A stretch of 64,000 nt of DNA, from NCBI GenBank assembly GCA_022841915.1, contig JALHQN010000004.1:124001-188000 (forward strand), written 5' to 3'. The position numbers and the translations under genes are program-made. Positions 1 to 64,000 of the stretch are shown one piece after another. Each line of letters begins with the position of its first letter. The stretch's first letter is position 1. Source of the stretch: Burkholderiales bacterium (GTDB lineage Bacteria; Pseudomonadota; Gammaproteobacteria; Burkholderiales; WYBJ01). Below the pieces are notes generated by a model. That model was not told where the DNA came from, did not search any database, and saw only the letters and a program-made list of their open reading frames with translations.

Positions 1-1
1 T

Positions 2-3000
2 CCGCGGGCGCAAGCAGCGTCCGCGCTCGGTCCGGTGCCGACCCGAGGGGGCAGCGTGACGCTTTCGTCGCTGTCCGACCTGCGGCTCGAGGCAGGCAGT
101 CTCGTGGATGTTTCTGGAGGCGCCTACGTTTCGCCGTCGGAGCGCATCGCTTTCGGCAATGCCGGAAGCATAGCGCTGAGCACGGGGCGCTTCGGACTGA
201 ACGACACTGAGCTGCAGCGCTCGGTGCTGGGTCTCGAGGGCGAACTGCGCGGCCTCGCCGGCGCCGGGGGCGGGACCCTGACGCTGGCGTCTTCGAGCGT
301 GCGAATCGGCGGCGAGGCGCGGCCTTCGCTGCCGGAGGAATTGCACCTCGTGCCCGCAGCGTTCAACGTCGGCGGCTTTGCCAAGATCGCCATCGAAGGG
401 CGGGATGGTGTGACCATCGAGCCGGGCACCACGATACGGTTGCTCGCGCAGAACTGGGTGCTCGACGGCAGTTTTGCCGTGAATCGGTCGGGCACACCCA
501 TGGCGGCGCTCGCTCGGCGGGAGTACATCGAAGACCCGCGCGGCACCGCGACCGAGCTGGTGCTGGGCACCGGCAGCCGCCTTCACGGCGATCTGGTCGT
601 GGGCGAAGGCGCCCAGCTCATCGTCGATACGCGCGGCAGGATAGGGCTCACGTCGGCGCGTCAGTTGACGATCGACGGCACGCTGAACGCCCCCGCCGGG
701 GAGATCGCCCTGTCGGTGCTGCAGCCGAGCACCAACGATGGCTTCCTGGCCGGCCAGTCGATCTGGTTGGGCAGCGGCAGTCGGTTATTGGCGCGCGGTG
801 TGTTCGCCCCCGAGTTCAGGGCAGATGGCTCGCTGCGCGGCGAGGTGTTGTCGGCGGGCACGGTGTCGGTCAATGCGGCCAGTGGCTACGTCGTCATGGC
901 GGCGGGTTCGCTCATCGACGTGTCGGGCAGCGCGGCGCTGATCGATCTGTCAGCGGCCTCGGGAGGGTCGATCGCCTTGCAGCGTTCGGTCGTCGGTGCC
1001 GATGCGGGCGTCATCAACTTGGCCGCGCGCGAGGGCATGCTTCTGCAGGGTACCCTGAGCGGACATGCAGGCGCCGCCGGGGTGGCCGGCGGCCACTTCG
1101 CCGTGGCGCTCGTGCGCCCGACAGTTCCCTTGGCCTATCCCGTTCAAGGCGATCTGAGCGTGGTGCTCTCGCAGTTCGGCGAAACCTTGCCGAGCGGCCT
1201 CGCGGTGGGTGCCGACATCCCGTTCGATCGCAGCGGCCGAGTGCGCATCGATGCAGCCTCGATCGAGCGAGGCGGCTTTCACCGGTTTTCGGCCGAGGCG
1301 GAGCATCGCATCGAGTTCGAAGGCGCGGTGTCCTTGCGGCTCCCGCGCAGCATCGAGCTGAACGCGCCGCTGCTGGCCGGCCTCGCTGGTGCCGACGCTG
1401 CCTTGATCACCGGTTACCTGGGCCTGAGCAATTTGGTGCCCTCGCGTGCGGCGCCTCTTGCGACCGCTCGGGGGGATGCGCGTCTCGTCGTGGAGGCGGA
1501 GCATATCGAACTGCGCGGCAACCTCGGCGTGACCGGTTTCGACGAGACGCTGCTGCACAGTCGCGGCGACGTCCAGCTGCGGGGCGTGCTCGCTACGCCG
1601 GGAGCGGCGCGTCCTGGAGGCCTGCTGCGCGTGGGCGGCGACTTGACGCTGCAGGCGCGACAGATCTATCCGGCGACACGCACGTCGTTCATTCTCGACG
1701 CTCAGGGCGCGGATGCCACATTGAGCGTGCGCGGCGGCGCACCCGATACGCCGGTCTATTCCGCCGACGGCAGACTCGTGCTGCGCGGTCACGACATCGT
1801 CATCGGCGGGGCGGTCAAGGCACCCTTCGGCGAAATCGCCATGGAGGCCGCCAATCGCCTGATCCTGCAGGACCGTGCGCTCGTATCGGTATCCGGCGAA
1901 TCGCTTGTCGTCCCCTACGGCGCGACGGAGTTGTCGGGGCGGCGCTTCGTCTATCCCTTGGCGGCCGACAACCGGGTCATCCTGGAGCGGCCCGGCGAGA
2001 AACGTGTCACGCTCGACGGGCGCGAAGTCCTGCTCGGACAAGGTGCGCGGATCGACATCAGCGGCGGCGGTGAACTCGTTGCCGCGGAGTTTCTGCCCGG
2101 CACGGGTGGCTCGCGCGACGTGCTCGATCCCGCGAACGCCGTCGGCACGTATGCTGTTCTACCGACGCTCGCAGGGCTCTATGCGCCGGGCGACCCGCAT
2201 TTCGGTCTCAACGTGCAAGGCATCGAGGCCGGGGATGCGGTCGCGCTCTCGGGCGTGACAGGTCTGCCCGACGGCGTCTATGCGCTCTTGCCGGCGCGCT
2301 ATGCACTGCTGCCCGGCGCGTTTCTGGTCACGGCGGAGCCCGGCACGCTGGACATGGTCGCCGGGCAGGCTTACACGAAGCCCGACGGCAGCCTCGTGGT
2401 GGCGGGTTATCGGGTCGCTGGAGGGATCGGCGGCAGCGCGAGTCGCGCCGCGCGCAGCACGGGATTCAACGTTCGGCCCGGTGCGAGTGCGCGCCTGCAG
2501 TCCGAATACCTGGAGACGACGGCGACACAGTTCTTCGAGGCGGCAGCGGGCGCGCGACTGCCCGGGGACGCAGGAATCCTGGCGATCGGCGCCGGCGAGC
2601 GTCTCACCCTCGAAGCAGCGGTCGCGAGTGCGGCGGCAGCGAGCGCTCGGGGCGCGAGTGTCGATATCTCCGCGCCGAAAATCGTGCTCGCGGCCCGGCA
2701 AGACGTAGCAGTCGATCCTGGTTTCGTTGTGCTCGATGTCGGGCGTCTGAATGCGCTCGAAGCCGCGAGCCTGCTCATCGGCGGGCGGCGCACGAGCGAC
2801 GGCGAACGCGTGCGCATCGATGTGGGCACCAGCGATCTGATCGTCGCCAACGACGCCGGCAGCGTGTTGCGGGCTCCCGAACTCCTGCTGGCAGCGAGCG
2901 ACACGCTTCTGGTGCAGGCCGGCAGTGCCTTGCAGGCCCGCGGCAGCGCGGCGCTCGACACGAGAGCGATCGTCGTGGGCAGCGTCGGGGGTGCGAGCGG

Positions 3001-6000
3001 GGACGGGGCTCTGGCCCGGCTGTCGGCCGGTGCCCAGGTCGATCTGGAGCGCGCCAATGTGAGTCGCGCGCGCGGCGTGCTGCGGGTGGAAGCCGGATCG
3101 AGCGTCGCTTCGGACGGTGCGATGCGTCTGGATGCCACGGTCGATACGCAAGTGGAGGGCGCGCTGGTTCTTGGCGGGCAGGCTGCGCTCGCACTGGGCG
3201 CTGGGCGCATCAGCTTGGGCGCAGTCGACGGGGTTCAAGAGGGGCTGGCACTGTCGGAGGCGAGCCTCGCAGCCTTCGGCGTGCCGGCGCAGCTGTCGCT
3301 GCGCAGCTATAGCAGCGTGGACTTCTTCGGAGACGTGGACTTGGGCGGGCCCCAACTGCGCAGCCTCGAGATCAGTGCGGGCGGTATCGCCGGTTACGGC
3401 AGCGCTCAGCCCGCGGTACGCATCGAGGCCGAGCGTGTCGTGCTCGGTGGCGGCGAAGGTCTCGCATACTCGCCCGCGCCGGCGCTGGCCAGCGGGGAGA
3501 TCCCGGCCAGTAGCAGTGGGCTGCTCGACGTGCGGGCCGGCACCGTCTTGTTCTCCGGAGGACGCTTCGATGTGCGCGGCTTCGGTGATGTGCGACTTGC
3601 CGCCGAGGGCGAGGTACGGGCCATCGGATCGGGAGAGGTCTTCGTCGACGCGCCTTTGACTGTCGCGGCAGCGCGCGTCACCACGGACGACCGGATCGCG
3701 TTCGATATTCGCTCGCAACATGCATTGGTCATGACCGCGATGCCGACCCAGCCTCCGCTGTCACCGGCGGCTGGTGTCGGCGGCATCTTGAGCTTGACCG
3801 GCAGATCGGTGCGGCTCGGCGCGAACATCGAAGCGCCTTCGGGCGAATTGAACGTGATGTCGACCGGATCCGACCCGACCGACGGCATTCATGTCGAAGC
3901 CGGCGCTCGCCTGTCGGTGGCAGGCAAGCGCGTGGTCTTCGAGGATACCGAGGTCGCGACCGGCGGCGGCCGCATCGAACTTCGCGCGGCCCGCGGTGAC
4001 GTCGCCCTGGACGCCGGCTCGTCCATCGATGTGTCGGCGCCGGCGGGCGGCGATGGCGGAAGCTTGGTCGTCGTGGCTACCCAGGGCACCTTCGAGTCGG
4101 CTGGTGACCTGATCGGAGGCTCGGTCGGCAGCCGCCAGTTCCCCGACCCCTGGCAAAGCAGCATCGACGTCGATGCTGCCCGCATCGCCGGATTCGGCCC
4201 GCTTCAGCAGGCGCTCGATCCTCGGTTCGGCAGCGACGGGACGACGCGATCGACGGGCTTCAACCGGGAACGGGTGTTCCGCGTACGCGAGCAGGATCTC
4301 GTGCTCGGCGCCGACGTCACGCTGCGCGCGGCGAACGTCCAACTTGTGGCCGACACGGGCAGCGTCGATATCCTGGGCCGCATCGACGCGGCCGGTGCGA
4401 GCGGCGGTCGCATCGAGATTTTCGCCGGCGGTGAGGGGCGCATCGATCTGCGCGATGGCGCGATGCTGGATGCTCGGGCAACGACGCAGGCGCTGCCGCT
4501 GCCGCTGGTGGGCACCCAAGGTCGCGGCGGACGCGTGCTTCTGGGCGTCGGTGCGCAGGGGAGGATGTCGCTGTCGGCCGGTGCACGGATCGACGTTTCG
4601 GCGGCGGACTCGGCCGAGGCCGGCGAAGTCGCGTTGCGCGCGCCGCGCATCGGCGGCGATGTCGCCATCGAGGCGCTCGCTGCGGCGATAGAAGGTGCGA
4701 GCCAGGTCGGTATCGAAGCTTACCGCGTCTATACCGCCGCCGGTGGCGCCAGTATCGCCTCCCTGGGAACGAGTGCCGGCGCCGGACGCCTGAGCTTCAA
4801 CCAGATCAACAACGACAGCAATGCCTATCTCTCGACGGCGAACATCAATGCCATGCGCATGCGCCTTGGATTGAGTGATGACGCGCCGTCGCCCTATGCC
4901 TTTCTGGCGGGCGTCGAAGTTCGCGCGGCCGGTAATCTGACGCTGCTCAACGACTGGAATCTGCGCACGGCTCGTCCCGGTGCGCAACCCGGCGTGCTCA
5001 CCCTTCGCGCAGGCGGCGATCTGTTGCTGAACGCCAACTTGTCCGATGGCTTTTCCACCGCGATCGCCACCGGCTTGCTGCAGCAAGGGGCATCGTGGTC
5101 CTATCGGCTCGTCGGCGGCGCCGATTTGCTCGGGGCCCATCCGTTGGCGGTGAGCCCGGGCAGCGGCAACGTGGAAGTCGCGCCCCGGCGTATCGTGCGC
5201 ACCGGCACGGGCGACATCAGTGTCGCTGCGGGACGAGACGTGCTGCTTCGTTACACCGCGAGCGATCTCGGCGACGGGCCCGTGCTCAATCAGGAACCCG
5301 GGGTGATCTATACGGCAGGTGCCGCGGGCCCGAATGTGTCGAATTTCCCCGGCATCACGATCGGCAACATCGCGGCGAGTTTCCCCTCGGATGGGGGCGA
5401 TCTGCGCATCGCGGCCGGACGAGACATCGCCGCACGCAGTGGTTCGGACATCGACATCGTTTCGGCGCCGATCACACAGTTCTTCAGCGACTGGCTGTAT
5501 CGGCAAGGCAGCCTCGCGGCCAACGGCACGATCGGCAGTTTCTCCGCGCCGCGCACGGCATGGTGGCCACGCTTCAGCGATTTCCGCCAGGGGTTCGGCG
5601 CGCTCGGCGGCGGCAATGTCGACGTGCGCGCGCAGGGCAGCATCGATGCGGTCGGCGTGTCCGTGCCCACGAACGCCCGCTTGCTCGCGCCCAACAATTC
5701 GCTGCCCGATGAAGGCAATCTGCTTTACCAGGGCGGGGGCGACATGACGGTCGTCGCTCGCAAGGACATCGCCAGTAGCAGCTTTCTGGTCGGTGCCGGG
5801 ACAGCACGCATCGAGGCGGGCGGCGACATCGGCGCGTCCAGGCTGACTGCCAAGGAACGCCGTCCCCTTTACTCGCATATCGCGCTGGGCGAGGGCGCGG
5901 TGTCGGTGGCCAGTCGCGGGGATCTGGGCATCGAGACCATCGCCAGCCCCACGACGATCGAGCAGGTGCCCGGCAACTTCGCCGGTTCCGGTGGCGCCAA

Positions 6001-7903
6001 TCGGCAATCGTACTTCTTCACCTACGGCGATGACAGCCGGGCCGTGCTTCGCAGCATGTCGGGCAACGTGACGCTGCTGAACGAGTCGATCGGGATCGGG
6101 GAGTTCGCCAGCCGCTTCGCATCGGTGACCGATGGGCTCTATGCCTATCCCTCGACCGTGCTCGTGCATGCACCGACCGGCAGTATCCGCATCGGCGGCG
6201 ATTTCCAACTCTATCCATCGCGTCGCGGTGGGTTGGAGCTGCTGGCCAGGGATGCGATCGCCGTCGAGGGTCGCATCGGAATGATCGATGCGCCGCCCGA
6301 GCGACTGCCCACGGTCGTCGCTCCCGATCGAACCACCCAGCGGCTGCGCTTGCAGGCCTCGGGCTTGTCGTCGAGCGGAATCGATGCGCACTCGAATCCG
6401 CCGCTGCACCTCGACAACTTGGAACCGGTGCGCATCATCGCCCTCCTCGGGGACATCAGCGGTCCGGTCACCTTCGACGGACAGGGCGTGCCCAGCGTCG
6501 GGACGATGGCGATACTCCCCAAGCCCGTGCTGGTGTCCGCTGGCGGCGATCTGCGCGATGTCTGGATATTCGGGCAGAACCTGCGCGCCGACGACGTTTC
6601 GCAATTTTTCGCTGGCGGTGATTTGCGCTACAGCACGGTGGGTGGTAGCGGCAGCCGCGCGCGGCTGGAATGGGGTGGCCCCGGCCGCCTCGAGGTCGCC
6701 GTCGGCGGCAGCATCGATCTGGGCGATTCGCAGGGCATCGTCACGCGCGGCAATCTCAACAATCCGGCGCTGGCGGAGCAGGGGGCGAGCATCGCCCTGC
6801 TCACGGGTGGGACGGCGGCCGACTATGTCGGCTTCATCGAGCGGGCGAGCGCACGCGCCGAAGGCGCGGGCCGCCTCGATGTTCTGGGTCCGCTCGCCGC
6901 CTACGTGCGCACCGTGACCGGAGATGGCGCGCTCGATGAGACGGCGGCGCTGGCCGCCTTCAAGACCATGCCCGCTCACCTGCAGGCACCCATCGTTCGC
7001 CAGCTGTTCTTCGATGCGCTCAAGGAGACCGGGCGTGCCGCACCGTTGGCGTTCGGCGGGATCGAGCGCTACGCGCTGGGCTACAACGCGATCGCGGATC
7101 TGTTCCCGCCGCGAACGGGCAGCAGCTACGCGGGCAACCTCGATCTGTTCTTCAGTCAGGTGAAGACCGAGCAGGGCGGCGACATCGAGATTCTCGTGCC
7201 GGGCGGGGTGGTGAATGCCGGCCTCGCGAGCATCGGCGGCAGCGCCAAGTCCGATGCGCAGCTCGGGATCGTCACCGTGCGCGGTGGCTCGATCCGGGCC
7301 ATGGTGCAGGACGATTTCCTGGTCAACCAATCGCGCGTGTTCACGCTGCAGGGCGGAGACATCCTGATCTGGTCGTCGGACGGAAACATCGACGCCGGTC
7401 GCGGTGCCAAGTCGGCCACGGCCACGCCGCCACCGCAGCTCGTGACGCGCGGCGACCAAGTCTTTCTGGACATCAGCAATTCCATCGCCGGCAGCGGCAT
7501 CGGCGTGCTGATCGCCAAGGAAGACGTGATTCCGGGAGATGTCGACCTGATCGCGCCGCGCGGGGAGATCAACGCCGGAGAGGCGCCGATCCGGGCGGCG
7601 GGCAACATCAACATCGCCGCCGAGCGCGTGGTCGGTGCCGACAACATTCAGGTTGCCGGGGCGTCGACAGGCGTGTCGCTGCAAGCGGCGCCGACATTGG
7701 CAACGAGCTTCTCGACAGCGAGCAACCCGGCGGCGGAAGCGACGCGCTCGGTGGAGCAGGCTACACGCGCCGCCGGTGCTGCCGCAGCCGCGCAAGCGCT
7801 TGCGGATCAGGGAGCCTTCAAGCCGACCTTTCTGATCGTCGAAGTGCTCGGCTTCGGCGAGGAAGCCGAGGGTCGCGCACGCGACCGGCCGGTGCCGAGA
7901 TGA
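2..7903 (+). CDS. Giant filamentous-haemagglutinin-type surface protein (5' partial)
   Basis: The frame is open to the left edge, so the start and any secretion signal lie outside the window. About 2,630 residues are visible; a GTG at 35 is only an internal codon. The sequence is built of short, degenerate beta-strand repeats rich in Gly, Ala, Ser and Val (recurring GxIxL, LxAGxxVDVSG and RAAGDI-type units), the pattern of the right-handed beta-helix in FhaB-like exoproteins. Around residues 1630-1680 (from 35) the segments NLTLLNDWNL and LRAGGDLLLN resemble the DUF3739 region of haemagglutinin-family proteins, and the C-terminus ends in a conserved-looking FLIVEVLGFG tail. No TpsB transporter is visible. 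The stop overlaps the next start by 4 bp (ATGA), which suggests translational coupling. A role as secreted adhesin or matrix protein is inferred from the family. Confidence 0.85.
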   Translation, partial: PRAQAASALGPVPTRGGSVTLSSLSDLRLEAGSLVDVSGGAYVSPSERIAFGNAGSIALSTGRFGLNDTELQRSVLGLEGELRGLAGAGGGTLTLASSSVRIGGEARPSLPEELHLVPAAFNVGGFAKIAIEGRDGVTIEPGTTIRLLAQNWVLDGSFAVNRSGTPMAALARREYIEDPRGTATELVLGTGSRLHGDLVVGEGAQLIVDTRGRIGLTSARQLTIDGTLNAPAGEIALSVLQPSTNDGFLAGQSIWLGSGSRLLARGVFAPEFRADGSLRGEVLSAGTVSVNAASGYVVMAAGSLIDVSGSAALIDLSAASGGSIALQRSVVGADAGVINLAAREGMLLQGTLSGHAGAAGVAGGHFAVALVRPTVPLAYPVQGDLSVVLSQFGETLPSGLAVGADIPFDRSGRVRIDAASIERGGFHRFSAEAEHRIEFEGAVSLRLPRSIELNAPLLAGLAGADAALITGYLGLSNLVPSRAAPLATARGDARLVVEAEHIELRGNLGVTGFDETLLHSRGDVQLRGVLATPGAARPGGLLRVGGDLTLQARQIYPATRTSFILDAQGADATLSVRGGAPDTPVYSADGRLVLRGHDIVIGGAVKAPFGEIAMEAANRLILQDRALVSVSGESLVVPYGATELSGRRFVYPLAADNRVILERPGEKRVTLDGREVLLGQGARIDISGGGELVAAEFLPGTGGSRDVLDPANAVGTYAVLPTLAGLYAPGDPHFGLNVQGIEAGDAVALSGVTGLPDGVYALLPARYALLPGAFLVTAEPGTLDMVAGQAYTKPDGSLVVAGYRVAGGIGGSASRAARSTGFNVRPGASARLQSEYLETTATQFFEAAAGARLPGDAGILAIGAGERLTLEAAVASAAAASARGASVDISAPKIVLAARQDVAVDPGFVVLDVGRLNALEAASLLIGGRRTSDGERVRIDVGTSDLIVANDAGSVLRAPELLLAASDTLLVQAGSALQARGSAALDTRAIVVGSVGGASGDGALARLSAGAQVDLERANVSRARGVLRVEAGSSVASDGAMRLDATVDTQVEGALVLGGQAALALGAGRISLGAVDGVQEGLALSEASLAAFGVPAQLSLRSYSSVDFFGDVDLGGPQLRSLEISAGGIAGYGSAQPAVRIEAERVVLGGGEGLAYSPAPALASGEIPASSSGLLDVRAGTVLFSGGRFDVRGFGDVRLAAEGEVRAIGSGEVFVDAPLTVAAARVTTDDRIAFDIRSQHALVMTAMPTQPPLSPAAGVGGILSLTGRSVRLGANIEAPSGELNVMSTGSDPTDGIHVEAGARLSVAGKRVVFEDTEVATGGGRIELRAARGDVALDAGSSIDVSAPAGGDGGSLVVVATQGTFESAGDLIGGSVGSRQFPDPWQSSIDVDAARIAGFGPLQQALDPRFGSDGTTRSTGFNRERVFRVREQDLVLGADVTLRAANVQLVADTGSVDILGRIDAAGASGGRIEIFAGGEGRIDLRDGAMLDARATTQALPLPLVGTQGRGGRVLLGVGAQGRMSLSAGARIDVSAADSAEAGEVALRAPRIGGDVAIEALAAAIEGASQVGIEAYRVYTAAGGASIASLGTSAGAGRLSFNQINNDSNAYLSTANINAMRMRLGLSDDAPSPYAFLAGVEVRAAGNLTLLNDWNLRTARPGAQPGVLTLRAGGDLLLNANLSDGFSTAIATGLLQQGASWSYRLVGGADLLGAHPLAVSPGSGNVEVAPRRIVRTGTGDISVAAGRDVLLRYTASDLGDGPVLNQEPGVIYTAGAAGPNVSNFPGITIGNIAASFPSDGGDLRIAAGRDIAARSGSDIDIVSAPITQFFSDWLYRQGSLAANGTIGSFSAPRTAWWPRFSDFRQGFGALGGGNVDVRAQGSIDAVGVSVPTNARLLAPNNSLPDEGNLLYQGGGDMTVVARKDIASSSFLVGAGTARIEAGGDIGASRLTAKERRPLYSHIALGEGAVSVASRGDLGIETIASPTTIEQVPGNFAGSGGANRQSYFFTYGDDSRAVLRSMSGNVTLLNESIGIGEFASRFASVTDGLYAYPSTVLVHAPTGSIRIGGDFQLYPSRRGGLELLARDAIAVEGRIGMIDAPPERLPTVVAPDRTTQRLRLQASGLSSSGIDAHSNPPLHLDNLEPVRIIALLGDISGPVTFDGQGVPSVGTMAILPKPVLVSAGGDLRDVWIFGQNLRADDVSQFFAGGDLRYSTVGGSGSRARLEWGGPGRLEVAVGGSIDLGDSQGIVTRGNLNNPALAEQGASIALLTGGTAADYVGFIERASARAEGAGRLDVLGPLAAYVRTVTGDGALDETAALAAFKTMPAHLQAPIVRQLFFDALKETGRAAPLAFGGIERYALGYNAIADLFPPRTGSSYAGNLDLFFSQVKTEQGGDIEILVPGGVVNAGLASIGGSAKSDAQLGIVTVRGGSIRAMVQDDFLVNQSRVFTLQGGDILIWSSDGNIDAGRGAKSATATPPPQLVTRGDQVFLDISNSIAGSGIGVLIAKEDVIPGDVDLIAPRGEINAGEAPIRAAGNINIAAERVVGADNIQVAGASTGVSLQAAPTLATSFSTASNPAAEATRSVEQATRAAGAAAAAQALADQGAFKPTFLIVEVLGFGEEAEGRARDRPVPR

Positions 7904-9711
7904 GCATGCGTAACGCATTTCACGCCGATGAAACACAGCGTCTTCAGAATCGTCATCATTTCAGCGGATCAATCATGACCAGTGTTCTTGCAGTCGTTCT
8001 TGCGCTCCTCGCGTTCGTGCCGAGCACGGCGCTCGCCTGGTGGAATGCAGATTGGACGAACCGGCGCTCGATCATGATCGACGCGAGCCCGGCCGGCGCG
8101 GATCTCAAGGAAGGCTTGAGTGGCTTCGTCGTGCCGGTTCGCCTGCACACGGGAAATTTTCCGTTTCTGGAGGCGAAGGAGGACGGCTCGGATCTGCGCG
8201 TCATCGCGGCCGACGACCAGACCCCGCTCAAGTTCCACATCGAGAAGTTCGACAGCATCAACGAGCTTGCGATTCTTTGGGTGCAGGTGCCCAGTATTCC
8301 CGGCGGCGCGAAGGCGCAGCCGCTCTGGTTGTACTGGGGCAATGAGAAGTCGCAGCCGCCTGAGCCGGCGGCCGGTACGTATGACGCGAGTCACCTCGCC
8401 GTCCTTCACTTCAGCGAGGCCGACGGCAAGCCGCGCGACACGACAGCGTACGGGCACCACGCCAGCGCAGTGACGGGAGCGAAGAGTGCGGCCAACGGGC
8501 CGCTCGGTGCGGCGATCGCGCTGGATGGCTCGGGCGCGGTGGTCCTGGGTCCGGCGCCCGGTCTGCGCTTCGGCAGCACGGGGTTCACCTTCTCGGGCTG
8601 GATCAAGCCCGCAGCCGCGCAGAAGGCGACGCTGTTCAGCGTGGGTGACGCGAAGAAGGGCATGAGCGTGAGCCTGGACGGCACGACCGTTGACGTCCGG
8701 CTCTCGAACGACGCGCCGGCGGTGGAGGCCCGCGGCGGCGAACTGGCGAATGGGCGCTGGACGCACCTCGCCGTGACCGTAGCCGAGCGCCTCGTGATCT
8801 ACGTCGATGGACGGGAGGTCGCGAACGTCGCCGCGCGCGCGCCGGAACTCACCGGCGAGATCTTGCTCGGCAACAGTTCGACCGGCGCGACGGGTTTCGC
8901 CGGCGAGTTCGATGCGGTCCAGATCGCCGGCGTCGCACGCTCGCCCGGATGGGTGCGGGCTGCCTGGGCGGCGCAGTCTCCCGACGGCAAGCTCGTGACG
9001 TGGGGCGAGCAGGAGGTCAGCAGCGGGGGTACGAGCTACTTCGGCATCCTGGTCAGTGCGCTCACCCTCGATGCCTGGATCGTCATCGGCATTCTCGGCG
9101 TGATGTTCGTGCTCAGTGTCTTCGTCATGATCGAGAAGGCACTGTTCGTGGCGCGCGCCGCTCGGGGAAATGCGGGCTTCCGGGAAGCCTTCGCGGGCTT
9201 GCAGGACGATCTATCGGCGCTGCGCGCCGCGCCTAGCCAGCCCGCCGCCGGTCCGCTCCATCGCCTCTACGAACTCGGTGTGGGAGAACTCGACAAGCGC
9301 CTGGCCGCCAGCAACGCACAGGGCAAGGCGCTGCGCCTGACGCCGCAAGCGATGGACTCGATCCGCGCCAGTCTCGACGCCGGCATGTCGCGCGAGTCGC
9401 GGCGGTTGAACGACCGCATGGTGCTGCTGACGATCGCCATCTCGGGCGGTCCGTTCCTCGGGCTGCTCGGCACGGTCGTCGGGGTCATGATCGTGTTCGC
9501 CGCGGTTGCCGCGGCCGGGGATGTCAACGTCAACGCGATCGCGCCCGGCATTGCAGCAGCACTGCTGGCCACCGTCGCCGGTCTCGGCGTCGCGATCCCG
9601 GCACTGTTCGGCTACAACTATCTTGCCAGTCGCATCAAAGAGGTGACGGCCGACATGCGCGTATTCGCCGACGAGCTCCTCACCAAGCTCGCCGAGCGCC
9701 ACGCCGACTGA
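7900..9711 (+). CDS. DUF2341/LamG-like domain protein fused to an ExbB/TolQ/MotA proton channel
   Basis: This is a chimera of 603 residues. After a hydrophobic signal peptide (about 26-47, cleavage near ALA-WW) come a DUF2341-type domain (about 48-145, beginning WWNADWTNRR) and a LamG/concanavalin-like domain (about 160-345, with FSGWIKPA and GRWTHLAVTV). A membrane segment lies at about 383-410. The MotA/TolQ/ExbB domain follows, with helices at about 512-537 and 546-572. The signal peptide places the lectin-like part in the periplasm, while the C-terminal part would be the inner-membrane proton channel working with ExbD. Ordinary ExbB proteins are about 240 residues and lack the extra domains. 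The start at 7900 overlaps the adhesin stop; an ATG at 7975 gives a cleaner signal peptide and is a real alternative. The ExbD and TonB-like genes follow at once. Confidence 0.85.
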   Translation: MSMRNAFHADETQRLQNRHHFSGSIMTSVLAVVLALLAFVPSTALAWWNADWTNRRSIMIDASPAGADLKEGLSGFVVPVRLHTGNFPFLEAKEDGSDLRVIAADDQTPLKFHIEKFDSINELAILWVQVPSIPGGAKAQPLWLYWGNEKSQPPEPAAGTYDASHLAVLHFSEADGKPRDTTAYGHHASAVTGAKSAANGPLGAAIALDGSGAVVLGPAPGLRFGSTGFTFSGWIKPAAAQKATLFSVGDAKKGMSVSLDGTTVDVRLSNDAPAVEARGGELANGRWTHLAVTVAERLVIYVDGREVANVAARAPELTGEILLGNSSTGATGFAGEFDAVQIAGVARSPGWVRAAWAAQSPDGKLVTWGEQEVSSGGTSYFGILVSALTLDAWIVIGILGVMFVLSVFVMIEKALFVARAARGNAGFREAFAGLQDDLSALRAAPSQPAAGPLHRLYELGVGELDKRLAASNAQGKALRLTPQAMDSIRASLDAGMSRESRRLNDRMVLLTIAISGGPFLGLLGTVVGVMIVFAAVAAAGDVNVNAIAPGIAAALLATVAGLGVAIPALFGYNYLASRIKEVTADMRVFADELLTKLAERHAD

Positions 9712-9727
9712 ACGAGCGGAGAAGACG

Positions 9728-10132
9728 ATGCAAGTCCAGGACGACAACGAACCGTACGACGAAATCAACATCACCCCGATGCTCGACCTCGCGTATGTGC
9801 TGCTGGTGATCTTCATCGTGATGACGACCGCCTCGGTGCAGGGCATCAAGGTCAACCTGCCCAAGGCCAGCAATACGCCCAGCCTGGCGAAGCCGACGAC
9901 GAAGGCGATCACGATCACCGAAGACGGCAAGCTCTTTCTCGATACCTATCCGATCAGCATCGAGGAGCTCGAGCAGCGCCTGCGCCAGTTCAAGGCCGTC
10001 ACACCCGACTTCCCCGTGGTGGTGAAGGGCGACGCACGCATCCAGTACGAGCGGGTGATCGAGGTCTTGGATGTGCTCGGACGCGTGGAGGTCACGCAGC
10101 TGGGGCTCGTGACGCAGCGTCTGGTCAAGTGA
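9728..10132 (+). CDS. exbD: ExbD/TolR-type biopolymer transport protein
   Basis: This 134-residue protein has a short cytoplasmic N-terminus, one membrane helix (about 18-36) and a periplasmic domain, the standard ExbD/TolR plan. The NITPMLDLAYVLL stretch is the family signature, and Asp20 matches the conserved membrane aspartate that carries protons in ExbD. A GGAGAAG ribosome site precedes the ATG, 16 bp after the ExbB-fusion stop. It should form the proton-driven stator with the upstream fused ExbB and energise the TonB-like protein encoded next. Confidence 0.95.
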   Translation: MQVQDDNEPYDEINITPMLDLAYVLLVIFIVMTTASVQGIKVNLPKASNTPSLAKPTTKAITITEDGKLFLDTYPISIEELEQRLRQFKAVTPDFPVVVKGDARIQYERVIEVLDVLGRVEVTQLGLVTQRLVK

Positions 10133-10148
10133 ACCGGGAGCGGTCCGC

Positions 10149-10832
10149 GTGAGCCTGTCCAGTCGCAATCGGGGTCGCCTCAGTGTGGCGATGTGGCTGC
10201 TCGGCTTGGCCGGGGTCGCGGCCCTGATCTGGTTCGCGATTCAGAGCTTGATGACGCCCAGCGGGCCGACACGCAAGCACACCGTGCATCAGCTGACGGT
10301 CTTGAAGCCGCCGCCCCCGCCTCCGCCGCCGCCGAAACAGGAACCTTTGCCTGAAATGAAGAAGGAAGAGGTCAAGATCGACACGCCGGCTCCACCTCCC
10401 GACACGCCGCAGGCGGCTGAAGCGCCGCCTCCGGGGGCCGCACTCGGGCTCGACGCGGAGGGCACCGCGGGTGGAGATTCGTTCGGCCTGCAGGCCAACC
10501 GGGGCGGGCGAGATCTGTTGACGCTGGGTTCGGGTGCCGAAGGCGGCAGCGGTCGCTTCACCGGGTTCGCTTCACGCGTGCAACGGTTCCTGCAGAACGA
10601 ACTGGCCCGCAACGCCGCGCTGCGCCAGGGCGAGTACCGCGCGGAGATCAAGGTCTGGATCAGCGCCGAGGGTGCGATCGAGCGGATCGAGCTGGCCAAC
10701 CCCACCGGAAACCCGAAAACCGACGAGCAGCTGCGTCTTGCGCTGGGCGAACTGCCCCGGCTGAGCGAGCGCCCGCCGGAGAACATGCCGCAACCGATCC
10801 GCCTGCGCATCACCTCGCGCACGGCTGGCTGA
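10149..10832 (+). CDS. TonB-like energy transducer
   Basis: The protein has 227 residues: a short basic cytoplasmic end, one membrane helix (about 13-32), a tract of nine consecutive prolines (about 54-62) followed by charged Pro/Glu/Lys sequence, and a C-terminal domain (about 135-225) with the spacing of a TonB C-terminal fold (RVQRFLQNEL, then YRAEIKVWIS and IERIELANPTG). TonB proteins carry motor energy across the periplasm to outer-membrane barrels. The GTG start has GGAG 8 nt upstream and lies 16 bp after exbD. The Gly-rich linker (about 95-133) is less usual. The usual TonB partner, a TonB-dependent receptor, is missing; a porin-like gene follows instead. Confidence 0.85.
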   Translation: MSLSSRNRGRLSVAMWLLGLAGVAALIWFAIQSLMTPSGPTRKHTVHQLTVLKPPPPPPPPPKQEPLPEMKKEEVKIDTPAPPPDTPQAAEAPPPGAALGLDAEGTAGGDSFGLQANRGGRDLLTLGSGAEGGSGRFTGFASRVQRFLQNELARNAALRQGEYRAEIKVWISAEGAIERIELANPTGNPKTDEQLRLALGELPRLSERPPENMPQPIRLRITSRTAG

Positions 10833-10867
10833 TTCACCGAAACGACTTCACTTCGAGATTCTGCATC

Positions 10868-12403
10868 ATGCGCAAAGTTGCCCTAGCCGTACTGCTCATG
10901 CCCTTGCTCGCCGGCTCGGGAAGCGCGATCGCCAACGAGCGCGAAAGCCTCGAAAGCTTGCGCGACACCACGCTGGCGCTCATCGAGGCCCTGGTCGAAC
11001 AGGGCGTGCTCAGCCGGGAGAAGGCACAAACGCTCGTGCAGCAGGCCAAGGAGAAGTCGGCCGCCGCGGCCCAAGTCAAGCCGCACACGGCGGCCAAGCC
11101 TGCCACCGTGCGGGTGCCTTACGTCCCCGAGACGGTCAAGCAGGAGATCCGCGAACAGCTCAAGCAGGAGATCATCGCGCAGGCGCGAGCCGAACGCTGG
11201 GCCGAGCCCAATGCCGTGCCCAGCTGGGTAGATCGCTTCTCGCTCGATGCCGATCTGCGCGTGCGCATGCAACTCGAGCAGTTTCAGTCGGACAATGCGC
11301 CGCCGGCCTTCTTCCAGGTGCAAGGACAAAGCAGCGTCAACAACACGCTGGAGGATCGTCAGCGCCTGAACGTTCGTGCGCGCCTCGGATTCTTGCTGCA
11401 AACCCCGGATGCGATCACCGGCGGCATCCGCCTGACCACAGGTTCGAGCACGAGCCCGGTGTCCACGAGCGCGACGCTGGGCAATACCTTCGGCAAGCAT
11501 TCCATCGCGCTGGACCGGGCCTGGCTGCGCTACCGGCCGCTGGAGTGGATGGCGCTGCAAGGCGGACGGATGCCCAACCCCTTCTTCAGCACCGATCTCC
11601 TCTGGCACAACGACCTGGGTTTCGACGGGTTGGCGGTCGCACTCGCGCCCTTCGGCCGTCAGGATCTCGATGTGAAGCCGTTCCTAACGGTGGGCGCCTT
11701 CCCGGTGCAGGAAGTCGAGCTGTCCTCTCGCGACAAGTGGCTGTACGGGATGCAGGCGGGTACCGAATACGCGTTCGGTCCGCGCAGTCGCTTGAAGATC
11801 GGGGCAGGCTACTATCGCTACGAGAACATGGCCGGGATACCCAACACGCCTGCGGCCCCGAATCTTCGCGACTATACCGCGGCGCAGTTTCGGCAAAAGG
11901 GCAATACCGTGTTCAACATCGATGCCGATGCCAATCCGAACACGAATCTGTACGCTCTCGCTCCCAACTACCGTCTTGCCAGCCTGACCGCCGTGCTCGA
12001 CGTGGCGCACTGGGATCCGGTGCATGTCATCTTGAGCGGCGCCGTGGTGAAGAACATCGGCTTCGACCGTGCGGAGATTCTTCAGCGCACGGGGCGGGAT
12101 GTCGAACCGCAGACACGCGGTCACCAGATGCGCCTGACGGTCGGCTATCCGAGCATACGCGATCGGCATGAGTGGCAGGTATTCGGCGGCTACCGCTATC
12201 TGCAGGCGGACGCGGTGCCCGATGCCTTCAACGATGCCGACTTCCATCTCGGCGGCACCAATCACAAGGGCTACGTCCTCGGCGGTTCGTACGGACTCGG
12301 CCGCAACGCTGCGCTGAACGTGCGCTGGATGAGCTCCAAGCAGATCTCGGGCTTGCCCTTGTCGGTGGACGTGCTGCAGGTCGACTTGGGCGTGAGGTTC
12401 TGA
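10868..12403 (+). CDS. Putative porin with N-terminal periplasmic helical region
   Basis: The 511-residue protein has a signal peptide (about 1-22). A helical region (about 25-75, with QGVLSREKAQTLVQQAKEK) and a second charged helix (about 88-110) precede a long stretch of alternating polar/hydrophobic strands ending in VDVLQVDLGVRF, a typical outer-membrane barrel terminus with final Phe. The layout matches the 'putative porin' class (Porin_5-like) rather than TonB-dependent receptors: I see no plug domain and no clear TonB box. Its place after fused ExbB, ExbD and TonB suggests that this barrel is the partner of the motor. Substrate is unknown. Its stop overlaps the next start (TGATG). Confidence 0.75.
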   Translation: MRKVALAVLLMPLLAGSGSAIANERESLESLRDTTLALIEALVEQGVLSREKAQTLVQQAKEKSAAAAQVKPHTAAKPATVRVPYVPETVKQEIREQLKQEIIAQARAERWAEPNAVPSWVDRFSLDADLRVRMQLEQFQSDNAPPAFFQVQGQSSVNNTLEDRQRLNVRARLGFLLQTPDAITGGIRLTTGSSTSPVSTSATLGNTFGKHSIALDRAWLRYRPLEWMALQGGRMPNPFFSTDLLWHNDLGFDGLAVALAPFGRQDLDVKPFLTVGAFPVQEVELSSRDKWLYGMQAGTEYAFGPRSRLKIGAGYYRYENMAGIPNTPAAPNLRDYTAAQFRQKGNTVFNIDADANPNTNLYALAPNYRLASLTAVLDVAHWDPVHVILSGAVVKNIGFDRAEILQRTGRDVEPQTRGHQMRLTVGYPSIRDRHEWQVFGGYRYLQADAVPDAFNDADFHLGGTNHKGYVLGGSYGLGRNAALNVRWMSSKQISGLPLSVDVLQVDLGVRF

Positions 12404-13092
12404 TGCGTTACGTCGGTCTATTTCTCGCTGCGTTGCTGCTCGCAGTCGTCGACATCGGGGCCTATGCCGCCGATGCGCAGGCCGACCGCATGCGCCAGGC
12501 GCTTCGGCGCGCGCAGGACGCTACTCGCGCCGCCGAGCAGGAGCGCGCGACGCTTGCCAAGGAGAAGGAAGACTTGCAGGCGACCCATGCGGAGCTCGCC
12601 GAGCGCAATGTCTCGATGGCGGCGGAACTCGAAGCGCTGCGCAGAGCGATGGGGGCGGAGCGCGCAAAGGCCGCGGCGGCGGCGCGAGATCTGGCCAATG
12701 CCCAGAAGGCCATGCAGGAGCGCGAGCAGGTCCTGCAGACGCGTTCGGCCGCGCTGGACGAAGCGCGCGGCGACGCTTCGAAGCTCGGATCGCAGCTCAA
12801 GGCCATGCAAGCGGATCTGGGCATTCGCCTTGCCGAGAAGACCAAACTGGGTGGCGAGCTCGAGCGTGTCAACAAACAGCTCGCTTCTTGCGAACGGGAC
12901 AACGCCGGCTTGTACCAGGTGGGCGTCGAACTCGCCGAGAAGCGGACCGGGCTCAGTTACTGGGACGGCGTCATGCGACGCGAGCCGGTGCTGGGCTTCA
13001 GCCGGGTCGAGCTCGAGAATCTGATGGAGCGCTACCGTGACCGCCTCGAACCGCATCGTCGTGTTCGCGACGATGCACGCCAGCAGCCCTGA
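12403..13092 (+). CDS. Secreted coiled-coil protein of the TonB/adhesin operon
   Basis: The 229-residue protein starts at an ATG overlapping the porin stop by one base. A signal peptide (about 1-22, ending AYAAD) is followed by a long Ala/Glu/Lys/Arg-rich heptad region (about 25-165) that should form an extended coiled coil. A short C-terminal segment follows, with one Cys (SCERDN) and LGFSRVELENLMERYRDRL. I do not recognise a named family. The tight coupling to the porin gene suggests a periplasmic partner, for example a spacer between barrel and inner membrane. That role is inference only. Confidence 0.75.
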   Translation: MRYVGLFLAALLLAVVDIGAYAADAQADRMRQALRRAQDATRAAEQERATLAKEKEDLQATHAELAERNVSMAAELEALRRAMGAERAKAAAAARDLANAQKAMQEREQVLQTRSAALDEARGDASKLGSQLKAMQADLGIRLAEKTKLGGELERVNKQLASCERDNAGLYQVGVELAEKRTGLSYWDGVMRREPVLGFSRVELENLMERYRDRLEPHRRVRDDARQQP

Positions 13093-13121
13093 TCTCGGTA
13101 TCATGACTAGGTCATAGATGC

Positions 13122-15086
13122 ATGGGGCGCGAAGCAAGACACCGACAAGCCCAAGCGGCGCAAAGCTCGGCGCTCGGTCATGCGCTGCTGGCGGCCGGGG
13201 ATCTCGCTGGCGCACAGAAACAACTGCAGGCCGCGCGTTCGAGGGCCCCGCAAGCGGCCGATACGCTTGCCCTGGCAGGTATGTTGGCGCTCGCGCACGG
13301 ACAGAACGCCGATGCCCAATACTCTTTGCAGCGCGCATGCGAACTGGCGCCGGGGCATGTCGACTGGGAGATCGGGCGCGGTCGCGCGCTGTTTCGACTA
13401 GGGCAGTGGACGCTTGCCCGAAACGCGCTGGAGACGGCGCTTGCGCTCGATGCGGGTCGACCGGACGCCTGGGTACTGCTCGGACTGACTTTGCGCCGCT
13501 GCGATCAGCTGGAGAGCGCCGCCGAGGCGCTCGAGCGCGCCATTGCGCTTGTCCCTGGGGACGTTGCGGCGTTGATCAATCTCGGCAACGTCGCAAGGGA
13601 ACTGGGAGACCATCAGCGGGCGGGCGCGTGCTATCGAAGCGCATGCGCTGCGGACGCGCAGTCGGCCCCCGCACACTATCACCTCGGTATCTGGTTGCGG
13701 GACGACGGCGACGACCTGTCGGCCTCGCGCGCATTCGAGGCTGCTGTCCGAATCGAGCCCCGCTACGCGCCGGCGCTGTTCAATCTGGCCAACGTGCTGT
13801 GCTCGCTCGGGCGTATCGAGGCAGCGCTGGGGTACATCGATCAGGCGCTGCAACTGGAAGGCCAAGATCCGGCCCTGCTGCTGCGATGCGCCGCGGTGCT
13901 GGCCGAGCACGATCTCGCCGAGCGTTCGCTCGAATTGCTGGCGCGCGCCGATCGTCTTGCGCCGGACGATGCCGCGGTGCTCGGCAATCTGGGCATGGCT
14001 TATCAGCGCTTGGGGAGAATCGATGCCGCACTCGCCGCCTTCGATGCCGCCTTGTTGCGTGAGCCCGAGGGCAGCGCGCGCCTGAATCGATCCCTGGCAT
14101 TGCTGGCCGAGGGCCGCTGGGCCGAGGGCTGGGCCGACTATGGGGCACGGTGGCGCGATCCGACGCTCGTGGCGCGCCTGGAAGCCGCCCTGGGTTGCGA
14201 GTCTTGGACTGGCGCCGCGCTTGCCGGCAAGACGCTGCTCGTGGCGGGCGAACAAGGCCTCGGCGATGAGATCATGTTCGCTTCTATCCTGCCCGAGATG
14301 CTCGCCGAGGCGGCCCACGTGATCGTGGCTTGCTCGGTCAAGCTCGAGCGTGTCTTCGCGCGCAGTTTTCCCCAGGCAACCGTCGTCGGTATCGATCGGA
14401 TCGGGTCCGATTGGCCCGAGGTCCTGGCGCAGCGCGTTCGCAGCATCCGCGGTGTCGAGGCTTTCGGGACGTTCGGCGACCTTGCTCGATACCGTCGAGG
14501 CAGCGCGTCTGCCTTTCCGCGGCACGCGGGTTACCTTTGCGCGGAGCCGGACCGCGCTGCCTACTGGCGCGCGCGCTTGGCGGCGCTCGGCCCGGGCGCC
14601 CGGATCGGTTTGAGCTGGCGCGGGGGAACGGATGCCACAGGTCGAAACAGGCGCTCGATGACGCTGGAAACGCTGTTGCCGATATTGCGCCGAAGCGGGG
14701 TGCACTTCGTGAGCCTGCAGTATACCGAATGCATGGACGAGATCGAGGCGTTGCGCAGACGCCACGGGATCGTCGTTCATCATTGGCCGGCGGCGATCGA
14801 TGACTATCGCGAGACGGCGGCGTTGTCGTGCGGCCTGGACGGGATCGTCAGCGTATGTACTGCGATCGTGCATCTCGCGGGGGCGCTCGGCGTGCCCGTT
14901 CACGTCATGGCGCCCGCGGTACCCGAGTGGCGCTATGGGCGCGCGGGCCCAGAGATGATCTGGTATCCGAGTGTTCGTGTCGAGCGCCAGTCTGTTCCCG
15001 GCGATTGGACGGCCGTCGTCGCAGCCGTGGCCGACATGCTGCCTGGCGAGCCTGTTGCTTCTTCCGGCTCGCCGCCCGCGGCGTGA
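13122..15086 (+). CDS. TPR-repeat protein with C-terminal GT9-like glycosyltransferase domain
   Basis: This 654-residue protein has no signal peptide and should be cytoplasmic. Residues about 5-340 are tandem tetratricopeptide repeats (recurring ALxxAPGHVDW-, LGNLGMAYQRLG-type units). The C-terminal half (about 370-640) resembles the heptosyltransferase-like (GT9/GT-B) domain found in TPR-glycosyltransferase fusions: GEQGLGDEIMFASILPEM, then IGLSWRGG, SLQYTE and a late VSVCTAIVHLAGALGVPVH block. Fusions of this shape include protein and cell-surface glycosyltransferases, so modification of the upstream adhesin is possible but unproven. It begins 29 bp after the coiled-coil gene and probably closes the operon. 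Confidence 0.8.
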   Translation: MGREARHRQAQAAQSSALGHALLAAGDLAGAQKQLQAARSRAPQAADTLALAGMLALAHGQNADAQYSLQRACELAPGHVDWEIGRGRALFRLGQWTLARNALETALALDAGRPDAWVLLGLTLRRCDQLESAAEALERAIALVPGDVAALINLGNVARELGDHQRAGACYRSACAADAQSAPAHYHLGIWLRDDGDDLSASRAFEAAVRIEPRYAPALFNLANVLCSLGRIEAALGYIDQALQLEGQDPALLLRCAAVLAEHDLAERSLELLARADRLAPDDAAVLGNLGMAYQRLGRIDAALAAFDAALLREPEGSARLNRSLALLAEGRWAEGWADYGARWRDPTLVARLEAALGCESWTGAALAGKTLLVAGEQGLGDEIMFASILPEMLAEAAHVIVACSVKLERVFARSFPQATVVGIDRIGSDWPEVLAQRVRSIRGVEAFGTFGDLARYRRGSASAFPRHAGYLCAEPDRAAYWRARLAALGPGARIGLSWRGGTDATGRNRRSMTLETLLPILRRSGVHFVSLQYTECMDEIEALRRRHGIVVHHWPAAIDDYRETAALSCGLDGIVSVCTAIVHLAGALGVPVHVMAPAVPEWRYGRAGPEMIWYPSVRVERQSVPGDWTAVVAAVADMLPGEPVASSGSPPAA

Positions 15087-15103
15087 GCGGGGCGGCCGCG
15101 GGC
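15074..15103 (+). terminator. GC-rich hairpin at the end of the adhesin/TonB operon
   Basis: A 9-bp perfect inverted repeat (GCCCGCGGC and GCCGCGGGC) encloses a 12-base loop that contains the TGA stop of the TPR-glycosyltransferase gene. No T-tract follows, so it is only a candidate transcript-end structure in the convergent region before the DsbC-like gene. Confidence 0.35.
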
Positions 15104-15202
15104 ATCACCTCTCCTGCGGTGTTCCCCTGAGAAAGTGCGAGAGGGAACCGAGCCGGTAAGCTCGCGTTGCCGAGGGTGTCGACAGCGGTTCGATTGCTCC
15201 GC

Positions 15203-15958
15203 TTAAGGAACTTTTGCCGCGCTGGGTGCCGGATCGTTGAGAAGTTTCTCGATCTCGTTGCGGGAGATGCCCCCCGGAACGAGCCGGCCGTTGCCGAACA
15301 CGATGCCCGGGGTTCCGGCGATATGCAGTTTGTCGGCCAGCTGTGCAATGTCGCGGATCGGCGTTTCGCAGCGTGCGACGCCACTGGGTTCCCGGCCGGC
15401 GAGCATGAGTTCGTCCCAAGCGCGCGCGCGGTCTTCAGCGCACCAGACCAGTTCGGATTTGCGCGTCGCATCCGGATGGATCGACGGGATAGGCAGCAAG
15501 AACGTATAGATCGTCACGTCGGTCACGGCCGAGAGCTCGCGTTCGAGCTGCTGACAGTGGGGGCAATCGGGATCCGAGAACAAGGCGAGGCGTCTCGATC
15601 CGTTGCCCTTCACTTTGACGATGGCCTTGTCCAGCGGCAGGGTGGTGAAGTCGATGGTCCGCAGCTGGGCGACGCGTTCTCTGCTCAGATTGCGACCGGT
15701 CGTAAAGTCGATCAGTTCGCCCATCAGCCCGATATCGCCCTTGGCATTCGTATAGAAGACGTTGAAGCCGTTGGCGACCACTTCGTACAGGTCGGTATAG
15801 GGCAGGGCGCGGATTTCACCGATGCGCACGCCGGGCATGCGCTTGCTCAAGGCATTTCGCAACTCCGTGGTATCGGGAGGAAGTTCGGCGGAAGCGGCGA
15901 GGTTGGGCACGGCGGTGAGCGCAACGGCCAAGGACACGCAGCGAAGCAGCTTGCGCAT
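15203..15958 (-). CDS. dsbC: DsbC-like periplasmic thiol:disulfide interchange protein
   Basis: The 251-residue protein has a signal peptide, an N-terminal DsbC-type dimerisation domain (ELRNALSKRMPGVRIGEI and DLYEVVANGFNVFYTN) and a thioredoxin-fold domain with the active site CPHC (about residues 132-135) in SDPDCPHCQQ. The later GTPGIVFGNG segment carries the cis-proline. DsbC isomerises wrongly formed disulfides and is kept reduced by DsbD. The ATG at 15958 is chosen because GGAG lies 9 nt upstream; an in-frame ATG at 15967 has GGAG directly abutting it. It is convergent with the preceding operon. Confidence 0.93.
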   Translation of the reverse strand: MRKLLRCVSLAVALTAVPNLAASAELPPDTTELRNALSKRMPGVRIGEIRALPYTDLYEVVANGFNVFYTNAKGDIGLMGELIDFTTGRNLSRERVAQLRTIDFTTLPLDKAIVKVKGNGSRRLALFSDPDCPHCQQLERELSAVTDVTIYTFLLPIPSIHPDATRKSELVWCAEDRARAWDELMLAGREPSGVARCETPIRDIAQLADKLHIAGTPGIVFGNGRLVPGGISRNEIEKLLNDPAPSAAKVP

Positions 15959-16088
15959 GAGGGGCATCTCCAGGAGATCGATCGAGAGTGTGGCGCCCTA
16001 GGGCGACTAGCGTCCGATGCTAGCCGCGCTTCATGTCAAGTCGATGACGGCGGCCTCGCCTTTGGCGGTTGAGGGCCGCGCATCGTGC

Positions 16089-16571
16089 TCACTGCTTTCC
16101 GATGTCGTTCAGCTGACGCTGCAAGGCCAGATGCTCGAGCTTGTCCAAGGGCAGGCTGGTGAAGATGGATATCCGGCGCTGAAGAATGTGGTAGACCTCG
16201 CGCACCACCCGGCGCGCCTTCTCGGGATCGTTCCGGTAGGCGGCGGGGTCGTCCACGCCCCAATGCGCGGTCATCGGTTGGCCCGGCCACACGGGACAGG
16301 TTTCGCCCGCCGCCTGATCGCACACGGTGAACACGAAGTCCATGGGCGGTGCGTCCGGCACGGCGAACTCCTCCCAGGACTTGCTACGCGCGGACTCGCA
16401 CGGAAAGCGGTTGGCCTGGAGAAACTCCAGCACGTGGGGGTTCAGCGCGCCTGACGGCTGGCTGCCGGCGCTATAGGCGCGGAAACGGCCCAGGCCATCC
16501 CGGTTGAGTATGGCTTCGGCCAGGATGCTGCGGGCCGAGTTGCCGGTGCAGAGAAACAGGACGTTCTTCAT
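16089..16571 (-). CDS. arsC: Arsenate reductase, low-molecular-weight phosphatase type (thioredoxin-coupled)
   Basis: The 160-residue protein begins MKNVLFLCTGNSARS; Cys8 and Arg14 form the CX5R phosphatase-like loop. The TVCDxAxxExCPxxPG signature gives Cys84 and Cys92, the pair expected for the disulfide cascade of thioredoxin-linked ArsC, which reduces arsenate to arsenite. GGAG lies 9 nt upstream of the ATG at 16571; a longer reading to 16598 lacks such a site. No arsB/acr3 or adjacent arsR is present, so the gene stands alone here. Protein-tyrosine phosphatase activity is possible but less likely given the extra cysteines. Confidence 0.93.
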   Translation of the reverse strand: MKNVLFLCTGNSARSILAEAILNRDGLGRFRAYSAGSQPSGALNPHVLEFLQANRFPCESARSKSWEEFAVPDAPPMDFVFTVCDQAAGETCPVWPGQPMTAHWGVDDPAAYRNDPEKARRVVREVYHILQRRISIFTSLPLDKLEHLALQRQLNDIGKQ

Positions 16572-16967
16572 GGGTAGGGCTCCTGCTGTGGTAGGCATGC
16601 CGCGAGACTAGAGCGGCCTCAGAACGAGTGCTCGATCGCACGTCGGCACCCATAGCTTTTAGAAGTTTTCATGATTCCACAAGTATGGAATCAAAACAAC
16701 CGATGCGAGCGTCCTGACTGGACTTGACCGGAGCCCACGAGGTCGCACGGTCGAGGCGCATTCGAGCCCTCCGTGCCGATCGGACTATCAGCCTCAGGGT
16801 TCGCGGTCGGATGCCTGTCATCAGGTCTTTCTAAGATCGCCCTCGGTAGGCAATCCGGCTTGAGGCATCGCTGCAGCCCGCAGCGCCCGAGCCCCGGGTT
16901 CTGCAGATCTCAAGTGCCGAGCAGCTGCGCCACCGTGTCGACGACCGAGCCATTCTAGGAGACCTCA
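16572..16967. other. Divergent intergenic region between arsC and phoX
   Basis: About 396 bp without a credible gene. It contains an AT-rich stretch (about 16655-16700), lower in GC than its surroundings, with a perfect inverted repeat, and must carry the promoters of both flanking genes. A single CTGTCAT at 16815-16821 matches half of a Pho box, but the second half is not recognisable. Confidence 0.6.
16672..16693. promoter_or_regulatory. 8-bp inverted repeat, candidate operator
   Basis: TGATTCCA and TGGAATCA flank a 6-base spacer (caagta). The repeat is perfect and sits in the AT-rich part of the arsC-phoX intergenic region, about 100 bp upstream of arsC and 275 bp upstream of phoX. No T-run follows, so an operator is more likely than a terminator. 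The regulator is unknown. Confidence 0.4.
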
Positions 16968-19085
16968 ATGCATCATCCGGAAAATGACATCAGCCTGAAT
17001 CAGTCAGGCAACGAATCCATCCGCGACGTGATCGATCGGGTCGATCCCGCGCGGCGACGTTTCATGCAGGGAACGCTGGGCACCGCCATGCTCACCGCCT
17101 TCGGCGGCAGTGCGCTGGTCGGAGCAGTCAAGGACGCGCTCGCTGCGCCCGCGCCCATGGGCGGCATCGGTTTCGCCTCCATTCCGCCCAGCCTCGCGCC
17201 GGTTGCGGATCTGGTGACAGTGCCACCAGGGTATTCGGTAAGCATCCTCAGCGCCTGGGGCGATCCCGTAGGCTCGACCGCCGGGTCGCCGCAGATGAAT
17301 CCGAGCCTGCCGCAGAATGAGGCCGACCAGCTCAAGCAAGACGGCATGCACCACGATGGCATGCACTTCTTCCCCTTCCCGGCCGCAGGCGCGAGCGGGA
17401 TCGGCAATACCCGCGGCCTGCTGTGCTGCAATCACGAGTACACCGACGAAGGCATCCTGCATAGTGACCTCACACCCGGTGCGACGCCGCAGACGATCCA
17501 GCGCGTTCGTGCCTCTCAGGCCTCGCATGGCGTTTCCGTCAAGGAACTGCGCAAGGTCGGCGGCAAGTGGACCGTGCAGAAGCCCTCCGCCTTTGGGCGC
17601 CGGATCACCGCGAATACGCCGATGCGGATGAGCGGCCCGGCCGCCGGTAGCGATCTGTTGAAGTCGAAGAAGTTCGACATCAGGCCGGCCGGCTCGGTCG
17701 ACACGGGCATGCTGAACGACGGCTTCACGGCGTTCGGCACAGTGAACAACTGTGCCCATGGCTACACGCCTTGGGGCACGTATCTGACCTGCGAAGAAAA
17801 CTGGAACGGCTACTTCGCCAATCCGACGGGAGATGTCACGGGCGTAGAGGGTGTCGATCGCAAGATCGAGATTCTCTCCGGCCAGAGCCGCTATGGCATC
17901 ACGACGACCGGCTTCGGCTATCGCTGGCACGTCGCCGACCCGCGCTGGAACGCCGACACCAACCCGAGAGAGCCGCATCTCTTCGGCTGGACGGTCGAGA
18001 TCGACCCGTGGAATCCGAACAGTGTGCCCGTCAAGCGCACGTCGTTGGGCCGCTTCAAGCACGAGGGTGCATGGCCGGCGGTCGGTGCCGACAACACGGT
18101 CGCGTTCTATCAAGGTGACGACGAGCGCAACGAGTACGTCTACAAGTTCGTCTGCGAGAAGAAGTACAACCCGCGCAACCGCGCGGCCAACCGCGATCTG
18201 CTCGACACGGGCACGCTCTACGTGGCGAAGTACAACAGCGACGGCACGGGCCAGTGGCTGCCGCTCGTATGGGGTCAGAACGGACTCACGGCAGCGAACG
18301 GCTTCGCCGACCAGGCCGAAGTGCTGGTCAAGACCAGGCAGGCGGCTGACCGCGTCGGCGCGACGATGATGGACCGTCCAGAGTGGATCGCCGTGCATCC
18401 GACCACGAACGAGGTCTACATCACGCTGACCAACAACACACGACGTGGCACGAATCCGCCGTCGTCGAACACGCCCGACGGCAACTTCAGCGGCGGCTCC
18501 AGGCGGCCTCCGGTGGATGCGGCGAACCCGCGCGCGAACAACAAGTACGGCCACATCCTGCGCTGGCGCGAAACCGGCGGCAATGTCGGCGCCACGACCT
18601 TCGAGTGGGACATCTTCGTCGAGTGCGGCGACAAGGCAGACGCCAACCCGAACTTCCAGGGCAATATCAACGGCGACGACTTCGGCGCGCCGGACGGCCT
18701 GTGGTTCGACAAGGACGGCCGGTTGTGGATTCAGACCGACCAACAGGGTGATGCGGCGGGCGACTGGGTCAACATCGGCAGCAACACCATGCTGTGTGCC
18801 GACCCGTCGACGAAGGAGATCCGCCGCTTCCTCACCAGCCCGCCGAACTGCGAGGTGACCGGCGTCGTCACCACGCCCGACGGCAAGACCATGTTCGTCA
18901 ACGTCCAGCATCCCGGCGAGGACTGGTCGGGCAGCTTCACCAACAAGAGTTCCTGGCCCGACAACGGTGCCAACGGTCCGACCACGCTGTCGGGCGGACC
19001 GGTGATCAAGCCGCGGTCCTGCACCTTCGTCGTCACCCGCGACGACGGCGGCGTGATCGGTGCCAACGGACTGACGATTCGCTAA
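16968..19085 (+). CDS. phoX: PhoX-family phosphatase (DUF839), Tat-exported
   Basis: The 705-residue protein has a twin-arginine signal (ARRRFMQGTLG, about residues 28-38) followed by a hydrophobic stretch, as in PhoX alkaline phosphatases, which fold with their metals before export. PhoX/DUF839 traits include the LTCEENWNGYF segment (about 272-282), DRPEWIAVHP, GAPDGLWFDKDGRLWIQTD and a C-terminal TGVVTTPDGKTMFVNVQHPGE block. PhoX enzymes use calcium and iron to release phosphate from organic esters in the periplasm or outside the cell. An AGGAG site precedes the ATG. Two PEP-CTERM genes follow, and a second predicted phosphatase lies at 24150. Confidence 0.92.
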   Translation: MHHPENDISLNQSGNESIRDVIDRVDPARRRFMQGTLGTAMLTAFGGSALVGAVKDALAAPAPMGGIGFASIPPSLAPVADLVTVPPGYSVSILSAWGDPVGSTAGSPQMNPSLPQNEADQLKQDGMHHDGMHFFPFPAAGASGIGNTRGLLCCNHEYTDEGILHSDLTPGATPQTIQRVRASQASHGVSVKELRKVGGKWTVQKPSAFGRRITANTPMRMSGPAAGSDLLKSKKFDIRPAGSVDTGMLNDGFTAFGTVNNCAHGYTPWGTYLTCEENWNGYFANPTGDVTGVEGVDRKIEILSGQSRYGITTTGFGYRWHVADPRWNADTNPREPHLFGWTVEIDPWNPNSVPVKRTSLGRFKHEGAWPAVGADNTVAFYQGDDERNEYVYKFVCEKKYNPRNRAANRDLLDTGTLYVAKYNSDGTGQWLPLVWGQNGLTAANGFADQAEVLVKTRQAADRVGATMMDRPEWIAVHPTTNEVYITLTNNTRRGTNPPSSNTPDGNFSGGSRRPPVDAANPRANNKYGHILRWRETGGNVGATTFEWDIFVECGDKADANPNFQGNINGDDFGAPDGLWFDKDGRLWIQTDQQGDAAGDWVNIGSNTMLCADPSTKEIRRFLTSPPNCEVTGVVTTPDGKTMFVNVQHPGEDWSGSFTNKSSWPDNGANGPTTLSGGPVIKPRSCTFVVTRDDGGVIGANGLTIR

Positions 19086-19159
19086 GCAGTCAGCACGACC
19101 GGGCGGCGACCGCCGTCCGGTCAAGTCCACCTGAAACAAGATCCCGAAAAGGAAAAATC

Positions 19160-19822
19160 ATGAAGCTCAAGCAAGTTCTCGCCGCCGCCGGCGCGTCGGT
19201 CCTGCTGGCCGCAGCCCCCGCGCACGCGGCTCTCACCAACACGATGGGCGACATCGGCTCGCCCAACACCATCACGTTCGACGACTTCGACGGCTTGACC
19301 GGCGTCGGCCCGACTCAGGTCGGCGCGTCGATCGGGCAGGATGTGGTCTTCACTGCTTCGCTGCCCTCGACCCTCGGCGCCTTCATCGCCGATTTGGGCA
19401 GCAACGGCATCTGGGGTGCCGGCAAGACCTTCGCCGCGACCGGCACTTCGGACGACCTCGTGCCCGGCTTCGGCCTGCTGCACTATACCTTCACCGACAA
19501 GGTGACGAAGGGCGCCGGGGCGATGCTCAACGCGGTCAACGCCGGGCCGATCCTGATGATCGCCTACGGTGCCGACACCACGATTTTGGAAGCGCATGTG
19601 GTGCAAGTTTCGACGCCCGAAGGCTTCAACGAGGGCAGCTTCTACGGCATCGTGAGAGATGCGAGCGACATACGTGCCATCGCCTTCGGCGGCACGGGCC
19701 TCGTGATGGACGACCTCGTCTTCACGACCCCGGTACCCGAGCCCGAGGCCTATGCGCTGATGCTGGCCGGCCTTGGCCTCATCGGCTGGGCAGCGCGGCG
19801 CCGTAACCGCGTCGGGGCATAA
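19160..19822 (+). CDS. PEP-CTERM sorting-domain protein
   Basis: The 220-residue protein has a signal peptide (about 1-23, ending AHA-A), a mature domain of beta-rich sequence beginning with a TITFDDFDG segment, and a C-terminal sorting signal: VPEPEAYALM, a hydrophobic helix, then the basic tail ARRRNR. Exosortase/EpsH systems cut such tails during transport to the cell surface or exopolysaccharide. The start is set by GGAAAAATC before the ATG. It follows phoX by 74 bp and may share its transcript. The function of the mature domain is not known. Confidence 0.85.
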   Translation: MKLKQVLAAAGASVLLAAAPAHAALTNTMGDIGSPNTITFDDFDGLTGVGPTQVGASIGQDVVFTASLPSTLGAFIADLGSNGIWGAGKTFAATGTSDDLVPGFGLLHYTFTDKVTKGAGAMLNAVNAGPILMIAYGADTTILEAHVVQVSTPEGFNEGSFYGIVRDASDIRAIAFGGTGLVMDDLVFTTPVPEPEAYALMLAGLGLIGWAARRRNRVGA

Positions 19823-19918
19823 CGCCCGAGCGGTGTGGTGAAGCCGCTCGAAGCCTGGTGCGCTCCGAGCGGTTTCGATTCGGTCAAGACATTCATCAGG
19901 CCCCAAGGAGAGTGCATC

Positions 19919-20692
19919 GTGAAGCCGCTTGCTGCAAAGATTTCGTTGCTGTTGGTCGGGCTCGCATCTTGGCCTGCGGCGGCAGCGGAACTCGTGGTGA
20001 CGCCGATTGCGGACACGACGATTTTTTTCAGTGGCGACGCGACCGGTGCCTCGTCGGAGGCTTCGAACGCGCGCGGAGAGAATCTTTCGGTGGGCCAGGA
20101 TGCGGGCGGCATCCTCAGACGCGCACTGATCCGCTTCGATCTGTCGTCGATCGCCCCGGGGGCGATCGTTCACTCGGCCGAACTGGTCTTGTTCAACTTC
20201 TCGCCGCGCCATAGAGGCGACTACGATGTGACGCTGCATCGGCTCTTGCGAGGTTGGGGCGAGGGTCCGTCGAACGGCGGCAGCACAGGCGCCAGTGGTG
20301 TCGCGGGCGCGGGCGATGCAACCTGGGTGCGGGCGGTGCATCCCGGTACCGCCTGGGATACGCCCGGCGGGGATTTCGTCTCCGAAGCCAGCGCGTCCAC
20401 GCTTGTCGGTATTCCCTCGCGCAGCTACGCATGGTCTTCACCGGGCATGGTCGCCGACGTTCAATCCTGGATCGATGCGCCGGGAACCAACCACGGCTGG
20501 TTGCTGCGGGGTGTCGAGACACAGAATCAGAATGCCAAGCTTTTCAGCAGCCGTGAATCCGGTGTCATGCCCACGCTGACGCTGCAAGTCACGCCTGTGC
20601 CCGAACCGGCGAGCTACGCCCTGCTGCTGACGGGGCTGGGGCTGGTTGGCTGGGCGGCGCGTTACCGCAACCGCAACCGCGTCGGGGTATAG
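19919..20692 (+). CDS. DNRLRE-type beta-sandwich protein with PEP-CTERM tail
   Basis: The 257-residue protein starts at a GTG with AAGGAG about 9 nt upstream. It has a signal peptide, then a DNRLRE-like domain (about 25-215): IADTTIF near the start, RRALIRFDLSSIAPGAIVHSAEL, and VADVQSWIDAPGTNHGWLLRG near the end, a layout used by surface carbohydrate-binding and cell-wall proteins. It ends in VPEPASYALLL, a hydrophobic helix and a basic tail (RYRNRNRVGV). The tail resembles that of the preceding protein (GWAAR and RNRVG in both). It is likely exported and processed by an exosortase encoded elsewhere. Confidence 0.8.
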   Translation: MKPLAAKISLLLVGLASWPAAAAELVVTPIADTTIFFSGDATGASSEASNARGENLSVGQDAGGILRRALIRFDLSSIAPGAIVHSAELVLFNFSPRHRGDYDVTLHRLLRGWGEGPSNGGSTGASGVAGAGDATWVRAVHPGTAWDTPGGDFVSEASASTLVGIPSRSYAWSSPGMVADVQSWIDAPGTNHGWLLRGVETQNQNAKLFSSRESGVMPTLTLQVTPVPEPASYALLLTGLGLVGWAARYRNRNRVGV

Positions 20693-20888
20693 CGGCGGAG
20701 CTGCTTGCTGCGTTGCTCGAAGCTTCGTCCGTCTCGAGCGCGCGTATGCAGGCAGGCCGTGCAGGTCGGGGGTTCGGTGTGCGTGAGCCGAGAACTGCTG
20801 TCGCTCGCCGGGCACAGGTCGGGGAAGCGCCGCTGCTCCTCGATACTCGGGGTGCGCAGGCGCCTTTCGAATTGTCAGGAGTCGCTCT

Positions 20889-21095
20889 ATGGATGAAGCA
20901 GATCGCGCTCAGATCGAAATCGAGCATGCATTGGTGAGCCTTGTCGATGCCGCGCGTTATCGGGTCGTTTGCGCCGCCGAACCGACCGGGGAGTGCCTGA
21001 ACTGCGGCAACCCCCTGCCGCCTTCGCGCCGTTGGTGCGATTCAGGCTGCCGGGACGACTGGACGCGGATGCATCCGGTGCGTTCGGTCAACTGA
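20889..21095 (+). CDS. Small zinc-ribbon protein
   Basis: The 68-residue protein has a short acidic helical N-terminus and a C-terminal cysteine cluster: CLNCGNPLPP, then RRWCDSGCRDDW. The two CxxC/CxxxC-type pairs can bind one zinc. Similar ribbons (DUF2116-like) occur in small proteins of phages and proteobacteria. An AGGAG site lies about 7 nt upstream of the ATG, which supports a real gene. Function is unknown. Confidence 0.65.
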   Translation: MDEADRAQIEIEHALVSLVDAARYRVVCAAEPTGECLNCGNPLPPSRRWCDSGCRDDWTRMHPVRSVN

Positions 21096-21230
21096 GGCTG
21101 TTGCATCGGGCGCGGCAGCAGTCGACGATCGACGAGCTCCATTGCAGCGGCCCTCTGTGCGCCGCGCGATGACGTTGCGAATGCGACGACGAGCGCGGCG
21201 TCTGGGGTGCACGCCGCGCGCAGCGAAGCC

Positions 21231-21253
21231 CCAACCCGTGCTCGTCGGGTTGG
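21231..21253. terminator. Hairpin between convergent genes
   Basis: CCAACCCG and CGGGTTGG form a perfect 8-bp stem with a 7-base loop, and GAAGC/GCTTC can extend it with a small bulge. It sits just beyond the stop of the DUF481 gene and after the zinc-ribbon gene, the place expected for a bidirectional terminator. There is no strong T-tract. Confidence 0.5.
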
Positions 21254-21262
21254 AGCGCTTCG

Positions 21263-22033
21263 TTAGTCGAACTTGACGGCGATGCCGGTGACGAACAGCG
21301 TATCGGACTTCTTGACGCCCGGACCCGGATCGCTGTTGTAGCGATTGACCAGGCCGACGGTCAAGCTCATGCGGCTCGACATCGCTACCGCGAGTCCGGC
21401 GTCGAAGACGGCGCGGTACTCGCCCGTGTTGTCCAGATTCGGATACATCACGAAGCGCTGGCGAAACGAGGTCGTGTTCGAGATCTTGTGCGTGGATTCT
21501 TCTCCCAGCAGCAGTTCGGCACGGCCATAGTCGCTGCGCAGCGAGCCGTCGATCACCACGGGGCGGAAGAAGTCATCCTGGACGTAGCCGATACCGCCGA
21601 AGACATCGAACGTCGTGTTCGCGTTCCGGATGACGTGATAGCCGAGACCGACCGACGGTGCGAAGCGCGACTTGAGGTTGCCGATCTTGTCGCGCTCCAT
21701 GTCGATGCCGCCGAAGGCGAAGACGCGCGTGGAGAGGTCGTAGTCGTAGCGGCCGCCGCCGCGCAAGAGATTGGCGGATTCGACCCCGTTGTTCTTGCCG
21801 TATACGGCCGTCGCGTACAAGCGCGTCTTGTCACCCGACGTGAGGCGAATGGCTTCGGCGTTGAGGTTGGCCGAGGTCGAGCGCGTGTTGCCGGAAGTGA
21901 CGCTTGCTCCCGCGCCGAGCGATCCTCGCCACTGACCGTCGGCCTTCTGTGTGGTTTGCGCGCTTGCTGCGCCTGTGGCAAGTGCGGCCGCTGCCGCTGC
22001 CGCGATCGTCAGCGGCAATAGTCGTGACTTCAT
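21263..22033 (-). CDS. DUF481 (YdiY-like) outer-membrane barrel protein
   Basis: The 256-residue protein has an Ala-rich signal peptide ending ASAQ and a mature part with the DUF481 pattern: WRGSLGAGASVTSGNTRSTS near the start, alternating barrel strands such as RYDYDLSTRVFAFGGIDMERDKI and GLGYHVI, and a terminal VTGIAVKFD. DUF481 proteins are predicted outer-membrane barrels induced by salt or acid in some enterobacteria; the molecular role is unclear. The ATG at 22033 has a strong AGGAGGG site 5 nt upstream, which rules out the longer upstream reading. Confidence 0.88.
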   Translation of the reverse strand: MKSRLLPLTIAAAAAAALATGAASAQTTQKADGQWRGSLGAGASVTSGNTRSTSANLNAEAIRLTSGDKTRLYATAVYGKNNGVESANLLRGGGRYDYDLSTRVFAFGGIDMERDKIGNLKSRFAPSVGLGYHVIRNANTTFDVFGGIGYVQDDFFRPVVIDGSLRSDYGRAELLLGEESTHKISNTTSFRQRFVMYPNLDNTGEYRAVFDAGLAVAMSSRMSLTVGLVNRYNSDPGPGVKKSDTLFVTGIAVKFD

Positions 22034-22521
22034 GGTGACCCTCCTGATGGAATGAAATGACAAAAACATGTGAAGATCTCGCGCCCATGCCGAACGAAGC
22101 TCGTTCGGGCGGCGGTCGCCGAGCGCGCCGGCAATGAGTTTCAGAGAACGGGCGTTTTCGCTCGAGCGATCGCGGCCGTTCTGATCGGCACGGGTTTGGA
22201 GCGCCGAATTGAAACACGCCGCCCGAGCGATCTTTGCTCTGGAAACGCAAACGATTGTTAAAGCTGCTGCAGCTACCTGATCCGCGTTAGCGTGGAGCGG
22301 CGATGTCGCTGTGCGGCATCCAGTGGGTGCTTGCGTGTGCACCCGCCGTGACGGTGCGAAGGGGCTACCCCTCGCGGGAGGATTGTTTCCGAGTCGGGCG
22401 TGGCTCGTTCGTTCAGGCGGACTCCGTTGTGGAGCCGACGGCGTAGGTCGCTAGCTAGCGGGGCGGGACGTGCCAGATCGCAGGCACCCATCCCGATCGA
22501 GCGTTTGCCAAGTCGCCGGCG
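22034..22521. other. Intergenic region upstream of the DUF481 gene
   Basis: 488 bp between the DUF481 start and the coaE stop, both on the minus strand. Short open frames here have no ribosome site or recognisable protein. I find no RNA gene or strong inverted repeat. It should contain the DUF481 promoter; the least GC-rich part is about 22240-22265. Confidence 0.5.
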
Positions 22522-23121
22522 TCAGGCGTTGATGCGTTCCCACTGAAGGCGCAACTGCGCCAACATGGCTTCGGGCGTGCCGTTGTTGTCGATGACCACG
22601 TCGGCACGAGCGATGCGCTCGGCGTTGGAGAGTTGAGCGTCGAGCCGCTTCTCGATCGTCGCTTGCGGCACCTTGTCTCGCTGGGTTGCGCGAGCGATGG
22701 CGACGTCGCGGTCGACGATGTTCACCCAGACTTCGTCGCCCACGTCCTGCCAGCCGGCCTCGAAGAGTACAGCTGCCTCCAGCACGATCACGCGTGCCGT
22801 GCCGGCAGCGCGTACCCCGGCGATCTCCTCTTCGGCCAGTGCTCGGATCGCCGGCCACACGATGGCGGTGAGCTGCTTGAGCGCTTCCGGCTTGCCGAAC
22901 ACCTTGGCCCCCAGCGCCTTGCGATCAATCGTGCCGTCGGGCGCCAGCACGTCGCTGCCGAAGGCGGCGACGACCTGCGCATGGGCGCTCGACCCGGGCT
23001 CGTAAGTCCGATGCCCGAGCACGTCGGCGTCGATCACGTGCGCGCCTTGCTCTTTCAGAAAGCGGGCAGCGGTGGATTTTCCGGACGCAATGCCGCCGGT
23101 GAGGCAGATCACCTTGGTCAT
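22522..23121 (-). CDS. coaE: Dephospho-CoA kinase
   Basis: The 199-residue protein has the length and fold markers of CoaE: an N-terminal P-loop GGIASGKS (about residues 9-16), HVIDADVLGH with the catalytic aspartate, VLEAAVLFEAGW, and NNGTPEAMLAQL near the end. The enzyme phosphorylates the 3'-hydroxyl of dephospho-CoA, the last step of coenzyme A synthesis, in the cytoplasm. In many betaproteobacteria it sits with pilD and zapD/yacG; here it is alone and divergent from an outer-membrane protein gene. Confidence 0.95.
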   Translation of the reverse strand: MTKVICLTGGIASGKSTAARFLKEQGAHVIDADVLGHRTYEPGSSAHAQVVAAFGSDVLAPDGTIDRKALGAKVFGKPEALKQLTAIVWPAIRALAEEEIAGVRAAGTARVIVLEAAVLFEAGWQDVGDEVWVNIVDRDVAIARATQRDKVPQATIEKRLDAQLSNAERIARADVVIDNNGTPEAMLAQLRLQWERINA

Positions 23122-23298
23122 GACTCTCCAATGAGCGTGGATATTCGGGAGCGGGCCATTTCAGTCGAAGTCCGGTCGCGGCACAAGCCCTTGGGCGCCT
23201 GCTGCCCGTTGGGGCACGTGCGTTGCGGTCTCATGTGCCATGTCTGCAACGTGCCGCTTGGGTGCACGTGTGGCGGACCAACCATGGAGAACCCTTCG

Positions 23299-23919
23299 AT
23301 GCAATTCCGAAAGACGATTCTGTCCACATTCGTGGCACTCGCGACTATGGCTGCGGCCGGGACTTATGCACAAACGACGAGTCCGGCCGATGCCGGGCGA
23401 ACCGGCGAGCGTGGGGCGACGGGATCGCAATCCTGGCTGCCTTATACTTCATACGGTTACGTCGGTGGCTCGATCGGCCGCTCGGACTACGACCAGGACA
23501 ATTGCCTGTTTTTCTGCGACGACCGGGCGACCGGATTCAAGCTCTTCACCGGCGGTCAGGTGTCGGAATGGTTCGGCGCCGAGGTGAGCTACGTCTATCT
23601 GGGCGAGGTCGATCGCAACGGCGGCGACATTCGCGGCCAAGGCCTCAACTTCAGCCTGTTGGCGCATCTGCCGGTGGGCGACCAGTTCAAGGTGTTCGGC
23701 AAGCTCGGTACGATTTACAGCTTTACGCGCACCCGCGCCCCAGCAGGACAGCCGAGCGGGCACGATGACGGTTTCGGCTTGAGCTACGGCTTGGGCCTTC
23801 AGTTCGACATGAATCGGCAATGGGCCGTGCGCGCCGACTGGGATCGCTACCGCCTGAAATACGTGGATCGCCGTGACTCCACGCACATGTACTCGGTCGG
23901 GCTCGTCTACAAGTTCTAG
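23299..23919 (+). CDS. Outer-membrane beta-barrel protein (OmpA-like barrel)
   Basis: The 206-residue protein has a signal peptide (ending TYAQ), a low-complexity linker, and barrel strands: YGYVGGSIGRSDYD, GFKLFTGGQVSEWFGAEVSYVYLGEV, and a final HMYSVGLVYKF with terminal Phe. This is the eight-strand OmpA/OmpW-type pattern without a peptidoglycan-binding domain. CLFFCDD gives a Cys pair that could form a disulfide. The ATG at 23299 is favoured by GGAGA upstream; an in-frame ATG at 23284 is possible. Ligand and function are unknown. Confidence 0.8.
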   Translation: MQFRKTILSTFVALATMAAAGTYAQTTSPADAGRTGERGATGSQSWLPYTSYGYVGGSIGRSDYDQDNCLFFCDDRATGFKLFTGGQVSEWFGAEVSYVYLGEVDRNGGDIRGQGLNFSLLAHLPVGDQFKVFGKLGTIYSFTRTRAPAGQPSGHDDGFGLSYGLGLQFDMNRQWAVRADWDRYRLKYVDRRDSTHMYSVGLVYKF

Positions 23920-24149
23920 GGCCGGCGCCAGGACGCCAGCGGTAGCCGAGCAGCGGTTGGGCTTGGTGGCGCTTGGCGTCCCGGCTCTGCGAGCAGAGCG
24001 GCATGACGGCTGAACCCGTGCAGTCTTGATCCTTCCGGACCAAGAACGCGTTGCTGCGAGGGGCCCGCATTGTCATCTTGTTTCCTTAGCATCGTCCTCA
24101 GCGCGCCGCAACCCGAAGGCGCCCAACGATGCACAGGGAGATCAGAGTC

Positions 24150-26021
24150 ATGCGCCTACGCACCATCGCATTTATCGTCGCCAGCGCCCTTGCCTTGCCC
24201 GCGCAGGCGCAATTTCGCGTCAATCCCTATCTTCAGAACCCGACGAGCGATGGGATGTACTTCACGTGGTTCTCCGAGGCGAACGTAGCCGGTGCGCTTT
24301 CGATCACCGGCCCTGGGCTCGCCTCGCCGATGGTGCTGACGAGCAGCCCGACCTTCGAGCAACTGCTCTCATATACGAATGCCGAGCTGAACCAGACCAT
24401 CGCGGGCCTCGCGCCGGGATCATGGCTCAAGGGCAGCGACAACTACAAGCACGCGCTGGACGTGCGCGGCCTCGCCGCCGGGACTACCTATCAGTACACC
24501 GTGACACAAGGCAATCAAAGCTTCTCGTCGAGCTTCTCGACGGCACCGACCCGCAGTGACTGGAACAGTATCCGCTTCGTGGCCATGAGCGATGCCGAGA
24601 CGGAGCCGGCAGGGCGCTCTATTCGCCGCGAATGGGCGCCTGGTGCGCTCGCCGCCGCCAGCGCGACCCGGCCGTCGGCAGCGGCAGGCGGCACATGGGA
24701 TCAGAAGTTCGGCACGCGCAATCTGTCAGGCGTGCGGGTTCTCAACTATTCGCTCACCGAGGACGAAGGTTATCGCCGCAACCTCGCCGTGGTGGACAGT
24801 CGCAATCCGAACTTCGTCATTGCGCCCGGCGATCTCGTCCAGGGCGGCGGATACCAGCCCGGTTGGGATGAGTTCTTCCGTCACAATGCCGGCAACGTCG
24901 GCAGCGGACTCTCGCGCAGGCCCATCCTGCCGGCCCTCGGCAACTGGGAGAACTTCGGCGCGTTGAACGGCGGCTATGGTACCGACGCCGATGGCCGCTT
25001 CGGACCCAAATTCGGCCGGGACAAGTACCACGTCTACTTCGACGCACCAGGAAACGGCACGCCCGCGCATCGTGACAACTACTACCGCATCGACTACGGC
25101 CCGATCACGATCATCACGTTGGACAGCTCCAACGGCGAACCGGACGACAGGCCGCAGAACTACGTGAACAAGGCGACGGGTACGCAGTTCAACGGTCCCG
25201 GCACGGACACGCAGAACAACTACACTCGCGCGCAGTACGAAGCAGCCGGCGGTACTGATCTGGCCGACATCAACCCCGGCAGCCCGCAATGGAACTGGAC
25301 CCAGGCGCAGCTTGCGGATGCGCGTGCCAAGGGCCAGATCGTCGTCGTGCAGTTCCATCACGTTCCGTTCAGCAACGGCGAACACGGGGTGCCCATGGAC
25401 CATCTCCTCACGACCGGGCAGGGTGGTACGCCGATGCGGCAATACCATCCGATGTTCGAGCAGTTCGGTGTCGCGGCGGTGTTCTCCGGGCACAGCGAAA
25501 TGTTCGAGCGCAGCTTCGTCGACAGCAATGGCGATGGTCTTGGTGTGCACTACTACGATGTCGGCGTGGCCGGCGACGGCTTGCGCGGCGGCAAGCGAAA
25601 CGGTGGTTCGTTGAACGATGCACTGCTCAACTACAACCCCTTCAGCCAGTGGTCTGCCGACCAGTCGGAGCCCGAGCAATGGGCCATGGTCGACGGCGTC
25701 CTGCAACTCGTGGCCGGCGGCAAGCACTACGGACACCTCGAAGCCAATCTCGAGCGCCTGGAAGGTGGCGACTTCTATGCCCGCCTCACGCTGACGCCGG
25801 TACACATCTTCCCGGTGCTCGACGCAGAGTACAACCTGGTGGATACGGAGCGTCGGGTCTATGGCGATGTCGTGACGCTATACTTCGACGCCGCCGGGCA
25901 GGTGGCTGCGATTCCCGAGCCGCACACGTATGCTACTTTCTTGACGGGCCTGGCAGTCCTGGGCGCCTTGGTGCGCAGGCGCAACAAGCGGGAAAACCGC
26001 GCGTCGCCGGTGCTGCGCTGA
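24150..26021 (+). CDS. Metallophosphoesterase (purple acid phosphatase-like) with PEP-CTERM-type tail
   Basis: The 623-residue protein has a signal peptide (ending AQAQ) and an N-terminal fibronectin-like domain typical of purple acid phosphatases (FRVNPYLQNPTSDGMYFTWF). The calcineurin-like metallophosphoesterase part has FVAMSDAE, FVIAPGDLVQGG, LGNWENFG (the GNHE-type block with Trp in place of His), QFHHVPF and FSGHSEMFERS (the GHxH-type block). It ends IPEPHTYATFL, a hydrophobic helix and a basic RRRNKR tail. It is probably a surface-sorted phosphatase or phosphodiesterase, which would complement PhoX. The Trp substitution in the metal motif deserves care. The ATG at 24150 has GGGAG upstream. 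Confidence 0.85.
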   Translation: MRLRTIAFIVASALALPAQAQFRVNPYLQNPTSDGMYFTWFSEANVAGALSITGPGLASPMVLTSSPTFEQLLSYTNAELNQTIAGLAPGSWLKGSDNYKHALDVRGLAAGTTYQYTVTQGNQSFSSSFSTAPTRSDWNSIRFVAMSDAETEPAGRSIRREWAPGALAAASATRPSAAAGGTWDQKFGTRNLSGVRVLNYSLTEDEGYRRNLAVVDSRNPNFVIAPGDLVQGGGYQPGWDEFFRHNAGNVGSGLSRRPILPALGNWENFGALNGGYGTDADGRFGPKFGRDKYHVYFDAPGNGTPAHRDNYYRIDYGPITIITLDSSNGEPDDRPQNYVNKATGTQFNGPGTDTQNNYTRAQYEAAGGTDLADINPGSPQWNWTQAQLADARAKGQIVVVQFHHVPFSNGEHGVPMDHLLTTGQGGTPMRQYHPMFEQFGVAAVFSGHSEMFERSFVDSNGDGLGVHYYDVGVAGDGLRGGKRNGGSLNDALLNYNPFSQWSADQSEPEQWAMVDGVLQLVAGGKHYGHLEANLERLEGGDFYARLTLTPVHIFPVLDAEYNLVDTERRVYGDVVTLYFDAAGQVAAIPEPHTYATFLTGLAVLGALVRRRNKRENRASPVLR

Positions 26022-26100
26022 CCGAGTCGTGCGACGAGGTACGCTCGAGCGGGCGTGCCTCGACGGTCGGTCGTGACCCAGCCCCTGCGCTATTCGGCGA

Positions 26101-26904
26101 TCAGCGTACCGAAGGCGGCAGGTGTTCGCGCAGCGCCGCCAGGACGCCGCTGGCAATAGCCGCCGGGCGCTTGCCCAGGCCGAAGACGAGCGCTGGGTCG
26201 TTGCGCGGATCGATCTCGATGACCTTGGTATGAACGGCGACTGTGACGCCGTCGTGGGTGAGACCGCGGATGCATCCGGCGATCGGTGCCGCCAGCTCCG
26301 TGTCGCCGATGGCGGCGATCAACGCGCCGGCCTCGACGCGATCGCCGATTCTGTGCTGCGTTCGCAACGTGCCCGCCACCGGGGCGTAGACGTAGCGATC
26401 CCGGCCGATGCCCTCGATCGGCTGCGGGTCGCCTTCGAGCTTGCGCGTGCTGCCGGCGCGGATCACCCGCCCCAGGTCCTCGCCCCAACCAGTCTCGATT
26501 GCGATGTCGGTGGTTGCGCCGGCAATGAAGTTCGGCCCCAGCCCCAGCGTCAGGGGCGCCAGCCCGCGTTGGGTTTCGGGCAGGGACCGCTTGCGCATGC
26601 GAGCATCCACCAGCACTGCGGGCTTCACCGCGTCGAGCACGCACGCGAAATCGTCCTGCGACACGGGGACGGCGATTCCGCAATTGATCATCGAAGGCAG
26701 ATCATCGATGTCCCGGGCGCGCTTGCTGAGCAGGCCTTCGAGCCGGCAGAGCCCGTCGAACAAGGCGTCGACGAAAGCCATGCCGCGGCGCGAATGCGCG
26801 GGTGCGGCTTGGTCGTGCAGCAGCACCGGGTAGCCGGCACGGAACAGCGCATGGGCCACGGCCGAGCCGACATCGCCGGTGCCGCGAATCAGACAAAGCG
26901 TCAT
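26101..26904 (-). CDS. EF2563-family (YqeB-like) molybdenum hydroxylase-associated protein
   Basis: The 267-residue protein opens with LCLIRGTGDVGSAVAHALFRAGYPVLLHD, a Rossmann-like start, followed by RRGMAFVDALFDG; this combination is characteristic of the EF2563 family. The C-terminal part (YVYAPVAGTLRTQHRIGDRVEAGALIA) has a biotinyl/lipoyl-like hammerhead pattern. The family occurs next to selenium-dependent molybdenum hydroxylase genes and is thought to help make or load their cofactor. No molybdenum hydroxylase, XdhC or selenium gene is near, so its role here is open. Confidence 0.75.
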   Translation of the reverse strand: MTLCLIRGTGDVGSAVAHALFRAGYPVLLHDQAAPAHSRRGMAFVDALFDGLCRLEGLLSKRARDIDDLPSMINCGIAVPVSQDDFACVLDAVKPAVLVDARMRKRSLPETQRGLAPLTLGLGPNFIAGATTDIAIETGWGEDLGRVIRAGSTRKLEGDPQPIEGIGRDRYVYAPVAGTLRTQHRIGDRVEAGALIAAIGDTELAAPIAGCIRGLTHDGVTVAVHTKVIEIDPRNDPALVFGLGKRPAAIASGVLAALREHLPPSVR

Positions 26905-27160
26905 AGGAGCCTCCCCGCCCGGGGTCGTTAGTCAGAAACCACTTGCTGCGTCGTCCATCGCCTCGACTGGTCTCACTAGAGCCAAGCGTGTCGAAATCGG
27001 TGCCCGACGCGAAGCGGCCTCGCCATCCGCCGCGGACTCACGAGTGGACATCGACGCTCGGCACTTCGGCACAGCGAATTGACGACTCGGAACAACCGGC
27101 CAAGGGGCGATCATATCGAATCCGCCGTGCAGGGCGTGGCGGATGCTGGGCTCTGCCGGC

Positions 27161-27598
27161 TCAGCCTCGGTGCGTCGGTGTGCCGACCCATCCCGTCTGA
27201 GAAATGTCGAAGTTGACGTTGTCCGGACCGGCGTAGCGCACCTCGACGTTGCCGCCTTGGGTGTCCGGGTGCGTCTGGTTCAATCCGAGCGCTTCGTTGA
27301 TGTCATCGCGCGGATGCGCGCCCGATGCGGCCAGTTGCTGTCGGGACTGCTCCAGGCTCTCGACCTGGAATCCGATGTGATGAATGCCGCTCCAGCCGGT
27401 GCCGCGTTCACTGCCGGCAACCTGGTCGTTCTTGAAGCGCAGGATCGCGAGATTGATGTGTCCATCGGTGAGGTAGTAGCCGCTCGCCCGCTCGCTGTCG
27501 AACTTGCGCACCTTCTCGAGGCCGAAGTTGTCGACGTAGAAGTTCGCCGTGGCTTCCTCGTCCTGCGTCTGTATGGCGATATGCCTGATTCGTGCCAT
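27161..27598 (-). CDS. VOC-superfamily (glyoxalase/dioxygenase-fold) protein
   Basis: The 145-residue single-module protein starts with RIRHIAIQTQDEEATANFYVDNFGLEKV, the usual VOC opening with a metal-ligand His, and has a second half WSGIHHIGFQVESLEQSRQQL with another candidate His. Such proteins include lyases, epimerases and ring-cleaving dioxygenases. An AGGAG site precedes the ATG. It lies 58 bp downstream of a Bug receptor gene on the same strand, so the two may be co-transcribed. The substrate cannot be read from sequence. Confidence 0.8.
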   Translation of the reverse strand: MARIRHIAIQTQDEEATANFYVDNFGLEKVRKFDSERASGYYLTDGHINLAILRFKNDQVAGSERGTGWSGIHHIGFQVESLEQSRQQLAASGAHPRDDINEALGLNQTHPDTQGGNVEVRYAGPDNVNFDISQTGWVGTPTHRG

Positions 27599-27656
27599 GG
27601 GATCTGCTCCTGGTCATGTGCCGTGCAGTGTCGGATGCGCTCGCAACGCGCGGCGA

Positions 27657-28646
27657 CTATTGCGGTTTGATGCCTGCCCCGGCCATCACCTTGGCCCAGC
27701 GTGCCGTCTCCGCTCGATGATACTCGGCGAATTCCGCCGAGGTACCGCCCAGGGCGACCATGGTGTGACGACGAAAGTGGTCCTGGGTCTGCGGGTTTCG
27801 CAGGTAGCGGTTGGCCGCTTCGTTCCAACGCTGCGCCAGGGGTGCGGGCAGGTTCTTCGGGCCGTAGAGCGCGTACCAGGTGGCGGCTTCGAAGCCCGGA
27901 AGGCCGGATTCTGCGACCGTCGGCAGTTCCGGCGCCTGTTCCAGGCGCGTCGAGCCGCTGGTCGCGATACCGCGCACGCGTCCGGATTTCATCAGCGGCA
28001 AGATCGTGCTGGCCGCGTTGAAGTACATCTTCACCTGACCGCTCATGAGATCGATGACCGCGGGCCCGCCACCCTTGTAGGGCACATGCATGATGTCGAC
28101 CTGCGCCATGGACTTGAACATCTCGAGGATGAGGTGATTGGTGCTGCCCGTACCCGAAGATGCCGCAGCGATTTGTCCGGGCTGGGCTTTGGCGAGGGTG
28201 ATCAATTCCTTGACGGTCTTGGGCGGGAAGGGCGGATGGACGGCGAGTATGGAGGAACTGGTCACGGCAAGGGCAATGGGGGTGAGGTCGCGCAGGGTGT
28301 CGAAGCGCATGTTGCGATACATGCTCGGCATGATGGCGATCGCGGAGCTGGTGCACAGCATCGTATAGCCGTCCGGCTCGGCCTTCGCCACGATCTCGGT
28401 GCCGATCGTCGTCCCGGCACCGGCGCGGTTGTCGACGATCAGCTGCTGCCCCCAGATTTCGGTGATTCCCGCTGCGACCGAGCGGGCGACGAGATCCACC
28501 GAGCCGCCTGGCGCAAACGGGTTGACCAGGCGGACGGGGCGGTTGGGGAAATCCTTCTGCGCCTGGACGGCGCCGCTCGGGAGGAGCACGGCTGCGATGC
28601 AGCCCAGGCATACGCTCAAGGGCGTCTTCACGCGACGTGTGGCCAT
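27657..28646 (-). CDS. Bug/TctC-type tripartite tricarboxylate transporter receptor
   Basis: The 329-residue protein has a signal peptide (ending VQAQ) and the full Bug signature: FPNRPVRLVNPFAPGGSVDLVAR, VDNRAGAGTTIGTEIVAKAEPDGYTML, and MHVPYKGGGPAVIDLMSGQVKMYF. These periplasmic receptors bind carboxylates or aromatic acids and deliver them to TctAB-type permeases or act as sensors. No TctA or TctB gene is near. The downstream VOC gene may act on the same compound. Confidence 0.93.
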   Translation of the reverse strand: MATRRVKTPLSVCLGCIAAVLLPSGAVQAQKDFPNRPVRLVNPFAPGGSVDLVARSVAAGITEIWGQQLIVDNRAGAGTTIGTEIVAKAEPDGYTMLCTSSAIAIMPSMYRNMRFDTLRDLTPIALAVTSSSILAVHPPFPPKTVKELITLAKAQPGQIAAASSGTGSTNHLILEMFKSMAQVDIMHVPYKGGGPAVIDLMSGQVKMYFNAASTILPLMKSGRVRGIATSGSTRLEQAPELPTVAESGLPGFEAATWYALYGPKNLPAPLAQRWNEAANRYLRNPQTQDHFRRHTMVALGGTSAEFAEYHRAETARWAKVMAGAGIKPQ

Positions 28647-28843
28647 GGTGCTCTCCTCCGATGGCGCCGCATCGTGGCGGCGAGCGGTCAGTATCGCTCC
28701 GCATCCGAAGGCCGGTCAATCGATGCGCGCTCAGAACGAAGGCGTGCGGCCTCCAAGCGCGCGTCGGTCTTCGGGCCGATGATCGGAGCGCGGCCGCTGC
28801 CCCGGAGGCGTCGGGTCGCGTTACGTGCGCAAGCGCCGCAAGC

Positions 28844-29410
28844 TCACAGTCCTCGGCATTGATCCTCCTTGTTGCCGCCAACGATATTGCGCGCGCCTTG
28901 CGGCGAGGATCGATTCTCCTTGCATTGCAGATTGCCGCCGATCTTGTTGTTCGAGACCGTCTGGCCGCCGCGATTCTCGAACAACTGGATGTCCGAGTCG
29001 ACGCGATTGCCCTGCAGATCCGAGCGTCCGCCCTGAACGAGCTGGATGGAGCCGCCGATGCGCGACGACGCGACCGAGACGGCGCGGTGATTCTCGGCCT
29101 GAATGTTGCCGGCGACGCGAATTCGGTTGGCCGTCAGCGTCGCCGACGATTCGATTTTCACATTGCCTTCGACGTGCGTGCCGTCGAGCGTGCATGTGGC
29201 CTGGTCGGGAACGCGCAGGTTGTCGACGGTGATCGCGCCGAGCGCGCCGCGACAGACGCGTTCATCGGCCAGTGCGGCGCCGGGGAGGAGCGCGGCAGCG
29301 GCGAGGACGGCCGCTGCGATGGCGCCGCTGTGGCGCGCGCTTGATCGTGCCGGACGAGCGTTCGAGCACAGATCGTCTTGGGCAAGGAGACACGCAGGCT
29401 GTATGTGCAT
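28844..29410 (-). CDS. Secreted beta-helix-like protein of unknown function
   Basis: The 188-residue protein has a long n-region, a hydrophobic signal (AAAVLAAAALLPGAALA) and a mature part of short repeating turns: VEGNVKIESSATLTANRI, VAGNIQAE, IGGSIQLVQGG, VDSDIQLFENRG, IGGNLQCKENR. The regular xGxIxL spacing suggests a small parallel beta-helix, as in bactofilin-like folds, but exported. Three or four cysteines occur, two near the C-terminus. I do not recognise a characterised family. The ATG at 29410 is chosen because the signal peptide follows it; no nearer start exists in frame. Confidence 0.6.
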   Translation of the reverse strand: MHIQPACLLAQDDLCSNARPARSSARHSGAIAAAVLAAAALLPGAALADERVCRGALGAITVDNLRVPDQATCTLDGTHVEGNVKIESSATLTANRIRVAGNIQAENHRAVSVASSRIGGSIQLVQGGRSDLQGNRVDSDIQLFENRGGQTVSNNKIGGNLQCKENRSSPQGARNIVGGNKEDQCRGL

Positions 29411-29836
29411 GATGGGCGGTGCTCGTGGTGTTGTTCGGGTTGGGCGAGCGGCAGGCATCGCTGCAGGAGCGATGGTACGAAGACACGGGGCGGCTGTACC
29501 AGTGCGAAGGTGTAAGCAAGTGTGACTTCGCGCCCGACGCAGGCTCGGCGGGCATGCGATGAGCATGCACTCGGGGAGGCTGCTCGACGCTCTGCTCGGC
29601 TGTGCTGCAAGGCGGGGGCATGCCATGCGCTGGCGACGCCCGCCACCGTGTCGAGTGTCGCGAAGGGGCTGGGCACCGACGCAGCGGATGTTTTGTCGCT
29701 CGTAGCGGCCGCTCGTTACGTTACTATGCCTAGGGTTGGCAGCGGATTGCGCGGGTGTCCGCAACCCGTCACGCTGCTCGCGAGGGAGCCAGGTTCACGC
29801 GGACGAAGTCCGAGCGCCGACCGGAGGAGGATTGGC
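29411..29836. other. Divergent intergenic region with no gene seen
   Basis: 426 bp between the divergent beta-helix gene and a Bug receptor gene. Several overlapping open frames exist, but none has a ribosome site or protein-like composition. It must carry both promoters; I see no clear operator palindrome or RNA gene. Confidence 0.5.
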
Positions 29837-30808
29837 ATGAAATTCAGATCGAGATTGCTCTTGGCTGCCATGGCGGCCGGGGTGTCCATGGGATTGCACG
29901 CACAAGGCAACTACCCCAGCAAACCCATGCGCTGGGTCGTGCCTTACGCGGCCGGCGGCGGCACGGATGTGATCGTGCGGCCGATCGCGCTCAAGGCATC
30001 GGAGCTATTGGGTGTATCGATCGTCTACGAGAACCGGGGCGGCGCCGGCGGTTTGATCGCCGGCGAACTCGTCGCCAGGGCCGAGCCGGATGGCTATACG
30101 TTCCTCGTCGTGGCGCCGAACACGCATATCTTCGCGACTTTGCTGAACAAGCGGGTTCCGTACGATCCGGTCAAGGACTTCGCGATGATCACGAAGTTCG
30201 ACACCACGCCCAACGTGCTGATCGCGCATCCGAGCTTTCCGGCGAAGAACGCCAAGGAAGTAGTGGCGTACGCCAAAGCGAACCCGGGCAAGATCAATTT
30301 CGCCTCCTCGGGCGCCGGCTCCGGTGGCCACCTGTCGGTGCTGCTCTTGCAGGACGCGATGAATCTGAAGCTGCTGCATGTCCCCTACAAGGGCGCAGGG
30401 CCTGCCGTCGTCGAGGTGCTGGCCGGTCGCAACGACATGATGTTCATCAATCCGGCGGTGGCGATGCCGCACTACAAGGCGGGCAAACTCAAGGTGCTCG
30501 GTTTCGCGGGGACCAAGCGCCTGAGCACCATGCCCGAGGTGCCGACCTTCGACGAACAAGGTTTCGTCGACTTCGAGTCGCAGAACTTCAAGGGGCTCGC
30601 GGCCCCGGCCGGGACGCCTCGGTCCATCATCGACAAGATGCGCCAGGTGCTGATCAAGGTGATCGACATGCCCGACATTCAGGAGCGGTTGATCGCGGGG
30701 GGATCCCTCCCGAAAACCACCACCCCCGAGGAGTTCGCGGAAGAGAATCGGCGCGAGGTGCAGCGCTGGGGGGCCTTGATGAGAAGGCACGGGATGCTGC
30801 CCCAGTAA
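29837..30808 (+). CDS. Bug/TctC-type tripartite tricarboxylate transporter receptor
   Basis: The 323-residue protein has a signal peptide (ending LHAQ) and typical motifs: YPSKPMRWVVPYAAGGGTDVI, YENRGGAGGLIAGELVARAEPDGYTF, LHVPYKGAGPAVVEVLAGRNDMMF. The GGAGGAGG ribosome site directly upstream fixes the ATG at 29837. It is a periplasmic carboxylate receptor without a nearby permease. It differs clearly from the receptor at 27657, so it is not a recent copy. Confidence 0.93.
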   Translation: MKFRSRLLLAAMAAGVSMGLHAQGNYPSKPMRWVVPYAAGGGTDVIVRPIALKASELLGVSIVYENRGGAGGLIAGELVARAEPDGYTFLVVAPNTHIFATLLNKRVPYDPVKDFAMITKFDTTPNVLIAHPSFPAKNAKEVVAYAKANPGKINFASSGAGSGGHLSVLLLQDAMNLKLLHVPYKGAGPAVVEVLAGRNDMMFINPAVAMPHYKAGKLKVLGFAGTKRLSTMPEVPTFDEQGFVDFESQNFKGLAAPAGTPRSIIDKMRQVLIKVIDMPDIQERLIAGGSLPKTTTPEEFAEENRREVQRWGALMRRHGMLPQ

Positions 30809-30968
30809 GGCATGGCGGCGGCGCGCTGCCTGCGGCGAGCCGGGATCCGAACCGGCGCGCAACGCGCCGGTCGTGGCGAGGGATGACGACGGCCGCCGGC
30901 GGTGTTCGACGTCGGCGCGAGCCGTTGCCCGGTACAATCGGCGCTTTCGTGCTGACGCTAAGCGAGCC

Positions 30969-31412
30969 ATGAGCAAGCGGATTGCAGCCTGGTGCCTGTC
31001 TTTGTGCGCATTCGCCGCCCAGGCCGAGGTTCAGGACATCGACAACGTAGAACTGGCGCGGCTGATCGCTGCCGGCGTTCCGGTCATCGACATCAGGACC
31101 GCCGCCGAATGGCAGCAGACCGGCATCGTGCCCGGCAGTCATCTGCTCACGTTTTTCGACGACCGAGGCCGGGCCGACCCGACAGGGTGGCTTGAGAAAG
31201 TGCAGTCGATCACCCTTGCTCGCCAGCCAGTGATCCTGATCTGTCGCACCGGCAACCGGACCAAGGCGGTCAGCGACTATTTGTCGCGCAGCGTCGGCTA
31301 CGTGAGGGTATACAACGTGAAGGACGGCATACGCGCTTGGGCCAAGGCCGGCATGCCCTTGGTCTCGGCCGCGCCTGCCCTGGCGAGTTGTCAGGCCGCC
31401 AAGATGTGCTGA
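30969..31412 (+). CDS. Exported rhodanese-domain protein
   Basis: The 147-residue protein has a signal peptide (WCLSLCAFAAQA) and one rhodanese domain: VPVIDIRTAAEWQQTGIVPGSH, then the active-site loop CRTGNRT with the catalytic cysteine, and VYNVKDGIRAWAKAGMPL. Periplasmic single-domain rhodaneses move sulfane sulfur or detoxify reactive sulfur species; the substrate is unknown. Two further cysteines lie near the end (ASCQAAKMC). An ArsR-type regulator gene follows 138 bp downstream and might control it. Confidence 0.88.
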   Translation: MSKRIAAWCLSLCAFAAQAEVQDIDNVELARLIAAGVPVIDIRTAAEWQQTGIVPGSHLLTFFDDRGRADPTGWLEKVQSITLARQPVILICRTGNRTKAVSDYLSRSVGYVRVYNVKDGIRAWAKAGMPLVSAAPALASCQAAKMC

Positions 31413-31550
31413 CGCGCCGACAACCGTCACGGTTGGGTACGAGCGTGCGCATCGGCCGTCCGCCAGCAGGCATCATTCGATGCCGCCCGAAACTTCGACT
31501 GCGAGCGATGCCGTAAACTGAAGCGCATCGAAGCTCGCCCAGCCCTGCTC

Positions 31551-32261
31551 ATGACCAGCGACGCAAGATTTGCCGAGGTCGCTTCCCTCGCCGGAGAGCC
31601 GACGCGTGTCGTCATGCTTCATGCATTGATGGACGGACGGGCGCTGACCGCATCCGAGCTTGCACGAGTGGCCGGCGTGACCCCGCAAACGGCGAGCGAT
31701 CACCTGGGCAAACTGGTTGCCGGCGGGTTGCTCAGCGTGCAGCAGCAGGGGCGCCATCGCTACCACAGGATCGCATCCGCGGCGGTGGCGCACATGATCG
31801 AGAGCATCGTCCAGGTTGCGTCGGTAGCCATGCCCATGCGCCGTACGCTGGCGACAGGGCCCAAGGACGATGCGCTGCGCAGGGCGCGAACCTGCTATGA
31901 CCATCTGGCCGGACGGCTCGGCGTCGCGTTGGCCGATGCACTGGTGGTCGGCGGTCACATCGACCTTACGCCCGATGCGGGATTGCTGAGCAACAGCGGC
32001 ATGGCCCTCATGGTTCGGATCGGCATCGACGTGGCGTCGCTGTCGCCCAGCATGAGCAAGCGCGGCCGCGTGCTTTGCCGCCCGTGCCTGGACTGGAGCG
32101 AAAGGCGCCCGCATCTCGCGGGCAACCTGGGCGCAGCGTTGTGCGCGCTCAGTTTCGACAAAGGATGGATCCGTCGCATCGACGGGACGCGCGCCGTGCG
32201 CATCACGCCTGCCGGCTATCGAGACTACCGTGAGCTGTTGGATGTTCGGCTCGTGCCCTGA
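31551..32261 (+). CDS. ArsR-family transcriptional regulator with extended C-terminal domain
   Basis: The 236-residue protein has an N-terminal winged helix (about 5-80: EVASLAGEPTRVVMLHALMDGRALTASELARVAGVTPQTASDHLGKLVAGGLL, then QQGRHRYHRI), the ArsR pattern. The C-terminal part (about 85-230) is longer than in small ArsR sensors and has a CRPCLDWSERRPHLAGNLGAAL segment with two cysteines, seen in a larger 'helix-turn-helix domain-containing' subgroup. No ELCVCD metal motif is present, so metal sensing is doubtful. Effector and targets are unknown. Confidence 0.85.
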   Translation: MTSDARFAEVASLAGEPTRVVMLHALMDGRALTASELARVAGVTPQTASDHLGKLVAGGLLSVQQQGRHRYHRIASAAVAHMIESIVQVASVAMPMRRTLATGPKDDALRRARTCYDHLAGRLGVALADALVVGGHIDLTPDAGLLSNSGMALMVRIGIDVASLSPSMSKRGRVLCRPCLDWSERRPHLAGNLGAALCALSFDKGWIRRIDGTRAVRITPAGYRDYRELLDVRLVP

Positions 32262-32454
32262 GCAGCGATGTACAACGGCGGCGCGCATGCGCTATCTTCG
32301 TCGCACGGACCGCTGATCAATACCAGGCCGGGTGGCCGCCGCACCGCACCCCGTGCTCGCGTCCCGCAAGAGAATCGCGCGCGCCCGCTCGTTTCATGAC
32401 GAGAACCATGCGCTCGATGCCATCGAACATCGATCTGCTCAGGAGGAGACATCC

Positions 32455-33495
32455 ATGACCAGCACCATTCGCGTCGGCGTCGTCGGCGCCGGCGGCAATA
32501 CCCGCAAGTTCCACATCCCCAATCTGCAGAAGATCGATGGCGTCGAGATCGTCTCGGTGGTGAATCGTTCGCGTGAATCTTCGGAGCGGGCCGCCAAGGA
32601 GTTCGGCATCCCGCGCGTGCACGATCACTGGCAGCAGCTGGTGAACGATCCGGGCATCGACGCGGTCGTCATCGGCACCTGGCCGTACCTGCATTGTCCG
32701 GTGACGCTCGCATCCCTGGCGGCGGGCAAGCATGTCCTTACCGAAGCGCGCCTGGCCATGAATGCCGGCGAAGCGCGGCAGATGCTCGCGGCATCGCGTG
32801 CGCGGCCCGATCTCGTGACCCAGGTCGTGCCTGGCCCGACGACCTTCGCCGCCGATCCGATGATCATGCATCTGCTGGCCGAGGGCTATGCGGGCGAGTT
32901 GCAGTCCGTCGATTTGCGCGTGTCGACCGGTTGGCTCAACGCCGATGCGCCGCTGCACTGGCGCATGAACCGGGATTACTCGGGCATGAACATCATGGCG
33001 ATGGGCATCTGGTACGAATGCCTGTCGCGCTGGGTGGGGCCGGCCAAGGCGATCATGGCCCGCACCCGCGTCGCCGTGCCGTATCGGTTCGACGAGGAGC
33101 GCGGCGAGCGGCGTGCGGTCGAGGTGCCCGATCATGTCGAAGTGCTGGCCGATCTGGCCAATGGGGCGATCGCGCGCATGCACTGGAGTTCGGTGGCGGG
33201 GTTCATGCCCGGGCCGGAAGTGTGGCTCTACGGTTCCGAGGGCACGTTGCGGTTCCAGGCGCAGGGCAACGTGCTCACGGGCGCTCGCAAGGGCGACAAG
33301 GAGATGAAGCCGATCGAGATCCCGGCAGACAAGACCTATCGCTGGCGCGTCGAGGATGAGTTCATCAGCGCGATTCGCGGCAACGAGCCTGTGCGTCGCA
33401 CCTCTTTCCTCGATGCCGTGCACTACATGGATTTCACCGAGGCCGTGCACGTCTCCAGCGCGGAAGGACGTCGGGTGCACTTGCCGCTGGCTTAG
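32455..33495 (+). CDS. Gfo/Idh/MocA-family NAD(P)-dependent oxidoreductase
   Basis: The 346-residue protein starts after an AGGAGG site. The N-terminal Rossmann fold reads IRVGVVGAGGNTRKFHIPNLQ, with the VVGAGG nucleotide loop. GKHVLTEARLAMN is the family block normally reading GKHVLCEKP; here Glu-Ala replaces the catalytic Glu-Lys, so the usual lysine is missing. The C-terminal domain forms the substrate sheet (HYMDFTEAVHVSSAEGRRVHL at the end). Family members oxidise or reduce sugars and related alcohols. The missing lysine suggests altered chemistry or a non-catalytic role. Confidence 0.87.
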   Translation: MTSTIRVGVVGAGGNTRKFHIPNLQKIDGVEIVSVVNRSRESSERAAKEFGIPRVHDHWQQLVNDPGIDAVVIGTWPYLHCPVTLASLAAGKHVLTEARLAMNAGEARQMLAASRARPDLVTQVVPGPTTFAADPMIMHLLAEGYAGELQSVDLRVSTGWLNADAPLHWRMNRDYSGMNIMAMGIWYECLSRWVGPAKAIMARTRVAVPYRFDEERGERRAVEVPDHVEVLADLANGAIARMHWSSVAGFMPGPEVWLYGSEGTLRFQAQGNVLTGARKGDKEMKPIEIPADKTYRWRVEDEFISAIRGNEPVRRTSFLDAVHYMDFTEAVHVSSAEGRRVHLPLA

Positions 33496-33625
33496 GCGGT
33501 CAGGCGCCGGGCCCGGCCGGGATAGCGGATCGCGATTCCGGCGGCTGCCTGCGATTCGTGCAGAGCGCAGGCGCTTGCCGCGCCATGGGCCGTCCGGTCA
33601 GGTGCCGACGGCCCGGGCGGATTGC

Positions 33626-34699
33626 TTATGCGGCCGCCAATGCGAACGTCAGTTCCGTACCCTTGACGATGATGCCGCCCCGTTCGCCCGGGGTGAGCGA
33701 ACCGTAACGCGTGGCGAAGCACTCGGGCAGCGCGCGACCCTCGCGGGGGGAGAGCCACAGGCGCAAGAGATGTCGTCTGCGCTCCGGCTCGGGCCAGTCC
33801 TCGAAATCGGTGCGCGAGTGCAGGATCTGATGGTTATGGACGAACTGCATGTCGCCCGGGCGAAACTCGATCTGCAGATGCAACGCCGGGTCGTTGGTCA
33901 GCGCATCGAGCATGTCGATGGCTTCGATCTCGATCGGGGTCAGGCGACGCGCCTGCGGAAAGTTCGCCTGTGCGCTGCGGATGTACTGCCCGACGTAGAT
34001 CGTGGTGAGTCGACCGCCGAACCAGTTGAAGACGGGCATATCGAACCAGGGGCCGGCGCCTTCGGGCACCTCGCCACGGCGATCGGTCGGGTAGGCATGA
34101 AACAGGGCCGCTGCCAGATCGGGGCGGCGCGCCATCATCTCGTTGTAGAGGGAGACCGAACTCACGATGCGGCTCTCCCCGCCGCTGCGGGAAGTCTTCA
34201 AACACATCAGGCCGACGATGTCGCATGAGTCGGTGTGGTACTCCAGGGCCTTGTTGGTCTGGTAGTAGCGCACGTTCGGTTGGGTGATGTCGGCGCCGAG
34301 ATCGCGCACGTGACCCAGCAGGTGGCCGGCTGCATTCTGGGAGCGGAAGCTGCCCAGATGCGAACCCAGTCCGAGGTAAGCGGCGGCGATCTCTTCGATC
34401 GAATAGCGCTCGACGGGAAACCCCCGGATCTGCACGAAACCTCGTCCGTGCAACAAATCGTCGAGCATGCGCTTCAGGCGTGCGCCCAGGGTGGGCAGGC
34501 GAAAACTCGTGCTGCTGATCGCGTTGAAGTCGACGCCGGAGTTGCGGAATTGCCGCACGGCAGCATCGATCTCGGCAACCTCGCTATCGCACAGATGCTC
34601 GATCCAATCCGTGCGTTGGGTCATCTGCGGACCGCGCCACGCGCTGGGACCGTCGATGCGTGCGGGTGGGCTGTCGCTGCTTGGCTGAGGCTGATTCAT
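33626..34699 (-). CDS. TauD/TfdA-family Fe(II)/2-oxoglutarate-dependent dioxygenase
   Basis: The 357-residue protein has the double-stranded beta-helix markers of the family: EYHTDSCDIVGLMCL with the HxD iron ligands, SGGESRIVSSVSLYNEM, the HNHQILHSRTDFED block with the distal His, and a final RRHLLRLWLS with the Arg that binds 2-oxoglutarate. Such enzymes hydroxylate small acids or sulfonates. The ATG at 34699 is preferred to one at 34768 because the family-like sequence begins well after it. A Bug receptor gene is divergent, suggesting linked uptake and oxidation of one compound. Confidence 0.87.
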   Translation of the reverse strand: MNQPQPSSDSPPARIDGPSAWRGPQMTQRTDWIEHLCDSEVAEIDAAVRQFRNSGVDFNAISSTSFRLPTLGARLKRMLDDLLHGRGFVQIRGFPVERYSIEEIAAAYLGLGSHLGSFRSQNAAGHLLGHVRDLGADITQPNVRYYQTNKALEYHTDSCDIVGLMCLKTSRSGGESRIVSSVSLYNEMMARRPDLAAALFHAYPTDRRGEVPEGAGPWFDMPVFNWFGGRLTTIYVGQYIRSAQANFPQARRLTPIEIEAIDMLDALTNDPALHLQIEFRPGDMQFVHNHQILHSRTDFEDWPEPERRRHLLRLWLSPREGRALPECFATRYGSLTPGERGGIIVKGTELTFALAAA

Positions 34700-35011
34700 G
34701 GGGGGATGTTCCTGCTTCGGGCGCAGATCGAAGAAATGCCTGGCGCGTTGCCGCCAGCCGATGGACACACGGCACGACTATCCTCCGGCAACGGACCGAC
34801 CGTGGAGGAATTCTACTGCTATTGTTTGCGAGTCGGCAGGTGAGTCCCCGAGGGACTGCCCCAGGAAGGGCGTTCGTCCCCTTGCGCTGCCTCGAGCGTG
34901 CGGCGGAAGTCATGGCCGAGAATTGCGTCCTTCTTCCGCGTCAGCCCGCGGGCATTGCTTGCGTTTGGATACGGGCATAATTGGGCTCCCCAACTTCGAT
35001 GAGCGTTCATC
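34700..35011. other. Divergent intergenic region between the dioxygenase and a Bug receptor gene
   Basis: 312 bp that should hold two divergent promoters. I see no recognisable gene, RNA or strong inverted repeat; short open frames lack ribosome sites. Confidence 0.5.
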
Positions 35012-35968
35012 ATGAGGAAATGCCTGCTTCTGGTAGTGACGATGCTTTGTGCTGGCAGCGCGATCGCGCAGAGCTATCCTTCGAAAGCGGTTCGGATCGT
35101 CCTACCCTTCGCGCCGGGCGGTGGCACCGATCTGCTCGCGCGGCTATTTGCGCAGCGCATGCAAGAGACCTACGGCCAGGCCTTCACCGTCGACAACCGC
35201 GCCGGTGCGGGCGGCAATATCGGTGCGGAAATCGTGGCCAAGGCGGCTCCCGATGGCCACACGTTGATGATCACGTCGGCGTCGATCACGGTGAACGTAT
35301 CGCTGTATCCAAAGCTCAACTATTCCCTGCAGCGCGATTTCATCCCCGTCTCCCAGCTTGCGGCGTCGCCTTTGGCTCTGACGGTCCATCCCTCGGTGCC
35401 CGCGCGGAACGTGAAGGAATTGATCGCGCTGTCGAAACGAACCAAGGGCGGACTCAACTTCGGCTCCAACGGCAACGGGACCACCAGCCATCTGTCGGGA
35501 CTCATCCTGGCGCAGATGTCCGGGCTGCAGATCACGCACATCCCCTACAAAGGCGCCGGAGCGGCGATCACGGGCCTGCTGACCGGACAGGCGGACATGG
35601 CTTTCCTGTCGGTGTTCAGCGCCACGCCTCACATCAAGCAGGGACGGTTGCGCGGGCTGGCGGCATCCACCAAGCGTCCTGCGCCTTCGCTGCCCGAACT
35701 GCCGACGCTCGATTCCATGTACCCCGGATTCGAGACGGACAACTGGTTCGGGTTGTTCGTGCCGCGCGGCACCCCGCAGCCTATCGTCGACCAGTTGCAT
35801 GCCGATCTCGTCAAGGCGTTGCAGCATCCGAGCATGAAGAACTTCATCGAGCGCGAGGGCGGCTATGCCATCGGCAACACGCCGAAGGAGTTCGAGCAAG
35901 CGATCGCGCGCGACATCGCCAAATATGCGGCGGCGGTGAAGTCCTCGGGCGCCAAGCCGGATCAATAG
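35012..35968 (+). CDS. Bug/TctC-type tripartite tricarboxylate transporter receptor
   Basis: The 318-residue protein has a signal peptide (ending AIAQ) and the family motifs YPSKAVRIVLPFAPGGGTDLLAR, VDNRAGAGGNIGAEIVAKAAPDGHTL and THIPYKGAGAAITGLLTGQADMAF. It is a periplasmic solute receptor without a nearby TctAB permease. It faces the TauD-type dioxygenase gene across a shared promoter region and is convergent with the crotonase gene, so its ligand may be the dioxygenase substrate. Confidence 0.93.
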   Translation: MRKCLLLVVTMLCAGSAIAQSYPSKAVRIVLPFAPGGGTDLLARLFAQRMQETYGQAFTVDNRAGAGGNIGAEIVAKAAPDGHTLMITSASITVNVSLYPKLNYSLQRDFIPVSQLAASPLALTVHPSVPARNVKELIALSKRTKGGLNFGSNGNGTTSHLSGLILAQMSGLQITHIPYKGAGAAITGLLTGQADMAFLSVFSATPHIKQGRLRGLAASTKRPAPSLPELPTLDSMYPGFETDNWFGLFVPRGTPQPIVDQLHADLVKALQHPSMKNFIEREGGYAIGNTPKEFEQAIARDIAKYAAAVKSSGAKPDQ

Positions 35969-36011
35969 CAGGCGAGTCCAAGCGGCGACCGGCCTCGGTT
36001 CGAGCGCCGGC

Positions 36012-36034
36012 CAGCGGTGCGTGGTGCGCCGCTG
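36012..36034. terminator. Candidate hairpin downstream of the Bug receptor gene
   Basis: CAGCGG and CCGCTG form a 6-bp stem with an 11-base loop, 44 bp after the receptor stop in a convergent region. A second 6-bp hairpin (CACCGA/TCGGTG, 36071-36087) lies next to the crotonase stop. Neither has a T-tract. Confidence 0.3.
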
Positions 36035-36094
36035 ACCGTTCCTGCTCGATTGCATTGAGCCTGTCGCCGTCACCGAGGTTGTCGGTGCGGCGCG

Positions 36095-36913
36095 TCACCG
36101 CCCCTTGAAGACAGGTTTGCGCTTCTCGCGGAATGCCTGGCGGCCTTCCTTCACGTCTTCGGTGTGATGCACTTTGTTGAGCAGGTTCTCTTCGTACTCG
36201 GCATGCGTTTCGAGCGATACGCCCATGGCATGGTAGACCGCCTGCTTGGTGAGTTCGATCGTTATCGAAGGCCCTTCGGCCAAGCGGCGGGCCAGTGCCA
36301 TCGTCTGCGTCATGAGTTCATCTTGCGGCACGACCCGGTCGGCCATGCCGATGCGCAGGGCTTCCTCGGCCTTGACTTCGTCGCTCAGCCATAGCTGCAG
36401 CAGCGCCCGCGAAGTGCCCACCCGATGCGGCAGCAGCCAGGTCGCGCACTGGTCGGGCAGGATCGCGCGTCGGATGAAAGCCGAGACGAATCGCGCCTGA
36501 TCGGAGGCGATGCGCACGTCGCAGGCGAGCGCGAGCGAGAACCCGCCGCCGGCGGCCACGCCGTTCACCGCGGCGATGATGGGCTTGCGCATGGTGCGGA
36601 AGCGGTTGATCCAGCCGAAGCGGGATTCCTCGATGTCCTGCCGGCTGGGCGGCGCAGCGCCCGCGGCGGGGCCGCTGCCCATGTCGGCGCCGGAGCAGAA
36701 GCCGCGGCCTGCGCCGGTGAGCACCAGCACCTTGGCATCGTCGTCGTCGTTCACGTCTTCGAGGATGCGTCGCAAGCCGAAGCGCATCGCCGGCGACAGG
36801 GCGTTGAGCTTCTCGGGGCGGTTCAGCGTCACCGTCACGACGCCGTCCTGTTTTTCGACGATCATGTCTTCGTAGCCTTCGTACGGTGTGAGGCCGGCGT
36901 ATTTGCGAGACAT
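36095..36913 (-). CDS. Enoyl-CoA hydratase/isomerase (crotonase) family protein
   Basis: The 272-residue protein has crotonase landmarks: VTVTLNRPEKLNALSPAMR, the oxyanion-hole segment VLTGAGRGFCSGADMG, and VNGVAAGGGFSLALACDVRIAS. The first catalytic Glu of hydratases is absent (GGGFSLA where GGGCELA is usual), and the second position reads LPDQ, with an Asp as in PaaG-like isomerases. A role as acyl-CoA isomerase rather than classic hydratase is therefore more likely. An AGGAG site supports the ATG at 36913. It is divergent from the luciferase-like oxidoreductase gene. Confidence 0.88.
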   Translation of the reverse strand: MSRKYAGLTPYEGYEDMIVEKQDGVVTVTLNRPEKLNALSPAMRFGLRRILEDVNDDDDAKVLVLTGAGRGFCSGADMGSGPAAGAAPPSRQDIEESRFGWINRFRTMRKPIIAAVNGVAAGGGFSLALACDVRIASDQARFVSAFIRRAILPDQCATWLLPHRVGTSRALLQLWLSDEVKAEEALRIGMADRVVPQDELMTQTMALARRLAEGPSITIELTKQAVYHAMGVSLETHAEYEENLLNKVHHTEDVKEGRQAFREKRKPVFKGR

Positions 36914-37137
36914 CGCTTCTCCTTTGAGTGTGTAAGGGCGCTGGCGCCGGCGCGCCATTGCGGGGCGCGCGCGGAGATTCAGCAGGTGGGTGATGGGTTG
37001 TCCTTCGAGTGGGGCGATGCTGGCACCGAACGCAGCGCGAGGCAAGTCGATGCGGGCACCCGCGCCCGGCCTGCGGGACCTGCGCCCCCCGATGCGTTAG
37101 ACTGCACGTTCAGGTCGACTTCGAGAGGAGAGCATGC

Positions 37138-38088
37138 ATGGCTACGCCTACGGTGACGTTCGGTTGTTCCATCAACCAGATCGCGCCCAAGAACATCGCC
37201 GAGTTCGCGCAGCGCGCCGAGGCCCTGGGCTATGACCGTCTCGCCATGGGCGAGCACGTCCAGGACGGGAATCCGCCCATCCCTCGGCATTTGTCATTGC
37301 CGGTGTTGGCGGCTGCTGCGGCGGCGACGAAGCGCATCCGGGTCATGACCGGCATCGTCATCGCGCCGCTGTATCATCCCGTCATGCTCGCCAAGCTGGT
37401 GGCCACGGTGGATCACATCTCCAACGGCCGCTTCGATTTCGGCATAGGCATCAGCGGTCAGCGGGGTACGCGCATCGAATACGACATACTGAATGTCCCG
37501 GTCGAGACTCGCGGCAAGCGCGCCAACGAGATGCTGCCGCTGATGCGCCGGCTCTGGACCGAAGAGCATGTCACCCACAAGGGCGAAATCTTCCAGATCG
37601 AGGATGCCACGCTGCTGCCCCATCCCATTCAAGCGGGCGGGCCGCCCATCTGGATCGCCGGGCGCAGCGATGCTGCCATGCTGCGCGCCGGTACGCTGGG
37701 TGACGGCTGGTATCCCTATCTCTTCACCGTGCGGCGCCTGCGGGAGAGCAACGACATCGTGCGCAAGCACGTCGAGGCCGCCGGTCGCGATTTGGGCAAG
37801 TTCCACTTCGGCGTGGCGCAGCCGACGTCGATCGCGGACGATCCGAAGGAGGCGCTGGCGGTCGCAGTGCAGAACCTCGGCAAGTATGCGACCGCGCAGC
37901 GCAGCGCCGAAGATGTGGCCAAGGGGCTGTGCCTCACCGGCACCATTCAGGACGTCGTCAAGGGCATACAGGACCGCATCGACGCGGGCGTGCAGCACAT
38001 CATGATGGGCTTCCTGGGCAAGGACGAGCAGGACACCTACCGGCAGATGGAATTGGCCGCCAAGGAGATCCTGCCGCACTTTCGCTGA
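37138..38088 (+). CDS. Luciferase-like (LLM) flavin/F420-dependent oxidoreductase
   Basis: The 316-residue protein is a TIM-barrel LLM enzyme: FAQRAEALGYDRLAMGEHV at the start, IRVMTGIVIAPLYHPVMLAKLVATVDHISNGRFDFGIG in the core, PPIWIAGRSDAAMLRAGTLGDGWYPYLF, and a C-terminal GVQHIMMGFLG. The strings fit a monooxygenase or F420-type reductase acting on a small organic substrate. The GAGGAG site sits upstream of ATGCATG; only the second ATG is in frame. The crotonase is divergent, suggesting a shared catabolic role. Confidence 0.88.
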   Translation: MATPTVTFGCSINQIAPKNIAEFAQRAEALGYDRLAMGEHVQDGNPPIPRHLSLPVLAAAAAATKRIRVMTGIVIAPLYHPVMLAKLVATVDHISNGRFDFGIGISGQRGTRIEYDILNVPVETRGKRANEMLPLMRRLWTEEHVTHKGEIFQIEDATLLPHPIQAGGPPIWIAGRSDAAMLRAGTLGDGWYPYLFTVRRLRESNDIVRKHVEAAGRDLGKFHFGVAQPTSIADDPKEALAVAVQNLGKYATAQRSAEDVAKGLCLTGTIQDVVKGIQDRIDAGVQHIMMGFLGKDEQDTYRQMELAAKEILPHFR

Positions 38089-38203
38089 TCGATCGCCGGG
38101 ATCGCCGAGTACGATCTACGGGCTGGCCTGACCGAAACGGGCGGGCGAAGGAAGCCGTCGATGGAACGAGCCGCCGCATCGCGACGACTCGTTGCTCGGC
38201 CGA

Positions 38204-38764
38204 TCAGCCGGTGACGCGCCGCTTGTATTCGCCGGTGCGGGTGTCGATCTCGATCTTGTCGCCGGTGCTGCAGAACAGCGGGACCTGCACATTCAATGTT
38301 TCGCCCACCTTGGCCGACTTGAGCACCTTGCCCGAGGAATCGCCGCGCACGGCGGGCTCGGTGTAGGAGATTTCGCGCACCACGGTCGTCGGCAATTCCA
38401 CGGAGATCGCACGCTCTTCGTAGAAGACGATTTCGCACTCCATGCCGTCTTCCAGGTACTCCACGGCGTCGCCCAGGCTCTCCTTGTCCACTTCGTACTG
38501 GTTGTACTCGGCGTCCATGAAGACATAGGCCGGGTCGGCGAAGTACGAGTAGGTGGCCTGCTTGCGCTCGAGAACGACTTGTTCGAGCTTCTCGTCGGCC
38601 TTGTAGACCGTCTCCATGACCGCGCCCGTGAGGAGGTTCTTCAACTTCATCTTCATCACGGCGGCGTTGCGGCCGCCCTTGTTGTACTCGGCCTTCAAGA
38701 CGACCATGGCGTCCTTGCCGACCATGAACACGTTGCCGGAGCGAAACTCTTGTGCTTCCTTCAT
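38204..38764 (-). CDS. efp: Translation elongation factor P
   Basis: The 186-residue protein has three domains as expected of EF-P: an N-terminal KOW-like domain with the loop YNKGGRNA, then two OB folds ([26 protein letters not shown] and [17 protein letters not shown] at the end). The loop tip is Arg32, not Lys34-type, matching the EF-P class that is rhamnosylated on arginine. EF-P relieves ribosome stalling at polyproline, such as the nine-proline tract of the TonB-like protein at 10149. The gene follows earP by 33 bp in the same direction. Confidence 0.96.
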
Positions 38765-38797
38765 TGCGAACCTCGTGGGGATGAGCGTGAGAGCCGG

Positions 38798-39979
38798 TCA
38801 GGGGGAAATGCCTGGCTCCTGGGTAACTCGGCATTTTCCTACACCGGCACAAAAGTTGACAAGACCTGTGGCGAGATCGTCTTGTTCTGCCAGGCGGGCT
38901 GCCCAGCGCTCGGCGTGCCGCGCTATCGCTCCGCGACCCGCGATAAAGTCCTCCCAGGCCTGCTGCAATTCGGCCGGGCGCACGATGCCGTTCCATACGC
39001 GCCACAGGTGACGAACCGCGTCCGCGTGCGCGTCGTCGAGGTCGGCGGTGTAGCGGTCGAGAAAGGCGTGCATCTTGATCCAGTGGGTGTTTTCGCCCTG
39101 AGGATAGATGTTCCAGACGAACGGCCGTCGTGCCCAATGGGCGCGTACGAACGAGTCTTCACCACGAACGAAGTTGACGTCGCAAGCCCAGAGCAGACGA
39201 TCGAAGCCGACCTGATCGGTGAACGGTATGACTTTGAATCGGGCCGCGCCGCGTTCGATCCAACCCGCAGCGCTCGTGCCGGATGCAAGCCGGGCTCGCA
39301 TGCGCTCGGCAGCCGCGCCTTCCGGGACCAAAGCGGTGAGCGGCGTTTTCCCCGCGGCCCAGATCTCGAACAGTTCCGGCACCGGCGCATCGCCGTAGCA
39401 GAAGAGACTCACACGCAGCTCGTCGTCTTGCGGCAGGCCGAGGCCGTGCTGCGCCCAGAAAGCTGCCTGGGCCGATGCATCGTCGACGAAGGCGAGCCGC
39501 TGGTCCTCGAGGCCGCGCTCGTGCAGCAAGCCGCCGGTGTTCGGGTCGAAGCCCGGAAAGTAGAAGTGCTTGGTCAGAGGCAAGCGCGGATGCGGCGAGG
39601 GCAGTCGATGGCATCCGGCCACCCAATCCTCGGCGGAAAGATAGTCCAGATTGATCCAGCAGGGCGCCACCGGCTTCGCGGCCATCGCGATCACGAAACT
39701 GTCGGGGAGCGCGCATTGAAAGGTTTCGATCACGACGTCTCCGGGCACGGTCGCGGGGAACGGCTTGGACCACAGGCGCACATCCACGCCGGCGACCCGC
39801 TGCTGCTTCATGCCAGTCGAGGTGGCAGGCCAAATCCGGCTCAGGGCAGCCAGATCGTCGACCCATAGCCGGACCTCGATGCCGTGCTCCGAGGCCAGCA
39901 TGCGAGCAAGCCGCCAGGCGACCCCGATGTCGCCGAAGTTGTCGACGACCTTGCAGAAGATGTCCCAGTGCCTAGTCAT
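38798..39979 (-). CDS. earP: EF-P arginine rhamnosyltransferase
   Basis: The 393-residue protein opens DIFCKVVDNFGDIGVAWRLAR, the EarP signature, with Asp13 and Asp17 at the positions known to matter for catalysis in characterised EarP. The C-terminal nucleotide-sugar part contains FVRGEDSFVRAHWARRPFVWNIYPQ. EarP transfers rhamnose from dTDP-rhamnose to Arg32 of EF-P. The partner efp lies directly downstream and carries that arginine, so the pair is self-consistent. Confidence 0.95.
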   Translation of the reverse strand: MTRHWDIFCKVVDNFGDIGVAWRLARMLASEHGIEVRLWVDDLAALSRIWPATSTGMKQQRVAGVDVRLWSKPFPATVPGDVVIETFQCALPDSFVIAMAAKPVAPCWINLDYLSAEDWVAGCHRLPSPHPRLPLTKHFYFPGFDPNTGGLLHERGLEDQRLAFVDDASAQAAFWAQHGLGLPQDDELRVSLFCYGDAPVPELFEIWAAGKTPLTALVPEGAAAERMRARLASGTSAAGWIERGAARFKVIPFTDQVGFDRLLWACDVNFVRGEDSFVRAHWARRPFVWNIYPQGENTHWIKMHAFLDRYTADLDDAHADAVRHLWRVWNGIVRPAELQQAWEDFIAGRGAIARHAERWAARLAEQDDLATGLVNFCAGVGKCRVTQEPGISP

Positions 39980-40048
39980 CGCAGAAAGATGGGGGCGCGG
40001 TTCCGGAATCTGAAGCCTTCGCCACGATGCATGGGCTGGGCATGCCGT

Positions 40049-40822
40049 TCAAGCGGGACGCAGGACATCGCTCAAGACCGCGAGCGCATTGAGCGCCGGG
40101 GCGAAGCCGCTGAAGGGGGCGGTCTGGATCACCGCTTCGATGACCTCCGCACGGGTCGCGCCGAGGTTGAGCGCCGCCTGCCCGAACTTCTTCGTCTGGT
40201 TCTCCAGGCGCAGGGCGGTGAAGCTCGCGACCGAGCACAGCACGCGCTGGCGATGGGTGAGACCGGGGCGGAACCAGATTTCGCCGTAGCCGTACTGGAT
40301 CGCGACAGGATAGAGCGCGCCGGTCACCGGGTTGTCGGGGGATGCGTAGCCTTTGTCGCCAGCCTCCCGATGCAGGGCCCTGAGCATCTCGTTGCCGCGG
40401 ATCGTGAGGGTCTCCAGCGAGTCGTCGCGGGGCGCCTGGGCCGGAACGCTGACATTACGTTCCGCGAATACCTGCGCTGCAGTGATCAAGGCTTCCTCGG
40501 ATGCCGTGAAGCCCGCGTAAATGCCGATCTGGATCAGCACTTCCTGGATGGCGAGCGCATCGAGCCCGATGTTGAGTGCCGCCCCGACATAGCGGTGCAA
40601 AGCCGAAGGGCGCTGGACCGACGCCAACGCCGCGAGGGTGCAGATCATGCGTTCCGGAAGGGCGAGCCCGGGGCGACACCAGACGATGCCGAATTCGGTC
40701 TCGGACAGGAAGTCGTGGAAGCCCGAGGGGGTGTGTTCGGCGGGCGCTGAGCCCGACGGGCTTCCGAACAGTCGTGCTCGCATCGCCTCGCCTTGCTCTC
40801 GCAGGCGTTCGCGGGTCGTCAT
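40049..40822 (-). CDS. Carboxymuconolactone decarboxylase-like protein with two CMD modules
   Basis: The 257-residue protein contains two CMD-type helical repeats: ETEFGIVWCRPGLALPERMICTLAALASVQRPSALHRYVGAALNIG and, later, YGYGEIWFRPGLTHRQRVLCSVASFTALRLENQTKKFGQAALNLG. The repeats align with each other (IW-RPGL-R--C--AS), showing an internal duplication. CMD-fold enzymes include gamma-carboxymuconolactone decarboxylase and AhpD-like peroxidases; the CxxC of AhpD is absent. Reaction unknown. It is divergent from the SCP2-hydrolase pair. Confidence 0.83.
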   Translation of the reverse strand: MTTRERLREQGEAMRARLFGSPSGSAPAEHTPSGFHDFLSETEFGIVWCRPGLALPERMICTLAALASVQRPSALHRYVGAALNIGLDALAIQEVLIQIGIYAGFTASEEALITAAQVFAERNVSVPAQAPRDDSLETLTIRGNEMLRALHREAGDKGYASPDNPVTGALYPVAIQYGYGEIWFRPGLTHRQRVLCSVASFTALRLENQTKKFGQAALNLGATRAEVIEAVIQTAPFSGFAPALNALAVLSDVLRPA

Positions 40823-40908
40823 TCGCCGTCCTCCTTCTCGCGGATGTGCAATCGGCTATCTTATGGCGATCCGCAGCACCATGACGAAAGATTCCCGGGG
40901 AGCCGACC

Positions 40909-41274
40909 ATGGAACAGCTCGCAGCATGGGTCAATGCCGACGATCGCCTCGTCTGGCGCGGTCGCTACGTGAACACGACGTTTCTGGTCGAAGTCGGCGA
41001 TGTGCCGTGGCTGATCAGAATACAGGCGGGCCGGGTGGCCGACATTGCGCGCGGTCCGTTCGTGATGCCTGCCTGGACATTCGCCTTGCGCGCCTCCGAC
41101 GAGACTTGGGCGCAGTTCTGGCTGGCGCATCCACCGCCCGGCTCGCACGATCTGTTCGCGCTCATCAAGCGCCGCGTCTTGCGCATCGAGGGCGATCTGC
41201 ATCCGTTCATGGCCAACCTGCTGTACTTCAAGGGCGTCATGGCAGCACTGCGTCCGCGACGGATGCCATCATGA
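40909..41274 (+). CDS. SCP2-like sterol/lipid-carrier domain protein
   Basis: The 121-residue protein matches a single SCP2 domain in size and pattern: NTTFLVEVGDVPWLIRIQAGRV, FALRASDETWAQFW, DLFALIKRRVLRIEGDLHPFMANLLYFK. SCP2 modules bind acyl-CoA or hydrophobic molecules. Its stop overlaps the start of the hydrolase gene by 4 bp (ATGA), so the two are made together; the protein may present substrate to the hydrolase. Confidence 0.8.
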   Translation: MEQLAAWVNADDRLVWRGRYVNTTFLVEVGDVPWLIRIQAGRVADIARGPFVMPAWTFALRASDETWAQFWLAHPPPGSHDLFALIKRRVLRIEGDLHPFMANLLYFKGVMAALRPRRMPS

Positions 41275-42122
41275 CGCCGCGCTTCGAGCCGGTCGTCGGT
41301 CGTTACCTGCATCTCGAACTGTTGGGCAAGCCGCATCGCGTCTACGTGGAAGAGGCAGGCACGGGCATTCCTCTGCTGTGCCTGCATACGGCCGGAGCGG
41401 ATACGCGCCAGTATCGGGCCGTGATCAACGACGAACGCATACTGGCAAACTTCCGGGTGATCGCTTTCGATCTGCCGTGGCATGGCAAATCATCGCCGCC
41501 CGCGGGCTGGCACGAGGCCGACTACCGCCTCACTTCGCGCGACTACCTGGACATCATATTTTCACTCGTCGACGCGCTGGCACTCGACCGCCCCGTGGTC
41601 ATGGGATGTTCCATCGGGGGGCGGATCGTTCTGCATCTGGGTTTGGAAGCGCCGGAGCGCTTTCGTGCGCTGATCGGGTTGCAGGCCGGGGCACACGTCG
41701 ATCCCTACTACGATCTGGACTGGCTGCATCGACCCGACGTCCATGGCGGCGAGGTATGTGCCGGCATCGTTTCGGGGCTGATCGGGCCGGAGAGTCCCGA
41801 GTCCGATCGCTGGGAGACCCTGTGGCACTACATGCAAGGCGGGCCGGGCGTGTTCAAGGGCGATCTGCATTTCTATACCAAGGACGGCGATCTGCGCCCG
41901 CGCGTGGCCGAAATCGACACTTCGCGCTGCCCGCTGTATCTGCTTTCCGGGGAATACGACTATTCCTGCGCTCCGGAAGACACACGGGATCTCGCCCGCC
42001 GCATCCCCGGCACGCAAGCGCACATCATGGCCGGGCTGGGCCATTTTCCGATGAGCGAGCACCCGCAAGCGTTTCTGGGCCACCTCTTGCCTGTGCTGGA
42101 GGCGATTCGAAGCAGCGGCTGA
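41271..42122 (+). CDS. Alpha/beta-hydrolase-fold enzyme
   Basis: The 283-residue protein has the nucleophile elbow GCSIGG with Ser114, an acid in SGEYDYSC (Asp230) and a histidine in GLGHFPMSEHP (His258), a complete catalytic triad. LLCLHTAGADTRQYR gives the oxyanion region with Thr-Ala after His. Likely a carboxyl-ester or C-C bond hydrolase in the cytoplasm. The gene is translationally coupled to the SCP2-like gene, which suggests a hydrophobic or CoA-bound substrate. Confidence 0.9.
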   Translation: MTPRFEPVVGRYLHLELLGKPHRVYVEEAGTGIPLLCLHTAGADTRQYRAVINDERILANFRVIAFDLPWHGKSSPPAGWHEADYRLTSRDYLDIIFSLVDALALDRPVVMGCSIGGRIVLHLGLEAPERFRALIGLQAGAHVDPYYDLDWLHRPDVHGGEVCAGIVSGLIGPESPESDRWETLWHYMQGGPGVFKGDLHFYTKDGDLRPRVAEIDTSRCPLYLLSGEYDYSCAPEDTRDLARRIPGTQAHIMAGLGHFPMSEHPQAFLGHLLPVLEAIRSSG

Positions 42123-42127
42123 TTCGA

Positions 42128-42163
42128 ATCGGATTTTTCGTCCAGACGGTTGATGAATCCGAT
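42128..42163 (+). terminator. Candidate hairpin after the hydrolase gene
   Basis: ATCGGATT and AATCCGAT form a perfect 8-bp stem beginning 6 bp after the stop codon; the 20-base loop holds an inner CGTC/GACG stem. No T-run follows, so it is a candidate only. Confidence 0.35.
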
Positions 42164-42400
42164 CTGCGTCACCCCGATGGCCACCGGAAGGAAGCTTTCC
42201 GAGGCTATTCCTGCGACAATGCCGTCTTGCACATGTGTTCCTGATTCCCGCCACCGGTCTCCTGCGGGACTCAGGCTTCGATACGCTGCCGCATCGAGCG
42301 ACAGTTCCTGGCCGGCTCGCCTCGAGCCGCCGAATCCGCGGTCCCGCAGTTGTTATGTCCGCCAGGCGTGGGCCCGCCACCATTTTCCGAGGAGAACCGA

Positions 42401-42661
42401 ATGACCAAGTTCGAAGTCCATGGCGTCGAAGGCGAAATGCGGTTGCGACGCAACTGGCAAGAGAACAGCAGCGGGGCTTGCGAGGCGTTCGATGACCTCG
42501 ATCTCGCGCCCTCCCACGATGGCACGCATGTCATCCTGCTCAAGTCGCAGGGCGAGAAAGACCCCGCCGCCGAGGGTGGCGCCAACATCTGCGAGAAGCG
42601 GTTCGCGATCGCAGTACCGGATCTGGTGCGCTTGATCGAGGAGCACGGCAGGGCGCTCTGA
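42401..42661 (+). CDS. Small conserved-looking hypothetical protein
   Basis: The 86-residue soluble protein follows a strong GAGGAGAA ribosome site. It begins TKFEVHGVEGEMRLRRNWQE, has a central DGTHVILLKSQGEKD strand and ends LVRLIEEHGRAL; two cysteines are present (GACEAF, ANICEK). No signal or membrane segment. I do not recognise the family. Flanking intergenic regions of about 280-300 bp make it a single-gene unit. Confidence 0.6.
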   Translation: MTKFEVHGVEGEMRLRRNWQENSSGACEAFDDLDLAPSHDGTHVILLKSQGEKDPAAEGGANICEKRFAIAVPDLVRLIEEHGRAL

Positions 42662-42962
42662 GCGGTCGAGCCGAGTGCTCGGTGACAGCCACCGGAGCCG
42701 TCTCGCAATTCGGCGGTCCGGGAGCATCGAGCGAAGAAACTCACTCGTTGCGGGCCACCGAGTCGGCCCCGCGCTAGCTCGGTGAAGCGCGTGAGTGGGA
42801 AACGGCGGACCTCGTCCGCTGCGCAGAGAAGTTGCCCGCACGCTGGCGCGTTCCGCAACGCCTTGGCCCATGGAAGAGGGGGTCTTCCGGAGCGCGGCGC
42901 GCAGCGGGTACAGGCCACCAGCGCGGGTTACGATCTCGACCTTAGGCGCGCCACCGTACTGC
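42662..42962. other. Intergenic region between convergent genes, nothing seen
   Basis: 301 bp between the small hypothetical gene and the MaoC-type gene. No gene with a ribosome site, RNA gene or convincing terminator was found; open frames in it lack protein-like sequence. Confidence 0.5.
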
Positions 42963-43445
42963 TCAGCTCTCGAGTGCCACGAAGGGGTAAGGTACGGCTT
43001 TGCCCGTCCGCATCGGCAGAATGATGACCGCGGAGCCGGGCGTGCTTTCGAGGCCGCTGTCGTTGCGAATGCCGGTTTCGCACTCGACGACGCCGAGCCC
43101 ATCCTTCAGCGAGGTCTTCGTCACCCTGCCCCATGCGGTGAGGGTTTCCCACTCGATGTTCATGGCACGGTACTGGAAGCAGATCTTCGCGACCCAGCCT
43201 TCGAGTCCGGCCCATTCGTCGAGCATCTGGGCGAGCAGGTGCTGTTTCCAGGAGCCGTTGATGAGCAGGCCGGGATTCTTGTCGTGACCGGTGCTGAAGG
43301 GGTAGTCGTAGTGAATCCGATGCCAGTTCTCGGACGACGCTGACCAGCGCATGATATGCGCCGGACTCATCGGTCCCTTCACCACGGGGGTTAGCTCGTC
43401 CCCGACCTTGACGTCGTCGAAGTAGCGCTGCGTTGCATATCCCAT
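42963..43445 (-). CDS. MaoC-like acyl dehydratase (second subunit of a pair)
   Basis: The 160-residue hot-dog-fold protein begins YATQRYFDDVKVGDELTPVVKGPMSPAHIMRWSASSENWHRIHYD, the MaoC opening. The hydratase-2 motif is altered: NWHRIHYD keeps the His and Asp in roughly the expected place. It lies 27 bp downstream of the FAS1-type partner gene on the same strand, so the two probably form a heteromeric (R)-specific enoyl-CoA or beta-hydroxyacyl dehydratase. Substrate unknown. Confidence 0.83.
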   Translation of the reverse strand: MGYATQRYFDDVKVGDELTPVVKGPMSPAHIMRWSASSENWHRIHYDYPFSTGHDKNPGLLINGSWKQHLLAQMLDEWAGLEGWVAKICFQYRAMNIEWETLTAWGRVTKTSLKDGLGVVECETGIRNDSGLESTPGSAVIILPMRTGKAVPYPFVALES

Positions 43446-43472
43446 TTTCAGGTGACTCCGTGGATTGTCGGG

Positions 43473-44018
43473 TTAGCGGAAGATGGCGGTCTGTCGTGCT
43501 CGCGCGACCTGATCGCCGTCGTCGTCCTGGAAGATCGTCTCGGTGATGACGATCGCCATGGGACCCTTGCTGCCGACGCGCTCCCGGATGTCGTGGTACC
43601 TAACCTTCGTGCGGACGCGCGTGCCGGGACGAAGACGCTTGTAGAGGTCGATCTCGGAGCCACCGTTGACCATGCGCTGGAAGCCGTGCGGCACGCTCGG
43701 GAGCGCCTGCCGGTGAATGCCGCCGCCGCCGTAGGCATCCCAGTCGCGGTCGGTCTTGAGACGGTCGAGCGGGTCAGGCGTGCCATGGGCGCGTCGAAAC
43801 GCGAACGAAGCGTAGAGCGGCGGGCAGACCACCTCGCCGTACTTGGTGCCGCCGGCATATGCCTCGTCGTAGTACAAGGCGTTGTCGTCCATGATGGCAT
43901 GGACGAAGCGGCGGACTTCCGAAGGCGAGATGGGTTCCGAATAGGGGCTCCATTCGGTTTCCACGCCGATGAGGGCTTTGACTTCATCGGTCAGGAAGGA
44001 TTGGTACGCGGCGGTCAT
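43473..44018 (-). CDS. FAS1-like/MaoC N-terminal dehydratase-domain protein
   Basis: The 181-residue protein resembles the N-terminal hot-dog (FAS1_DH_region) subunits: LIGVETEWSPYSEPISPSEVRRFVHAIMDDNALYYDEAYA and GGSEIDLYKRLRPGTRVRTKVRYHDIRERVG. Such chains pair with a MaoC subunit, here encoded directly downstream, to make one dehydratase. The ATG at 44018 is preferred to 44054 because the family-like sequence starts just after it. Confidence 0.82.
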   Translation of the reverse strand: MTAAYQSFLTDEVKALIGVETEWSPYSEPISPSEVRRFVHAIMDDNALYYDEAYAGGTKYGEVVCPPLYASFAFRRAHGTPDPLDRLKTDRDWDAYGGGGIHRQALPSVPHGFQRMVNGGSEIDLYKRLRPGTRVRTKVRYHDIRERVGSKGPMAIVITETIFQDDDGDQVARARQTAIFR

Positions 44019-44364
44019 GAGGTGGGATCCCTGGTTGAGCAAGGCGGGCGCCAAGCATGCGCAGTACCGGACTGTACCAGGGTGGCATCGCGCGCATCAA
44101 TCACCGAACGCGCCCTGCCCGTCACAACGACGCCGCGCATCGTAGCGGGGGCGGCCTTGGCGGCTGCTCGAGCGGCGATCGTTAGCCTCTTCGTCCAGGG
44201 GCAAACTCGCTACGCCTTCGAGCAGCCCCTGATGCCGAACGACTTGCACGTTGGAATCGGCGGGTCAACGATTTCGACCGTCGCGCCCCGCGCGTTGCGC
44301 CGTCGGAAACGCAAGCCCGGCCATGCTATGCTCTCCTCACATGATGCGTCCCACGGAGGGGGAA
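44019..44364. other. Divergent intergenic region upstream of the dehydratase pair and a VOC gene
   Basis: 346 bp that should contain two divergent promoters. No gene with a convincing ribosome site, RNA gene or long inverted repeat seen. Confidence 0.5.
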
Positions 44365-44736
44365 ATGGGTCTTCAGCGTGTTCATCACATCGTCATACGC
44401 GTCAAGGATCTCGAACAAGGCATCGCCGCCTACGAGGCCATGGGTCTGAAGCTGGAACGTCGCGCCGAGAACGCGGCACTCTCCTTGAAGCAGGCCTTCT
44501 TCCAACTCGACGAAGGCGCCTACATCGAGGTTTGCTCCCCCATCGACCCGAATTCAGCCGTCGGCAAGGCACTGGAGAGTCGTGGCGAGGGCATACACTC
44601 GATCGTTTTCAAGGTGGCGGAAATTGCGAAAGCGGCAGCGGACTTCAAGGGCCGCGGCGTAAGCATGATCGGCGACACCTTCGTGCACCCGAAGTCGACT
44701 CACGGGGTGCTCGTACAGCTCACCGACAAGGATTGA
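44365..44736 (+). CDS. VOC-superfamily protein (epimerase/glyoxalase-like)
   Basis: The 123-residue protein has a GGAGGGGGAA ribosome site just before the ATG at 44365. It reads LQRVHHIVIRVKDLEQGIAAYEAMGLKLE, with a candidate metal His, and later YIEVCSP and GIHSIVFKV, then THGVLVQLTDKD, a full two-half VOC module. The QLTD ending differs from the Glu-containing strand of most metal VOC enzymes (the place holds Gln). Substrate unknown; it is divergent from the dehydratase pair and may work with it. Confidence 0.78.
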   Translation: MGLQRVHHIVIRVKDLEQGIAAYEAMGLKLERRAENAALSLKQAFFQLDEGAYIEVCSPIDPNSAVGKALESRGEGIHSIVFKVAEIAKAAADFKGRGVSMIGDTFVHPKSTHGVLVQLTDKD

Positions 44737-44863
44737 TCGAGTCGCCAGGTGGTGACCGGCGGGCCAGGGCGATCCTCCCGGGTCGTCGAACGCCGCTTTG
44801 GGCGTGGATGGGCAGATCTCACGGCCGACGTCCACCGCCCCGTCACCTGACCGGTTGCGGATT

Positions 44864-45718
44864 TCAGGCGATCCGGTGTTCCAGCAGGGTCGCTGCTCCC
44901 GCGTCCTGGGCCAGCGCCGTCTGCAGCACGGGCAGGACCGTAGCGAGTGTCTGAGGCAGCAGCCATGGTGGGTTCAGCACGAACACCCCGCTGCCGTGCA
45001 ACCCGAAGCCGTCGGGGGAGGGCGAATTCACCGTGAGCGTCGCGTGCAGCCAATCGACGCGTGCTGCCTCGGCCAGCCGTTGCATTGCAGCGGGCAGGGT
45101 GCGCGATTCAGCGCGCTGCAACTGCGGATACCAGACCATGTACACGCCGGTCGCGAATCGCTTGAGCCCCGCCTCCAGCGCCGAAACGACGCGTGTATAG
45201 TCGGATTTCTGCTCGTAGGAGGGGTCGATCAGCACGAGTCCTCGCCGCGTGGGCGGGGGCAGCACGGCGGACAATCCCGCGAACCCGTCACCTGCCTTGA
45301 TCAGGACGCGCGAGCGGTCCGACGCAAAGTGCGCCTGCAGGAGTTGGCTTTCGGTGCTGTGCAGTTCGAACAGTCGCAGGCGGTCGCCGTCTCGTGCGCA
45401 TTGCAGCGCGAGCTGAGGCGAGCCCGGGTAGCGTCGCAGCGGTCCCGGCCCATTGAAGGCGCGCACCTGCGCGACATAGTCGGCAAGTGCTGCGGGCAGA
45501 TCTTCGCGTGCCCATAACCGTCCGATGCCCGCTTCGTGCTCGGCGTTCTTGCGCGCCCACTCGCTGTCGAGCGCGTACTGCGCCGCGCCGGCGTGCGTGT
45601 CCACGAACCACCAAGGCTTGTCCTTGCGCGAGAGTTCCCCGAGCAGGCGCACCAGCACGGTGTGCTTGAGCACGTCGGCATGGTTACCGGCGTGGAAGGC
45701 ATGGCGATAGCTCAGCAT
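44864..45718 (-). CDS. rlmJ: 23S rRNA adenine-2030 N6-methyltransferase RlmJ
   Basis: The 284-residue protein begins MLSYRHAFHAGNHADVLKH, the almost invariant RlmJ start, and carries DTHAGAAQYAL (SAM-binding) and LIDPSYEQKSDY, where DPSY takes the place of the DPPY catalytic motif of N6-adenine methyltransferases. The length equals the E. coli enzyme. It modifies A2030 of 23S rRNA. The gene stands alone, convergent with the VOC gene. Confidence 0.95.
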   Translation of the reverse strand: MLSYRHAFHAGNHADVLKHTVLVRLLGELSRKDKPWWFVDTHAGAAQYALDSEWARKNAEHEAGIGRLWAREDLPAALADYVAQVRAFNGPGPLRRYPGSPQLALQCARDGDRLRLFELHSTESQLLQAHFASDRSRVLIKAGDGFAGLSAVLPPPTRRGLVLIDPSYEQKSDYTRVVSALEAGLKRFATGVYMVWYPQLQRAESRTLPAAMQRLAEAARVDWLHATLTVNSPSPDGFGLHGSGVFVLNPPWLLPQTLATVLPVLQTALAQDAGAATLLEHRIA

Positions 45719-45839
45719 GGGGACGGCAGTATCGCGGTCATCGCAAACCGCCGCAACCGCGGTGCGCAGAAGTCATCGCGTTCGCTGAGGCGACGCGCGG
45801 GCTTGCGCGCGCCATTGCTGCCCGGTCGGGTTAGTCGCA

Positions 45840-46460
45840 TCAGGAAGCGGCTTCGAGCCCGCTGCGAAAATGCGCATGCATCAGGCGCGAGGCGCCGGCG
45901 GCATCGCGCGCTTCGATGGCATCCATGAGGGCGCGATGTTCTGCGAGCGATTCAGCCAGCCGTCCTCGCTTGAACAGCGAATGGTGTCGGTTGAGTTTCA
46001 TCACCTTGCGCAGATCGGCCACGATCTGTTCGCGCCAGCGATTGCGTCCCAAGGCCAGCAGACGCATGTGGAAGGCCTCGTTGGCGGCGAAGAAGGCATC
46101 CCGGTGTCGCGTCTGTTTCTCCAGCCGATCGTGCAGGCCGCGCAGCTCGGCGATCTCTTCGGTGGAGGCCGCGGCGGCGACGTGCGCGGCCGCATCGGCT
46201 TCCAGCAGCGCCAGCAGCCGGTAGATCTGCTCGACGTCGTCGCGCGACATCTCGGTGACGTAGGCGCCCCGGCGCGGCTTCATCGTCACCAAGCCTTCCA
46301 CGGCCAGCACCTTGAGCGCTTCGCGCAGCGGCGTGCGACTGATGCCGAAATCCGCGCAGAGCTTCATCTCGTCGATCCAGCAGCCGGGTTCGAGCGCACG
46401 CGCGAAGATCTGCTGGCGCAGGCGTTCGGCCACGTCCAGGTACAGCGGGCGACGGTTCAT
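45840..46460 (-). CDS. GntR/FCD-family transcriptional regulator
   Basis: The 206-residue protein has an N-terminal winged helix (YLDVAERLRQQIFARALEPGCWIDEMKLCADFGISRTPLREALKVLAVEGLVTMKPRRGAYV) and an FCD effector domain (about 75-200) with the metal/ligand-type histidines of the subfamily (HDRLEKQTRHRDAFFAANEAFHMRLL, HRALMDAIEARD, MHAHFRSGL). It is divergent from the propionyl-CoA operon with a near-perfect palindrome in between, so it probably controls that operon in response to an acyl-CoA or organic acid. The ATG at 46460 is chosen from the typical MNRRPLYLDVAERLR start. Confidence 0.9.
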   Translation of the reverse strand: MNRRPLYLDVAERLRQQIFARALEPGCWIDEMKLCADFGISRTPLREALKVLAVEGLVTMKPRRGAYVTEMSRDDVEQIYRLLALLEADAAAHVAAAASTEEIAELRGLHDRLEKQTRHRDAFFAANEAFHMRLLALGRNRWREQIVADLRKVMKLNRHHSLFKRGRLAESLAEHRALMDAIEARDAAGASRLMHAHFRSGLEAAS

Positions 46461-46567
46461 GACTGCGGAAGCCTGGGTCTCGACGGTAGCCACGGTGGAT
46501 GGCGCGTTCAGGATGCGTGCACGCCCGCTGCCGAGGGTGGCTCGCAGGTCGGGCTGGGTTTTGAATT

Positions 46568-46587
46568 CATAATTATGGATAATTATG
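46568..46587. promoter_or_regulatory. 20-bp palindrome, candidate GntR/FCD operator
   Basis: CATAATTAT and ATAATTATG are perfect 9-bp inverted arms around a GG centre. The AT-only core contrasts strongly with the GC-rich surroundings. It lies between the divergent regulator and mutase genes, 63 bp before the mutase start and 108 bp before the regulator start, a position where a repressor could control both. Confidence 0.7.
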
Positions 46588-46649
46588 CCTGATGTCTTCG
46601 CCGCGGCAAGCGGGTGCGCCACGGCGCGGAATCGAACAAGGGGATCGAG

Positions 46650-48818
<2,169 letters not shown>

Positions 48819-48888
48819 GTGCTTGCCCTGGCGCTGCTTCGATGCGCCTGCATCCTCGCTCCTGTGCTGGCTCGGGCCGGATCGGCGC

Positions 48889-49887
48889 ATGATGCACGCC
48901 GAGGCCTTGTCGATGTCGGAGCAGCGCTTGCTGCGCGACGTGCTCGGCAGCCCCGGGGCCGCGCAGCGCCGGGCGATGGCGAAGTCCATCACCTTGCTGG
49001 AGAGTACGCGCGCCGACCATCGGCTGCGCGCGGACGCGCTGCTCAATGCGCTGTTGCCGCACACGGGGCGGTCGTTGCGTATCGGTCTGAGCGGCGTGCC
49101 TGGCGTGGGGAAAAGCACTTTCATCGAGACGCTGGGCTTGCACCTGATTTCGCAGGACAAGCGCGTCGCGGTGCTCACCGTCGATCCGAGCAGCAGCATC
49201 AGCGGCGGCAGCATTTTGGGCGACAAGACGCGCATGGAACGCTTGTCGGTGCATCCGAGCGCCTTCATCCGCCCTAGCCCCAGCAGCGGTACTTTGGGCG
49301 GCGTCGCCGAGAAGACGCGCGAGGCCATGCTCGTTTGCGAGGCCGCCGGGTACGACATCGTGATCGTCGAAACCGTGGGCGTGGGGCAGAGCGAGACTGC
49401 CGTGGCCGGCATGACCGATCTCTTCGTGCTGCTGCAACTGCCCAACGCGGGCGACGATCTGCAAGCCATCAAGAAGGGCGTGATGGATCTCGCCGACCTC
49501 GTCGTCATCAACAAGGCCGATCTCGACGAAGCTGCCGCCACCCGTGCGCGAGCGCAGATCACCAGCGCACTGCGCTTTCTCGGTCCGCACACGACTGCCG
49601 GCACGCAAGTGCTGCAGATGAGCGCGCTCAAGGGGGCGGGCGTGCAGGAATTCTGGCAGGCGGTGATGGGATTCTGCGAGCTGCAGCGCCGTGCAGGCCG
49701 CTTCGAGCAGCGCCGCCTGGCGCAGAATCAAGCCTGGATGTGGGAGCGCATCGAGGCGGGTTTGCGACAGAGATTTCGCGAGCATCCGGCGGTGGCGGCT
49801 GCCTTGCCGGCGATCGTATCGGATGTGAAGGGCGGTCGCCTCGCTGCCTCGGTGGCTGCGCGCCGGCTGCTCGACTTGATGGGTTAA
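48889..49887 (+). CDS. meaB: MeaB/ArgK-type GTPase chaperone of methylmalonyl-CoA mutase
   Basis: The 332-residue G3E GTPase has a P-loop GVPGVGKST (about 69-77), [19 protein letters not shown], the ETVGVGQSE switch region and NKAD for guanine specificity. MeaB loads and protects the B12 cofactor of methylmalonyl-CoA mutase. It begins 70 bp after the mutase gene. The start is uncertain: adjacent ATGs at 48889 and 48892 and another at 48913 are all possible, and none has a strong ribosome site. Confidence 0.94.
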
Positions 49888-49903
49888 GGGAGAACGACCA
49901 ACC

Positions 49904-51436
49904 ATGCACGACATCAACGAACTGCTCGAGAAGAAGCGAGCGGCCGCGCGTCTGGGCGGTGGCGAGAGGCGCATCGCCGCGCAGCATGCCAAGGGCAAGC
50001 TCACGGCGCGCGAGCGCCTCGACCTGCTGCTCGACGAAGGCACCTTCGAGGAATGGGACATGTTCGTGGAGCATCGCTGCACGGACTTCGGCATGCAGGA
50101 GCAGAAGATTCCGGGCGACGGTGTCGTCACGGGCTACGGCATGATCAACGGCCGCCTGGTGTTCGTGTTCAGCCAGGACTTCACCGTGTTCGGCGGTGCA
50201 TTGAGCGAGCCGCACGCGGAAAAGATCTGCAAGGTGATGGATCAGGCCATGAAGGTCGGGGCACCGGTCATCGGCCTGAACGACAGCGGCGGCGCCCGCA
50301 TCCAGGAGGGCGTGGCCTCGCTCGGCGGTTATGCGGATGTCTTCCAGCGCAACGTGATGGCCAGCGGCGTCATTCCGCAGATCAGCCTCATCATGGGGCC
50401 GTGTGCAGGCGGTGCGGTGTACTCGCCGGCGATGACCGACTTCATCTTCATGGTGCGGGACAGCAGCTACATGTTCGTCACCGGCCCCGAGGTGGTGAAG
50501 ACCGTCACTCATGAAGAGGTGACGGCTGAAGAACTCGGCGGCGCGCTCACCCATACCAGCAAGAGCGGCGTGGCCGATCTCGCCTTCGAGAACGACGTGG
50601 AGGCCTTGCTGATGCTGCGACGGTTCTTCAACTATCTGCCGCTGAACAATCGCGACGGCGTGCCCCTGCGGCCCAACGGCGACCCGCCCGAGCGCATGGA
50701 TATGTCGCTCGATACGCTGGTGCCCGAGAATCCCAACAAGCCCTACGACATCAAGGAGCTGATCCTCAAGACGGTCGACGACGGCGACTTCTTCGAGCTG
50801 CAGCCCGACCACGCCAAGAACATCGTCATCGGCATGGCGCGCATGGCCGGCCGCACGGTGGGCGTGGTGGCCAACAACCCGCAGGTGCTCGCCGGTTGTC
50901 TCGACATACGCAGCAGCATCAAGGCCGCGCGGTTCGTGCGTTTCTGCGACGCGTTCAACATCCCGGTGATCACCTTCGTGGATGTGCCGGGTTTCCTGCC
51001 GGGGACGTCGCAGGAGTTCGGCGGCATCATCAAGCATGGCGCCAAGCTGCTCTATGCCTACGCCGAATGCACGGTGCCCAAGGTGACGGTCATTACCCGC
51101 AAGGCGTATGGCGGCGCGTACGACGTCATGGCCTCCAAGCATCTGCGGGGCGACGTCAACTTCGCCTGGCCGAACGCCGAGATCGCGGTCATGGGCGCCA
51201 AGGGCGCGGTGGAGATCATTTTCCGCGAGGACAAGTCCGATCCCGCCAAGCTCGCAGCCCGGGAGGCCGAGTACAAGGCTCGTTTCGCCAACCCGTTCGT
51301 GGCCGGCGCGCGCGGCTTCATCGACGACGTGATCCAGCCCCACGAGACGCGCAAGCGCATCTGCCGGTCGCTCGCGATGCTCAAGGACAAGAAGCTCGAG
51401 AATCCGTGGCGCAAGCACGGGAACATCCCGCTCTGA
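49904..51436 (+). CDS. pccB: Propionyl-CoA carboxylase beta subunit (carboxyltransferase)
   Basis: The 510-residue protein has the acyl-CoA carboxyltransferase plan: [24 protein letters not shown] at the start, [36 protein letters not shown], and in the C-terminal half [29 protein letters not shown] and [15 protein letters not shown]. It moves the carboxyl group from biotin to propionyl-CoA, giving (S)-methylmalonyl-CoA. The biotin-carrying alpha subunit is the next gene, 20 bp later. AGGGAGAA site upstream. Confidence 0.97.
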
Positions 51437-51456
51437 CAGCGGGGGAGACCAATCGC

Positions 51457-53507
<2,051 letters not shown>

Positions 53508-53508
<1 letters not shown>

Positions 53509-53996
53509 TGGAGACCAAACCTTTTCGGATTCTCGGCGTGCAGCAGATCGCGATCGGCGGCGCGGACAAGCAGCGCTTGAAATCGCTGTGGGTCGACATG
53601 CTGGGCCTCACCGTGCAGCGCACGTTCGTGAGCGAGAGCGAAAACGTCGACGAGGACATCTGCGCGCTCGGCAACGGTCCCACGGCAGTGGAGGTGGACT
53701 TGATGCAGCCCCTCGACCCCGCCAGGAAGCCTGCCGTGCACGCCACGCCGCTCAATCACGTGGGGCTGTGGGTCGACGATCTTCACCAAGCCGTTGCCTG
53801 GATGACGGCTCGGGGTGTGCGCTTCGCGCCGGGCGGCATACGCAAGGGCGCCGCGGGCCATGACATCTGCTTCATCCATCCCAAGGGCAACGAACACTTC
53901 CCGCTGGGCGGCGAAGGCGTGCTGATCGAACTGGTGCAGGCGCCGCCGGAGGTCGTCGCTGCGCTGGGCGGGGGCCATGATCGAGATCGCCGATGA
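53508..53996 (+). CDS. VOC protein, probable methylmalonyl-CoA epimerase
   Basis: The 162-residue protein is a two-half VOC module: [27 protein letters not shown] and [18 protein letters not shown], ending [13 protein letters not shown]. The HVGL and LIELVQA strands carry a candidate His and Glu of the metal site, as in methylmalonyl-CoA epimerase, and the C-terminal LIEL-Q-P ending is typical of that enzyme. The start overlaps the pccA stop by one base (TGATG). Position in this operon makes (S)- to (R)-methylmalonyl-CoA epimerisation the likely reaction. The first half has Gln (QQIA) where His is more usual. Confidence 0.85.
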
Positions 53997-54090
53997 CGAC
54001 GAGCCGCCTTGCAACTAGCTTCGAGTTCGTCCCGCGTTCGTTGTCGTGCGCGCTATCCGCGTAGCCAATCGTTTTCTTTCGAGGTCGTCG

Positions 54091-55221
54091 ATGCCAGAGT
54101 CCTTGCCCCCTGATCTTGTCGCGCTGCGTGAATGCTGCGAGCGCTTCGCTCGCGACGTGTTGATGCCACGGCAGGCCGCTTTGGCGGCGGGCCAAGTCGA
54201 CGAGGCGACGGTTCGGGTCGCTGTCACGCAGGCTGCACGCGAGACGGGAGTCTTCGCCATGACACAGCCGAAATCCTTCGGCGGTCGCGAGGCGGGCCCC
54301 CTTGCCCTGACAGTGGCGAGAGATACGCTGGCGGGTTACAACACCGGCCTGGATGCTTACGTGTTCGGGCCGGGTCCCGGGGTGCTGGCAGGCTGCGATG
54401 AGCCGCTGCGATCGCTCTACCTGCATCCGCTGCTGGCTGGGGAAAAGCGTTCTGGCTTCGCCTTCACCGAACCGGACGATGCCGAGCACTTCACGCGCGC
54501 CGTGCCCACGGCCGACGGCGCCTTTCTCGTCTCGGGGCGCAAGTCCTATGTCACGCGAGGGGGCGATGCGGACTTCATCAACACGCTGGTGGATGTCCCG
54601 GGGCAGGGACGTGCGCTATTGGTCATCGACGCGTGCTCGCCCGGGCTCAGCATCGAGCGGCGGTTCGAAACGCTGGACGGCAGTCATCATGTCGCATTCC
54701 GGTTCGATGCGGTGCGCGTGCCTGGAGATCGAATGATCGGACGCCCCGGCGAAGGATTGCCTCGAGCCCTGGGCCAGATCGGCGATACGCGGCTTGCCAT
54801 CGCAGCGCGCGCCGTGGGGTTGTCGCGCTGGACGATCGACTTCACGCGAGCGCATCTGCAAAGCCCGCATCATTCGGGCACGAGTCTTTCTGCGCGCGAG
54901 GGCGTGCGGTTGCGCTATGCGGACATGCGGATACGGACGTTCGCTGCCCGCAGCATGGTGTATCGAACTGCGCGACTCGGGGAGGCCGGAGCGAACGCCA
55001 TCAACGAGGGCAGTGCCTGCAAGGTGTACGCGACCGAGACCCTCGGCGAGGTCGTCGACAGCGCGATTCAGTTGGTCGGGGGCAAGGCGCTCACCGTCGG
55101 CCATCCGCTCGAGCGCCTGTACCGGCAGGCGCGCGCGCTGCGCACAGCCGAGGGTGCGAGCGATGTGCTGCGGCTCAGTCTGGCGCGAGGAGATCTCGAT
55201 CTGGGCAAAGGCGTGCTCTGA
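54091..55221 (+). CDS. Acyl-CoA dehydrogenase family protein
   Basis: The 376-residue protein follows the acyl-CoA dehydrogenase plan: helical N-terminal domain (LRECCERFARDVLMPRQAA), the beta domain with FAFTEPDD and GRKSYVTRGGDADF, and a C-terminal four-helix domain (LRYADMRIRTFAARSMVYRTARL, then KVYATETLGEVVDSAIQLVGG). It should oxidise an acyl-CoA with FAD. The usual catalytic Glu lies in a region here read as GHPLERLYRQARALR, not clearly EAYRD-like, so the base is uncertain. GAGGT precedes the ATG. It is downstream of the propionate operon by 94 bp, probably a separate unit. Confidence 0.87.
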   Translation: MPESLPPDLVALRECCERFARDVLMPRQAALAAGQVDEATVRVAVTQAARETGVFAMTQPKSFGGREAGPLALTVARDTLAGYNTGLDAYVFGPGPGVLAGCDEPLRSLYLHPLLAGEKRSGFAFTEPDDAEHFTRAVPTADGAFLVSGRKSYVTRGGDADFINTLVDVPGQGRALLVIDACSPGLSIERRFETLDGSHHVAFRFDAVRVPGDRMIGRPGEGLPRALGQIGDTRLAIAARAVGLSRWTIDFTRAHLQSPHHSGTSLSAREGVRLRYADMRIRTFAARSMVYRTARLGEAGANAINEGSACKVYATETLGEVVDSAIQLVGGKALTVGHPLERLYRQARALRTAEGASDVLRLSLARGDLDLGKGVL

Positions 55222-55244
55222 CGCTTACAAGGCGCAGACGGCGT

Positions 55245-55262
55245 CAGCATGTTCCCATGCTG
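55245..55262. terminator. Hairpin after the acyl-CoA dehydrogenase gene
   Basis: CAGCATG and CATGCTG form a perfect 7-bp stem with a TTCC loop, 24 bp beyond the stop and between convergent genes. There is no T-tract, so confidence is moderate to low. Confidence 0.4.
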
Positions 55263-55328
55263 GTACCAGGCAGCGGCCCGTCCTCTCTCGGATTGCCTTC
55301 GGGTCGATCAATCGTTCTGCGCGCAGCC

Positions 55329-55658
55329 CTAGCGATCCTGGTATGCCGTGGGATCCTGATATATCCGCGTGGCGAGGACTTTTCCATCGGCGCTGAAGCC
55401 GATCTCGAACAAGGTAGGATCGATCATCCCCGAGACGGTATACGACCAGAGGGGCCCCGGCTCGTTGCGATACTGGACATTGTGGGCAGGGCGCCCGAGC
55501 AGACGCCGCACTTCCTCGGGGCTCATGCCCGCAGTGATCTGTTGCGCTTCCTGTTCGGTGACGGAGTAACCGCCCGCCGCAAGGCTCGGGGCCATGAACG
55601 AGGCGAGGCAGACGCCTGCGATCAGGTTGAGCAGCCGAGGAAGGATGGGGTCTTTCAT
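55329..55658 (-). CDS. BamE/OmlA (SmpA)-like small exported protein
   Basis: The 109-residue protein has a signal peptide (LNLIAGVCLASFMAPSLAAG) and a mature domain beginning VTEQEAQQITAGMSPEEVRRLLGRPAHNVQY, then GPLWSYTVSG and IGFSADGKVLATRIY. This is the compact SmpA/OmlA fold of BamE: ITxGMSxxEVxxLLGxP. The cleavage context AGVC is not a good lipobox, so it is probably not a lipoprotein, unlike BamE itself. It may be an outer-membrane-biogenesis or periplasmic homologue. The ATG at 55658 has AGAGG upstream. Confidence 0.8.
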   Translation of the reverse strand: MKDPILPRLLNLIAGVCLASFMAPSLAAGGYSVTEQEAQQITAGMSPEEVRRLLGRPAHNVQYRNEPGPLWSYTVSGMIDPTLFEIGFSADGKVLATRIYQDPTAYQDR

Positions 55659-55866
55659 CGTGGCCTCTGTGGTCGGTATTCGTGCATGGACGCGAGCCGG
55701 CGGATCTTGGTCGCCCAGAGCGTTCGAACGCTCGAGCAAGTCATGGCCTCGGCACCGACGCGCGCACTCGGCTCCTCGGCGTGATCGCAACATCGTGCCT
55801 CGCGTGTGAAGAGGCCTGCTGATCCAGGCCCCCGTTGGCACCGTTGATGGCGATGCCGTTTCGGCA

Positions 55867-56790
55867 TCAGGGCAGATAGCCCGAAAAAACATCCCGCGTC
55901 TGATCCACCGGCACGAACGACTTTTGGAATGCCGGAAGCATGTGCTTGGCGATGAGCTGGGGCGTCCAGCCCGTGCTCATGTGCGCCCGCTGTATCGGCC
56001 GCAGCTGGTTGAACAGAATGAGTTCGTTCTTGCGCGAGTAGAACACCTGGCCCGAGATGTCTTGCGCGAGGTCGCTGCACAAGAACACGACCAGGGGCGC
56101 GTTCTTTTCCGGCGGGATCGTTTCGCGCTGGCTCGCGCGTTGCTGCTGCTCCGGCGTCTTGCTGGGAATCGATTCGGTCATGCGGGTGAAAGCGGTCGGT
56201 GCGACCACGTTGGAGCGCACGCGGAAGGCGGCCATGTCGATCGCGATGCCCTTGGACAAGCCCACCAACCCGAGCTTGCCGGCGGCATAGTTCGCCTGCC
56301 CCATGTTGCCGATGAGACCCGACGTCGAACTCAGGTGGACGAACGCGCCGCCGTTCTGCTTGCGAAAATGAGGCGCGGCCGCCAGGCTTACGTAGGCCGA
56401 GCCTGTCAACACGACGCCGATGGACAAGTCCCAATCGTCGCGCGACATCTTGTGGAACATCACGTCGCGCAGAATGCCGGCATTGTTGACCACCGCGTCG
56501 ATGCGCCCGAAGTTGTCGAGCGCGCATTGAACGATGTGCTGAGCGCCGTTCCAGTCGGCCACGCTGTCGGTGTTCAGCGCCGCCTCGCCACCTGCGGCGC
56601 GAATGGCGTCCACGGTCTTCTGCCCCGGTCCCGTGCTGCGGCCCTCGCCGTTGACGGAACTGCCGAGATCGTTGACGACGACCCGCGCACCCTGCTGCGC
56701 CAGCATCTTCGCGATCTCCGAGCCTATGCCTCCGCCCGCGCCGGTAACGACCACCACCTTGTCTTCGACGATCCTCTCTGGAATATCCAT
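55867..56790 (-). CDS. Short-chain dehydrogenase/reductase, (3R)-hydroxyacyl-CoA dehydrogenase-like
   Basis: The 307-residue protein has the SDR signatures VVVTGAGGGIGSEIAKMLAQQGARVVVNDLG (cofactor), NNAG, SSTSGLIGNMGQ with the Ser, and YAAGK with the catalytic Tyr and Lys. The NDLG start and long C-terminal extension (after about 255) resemble hydroxyacyl-CoA dehydrogenases of the peroxisomal MFE-2 class. An AGAGGAGG site precedes the ATG. The BamE-like gene lies downstream on the same strand; an acyl-CoA dehydrogenase is convergent. Confidence 0.88.
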   Translation of the reverse strand: MDIPERIVEDKVVVVTGAGGGIGSEIAKMLAQQGARVVVNDLGSSVNGEGRSTGPGQKTVDAIRAAGGEAALNTDSVADWNGAQHIVQCALDNFGRIDAVVNNAGILRDVMFHKMSRDDWDLSIGVVLTGSAYVSLAAAPHFRKQNGGAFVHLSSTSGLIGNMGQANYAAGKLGLVGLSKGIAIDMAAFRVRSNVVAPTAFTRMTESIPSKTPEQQQRASQRETIPPEKNAPLVVFLCSDLAQDISGQVFYSRKNELILFNQLRPIQRAHMSTGWTPQLIAKHMLPAFQKSFVPVDQTRDVFSGYLP

Positions 56791-56910
56791 GCGTCCTCCT
56801 CTGATTGAAAAAAGTTCGAGACCCTCGTGCTGCTCGCCAGTGTGCGAGTGTCCCGATCACGCCTGCTTGCCGATGCTCGCCGCTGCGGCGATCCGCCGAG
56901 CCGCGATCGC

Positions 56911-57960
56911 TCATGCTGTCCGGTGAAACCACAGCAGCGACAAGGTGCCCGCCATCAGCGCGAACAGCGCCGCCGCACCCCCGAAGATGGCAGTGAGTTC
57001 CGTCTCCCTGCGCTCGAGCACCAGTTTCGCCGTCAGCTTCTTGTAGACGTTGTGCAGATCGGCGGCGCTGCCCGCATGCGTGTATTCGCCCTCGCTGATG
57101 CTCGCAATCGCGCGCAGGGCGGTCTCGTCGAAACGCATGAACACCGACATGCCATCGAGATTGGCCATCCCGCCGGCCGCAGCACCGAAGCCGATGGTGT
57201 GCACGCGCACGCCGCGCTCTGCCGCCATCTTCGCGGCCTTCAAAGGGTCGGGGCCGGTGGTGCGCCGACCGTCGCTCAAGAGCACGATCGCGCCTGCGGT
57301 ATAGGAGCCCGGCGGCACCGCCTTGAAGCCCTTGTCGTCAGGCGGGCTCGCGCCCGCGGTGGGCTTGCGACTTGCACCCTCGTTCAGCGTGCCGAAGCCA
57401 TCCTCCTCGACCTTGATACCCGCATCCGGCAGCAGCGTGTTCAAAGCGAGCAGCAGCCCGCTGCCTAGCGCCGTCTGGGACTGCAACTGAAAACGGTCGA
57501 CCGCGGCGATCAGATCCTCGCGATTCTCCGTCGGCGTCTGCACCAGCGCGGCTGTGCCGGCGAACGTCACGATGCCGATGCGCACGTTGGCCGGCATGTC
57601 CTTGATGAAGTCCTTGACCGCCGTCTGCGCCGCCACGATCCGCGACGGTTCGATATCCGTTGCGCGCATGCTGCGCGAGACGTCCATCGCCAGCACGATG
57701 GTCTGGTACTCGTTCGGCAGGCTGAAGACGCCAACCGGGCGCGCCACGCCGAGCAGCGCGCAGAGCAGTGCCAGCGCGAGCAGCGACGCCGGCAGATGGC
57801 GCCGCAGCCATTGCTCCGGCCCGAGGGCGTCGCGCACGAGCAGCAGGCTGGCATAGCGCAGCGCGGTTCTCTTGCGTCGCCGCAGCGCGTAGACATAGGC
57901 GGCGATCAACAGCGGAACCGCCAGCAACAGCCACAGAAGATCGGACCACAAGAAGCGCAT
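56911..57960 (-). CDS. VWA-domain membrane protein (BatA/BatB-like)
   Basis: The 349-residue protein has two N-terminal membrane helices (about 4-24 and 56-76), a von Willebrand A domain with a complete MIDAS (DVSRS, a Thr in IVTFAGTA, and SDG in LLSDGRRT), and a C-terminal helix (about 322-345). This matches Bat/aerotolerance-type proteins of MoxR operons. It resembles the VWA protein at 61125, including DIEPSR-, RIGIVxxAGTAA, ALGSG and GPDPLxAAK strings. GAGGAAAT precedes the ATG. It is divergent from the protease-led MoxR operon. Confidence 0.87.
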   Translation of the reverse strand: MRFLWSDLLWLLLAVPLLIAAYVYALRRRKRTALRYASLLLVRDALGPEQWLRRHLPASLLALALLCALLGVARPVGVFSLPNEYQTIVLAMDVSRSMRATDIEPSRIVAAQTAVKDFIKDMPANVRIGIVTFAGTAALVQTPTENREDLIAAVDRFQLQSQTALGSGLLLALNTLLPDAGIKVEEDGFGTLNEGASRKPTAGASPPDDKGFKAVPPGSYTAGAIVLLSDGRRTTGPDPLKAAKMAAERGVRVHTIGFGAAAGGMANLDGMSVFMRFDETALRAIASISEGEYTHAGSAADLHNVYKKLTAKLVLERRETELTAIFGGAAALFALMAGTLSLLWFHRTA

Positions 57961-58134
57961 CGCATTTCCTCGGTCGCGCCAAAGGGGGGACTCGATCGCC
58001 GATGTCCGGCCCGACGGACAATATACACGTACCTTGCGCCTCGACGACGAGCGGCGGGCAATTCCATGGTATCCGTGCAGCGGCTGGCGTGCTAACGTGT
58101 CCTCGCCCAACGCGTGATCACGGAGACGTCATCC

Positions 58135-59145
58135 ATGAGGCGGCAAGTGATCTACAGTTCCTCCAGGCGCCCGGCCGCCAGCGCCGGCTCGGATGCCGCT
58201 CGCCCGGACGATCCCGGGCAGGCGAAGCCGACCGCCGATCCTGCACCGAGGTTCGCTTCGCTTCGCGTGCGCTTGGCCAAACATGCCGGTGTGCTGCGTT
58301 TTCTCGCGGGTGTCGCCGTCGCGCTGGTCGTCGTCGCGGTCTATCTGTGGCAACAGCCGCCTCCGGGGCTGAGCCAGGAACATGTCGACGCCGCAGTGCT
58401 GCGCACCTTGGAGACCAAGGCGCTGCCTGCCCGGGCGGGCAAGGCGGTCGAGGCCATACGCCCCTCGGTGGTGCGCGTGCGCGGATTCGTGGAGGTTGCG
58501 CCCTCTAAGCGTGCACAGAAGCCCAAGGCCAAGCGGCCGCCGAGCGCTCCCGCGCAAGGCGACAACGGCAAGCAGCCGGAGGACGACGGTGTCCCCGAGG
58601 GCATGGAAGAAATGGGCGTGGGGTCGGGTGTCGTGGTGATCGACGACGGCACCATCCTCACCAACCTGCACGTGATCAACGGTACCAAGCTCATCAAGGT
58701 CACGTTTCACGACGGCTCGGAATCCATCGCCCACGTCGTGAGCATTCATCCTGAAAACGACCTGGCGGTGATCAAGGCGCAGACGATCCCCGACGACTTG
58801 CCGGCGGCGACGCTCGGCTCCGCGGGACGTCTGAAGCCGGGAGACGACGTGGTCGTGGTCGGCTTTCCCTTCGGCATCGGTCCCTCGGTATCCGTGGGTG
58901 TCGTATCCGGACTGAACCGCGAGTTTCGTTCGCCCAAAGGCGAGCGCATACTTACTCGCCTCATTCAGTTCGATGCCGCGGCCAACCCCGGCAACTCGGG
59001 CGGTCCGCTGGTGACGCTGCAGGGCGACGTCGTCGGGATCGTGACCGCGATCCTGAATCCGACCGAGAGCGGCACCTTCATCGGCATCGGTTTTGCTGTA
59101 ACCATCGGGGCGGCCGGGCGCGCCGCCGGGATGCATCCTTTCTGA
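58135..59145 (+). CDS. Membrane-anchored trypsin-like (S1C) serine protease without PDZ
   Basis: The 336-residue protein has a cytoplasmic N-terminal tail, one membrane helix (about 54-72), a Pro/Lys-rich linker and a trypsin-fold domain with the triad His179 (TNLHVI), Asp209 (ENDLAVI) and Ser288 (GNSGGP). This is the DegP/HtrA-type catalytic core, but the C-terminus ends after the last strands (FIGIGFAVTIGAAGRAA) without a PDZ domain. It should face the periplasm. It precedes moxR by 20 bp, so it is likely the first gene of that operon and may process its products. Confidence 0.9.
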   Translation: MRRQVIYSSSRRPAASAGSDAARPDDPGQAKPTADPAPRFASLRVRLAKHAGVLRFLAGVAVALVVVAVYLWQQPPPGLSQEHVDAAVLRTLETKALPARAGKAVEAIRPSVVRVRGFVEVAPSKRAQKPKAKRPPSAPAQGDNGKQPEDDGVPEGMEEMGVGSGVVVIDDGTILTNLHVINGTKLIKVTFHDGSESIAHVVSIHPENDLAVIKAQTIPDDLPAATLGSAGRLKPGDDVVVVGFPFGIGPSVSVGVVSGLNREFRSPKGERILTRLIQFDAAANPGNSGGPLVTLQGDVVGIVTAILNPTESGTFIGIGFAVTIGAAGRAAGMHPF

Positions 59146-59165
59146 GACACCGGAGCACACGGGCC

Positions 59166-60176
59166 ATGAGCGACGATTCGATCGGCAACGTCCGCGACCT
59201 GATGGAGCGCGTCTTGTACGAGATCAAGCGCGTCGTGGTCGGGCAGGATCATTTTCTGGAGCGTGTGCTGATCGCGATGCTCGCTCAGGGGCATCTCCTG
59301 GTCGAAGGCGTGCCGGGATTGGCCAAGACGCTCACCGTGAAGACGCTGGCGCGCACCATCCGCGGATCTTTCAAGCGCATCCAGTTCACGCCCGATCTGC
59401 TGCCGGCCGATCTCGTGGGTACGCGCATCTACAACCAGAAGACGGGCGATTTCACTACCTCCCTGGGGCCGGTGTTCACCAATCTGCTGCTGGCCGACGA
59501 GATCAATCGCGCGCCGGCCAAGGTGCAAAGCGCGCTGCTCGAAGTCATGCAGGAGCGCCAGGTGACGATCGCCGGCGAAACGCATCGGGTGCCTTCGCCC
59601 TTCCTCGTCATGGCCACGCAGAACCCGATCGAGACCGAAGGCACCTATCCGTTGCCCGAGGCGCAGGTCGACCGCTTCATGATGAAGGTGCTGGTCGACT
59701 ATCCCACCGAAGAGGAAGAGTTCATCATCGTCGAACGGGTGACGGGCGCCGCGGCTGCGGTGGCCGCCGTGGCCAGTACCGAGCAGCTCGCCGCTCTGCA
59801 GGAGGAATGCCGCAAGGTCTACGTCGATCCCGCGCTCATGCAGTACGCGGTCAAGCTCGTCTCGGCCACGCGGCGCTGCGAACGCTACGGGCTCGGCGAC
59901 ATGGCGCGCTACATTACCTTCGGTGCCAGTCCGCGAGCAACCATCTGCTTGATCGAGGGCGCGCGGGCGCTCGCCTTTCTGCGCGGGCGCGAATACGTGC
60001 TGTCCGTGGATGTGGCCGATCTGGTGCCCGATGTGTTGCGCCACCGTCTGGTGCTCTCCTACGAAGCGCTGTCGGACGGCCAGACAGCGGATGCGCTGAT
60101 CCAGCGCCTGATGCAAGCGGTGCCCCGGCCCGAGGCGCCGCTCGAGAGCCATGTTCAGGTTACGGCGAAAGCCTGA
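59166..60176 (+). CDS. MoxR-family AAA+ ATPase
   Basis: The 336-residue protein has a MoxR P-loop GVPGLAKT (about 49-56), Walker B LLLADEINRAPAKVQSALLEVMQE, sensor 1 ATQNPIE and YPLPEAQVDRFMMK. MoxR ATPases act as chaperones that help load metal or fold partner VWA proteins. The next genes, a DUF58 protein and a VWA membrane protein, are its standard partners. The stop lies inside the start of the DUF58 gene (26-bp overlap). Confidence 0.95.
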   Translation: MSDDSIGNVRDLMERVLYEIKRVVVGQDHFLERVLIAMLAQGHLLVEGVPGLAKTLTVKTLARTIRGSFKRIQFTPDLLPADLVGTRIYNQKTGDFTTSLGPVFTNLLLADEINRAPAKVQSALLEVMQERQVTIAGETHRVPSPFLVMATQNPIETEGTYPLPEAQVDRFMMKVLVDYPTEEEEFIIVERVTGAAAAVAAVASTEQLAALQEECRKVYVDPALMQYAVKLVSATRRCERYGLGDMARYITFGASPRATICLIEGARALAFLRGREYVLSVDVADLVPDVLRHRLVLSYEALSDGQTADALIQRLMQAVPRPEAPLESHVQVTAKA

Positions 60177-61128
60177 GACCGCGCCGGTCGCACCCGCGCA
60201 GACGCCTGCGCCGGATGCGCAGAGCGTGCTGCGTCGCCTTGAATGGACGGTGCTGCGCCGGCTCGACGGCGTGCTGCAGGGCAACTACCTTACCTTGTTT
60301 CGCGGCTTCGGCATCGATCTGTCGGACTTGCGCGAGTACCGTTTCGGCGACGACGCGCGCACCATCGACTGGAACGCGACCGCGCGCCTGCAGTCGCCGC
60401 ACGTGCGCCAGTTCAACGAAGACCGGGAGGTCACCGCCTGGTTCTTGGTCGACTTGAGCGGCTCGGTCGACTTCGGTGGCGGCGCAGTGACCAAGCGTGC
60501 CCTGGCAGTCGATTTCGTCGCATTGGTGACGCGCATGCTGACCCGCCACGGCAACCGTGCCGGTGCGCTGCTCTACAGCGATCGCGTCGAACGCGTATTG
60601 CCCGCGCGGGCCGGCCGTCTGCACGTCTTGCATCTCATCGATCAGCTGCAGAAGACCGCCACGGTACGCAAGCAGGGTGCGCCGACGCGCCTCGGCGATT
60701 TGCTCGAGCACGCCCTGAAGAGCATCAAGCGCAGGTCGCTGGTGATCGTCGTGTCCGATTTCATCAGCGATCCGGGCTGGGCGGGGGCGCTGGCCTTGCT
60801 CGGGCAGCGCCACGATGTGCTCGCCGTGCGTCTCTACGATGCGCTGGAAATGGCCTTGCCCGATCTCGGGCTGGTGATCATGGAAGACGCCGAGACGGGT
60901 CAACAGCTGTTCGTCGACACGCATGACCCGGCTTTTCGCAGGCGCTTTGCAGCGCTCGCTGCCGAGCGCGAGTCGGTTCTGCGCGAAGCGCTCGCGGTCG
61001 CCGGCGCCGACTGCATCGAATTGTCGACCGACGGCGATCTGGCGGAGACCTTGCTGCGATTCGCGCGGCTGCGCAAACGCCGAGCCCAGTTGGCGAGCGG
61101 CGGCGTGCGCGCGGAGCTGATGCAGTGA
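60151..61128 (+). CDS. DUF58 protein of the MoxR operon
   Basis: The 325-residue protein has the DUF58 core: RGFGIDLSDLREYRFGDDARTIDWNATARLQSPHVRQFNEDREVTAWFLVDLSGSVDFG, followed by a VWA-like domain with DLSGS as metal-site equivalent. No signal or obvious membrane helix. It overlaps moxR by 26 bp and the VWA gene by 4 bp, so the three are tightly linked. DUF58 proteins work with MoxR and membrane VWA proteins in stress or envelope functions; the exact role is unknown. Confidence 0.93.
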   Translation: MFRLRRKPETAPVAPAQTPAPDAQSVLRRLEWTVLRRLDGVLQGNYLTLFRGFGIDLSDLREYRFGDDARTIDWNATARLQSPHVRQFNEDREVTAWFLVDLSGSVDFGGGAVTKRALAVDFVALVTRMLTRHGNRAGALLYSDRVERVLPARAGRLHVLHLIDQLQKTATVRKQGAPTRLGDLLEHALKSIKRRSLVIVVSDFISDPGWAGALALLGQRHDVLAVRLYDALEMALPDLGLVIMEDAETGQQLFVDTHDPAFRRRFAALAAERESVLREALAVAGADCIELSTDGDLAETLLRFARLRKRRAQLASGGVRAELMQ

Positions 61129-62180
61129 ACATGTTCGATCAGTTCGCCCAGGTGAGCGTCCTGTGGCCGCGCATGCTGTGGCTGTTCGTGCCGCTCGCCA
61201 TCCTCGGTTCGATGTTTTTCTTCTACGGCATCAGGCGCCGACGGGCGCAGCACCTGCTGGCGCGGCTGGCGCCTCATGCCGGCGGCAAGACCTTCGGCGC
61301 TCGTCTGCGTCGCGGGCTGCCCATTCTGCTGTTCTTCGTCGCCTTGATCGCATTGGTCGGGGCGGTGTCGCGACCGCATGCGAACGTGCTGCTGCCTTCG
61401 CTGCACAAGGATCTGATGATCGCGATCGACAGTTCGGGCAGCATGCGTGCCGCCGATGTGAAGCCCGATCGCATGAGCGCAGCCAAGCAAGCGGCACGCA
61501 CGTTCATAGAAAATCAGCCCTCGCACACGCGCATCGGCATCGTTTCCATCGCCGGCACCGCCGCGGTCGTGCAGTCGCCCACCGACAATCGGGAAGACTT
61601 GTATCAGGCGATCGATCGGCTGCAACTGCAGCGCGGCAGCGCCCTGGGCAGCGGCATCTACATCGCGCTCGCCACGCTGCTCCCCGATGCAGGCATCAAT
61701 CTGGAGCAGCTCATACACGGTCGCTCCTGGGGCTGGCCCATACCGCCACCGGCGGGCGCGACGGAGCCTGTGCTGCCGGGGTCGAACCGCTCGGCGGCGA
61801 TCGTGGTGCTGACCGATGGCGAGGGCAATTTCGGTCCGGATCCCCTGGAGGCAGCGAAGTTCGCGGCAGACCACGGTGTCCGGGTCTATACCGTCGGCAT
61901 CGGCAGCCGCGAAGGCGCGCCGCTGGACTACTTCGGCTGGTCCATGCGCGTGCGCCTGGACGAAGACGTGCTGCGCAAGATCGCGGCCACCACCCATGGC
62001 GAGTACTACGCGGCCACGTCGGGGCAAGAGCTGAAGCGTATCTACGAGCACCTGAGCATGCGCATGCTCGTCGAGCGTACGCGCACCGTGGAACTCACCG
62101 CCTACCTGGTAGGCATCGGGGCGCTGCTGCTTGCGATCTCCGGGTTCTTCTCGGTGCTCTGGTTCAATCGCGTACTTTGA
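61125..62180 (+). CDS. VWA-domain membrane protein (BatA/BatB-like)
   Basis: The 351-residue protein has N-terminal helices (about 14-36 and 63-82), a VWA domain with MIDAS residues (DSSGS, ISIAGTA region, LTDGEG) and a C-terminal helix (about 326-346). The GTG start overlaps the DUF58 stop (GTGA), with GGAG 8 nt upstream; an ATG at 61131 is possible. It is a paralogue of the protein at 56911. Insertion of HGRSWGWPIPPPAGA near residue 205 is a difference between the two. Confidence 0.92.
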   Translation: MNMFDQFAQVSVLWPRMLWLFVPLAILGSMFFFYGIRRRRAQHLLARLAPHAGGKTFGARLRRGLPILLFFVALIALVGAVSRPHANVLLPSLHKDLMIAIDSSGSMRAADVKPDRMSAAKQAARTFIENQPSHTRIGIVSIAGTAAVVQSPTDNREDLYQAIDRLQLQRGSALGSGIYIALATLLPDAGINLEQLIHGRSWGWPIPPPAGATEPVLPGSNRSAAIVVLTDGEGNFGPDPLEAAKFAADHGVRVYTVGIGSREGAPLDYFGWSMRVRLDEDVLRKIAATTHGEYYAATSGQELKRIYEHLSMRMLVERTRTVELTAYLVGIGALLLAISGFFSVLWFNRVL

Positions 62181-62282
62181 CAGCGAGCCGACAGGGTCGC
62201 GACTGCGAATGCGGAGCGGACTATCGGTCTTCGCGCAGGCCGGGCGCCGGGAACAACGCCCCCTTGCGGAGGCGGTTGGTGA

Positions 62283-63254
62283 TCAGTCGACCTTGATGCC
62301 CGCGGCTTTGACCACTTTGGCCCACTTCTGGATTTCCGCAGCGACGTAGGCGGCGAATTCCGCTGGCGACGCGCTCGGCGCGGTCACGATGCCCAGCTTG
62401 AGCAAGCCTTGTTTCACATCCGGCGCGCCGAGCGCCTTCACCACTTCGGCGTGCAGGCGCTTCACGATCTCGGGCGGCACGCCGGCCGGGACGAAGACGC
62501 CGTACCAGTTGTCGGTCGCGAACCCGGGCAGGCCCGCCTCGGCAACGGTGGGCAGATCAGGCATCAGCTCGAAGCGCTGGCTGCCGGCGATGGCGACAGG
62601 CCGGACACGCTTGCTGTCGATCGCGGCCGTGGCCGTGGAAACGGTGGAGAAGATCAGCTGGACGTTGCCGCTCATCAGATCGAGCATGGCTGGAGCACCG
62701 CCCTTGTAGGGCACGTGAATCATTTTCACGCCGGCGAGCAGGTTGAACAACTCGCCGCCGACATGGTCGGCGGCACCTGGCCCTGAAGAACCGAAGTTGA
62801 GTTCCCCGGGCCGAGATTTTGCCAGCGAGATCAATTCTTTTACCGATTTCACCGGCAAGGAGGGATGCACCACCAGTACATTGATGGCGACCACGGCACG
62901 ACTGATCGCGGCGAGGTCGCGGACAGGATCGTAGGGCATCTTCTTCATCAGACTCGGGCTGATGGCGATGGGGCCGATGGTTCCGAGCACGATCGTGTGG
63001 CCGTCGGGCGCCGAGCGCGCGGCCAGTTCATTGCCGACCACGCCGCCCGCCCCGCCGCGGTTCTCGACGACCACCTGCTGCCCAAGGGCCGGGCCGAGTT
63101 TTCCGGCGATCGCGCGGGAGGTGTAGTCTGCGCCGCCCCCGGGGGCGGCCGGGCTGATCCAGCGGATCGGCTTGGACGGCCAGGTTTGAGCGAACGAAAC
63201 CGTTGTCATCAACACCAACGTCGTTCCCGCCAGCAATACGCGCATCGTATTCAT
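62283..63254 (-). CDS. Bug/TctC-type tripartite tricarboxylate transporter receptor
   Basis: The 323-residue protein has a signal peptide (ending SFAQ) and the motifs WPSKPIRWISPAAPGGGADYTSR, VENRGGAGGVVGNELAARSAPDGHTI and IHVPYKGGAPAMLDLMSGNVQLIF. Periplasmic solute receptor; no TctAB nearby. The ATG at 63254 has GAGGTGA upstream; ATG at 63245 is also in frame. It is convergent with the VWA gene and upstream of nothing linked on its strand. Confidence 0.92.
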   Translation of the reverse strand: MNTMRVLLAGTTLVLMTTVSFAQTWPSKPIRWISPAAPGGGADYTSRAIAGKLGPALGQQVVVENRGGAGGVVGNELAARSAPDGHTIVLGTIGPIAISPSLMKKMPYDPVRDLAAISRAVVAINVLVVHPSLPVKSVKELISLAKSRPGELNFGSSGPGAADHVGGELFNLLAGVKMIHVPYKGGAPAMLDLMSGNVQLIFSTVSTATAAIDSKRVRPVAIAGSQRFELMPDLPTVAEAGLPGFATDNWYGVFVPAGVPPEIVKRLHAEVVKALGAPDVKQGLLKLGIVTAPSASPAEFAAYVAAEIQKWAKVVKAAGIKVD

Positions 63255-63377
63255 ACTGATCACCTCGGCAGATAGTCGCACCGAAGTTTACTGCAACGGC
63301 GCGAACTGCTCACCTTGCACCACAATCGGGCGGGCGAGCACAGAAAGAGTGCTTGATCGTCGTGCCGCCCTCGTTCC

Positions 63378-64000
63378 TCATCCTTGCCGAGCTGCGGCGG
63401 CTCTGCGCTTCAGGGCGGCCTGCTTGCGCGCCTTGCCCAGATTCCACGCCGGTATCGCAGCCAGCAGAAAGACGATCGCGATCATCAGAAAGCCGTCGCT
63501 GAAGCCGCGTGCAACCGCCTGAGCCTCGATCACCTCGCCGAGGAAGTGTAGTGCGCCCGGCCCGCGGACGTTCTCCGAGACGCCGGCTTCGGCCAGCAGG
63601 CCTTCGACGTCGGAGAGCAGTTCGCGACTCGTCGCGTTGCTGAAACTCTGCGTGGCCGCCATGGCTTCGGCGTGGAACTGCGTACGCTGCTCGACCACGA
63701 CCACCAGAGCGGTCACGCCGCAGGCGCCTCCCAGCTGGCGCATGAAGTTGATGGTGCCCGAGCCTCTGTGCAACTGCTCCGGCGTGAGCGAGCGCAGTGC
63801 CGAGGCGCTGAGCGAGGGCAGGATGAGCGCCATGCCGCAGCGGGCGACGATGATCATGAGCGCGAAGGCGAGGAAGGTGGTGTTCGCATCGGTCCCGCTC
63901 ATGAGGTAGTTGCCCAGCGCGAACATGACCAGGCCGCAGATCACCATCAAGTGCGGCGGCAAGGTGTCGGCCACCCGGCCGAAGATCGACGTGCCCGAGA
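63378..64000 (-). CDS. MFS transporter, DHA2/EmrB-type C-terminal part (5' partial)
   Basis: The frame is open to the right edge, so only the last 206 residues are present. They read GRVADTLPPH (the loop motif of MFS) followed by membrane helices, including VICGLVMFALGNYLM, LAFALMIIVARCGMALILPSLSA and LGGACGVTALVVVVEQ. The late segment with VARGFSDGFLMIAIVFLLAAIP is the last helix of 14-helix EmrB/QacA-type exporters. Such pumps export drugs or toxic acids, often with an EmrA partner, which is not visible. Confidence 0.85.
   Translation of the reverse strand, partial: SGTSIFGRVADTLPPHLMVICGLVMFALGNYLMSGTDANTTFLAFALMIIVARCGMALILPSLSASALRSLTPEQLHRGSGTINFMRQLGGACGVTALVVVVEQRTQFHAEAMAATQSFSNATSRELLSDVEGLLAEAGVSENVRGPGALHFLGEVIEAQAVARGFSDGFLMIAIVFLLAAIPAWNLGKARKQAALKRRAAAARQG

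Follow-up and report, generated by a model that had tools for sequence, protein, structure and literature searches.

Why should a gene for a plugless, porin-like barrel lie directly behind tonB, in the place of a TonB-dependent receptor? The question is raised by the window, a stretch of 64,000 nucleotides (G000:C4:124001-188000) in which a run of + strand genes extends from the end of an exoprotein gene through a gene for a TPR protein. On balance, we favour the view that the porin is the outer-membrane part of a dedicated trans-envelope machine, driven by the proton motive force and serving a giant exoprotein; both the contacts within this machine and its function are what we infer.

The TpsB transporter gene (G000:C4:119960-121693), whose product has POTRA_2 and ShlB domains, lies upstream of the window and precedes the TpsA gene, which also starts outside the window, behind tpsB, and reads into it (window positions 1-7903) as an open frame of 3525 codons in G000. 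TpsA is an exoprotein of the filamentous-haemagglutinin type with a TPS secretion domain (109.3 bits) and, near its C-terminus, a DUF3739 domain (119.3 bits), so that the pair has the composition of a two-partner secretion system. Next on the + strand are genes for an ExbB-type motor subunit (7900-9711, although its true start could be at 7975), ExbD (9728-10132), a TonB/TolA-like force transducer (10149-10832), the porin (10868-12403), a coiled-coil protein that bears a signal and has a conserved block at its C-terminus (12403-13092) and the TPR protein (an open reading frame at 13122-15086). The porin frame begins with ATG 35 bp behind tonB and codes for 511 amino acids, and its stop codon overlaps the start of the coiled-coil gene by one base (TGATG at 12401-12405). 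Since the TPR protein has a match in 5 of 50 loci and is not always adjacent, we place it outside the core system; by eye, the C-terminal region encoded at 13122-15086 is glycosyltransferase-like.

A probable stalked porin and its conserved N-terminal box

The porin matches the Porin_5 profile (PF16930) with 545.3 bits against a cut-off of 22, over residues 33-511 and profile positions 2-535 of 535. At an E-value of 0.1, the sole other Pfam match is OMP_b-brl, under its own cut-off, and neither a plug (PF07715) or TonB-dependent-receptor domain nor an SLH domain was detected. An AlphaFold2 model built on an alignment of 50 homologues (A1; mean pLDDT 84.6) places 16 main strands, counted by hand, between residues 124 and 510 (11237-12397), compared with the 22-strand barrel of TonB-dependent receptors. 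Helices, and not a plug, precede this barrel: residues 23-44 and 50-68 form a helical hairpin (residues 23-68; 10934-11071) that is also marked by conservation, residues 70-78 fall below a pLDDT of 50, and residues 88-108 (11129-11191) form a further helix. The preliminary description, which had read the gene as a porin-like barrel lacking a plug and carrying an N-terminal helical extension, is borne out on both points.

In a re-aligned Foldseek list, the nearest solved fold is OmpM1 of Veillonella parvula (8bym/8bys; Z 26.6, 305 residues aligned, rmsd 2.9 A), followed by the porins OprO (Z 21.3), OprP (20.9) and OprB (20.8). OmpM1 is described in passages of PMC10628300 as a trimeric 16-strand porin whose periplasmic stalk consists of a triple coiled coil and an SLH domain. 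Because the nearest fold has such a stalk, the N-terminal extension of our porin is naturally read as one too, with residues 88-108 as stalk helix; the alignment with OmpM1 starts at model residue 105-106. By analogy, the Porin_5 barrel is probably trimeric as well. The likeness to OmpM porins thus covers the 16-strand barrel and the helical periplasmic extension, whereas our porin differs from them in having no SLH match, in coming with a motor, and in carrying a short conserved sequence in front of the stalk helix.

This sequence, VRVPYVP (residues 81-87; 11108-11128), ranks third of 505 seven-residue windows by conservation, at 3.72 bits. Its residues are kept in 43 (V81), 45 (R82), 45 (V83), 34 (P84), 48 (Y85), 43 (V86) and 49 (P87) of 50 homologues, and it is flanked by an unconserved linker (residues 65-80, 1.18 bits) and the helix (stretch 88-112, moderately conserved at 2.86 bits). 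A loose pattern of the box occurs within the first 230 residues of 46 of the 50 full-length porins, and the remaining four carry VRVQFVP, VRVPYVP, VRVPYIS and QRIPFVP in the alignment. All 12 shorter porins examined (L098-L109) lack the box, and as we read their sequences, at most the first hairpin has an equivalent in them. A conserved short N-terminal motif across homologues, proposed earlier as something to look for, is therefore present. As for the earlier remark that the barrel has no clear TonB box, none of the classical kind is seen by eye, and VRVPYVP, with its proline, is unlike one, but the motif is a conserved candidate for a transducer-binding box.

Mutual information between 47 paired porin and TonB sequences was not enriched at the motif (z exceeded 3 in 0.31% of cells for columns 79-90 against the TonB C-terminal domain and in 0.45% for the barrel, with the top pairs scattered); we regard this result as uninformative and count it neither way. 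The missing covariation signal in these 47 pairs, like a fold that is that of ordinary porins, is what one would see if an ordinary porin merely had a Ton system and an adhesin as operon neighbours and were inherited with them as a block, in the absence of any functional contact. We consider this improbable. The box and the stalk segment are missing from the short porins, and the genomic distribution described below argues in the same direction.

The motor and the force transducer

The ExbB-type subunit combines a MotA_ExbB domain (95.9 bits) with DUF2341 (46.2 bits) and a LamG/concanavalin-like extension (Laminin_G_3, 62.6 bits). Its hydrophobic stretches are a signal-like segment at residues 28-46 and a region from residue 393 on, and since DUF2341 and LamG both lie between the two, they are most likely periplasmic. 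A 2025 study of stators singles out DUF2341 in motor subunits of this kind as a domain of unknown function that merits exploration (PMC12505986). The aspartate at residue 20 of ExbD, which was identified by Pfam, is conserved in 46 of 46 aligned copies, and for this reason we expect the motor to be active.

The transducer was modelled from an alignment of 44 sequences (A2; mean pLDDT 78.8) and shows a transmembrane helix (residues 8-35), a proline-rich disordered linker and a C-terminal domain (residues 134-223). It passes the cut-off of TonB_2 (27.4 against 22 bits), was not found when the genome was searched with TonB_C (PF03544) and stays under the cut-off of TIGR01352 (21.6 against 27.1), so that its assignment rests on TonB_2 and the fold. 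With Z-scores that are modest throughout, its C-terminal fold aligns best with TolA domain III (up to 8.5) and then with TonB (up to 6.5); the first Foldseek match is HasB, which alone falls under an E-value of 0.001. The structure matches include 6s3w, a complex of TolA domain III with the N-terminal peptide of TolB, showing that this fold can take up the short N-terminal peptide of a partner. A histidine in the transmembrane helix (columns 11-34) occurs in 5 of 47 rows, and the window's copy has none; several of the 47 rows derive from frames that are too long or too short. TolA/TonB-type transducers have this histidine in an SHLS motif, described in parts of PMC12204202, which also report other new force transducers, of the vWA type. 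As the histidine is mostly missing, coupling of our transducer to its motor may differ. The linker also contains a conserved glycine-rich block (10440-10529, residues about 98-127; consensus LGlDAdGgAGgDGFGL.arKGGRdl), which precedes the C-terminal domain.

Compared with a Ton system and its receptors, the locus has the same kinds of parts, that is ExbB, ExbD, a TonB-like transducer and a barrel with a short N-terminal candidate box. It differs in the plugless barrel of about 16 strands that has no classical TonB box by eye, and in a transducer that is closer to TolA domain III and mostly lacks the transmembrane histidine. Elsewhere, the genome codes for four TonB_C proteins and has ten Plug-domain matches (none of these ten on contig C4), so ordinary Ton traffic has parts of its own.

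Distribution of the porin, the motor and the exoprotein

The PF16930 searches took in three partly overlapping sets of genomes, from the class (369), the order (300) and the phylum (398). The matches form two groups, full-length or nearly so (about 300-729 bits) and partial matches to shorter porins (up to about 120 bits). Loci were surveyed for 50 of 68 full-length places above about 290 bits (counted by hand), namely the window, L007 and L050-L097; L007 is the one relative confirmed in a pattern scan of genome contigs for the porin, in which 42 stretches matched. The barrel had been noted to lie directly after TonB, and this arrangement, with its 35 bp gap in the window, extends well beyond it: in 47 of the 50 loci, the porin gene follows tonB directly and on the same strand. 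The preliminary description had named homologues commonly lying away from TonB genes as what would speak against coupling, and this is not what the full-length homologues show. ExbD is present in 46 loci and ExbB in 45. A match to the coiled-coil protein follows within 1 kb in 45 of the 50, many of these matches being weak (about 25-60 bits), and the exoprotein frame lies inside the retrieved stretch in 37; several of the misses in these counts are contig ends. Around the 12 shorter porins, none of the operon's TonB, ExbB or ExbD was found at an E-value of 0.01 within about 9 kb; two generic TonB-like frames are present at L099.

Three full-length loci are motorless (L060, L086 and L091). At each of them the exoprotein is still beside the porin, and the genome has one DUF2341 match elsewhere, inside an exbB-exbD-tonB set; in one of these genomes, G530 (L114), the coiled-coil gene is placed with that motor set. 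These splits argue against an ordinary porin carried along in a block, as all the modules are kept when separated. They also leave room for VRVPYVP to bind something other than the transducer, since it is the exoprotein, rather than the motor, that neighbours the porin in these three genomes. Other variants were seen in passing. L074 and L075 have a tandem exbD pair between exbB and tonB, the full-length Porin_5 of L066 (G314:C51) is followed, 6.8 kb downstream, by a shorter relative, and G800 has a full-length porin together with separate motor genes on each of two contigs, C4 and C5 (L092 and L093).

Among the 300 genomes of the order, full-length Porin_5 occurs in 34, DUF2341 in 35 and DUF3739 in 33 (one match each), and all three are present together in 32 genomes from 17 families. 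Porin and DUF2341 occur both in 32, singly in 2 and 3 and neither in 263 (Fisher p 2.8e-37); the figures are 32, 2 and 1, and 265 for porin and DUF3739 (p 1.4e-39), and 32, 3 and 1, and 264 for DUF2341 and DUF3739 (p 1.7e-38), p-values that ignore relatedness and for which the 17 families are the more sober figure. The exceptions are few. In the two porin-only genomes, the exbB frame is cut by the contig start (G630) or the porin by the contig end (G448); the DUF2341 singles are frames of 1354 and 1381 codons in G405 and G502 and a match on a 3.5 kb contig in G418; and the sole match in the DUF3739-only genome, G500, is near a contig start. In the class and phylum searches, DUF3739 was found in 29 of 30 other Porin_5 genomes, the miss being G104, which is 85% complete and in 340 contigs. 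Conversely, all 15 genomes with DUF3739 over the cut-off in a draw of 239 genomes of the class are full-length Porin_5 genomes, a comparison with the Porin_5 class search in which the listings indicate the same leading genomes in both; in a sixteenth genome, G223, DUF3739 scores below the cut-off, and that search gave no Porin_5 match. Three DUF3739 matches with one full-length porin were seen in each of G843 and G1000.

Adjacency alone does not explain this co-occurrence, as DUF3739 is at least 15 kb from the porin in G522, G649, G600, G136, G314 and G249, and on another contig in G310 and G777. Its retention at such distances, and the near all-or-none pattern across 17 families, are difficult to reconcile with an ordinary porin lacking functional contact. 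The description of a porin in the place of a receptor captures part of these data: the porin is tied to ExbB/ExbD/TonB far beyond chance, but it is tied as tightly to the DUF3739 exoprotein, which that description leaves out. Since the porin comes with its own motor and a giant exoprotein in nearly every genome examined that has it, the data point to an undescribed envelope machine.

The same distribution bears on whether the motor and the porin might form a tie between the outer membrane and the inner-membrane motor, like Tol-Pal or OmpM, with the exoprotein gene as a neighbour of other purpose. The closest fold, OmpM1, is a tethering porin, and the transducer is closer in alignment to TolA domain III than to TonB; both observations would suit such a tether. 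The patchy presence of the porin (34 of 300 genomes in the order) and its near-strict co-occurrence with the exoprotein are unlike a general tether, however, and no SLH or peptidoglycan-binding domain was found with Pfam in the seven proteins scanned. We therefore judge a mere tether to be unlikely, and return to a machine that acts for the exoprotein.

A possible role in anchoring and moving the exoprotein

The exoproteins are very long (27 of 33 open frames have 3293-4571 codons) and end with an unconserved Ala/Ser-rich linker followed by a box of the kind F-[LI]-T-V-E-V-[LI]-G-F-G, which in the window reads FLIVEVLGFG (7829-7858, + strand). The box was tested in 35 of 37 tails; L092 and L093 were dropped because the frame ran off the retrieved stretch. 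In a two-fold held-out test on these 35 complete C-termini, 33 had a score that exceeded the 99th percentile for shuffled tails, at 1 to 55 residues from the end; the misses are L083 and L086. One half gave 18 of 18 and the other 15 of 17, and the halves are not fully independent, since L053/L054 and L055/L056 are related rows. In surface-retained two-partner proteins, anchors sit at this position. The reference list of PMC4873976 includes work on the surface anchoring of a two-partner adhesin. Relative to FHA-type adhesins, with which it shares TpsB and a TpsA with a TPS domain, the system differs in the C-terminal DUF3739, the conserved tail box and the near-obligate motor and porin.

We propose that TpsB, as is known for its family, would export the giant DUF3739 exoprotein to the surface, and that the ExbB/ExbD motor, with the DUF2341 and lectin-like extension on ExbB, would drive the TolA/TonB-type transducer. 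The C-terminal domain of the transducer would grip the porin stalk, most likely at VRVPYVP, so that the barrel, probably a trimer, could be held in place and operated from the inner-membrane side for the benefit of the exoprotein. The machine may anchor the exoprotein by its tail box and, powered by the proton motive force, hold it, move it or let it go. Among possible outputs, anchoring and force on the exoprotein through the tail box is our leading candidate, at a little under an even chance. We favour it on two grounds: the box is where anchors are found, and the exoprotein accompanies the porin as regularly as the motor does and is still its neighbour at the three motorless loci.

The second-ranked output is energised uptake, for which the lectin-like domain on ExbB makes the main rival case. 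Here the exoprotein would capture a ligand, perhaps a glycan, the porin would serve as its channel, the Ton motor would gate or drive passage and the lectin-like domain of ExbB, set between the signal-like segment and the hydrophobic stretch at residue 393 together with DUF2341, would receive it. There is a precedent in the Hxu haem system of Haemophilus, in which, according to passages of PMC4873976, the TpsA protein HxuA, partnered by the TpsB protein HxuB, feeds the TonB-dependent receptor HxuC. Both systems join a two-partner exoprotein to a Ton-dependent outer-membrane protein, but HxuC is a receptor, whereas the present locus would be a plugless analogue with a dedicated motor. The barrel is a porin of the OmpM/OprO/OprB type, and OmpM is reported, in part of PMC10628300, to act both as tether and as uptake channel. 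On the other side, there is no plug to pull, no permease, binding protein or hydrolase is found among the seven traced gene families of the window, and the exoprotein, at the lengths given above, is large for ligand capture. We hold uptake to be possible but rather doubtful.

Help in secretion ranks after uptake. The motor and barrel might assist TpsB in finishing, folding or releasing so long an exoprotein, whose gene immediately precedes the motor genes of the window and whose tail box is conserved. To our knowledge, most TpsA/TpsB pairs come without these motor and porin genes, which counts against such a role. TpsB-type transporters are moreover described as independent of external energy sources (PMC9355242). 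The Oar/PopC case offers a precedent in which a TonB-dependent transporter is needed for protein secretion (PMC6434023). The chance that the machine serves secretion or assembly is, in our estimate, slim, and anchoring and force remain the output we prefer.

The individual parts come from known families, and their overall plan is similar to that of Ton, Tol-Pal and Agl-Glt machines. The Agl-Glt gliding machinery of Myxococcus likewise has an ExbB/ExbD-type motor and a TonB-like transducer, and is linked to a surface adhesin. It is made of different proteins and has more components, and we know of no two-partner exoprotein, Porin_5 or DUF2341 in it. Its motor, transducer and outer-membrane proteins are encoded in separate clusters, as stated in part of PMC3169522. 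Tentatively, DUF2341, DUF3739 and Porin_5 could make up a compact machine equivalent in function to the Agl-Glt and Gld gliding motors. Within the literature searched, a scope that leaves preprints and most subscription journals outside, we met no account of a system made of these three parts. DUF2341 occurs together with ExbB in two papers, among them PMC12505986; DUF3739, PF12545, PF16930 and PF10102 are not mentioned in the open literature searched, where matches to the string 'porin5' looked unrelated, and the portions consulted of PMC8597729 and PMC9389320 hold nothing bearing on it. The analysis brings DUF2341, DUF3739 and Porin_5, three families of open function, together in a single testable system. 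It suggests that motors of the Ton/Tol type can work on porins without a plug, and it provides a giant exoprotein of two-partner secretion with a possible source of energy and a possible anchor.

Around the gene run, a set of genes resembling type II secretion or pilus genes, together with PEP-CTERM-tailed proteins, was noted by eye upstream of TpsB (L006 1-12000, G000:C4:104001-116000), and further PEP-CTERM-tailed proteins were seen, also by eye, at about 18800-20692 of the window.
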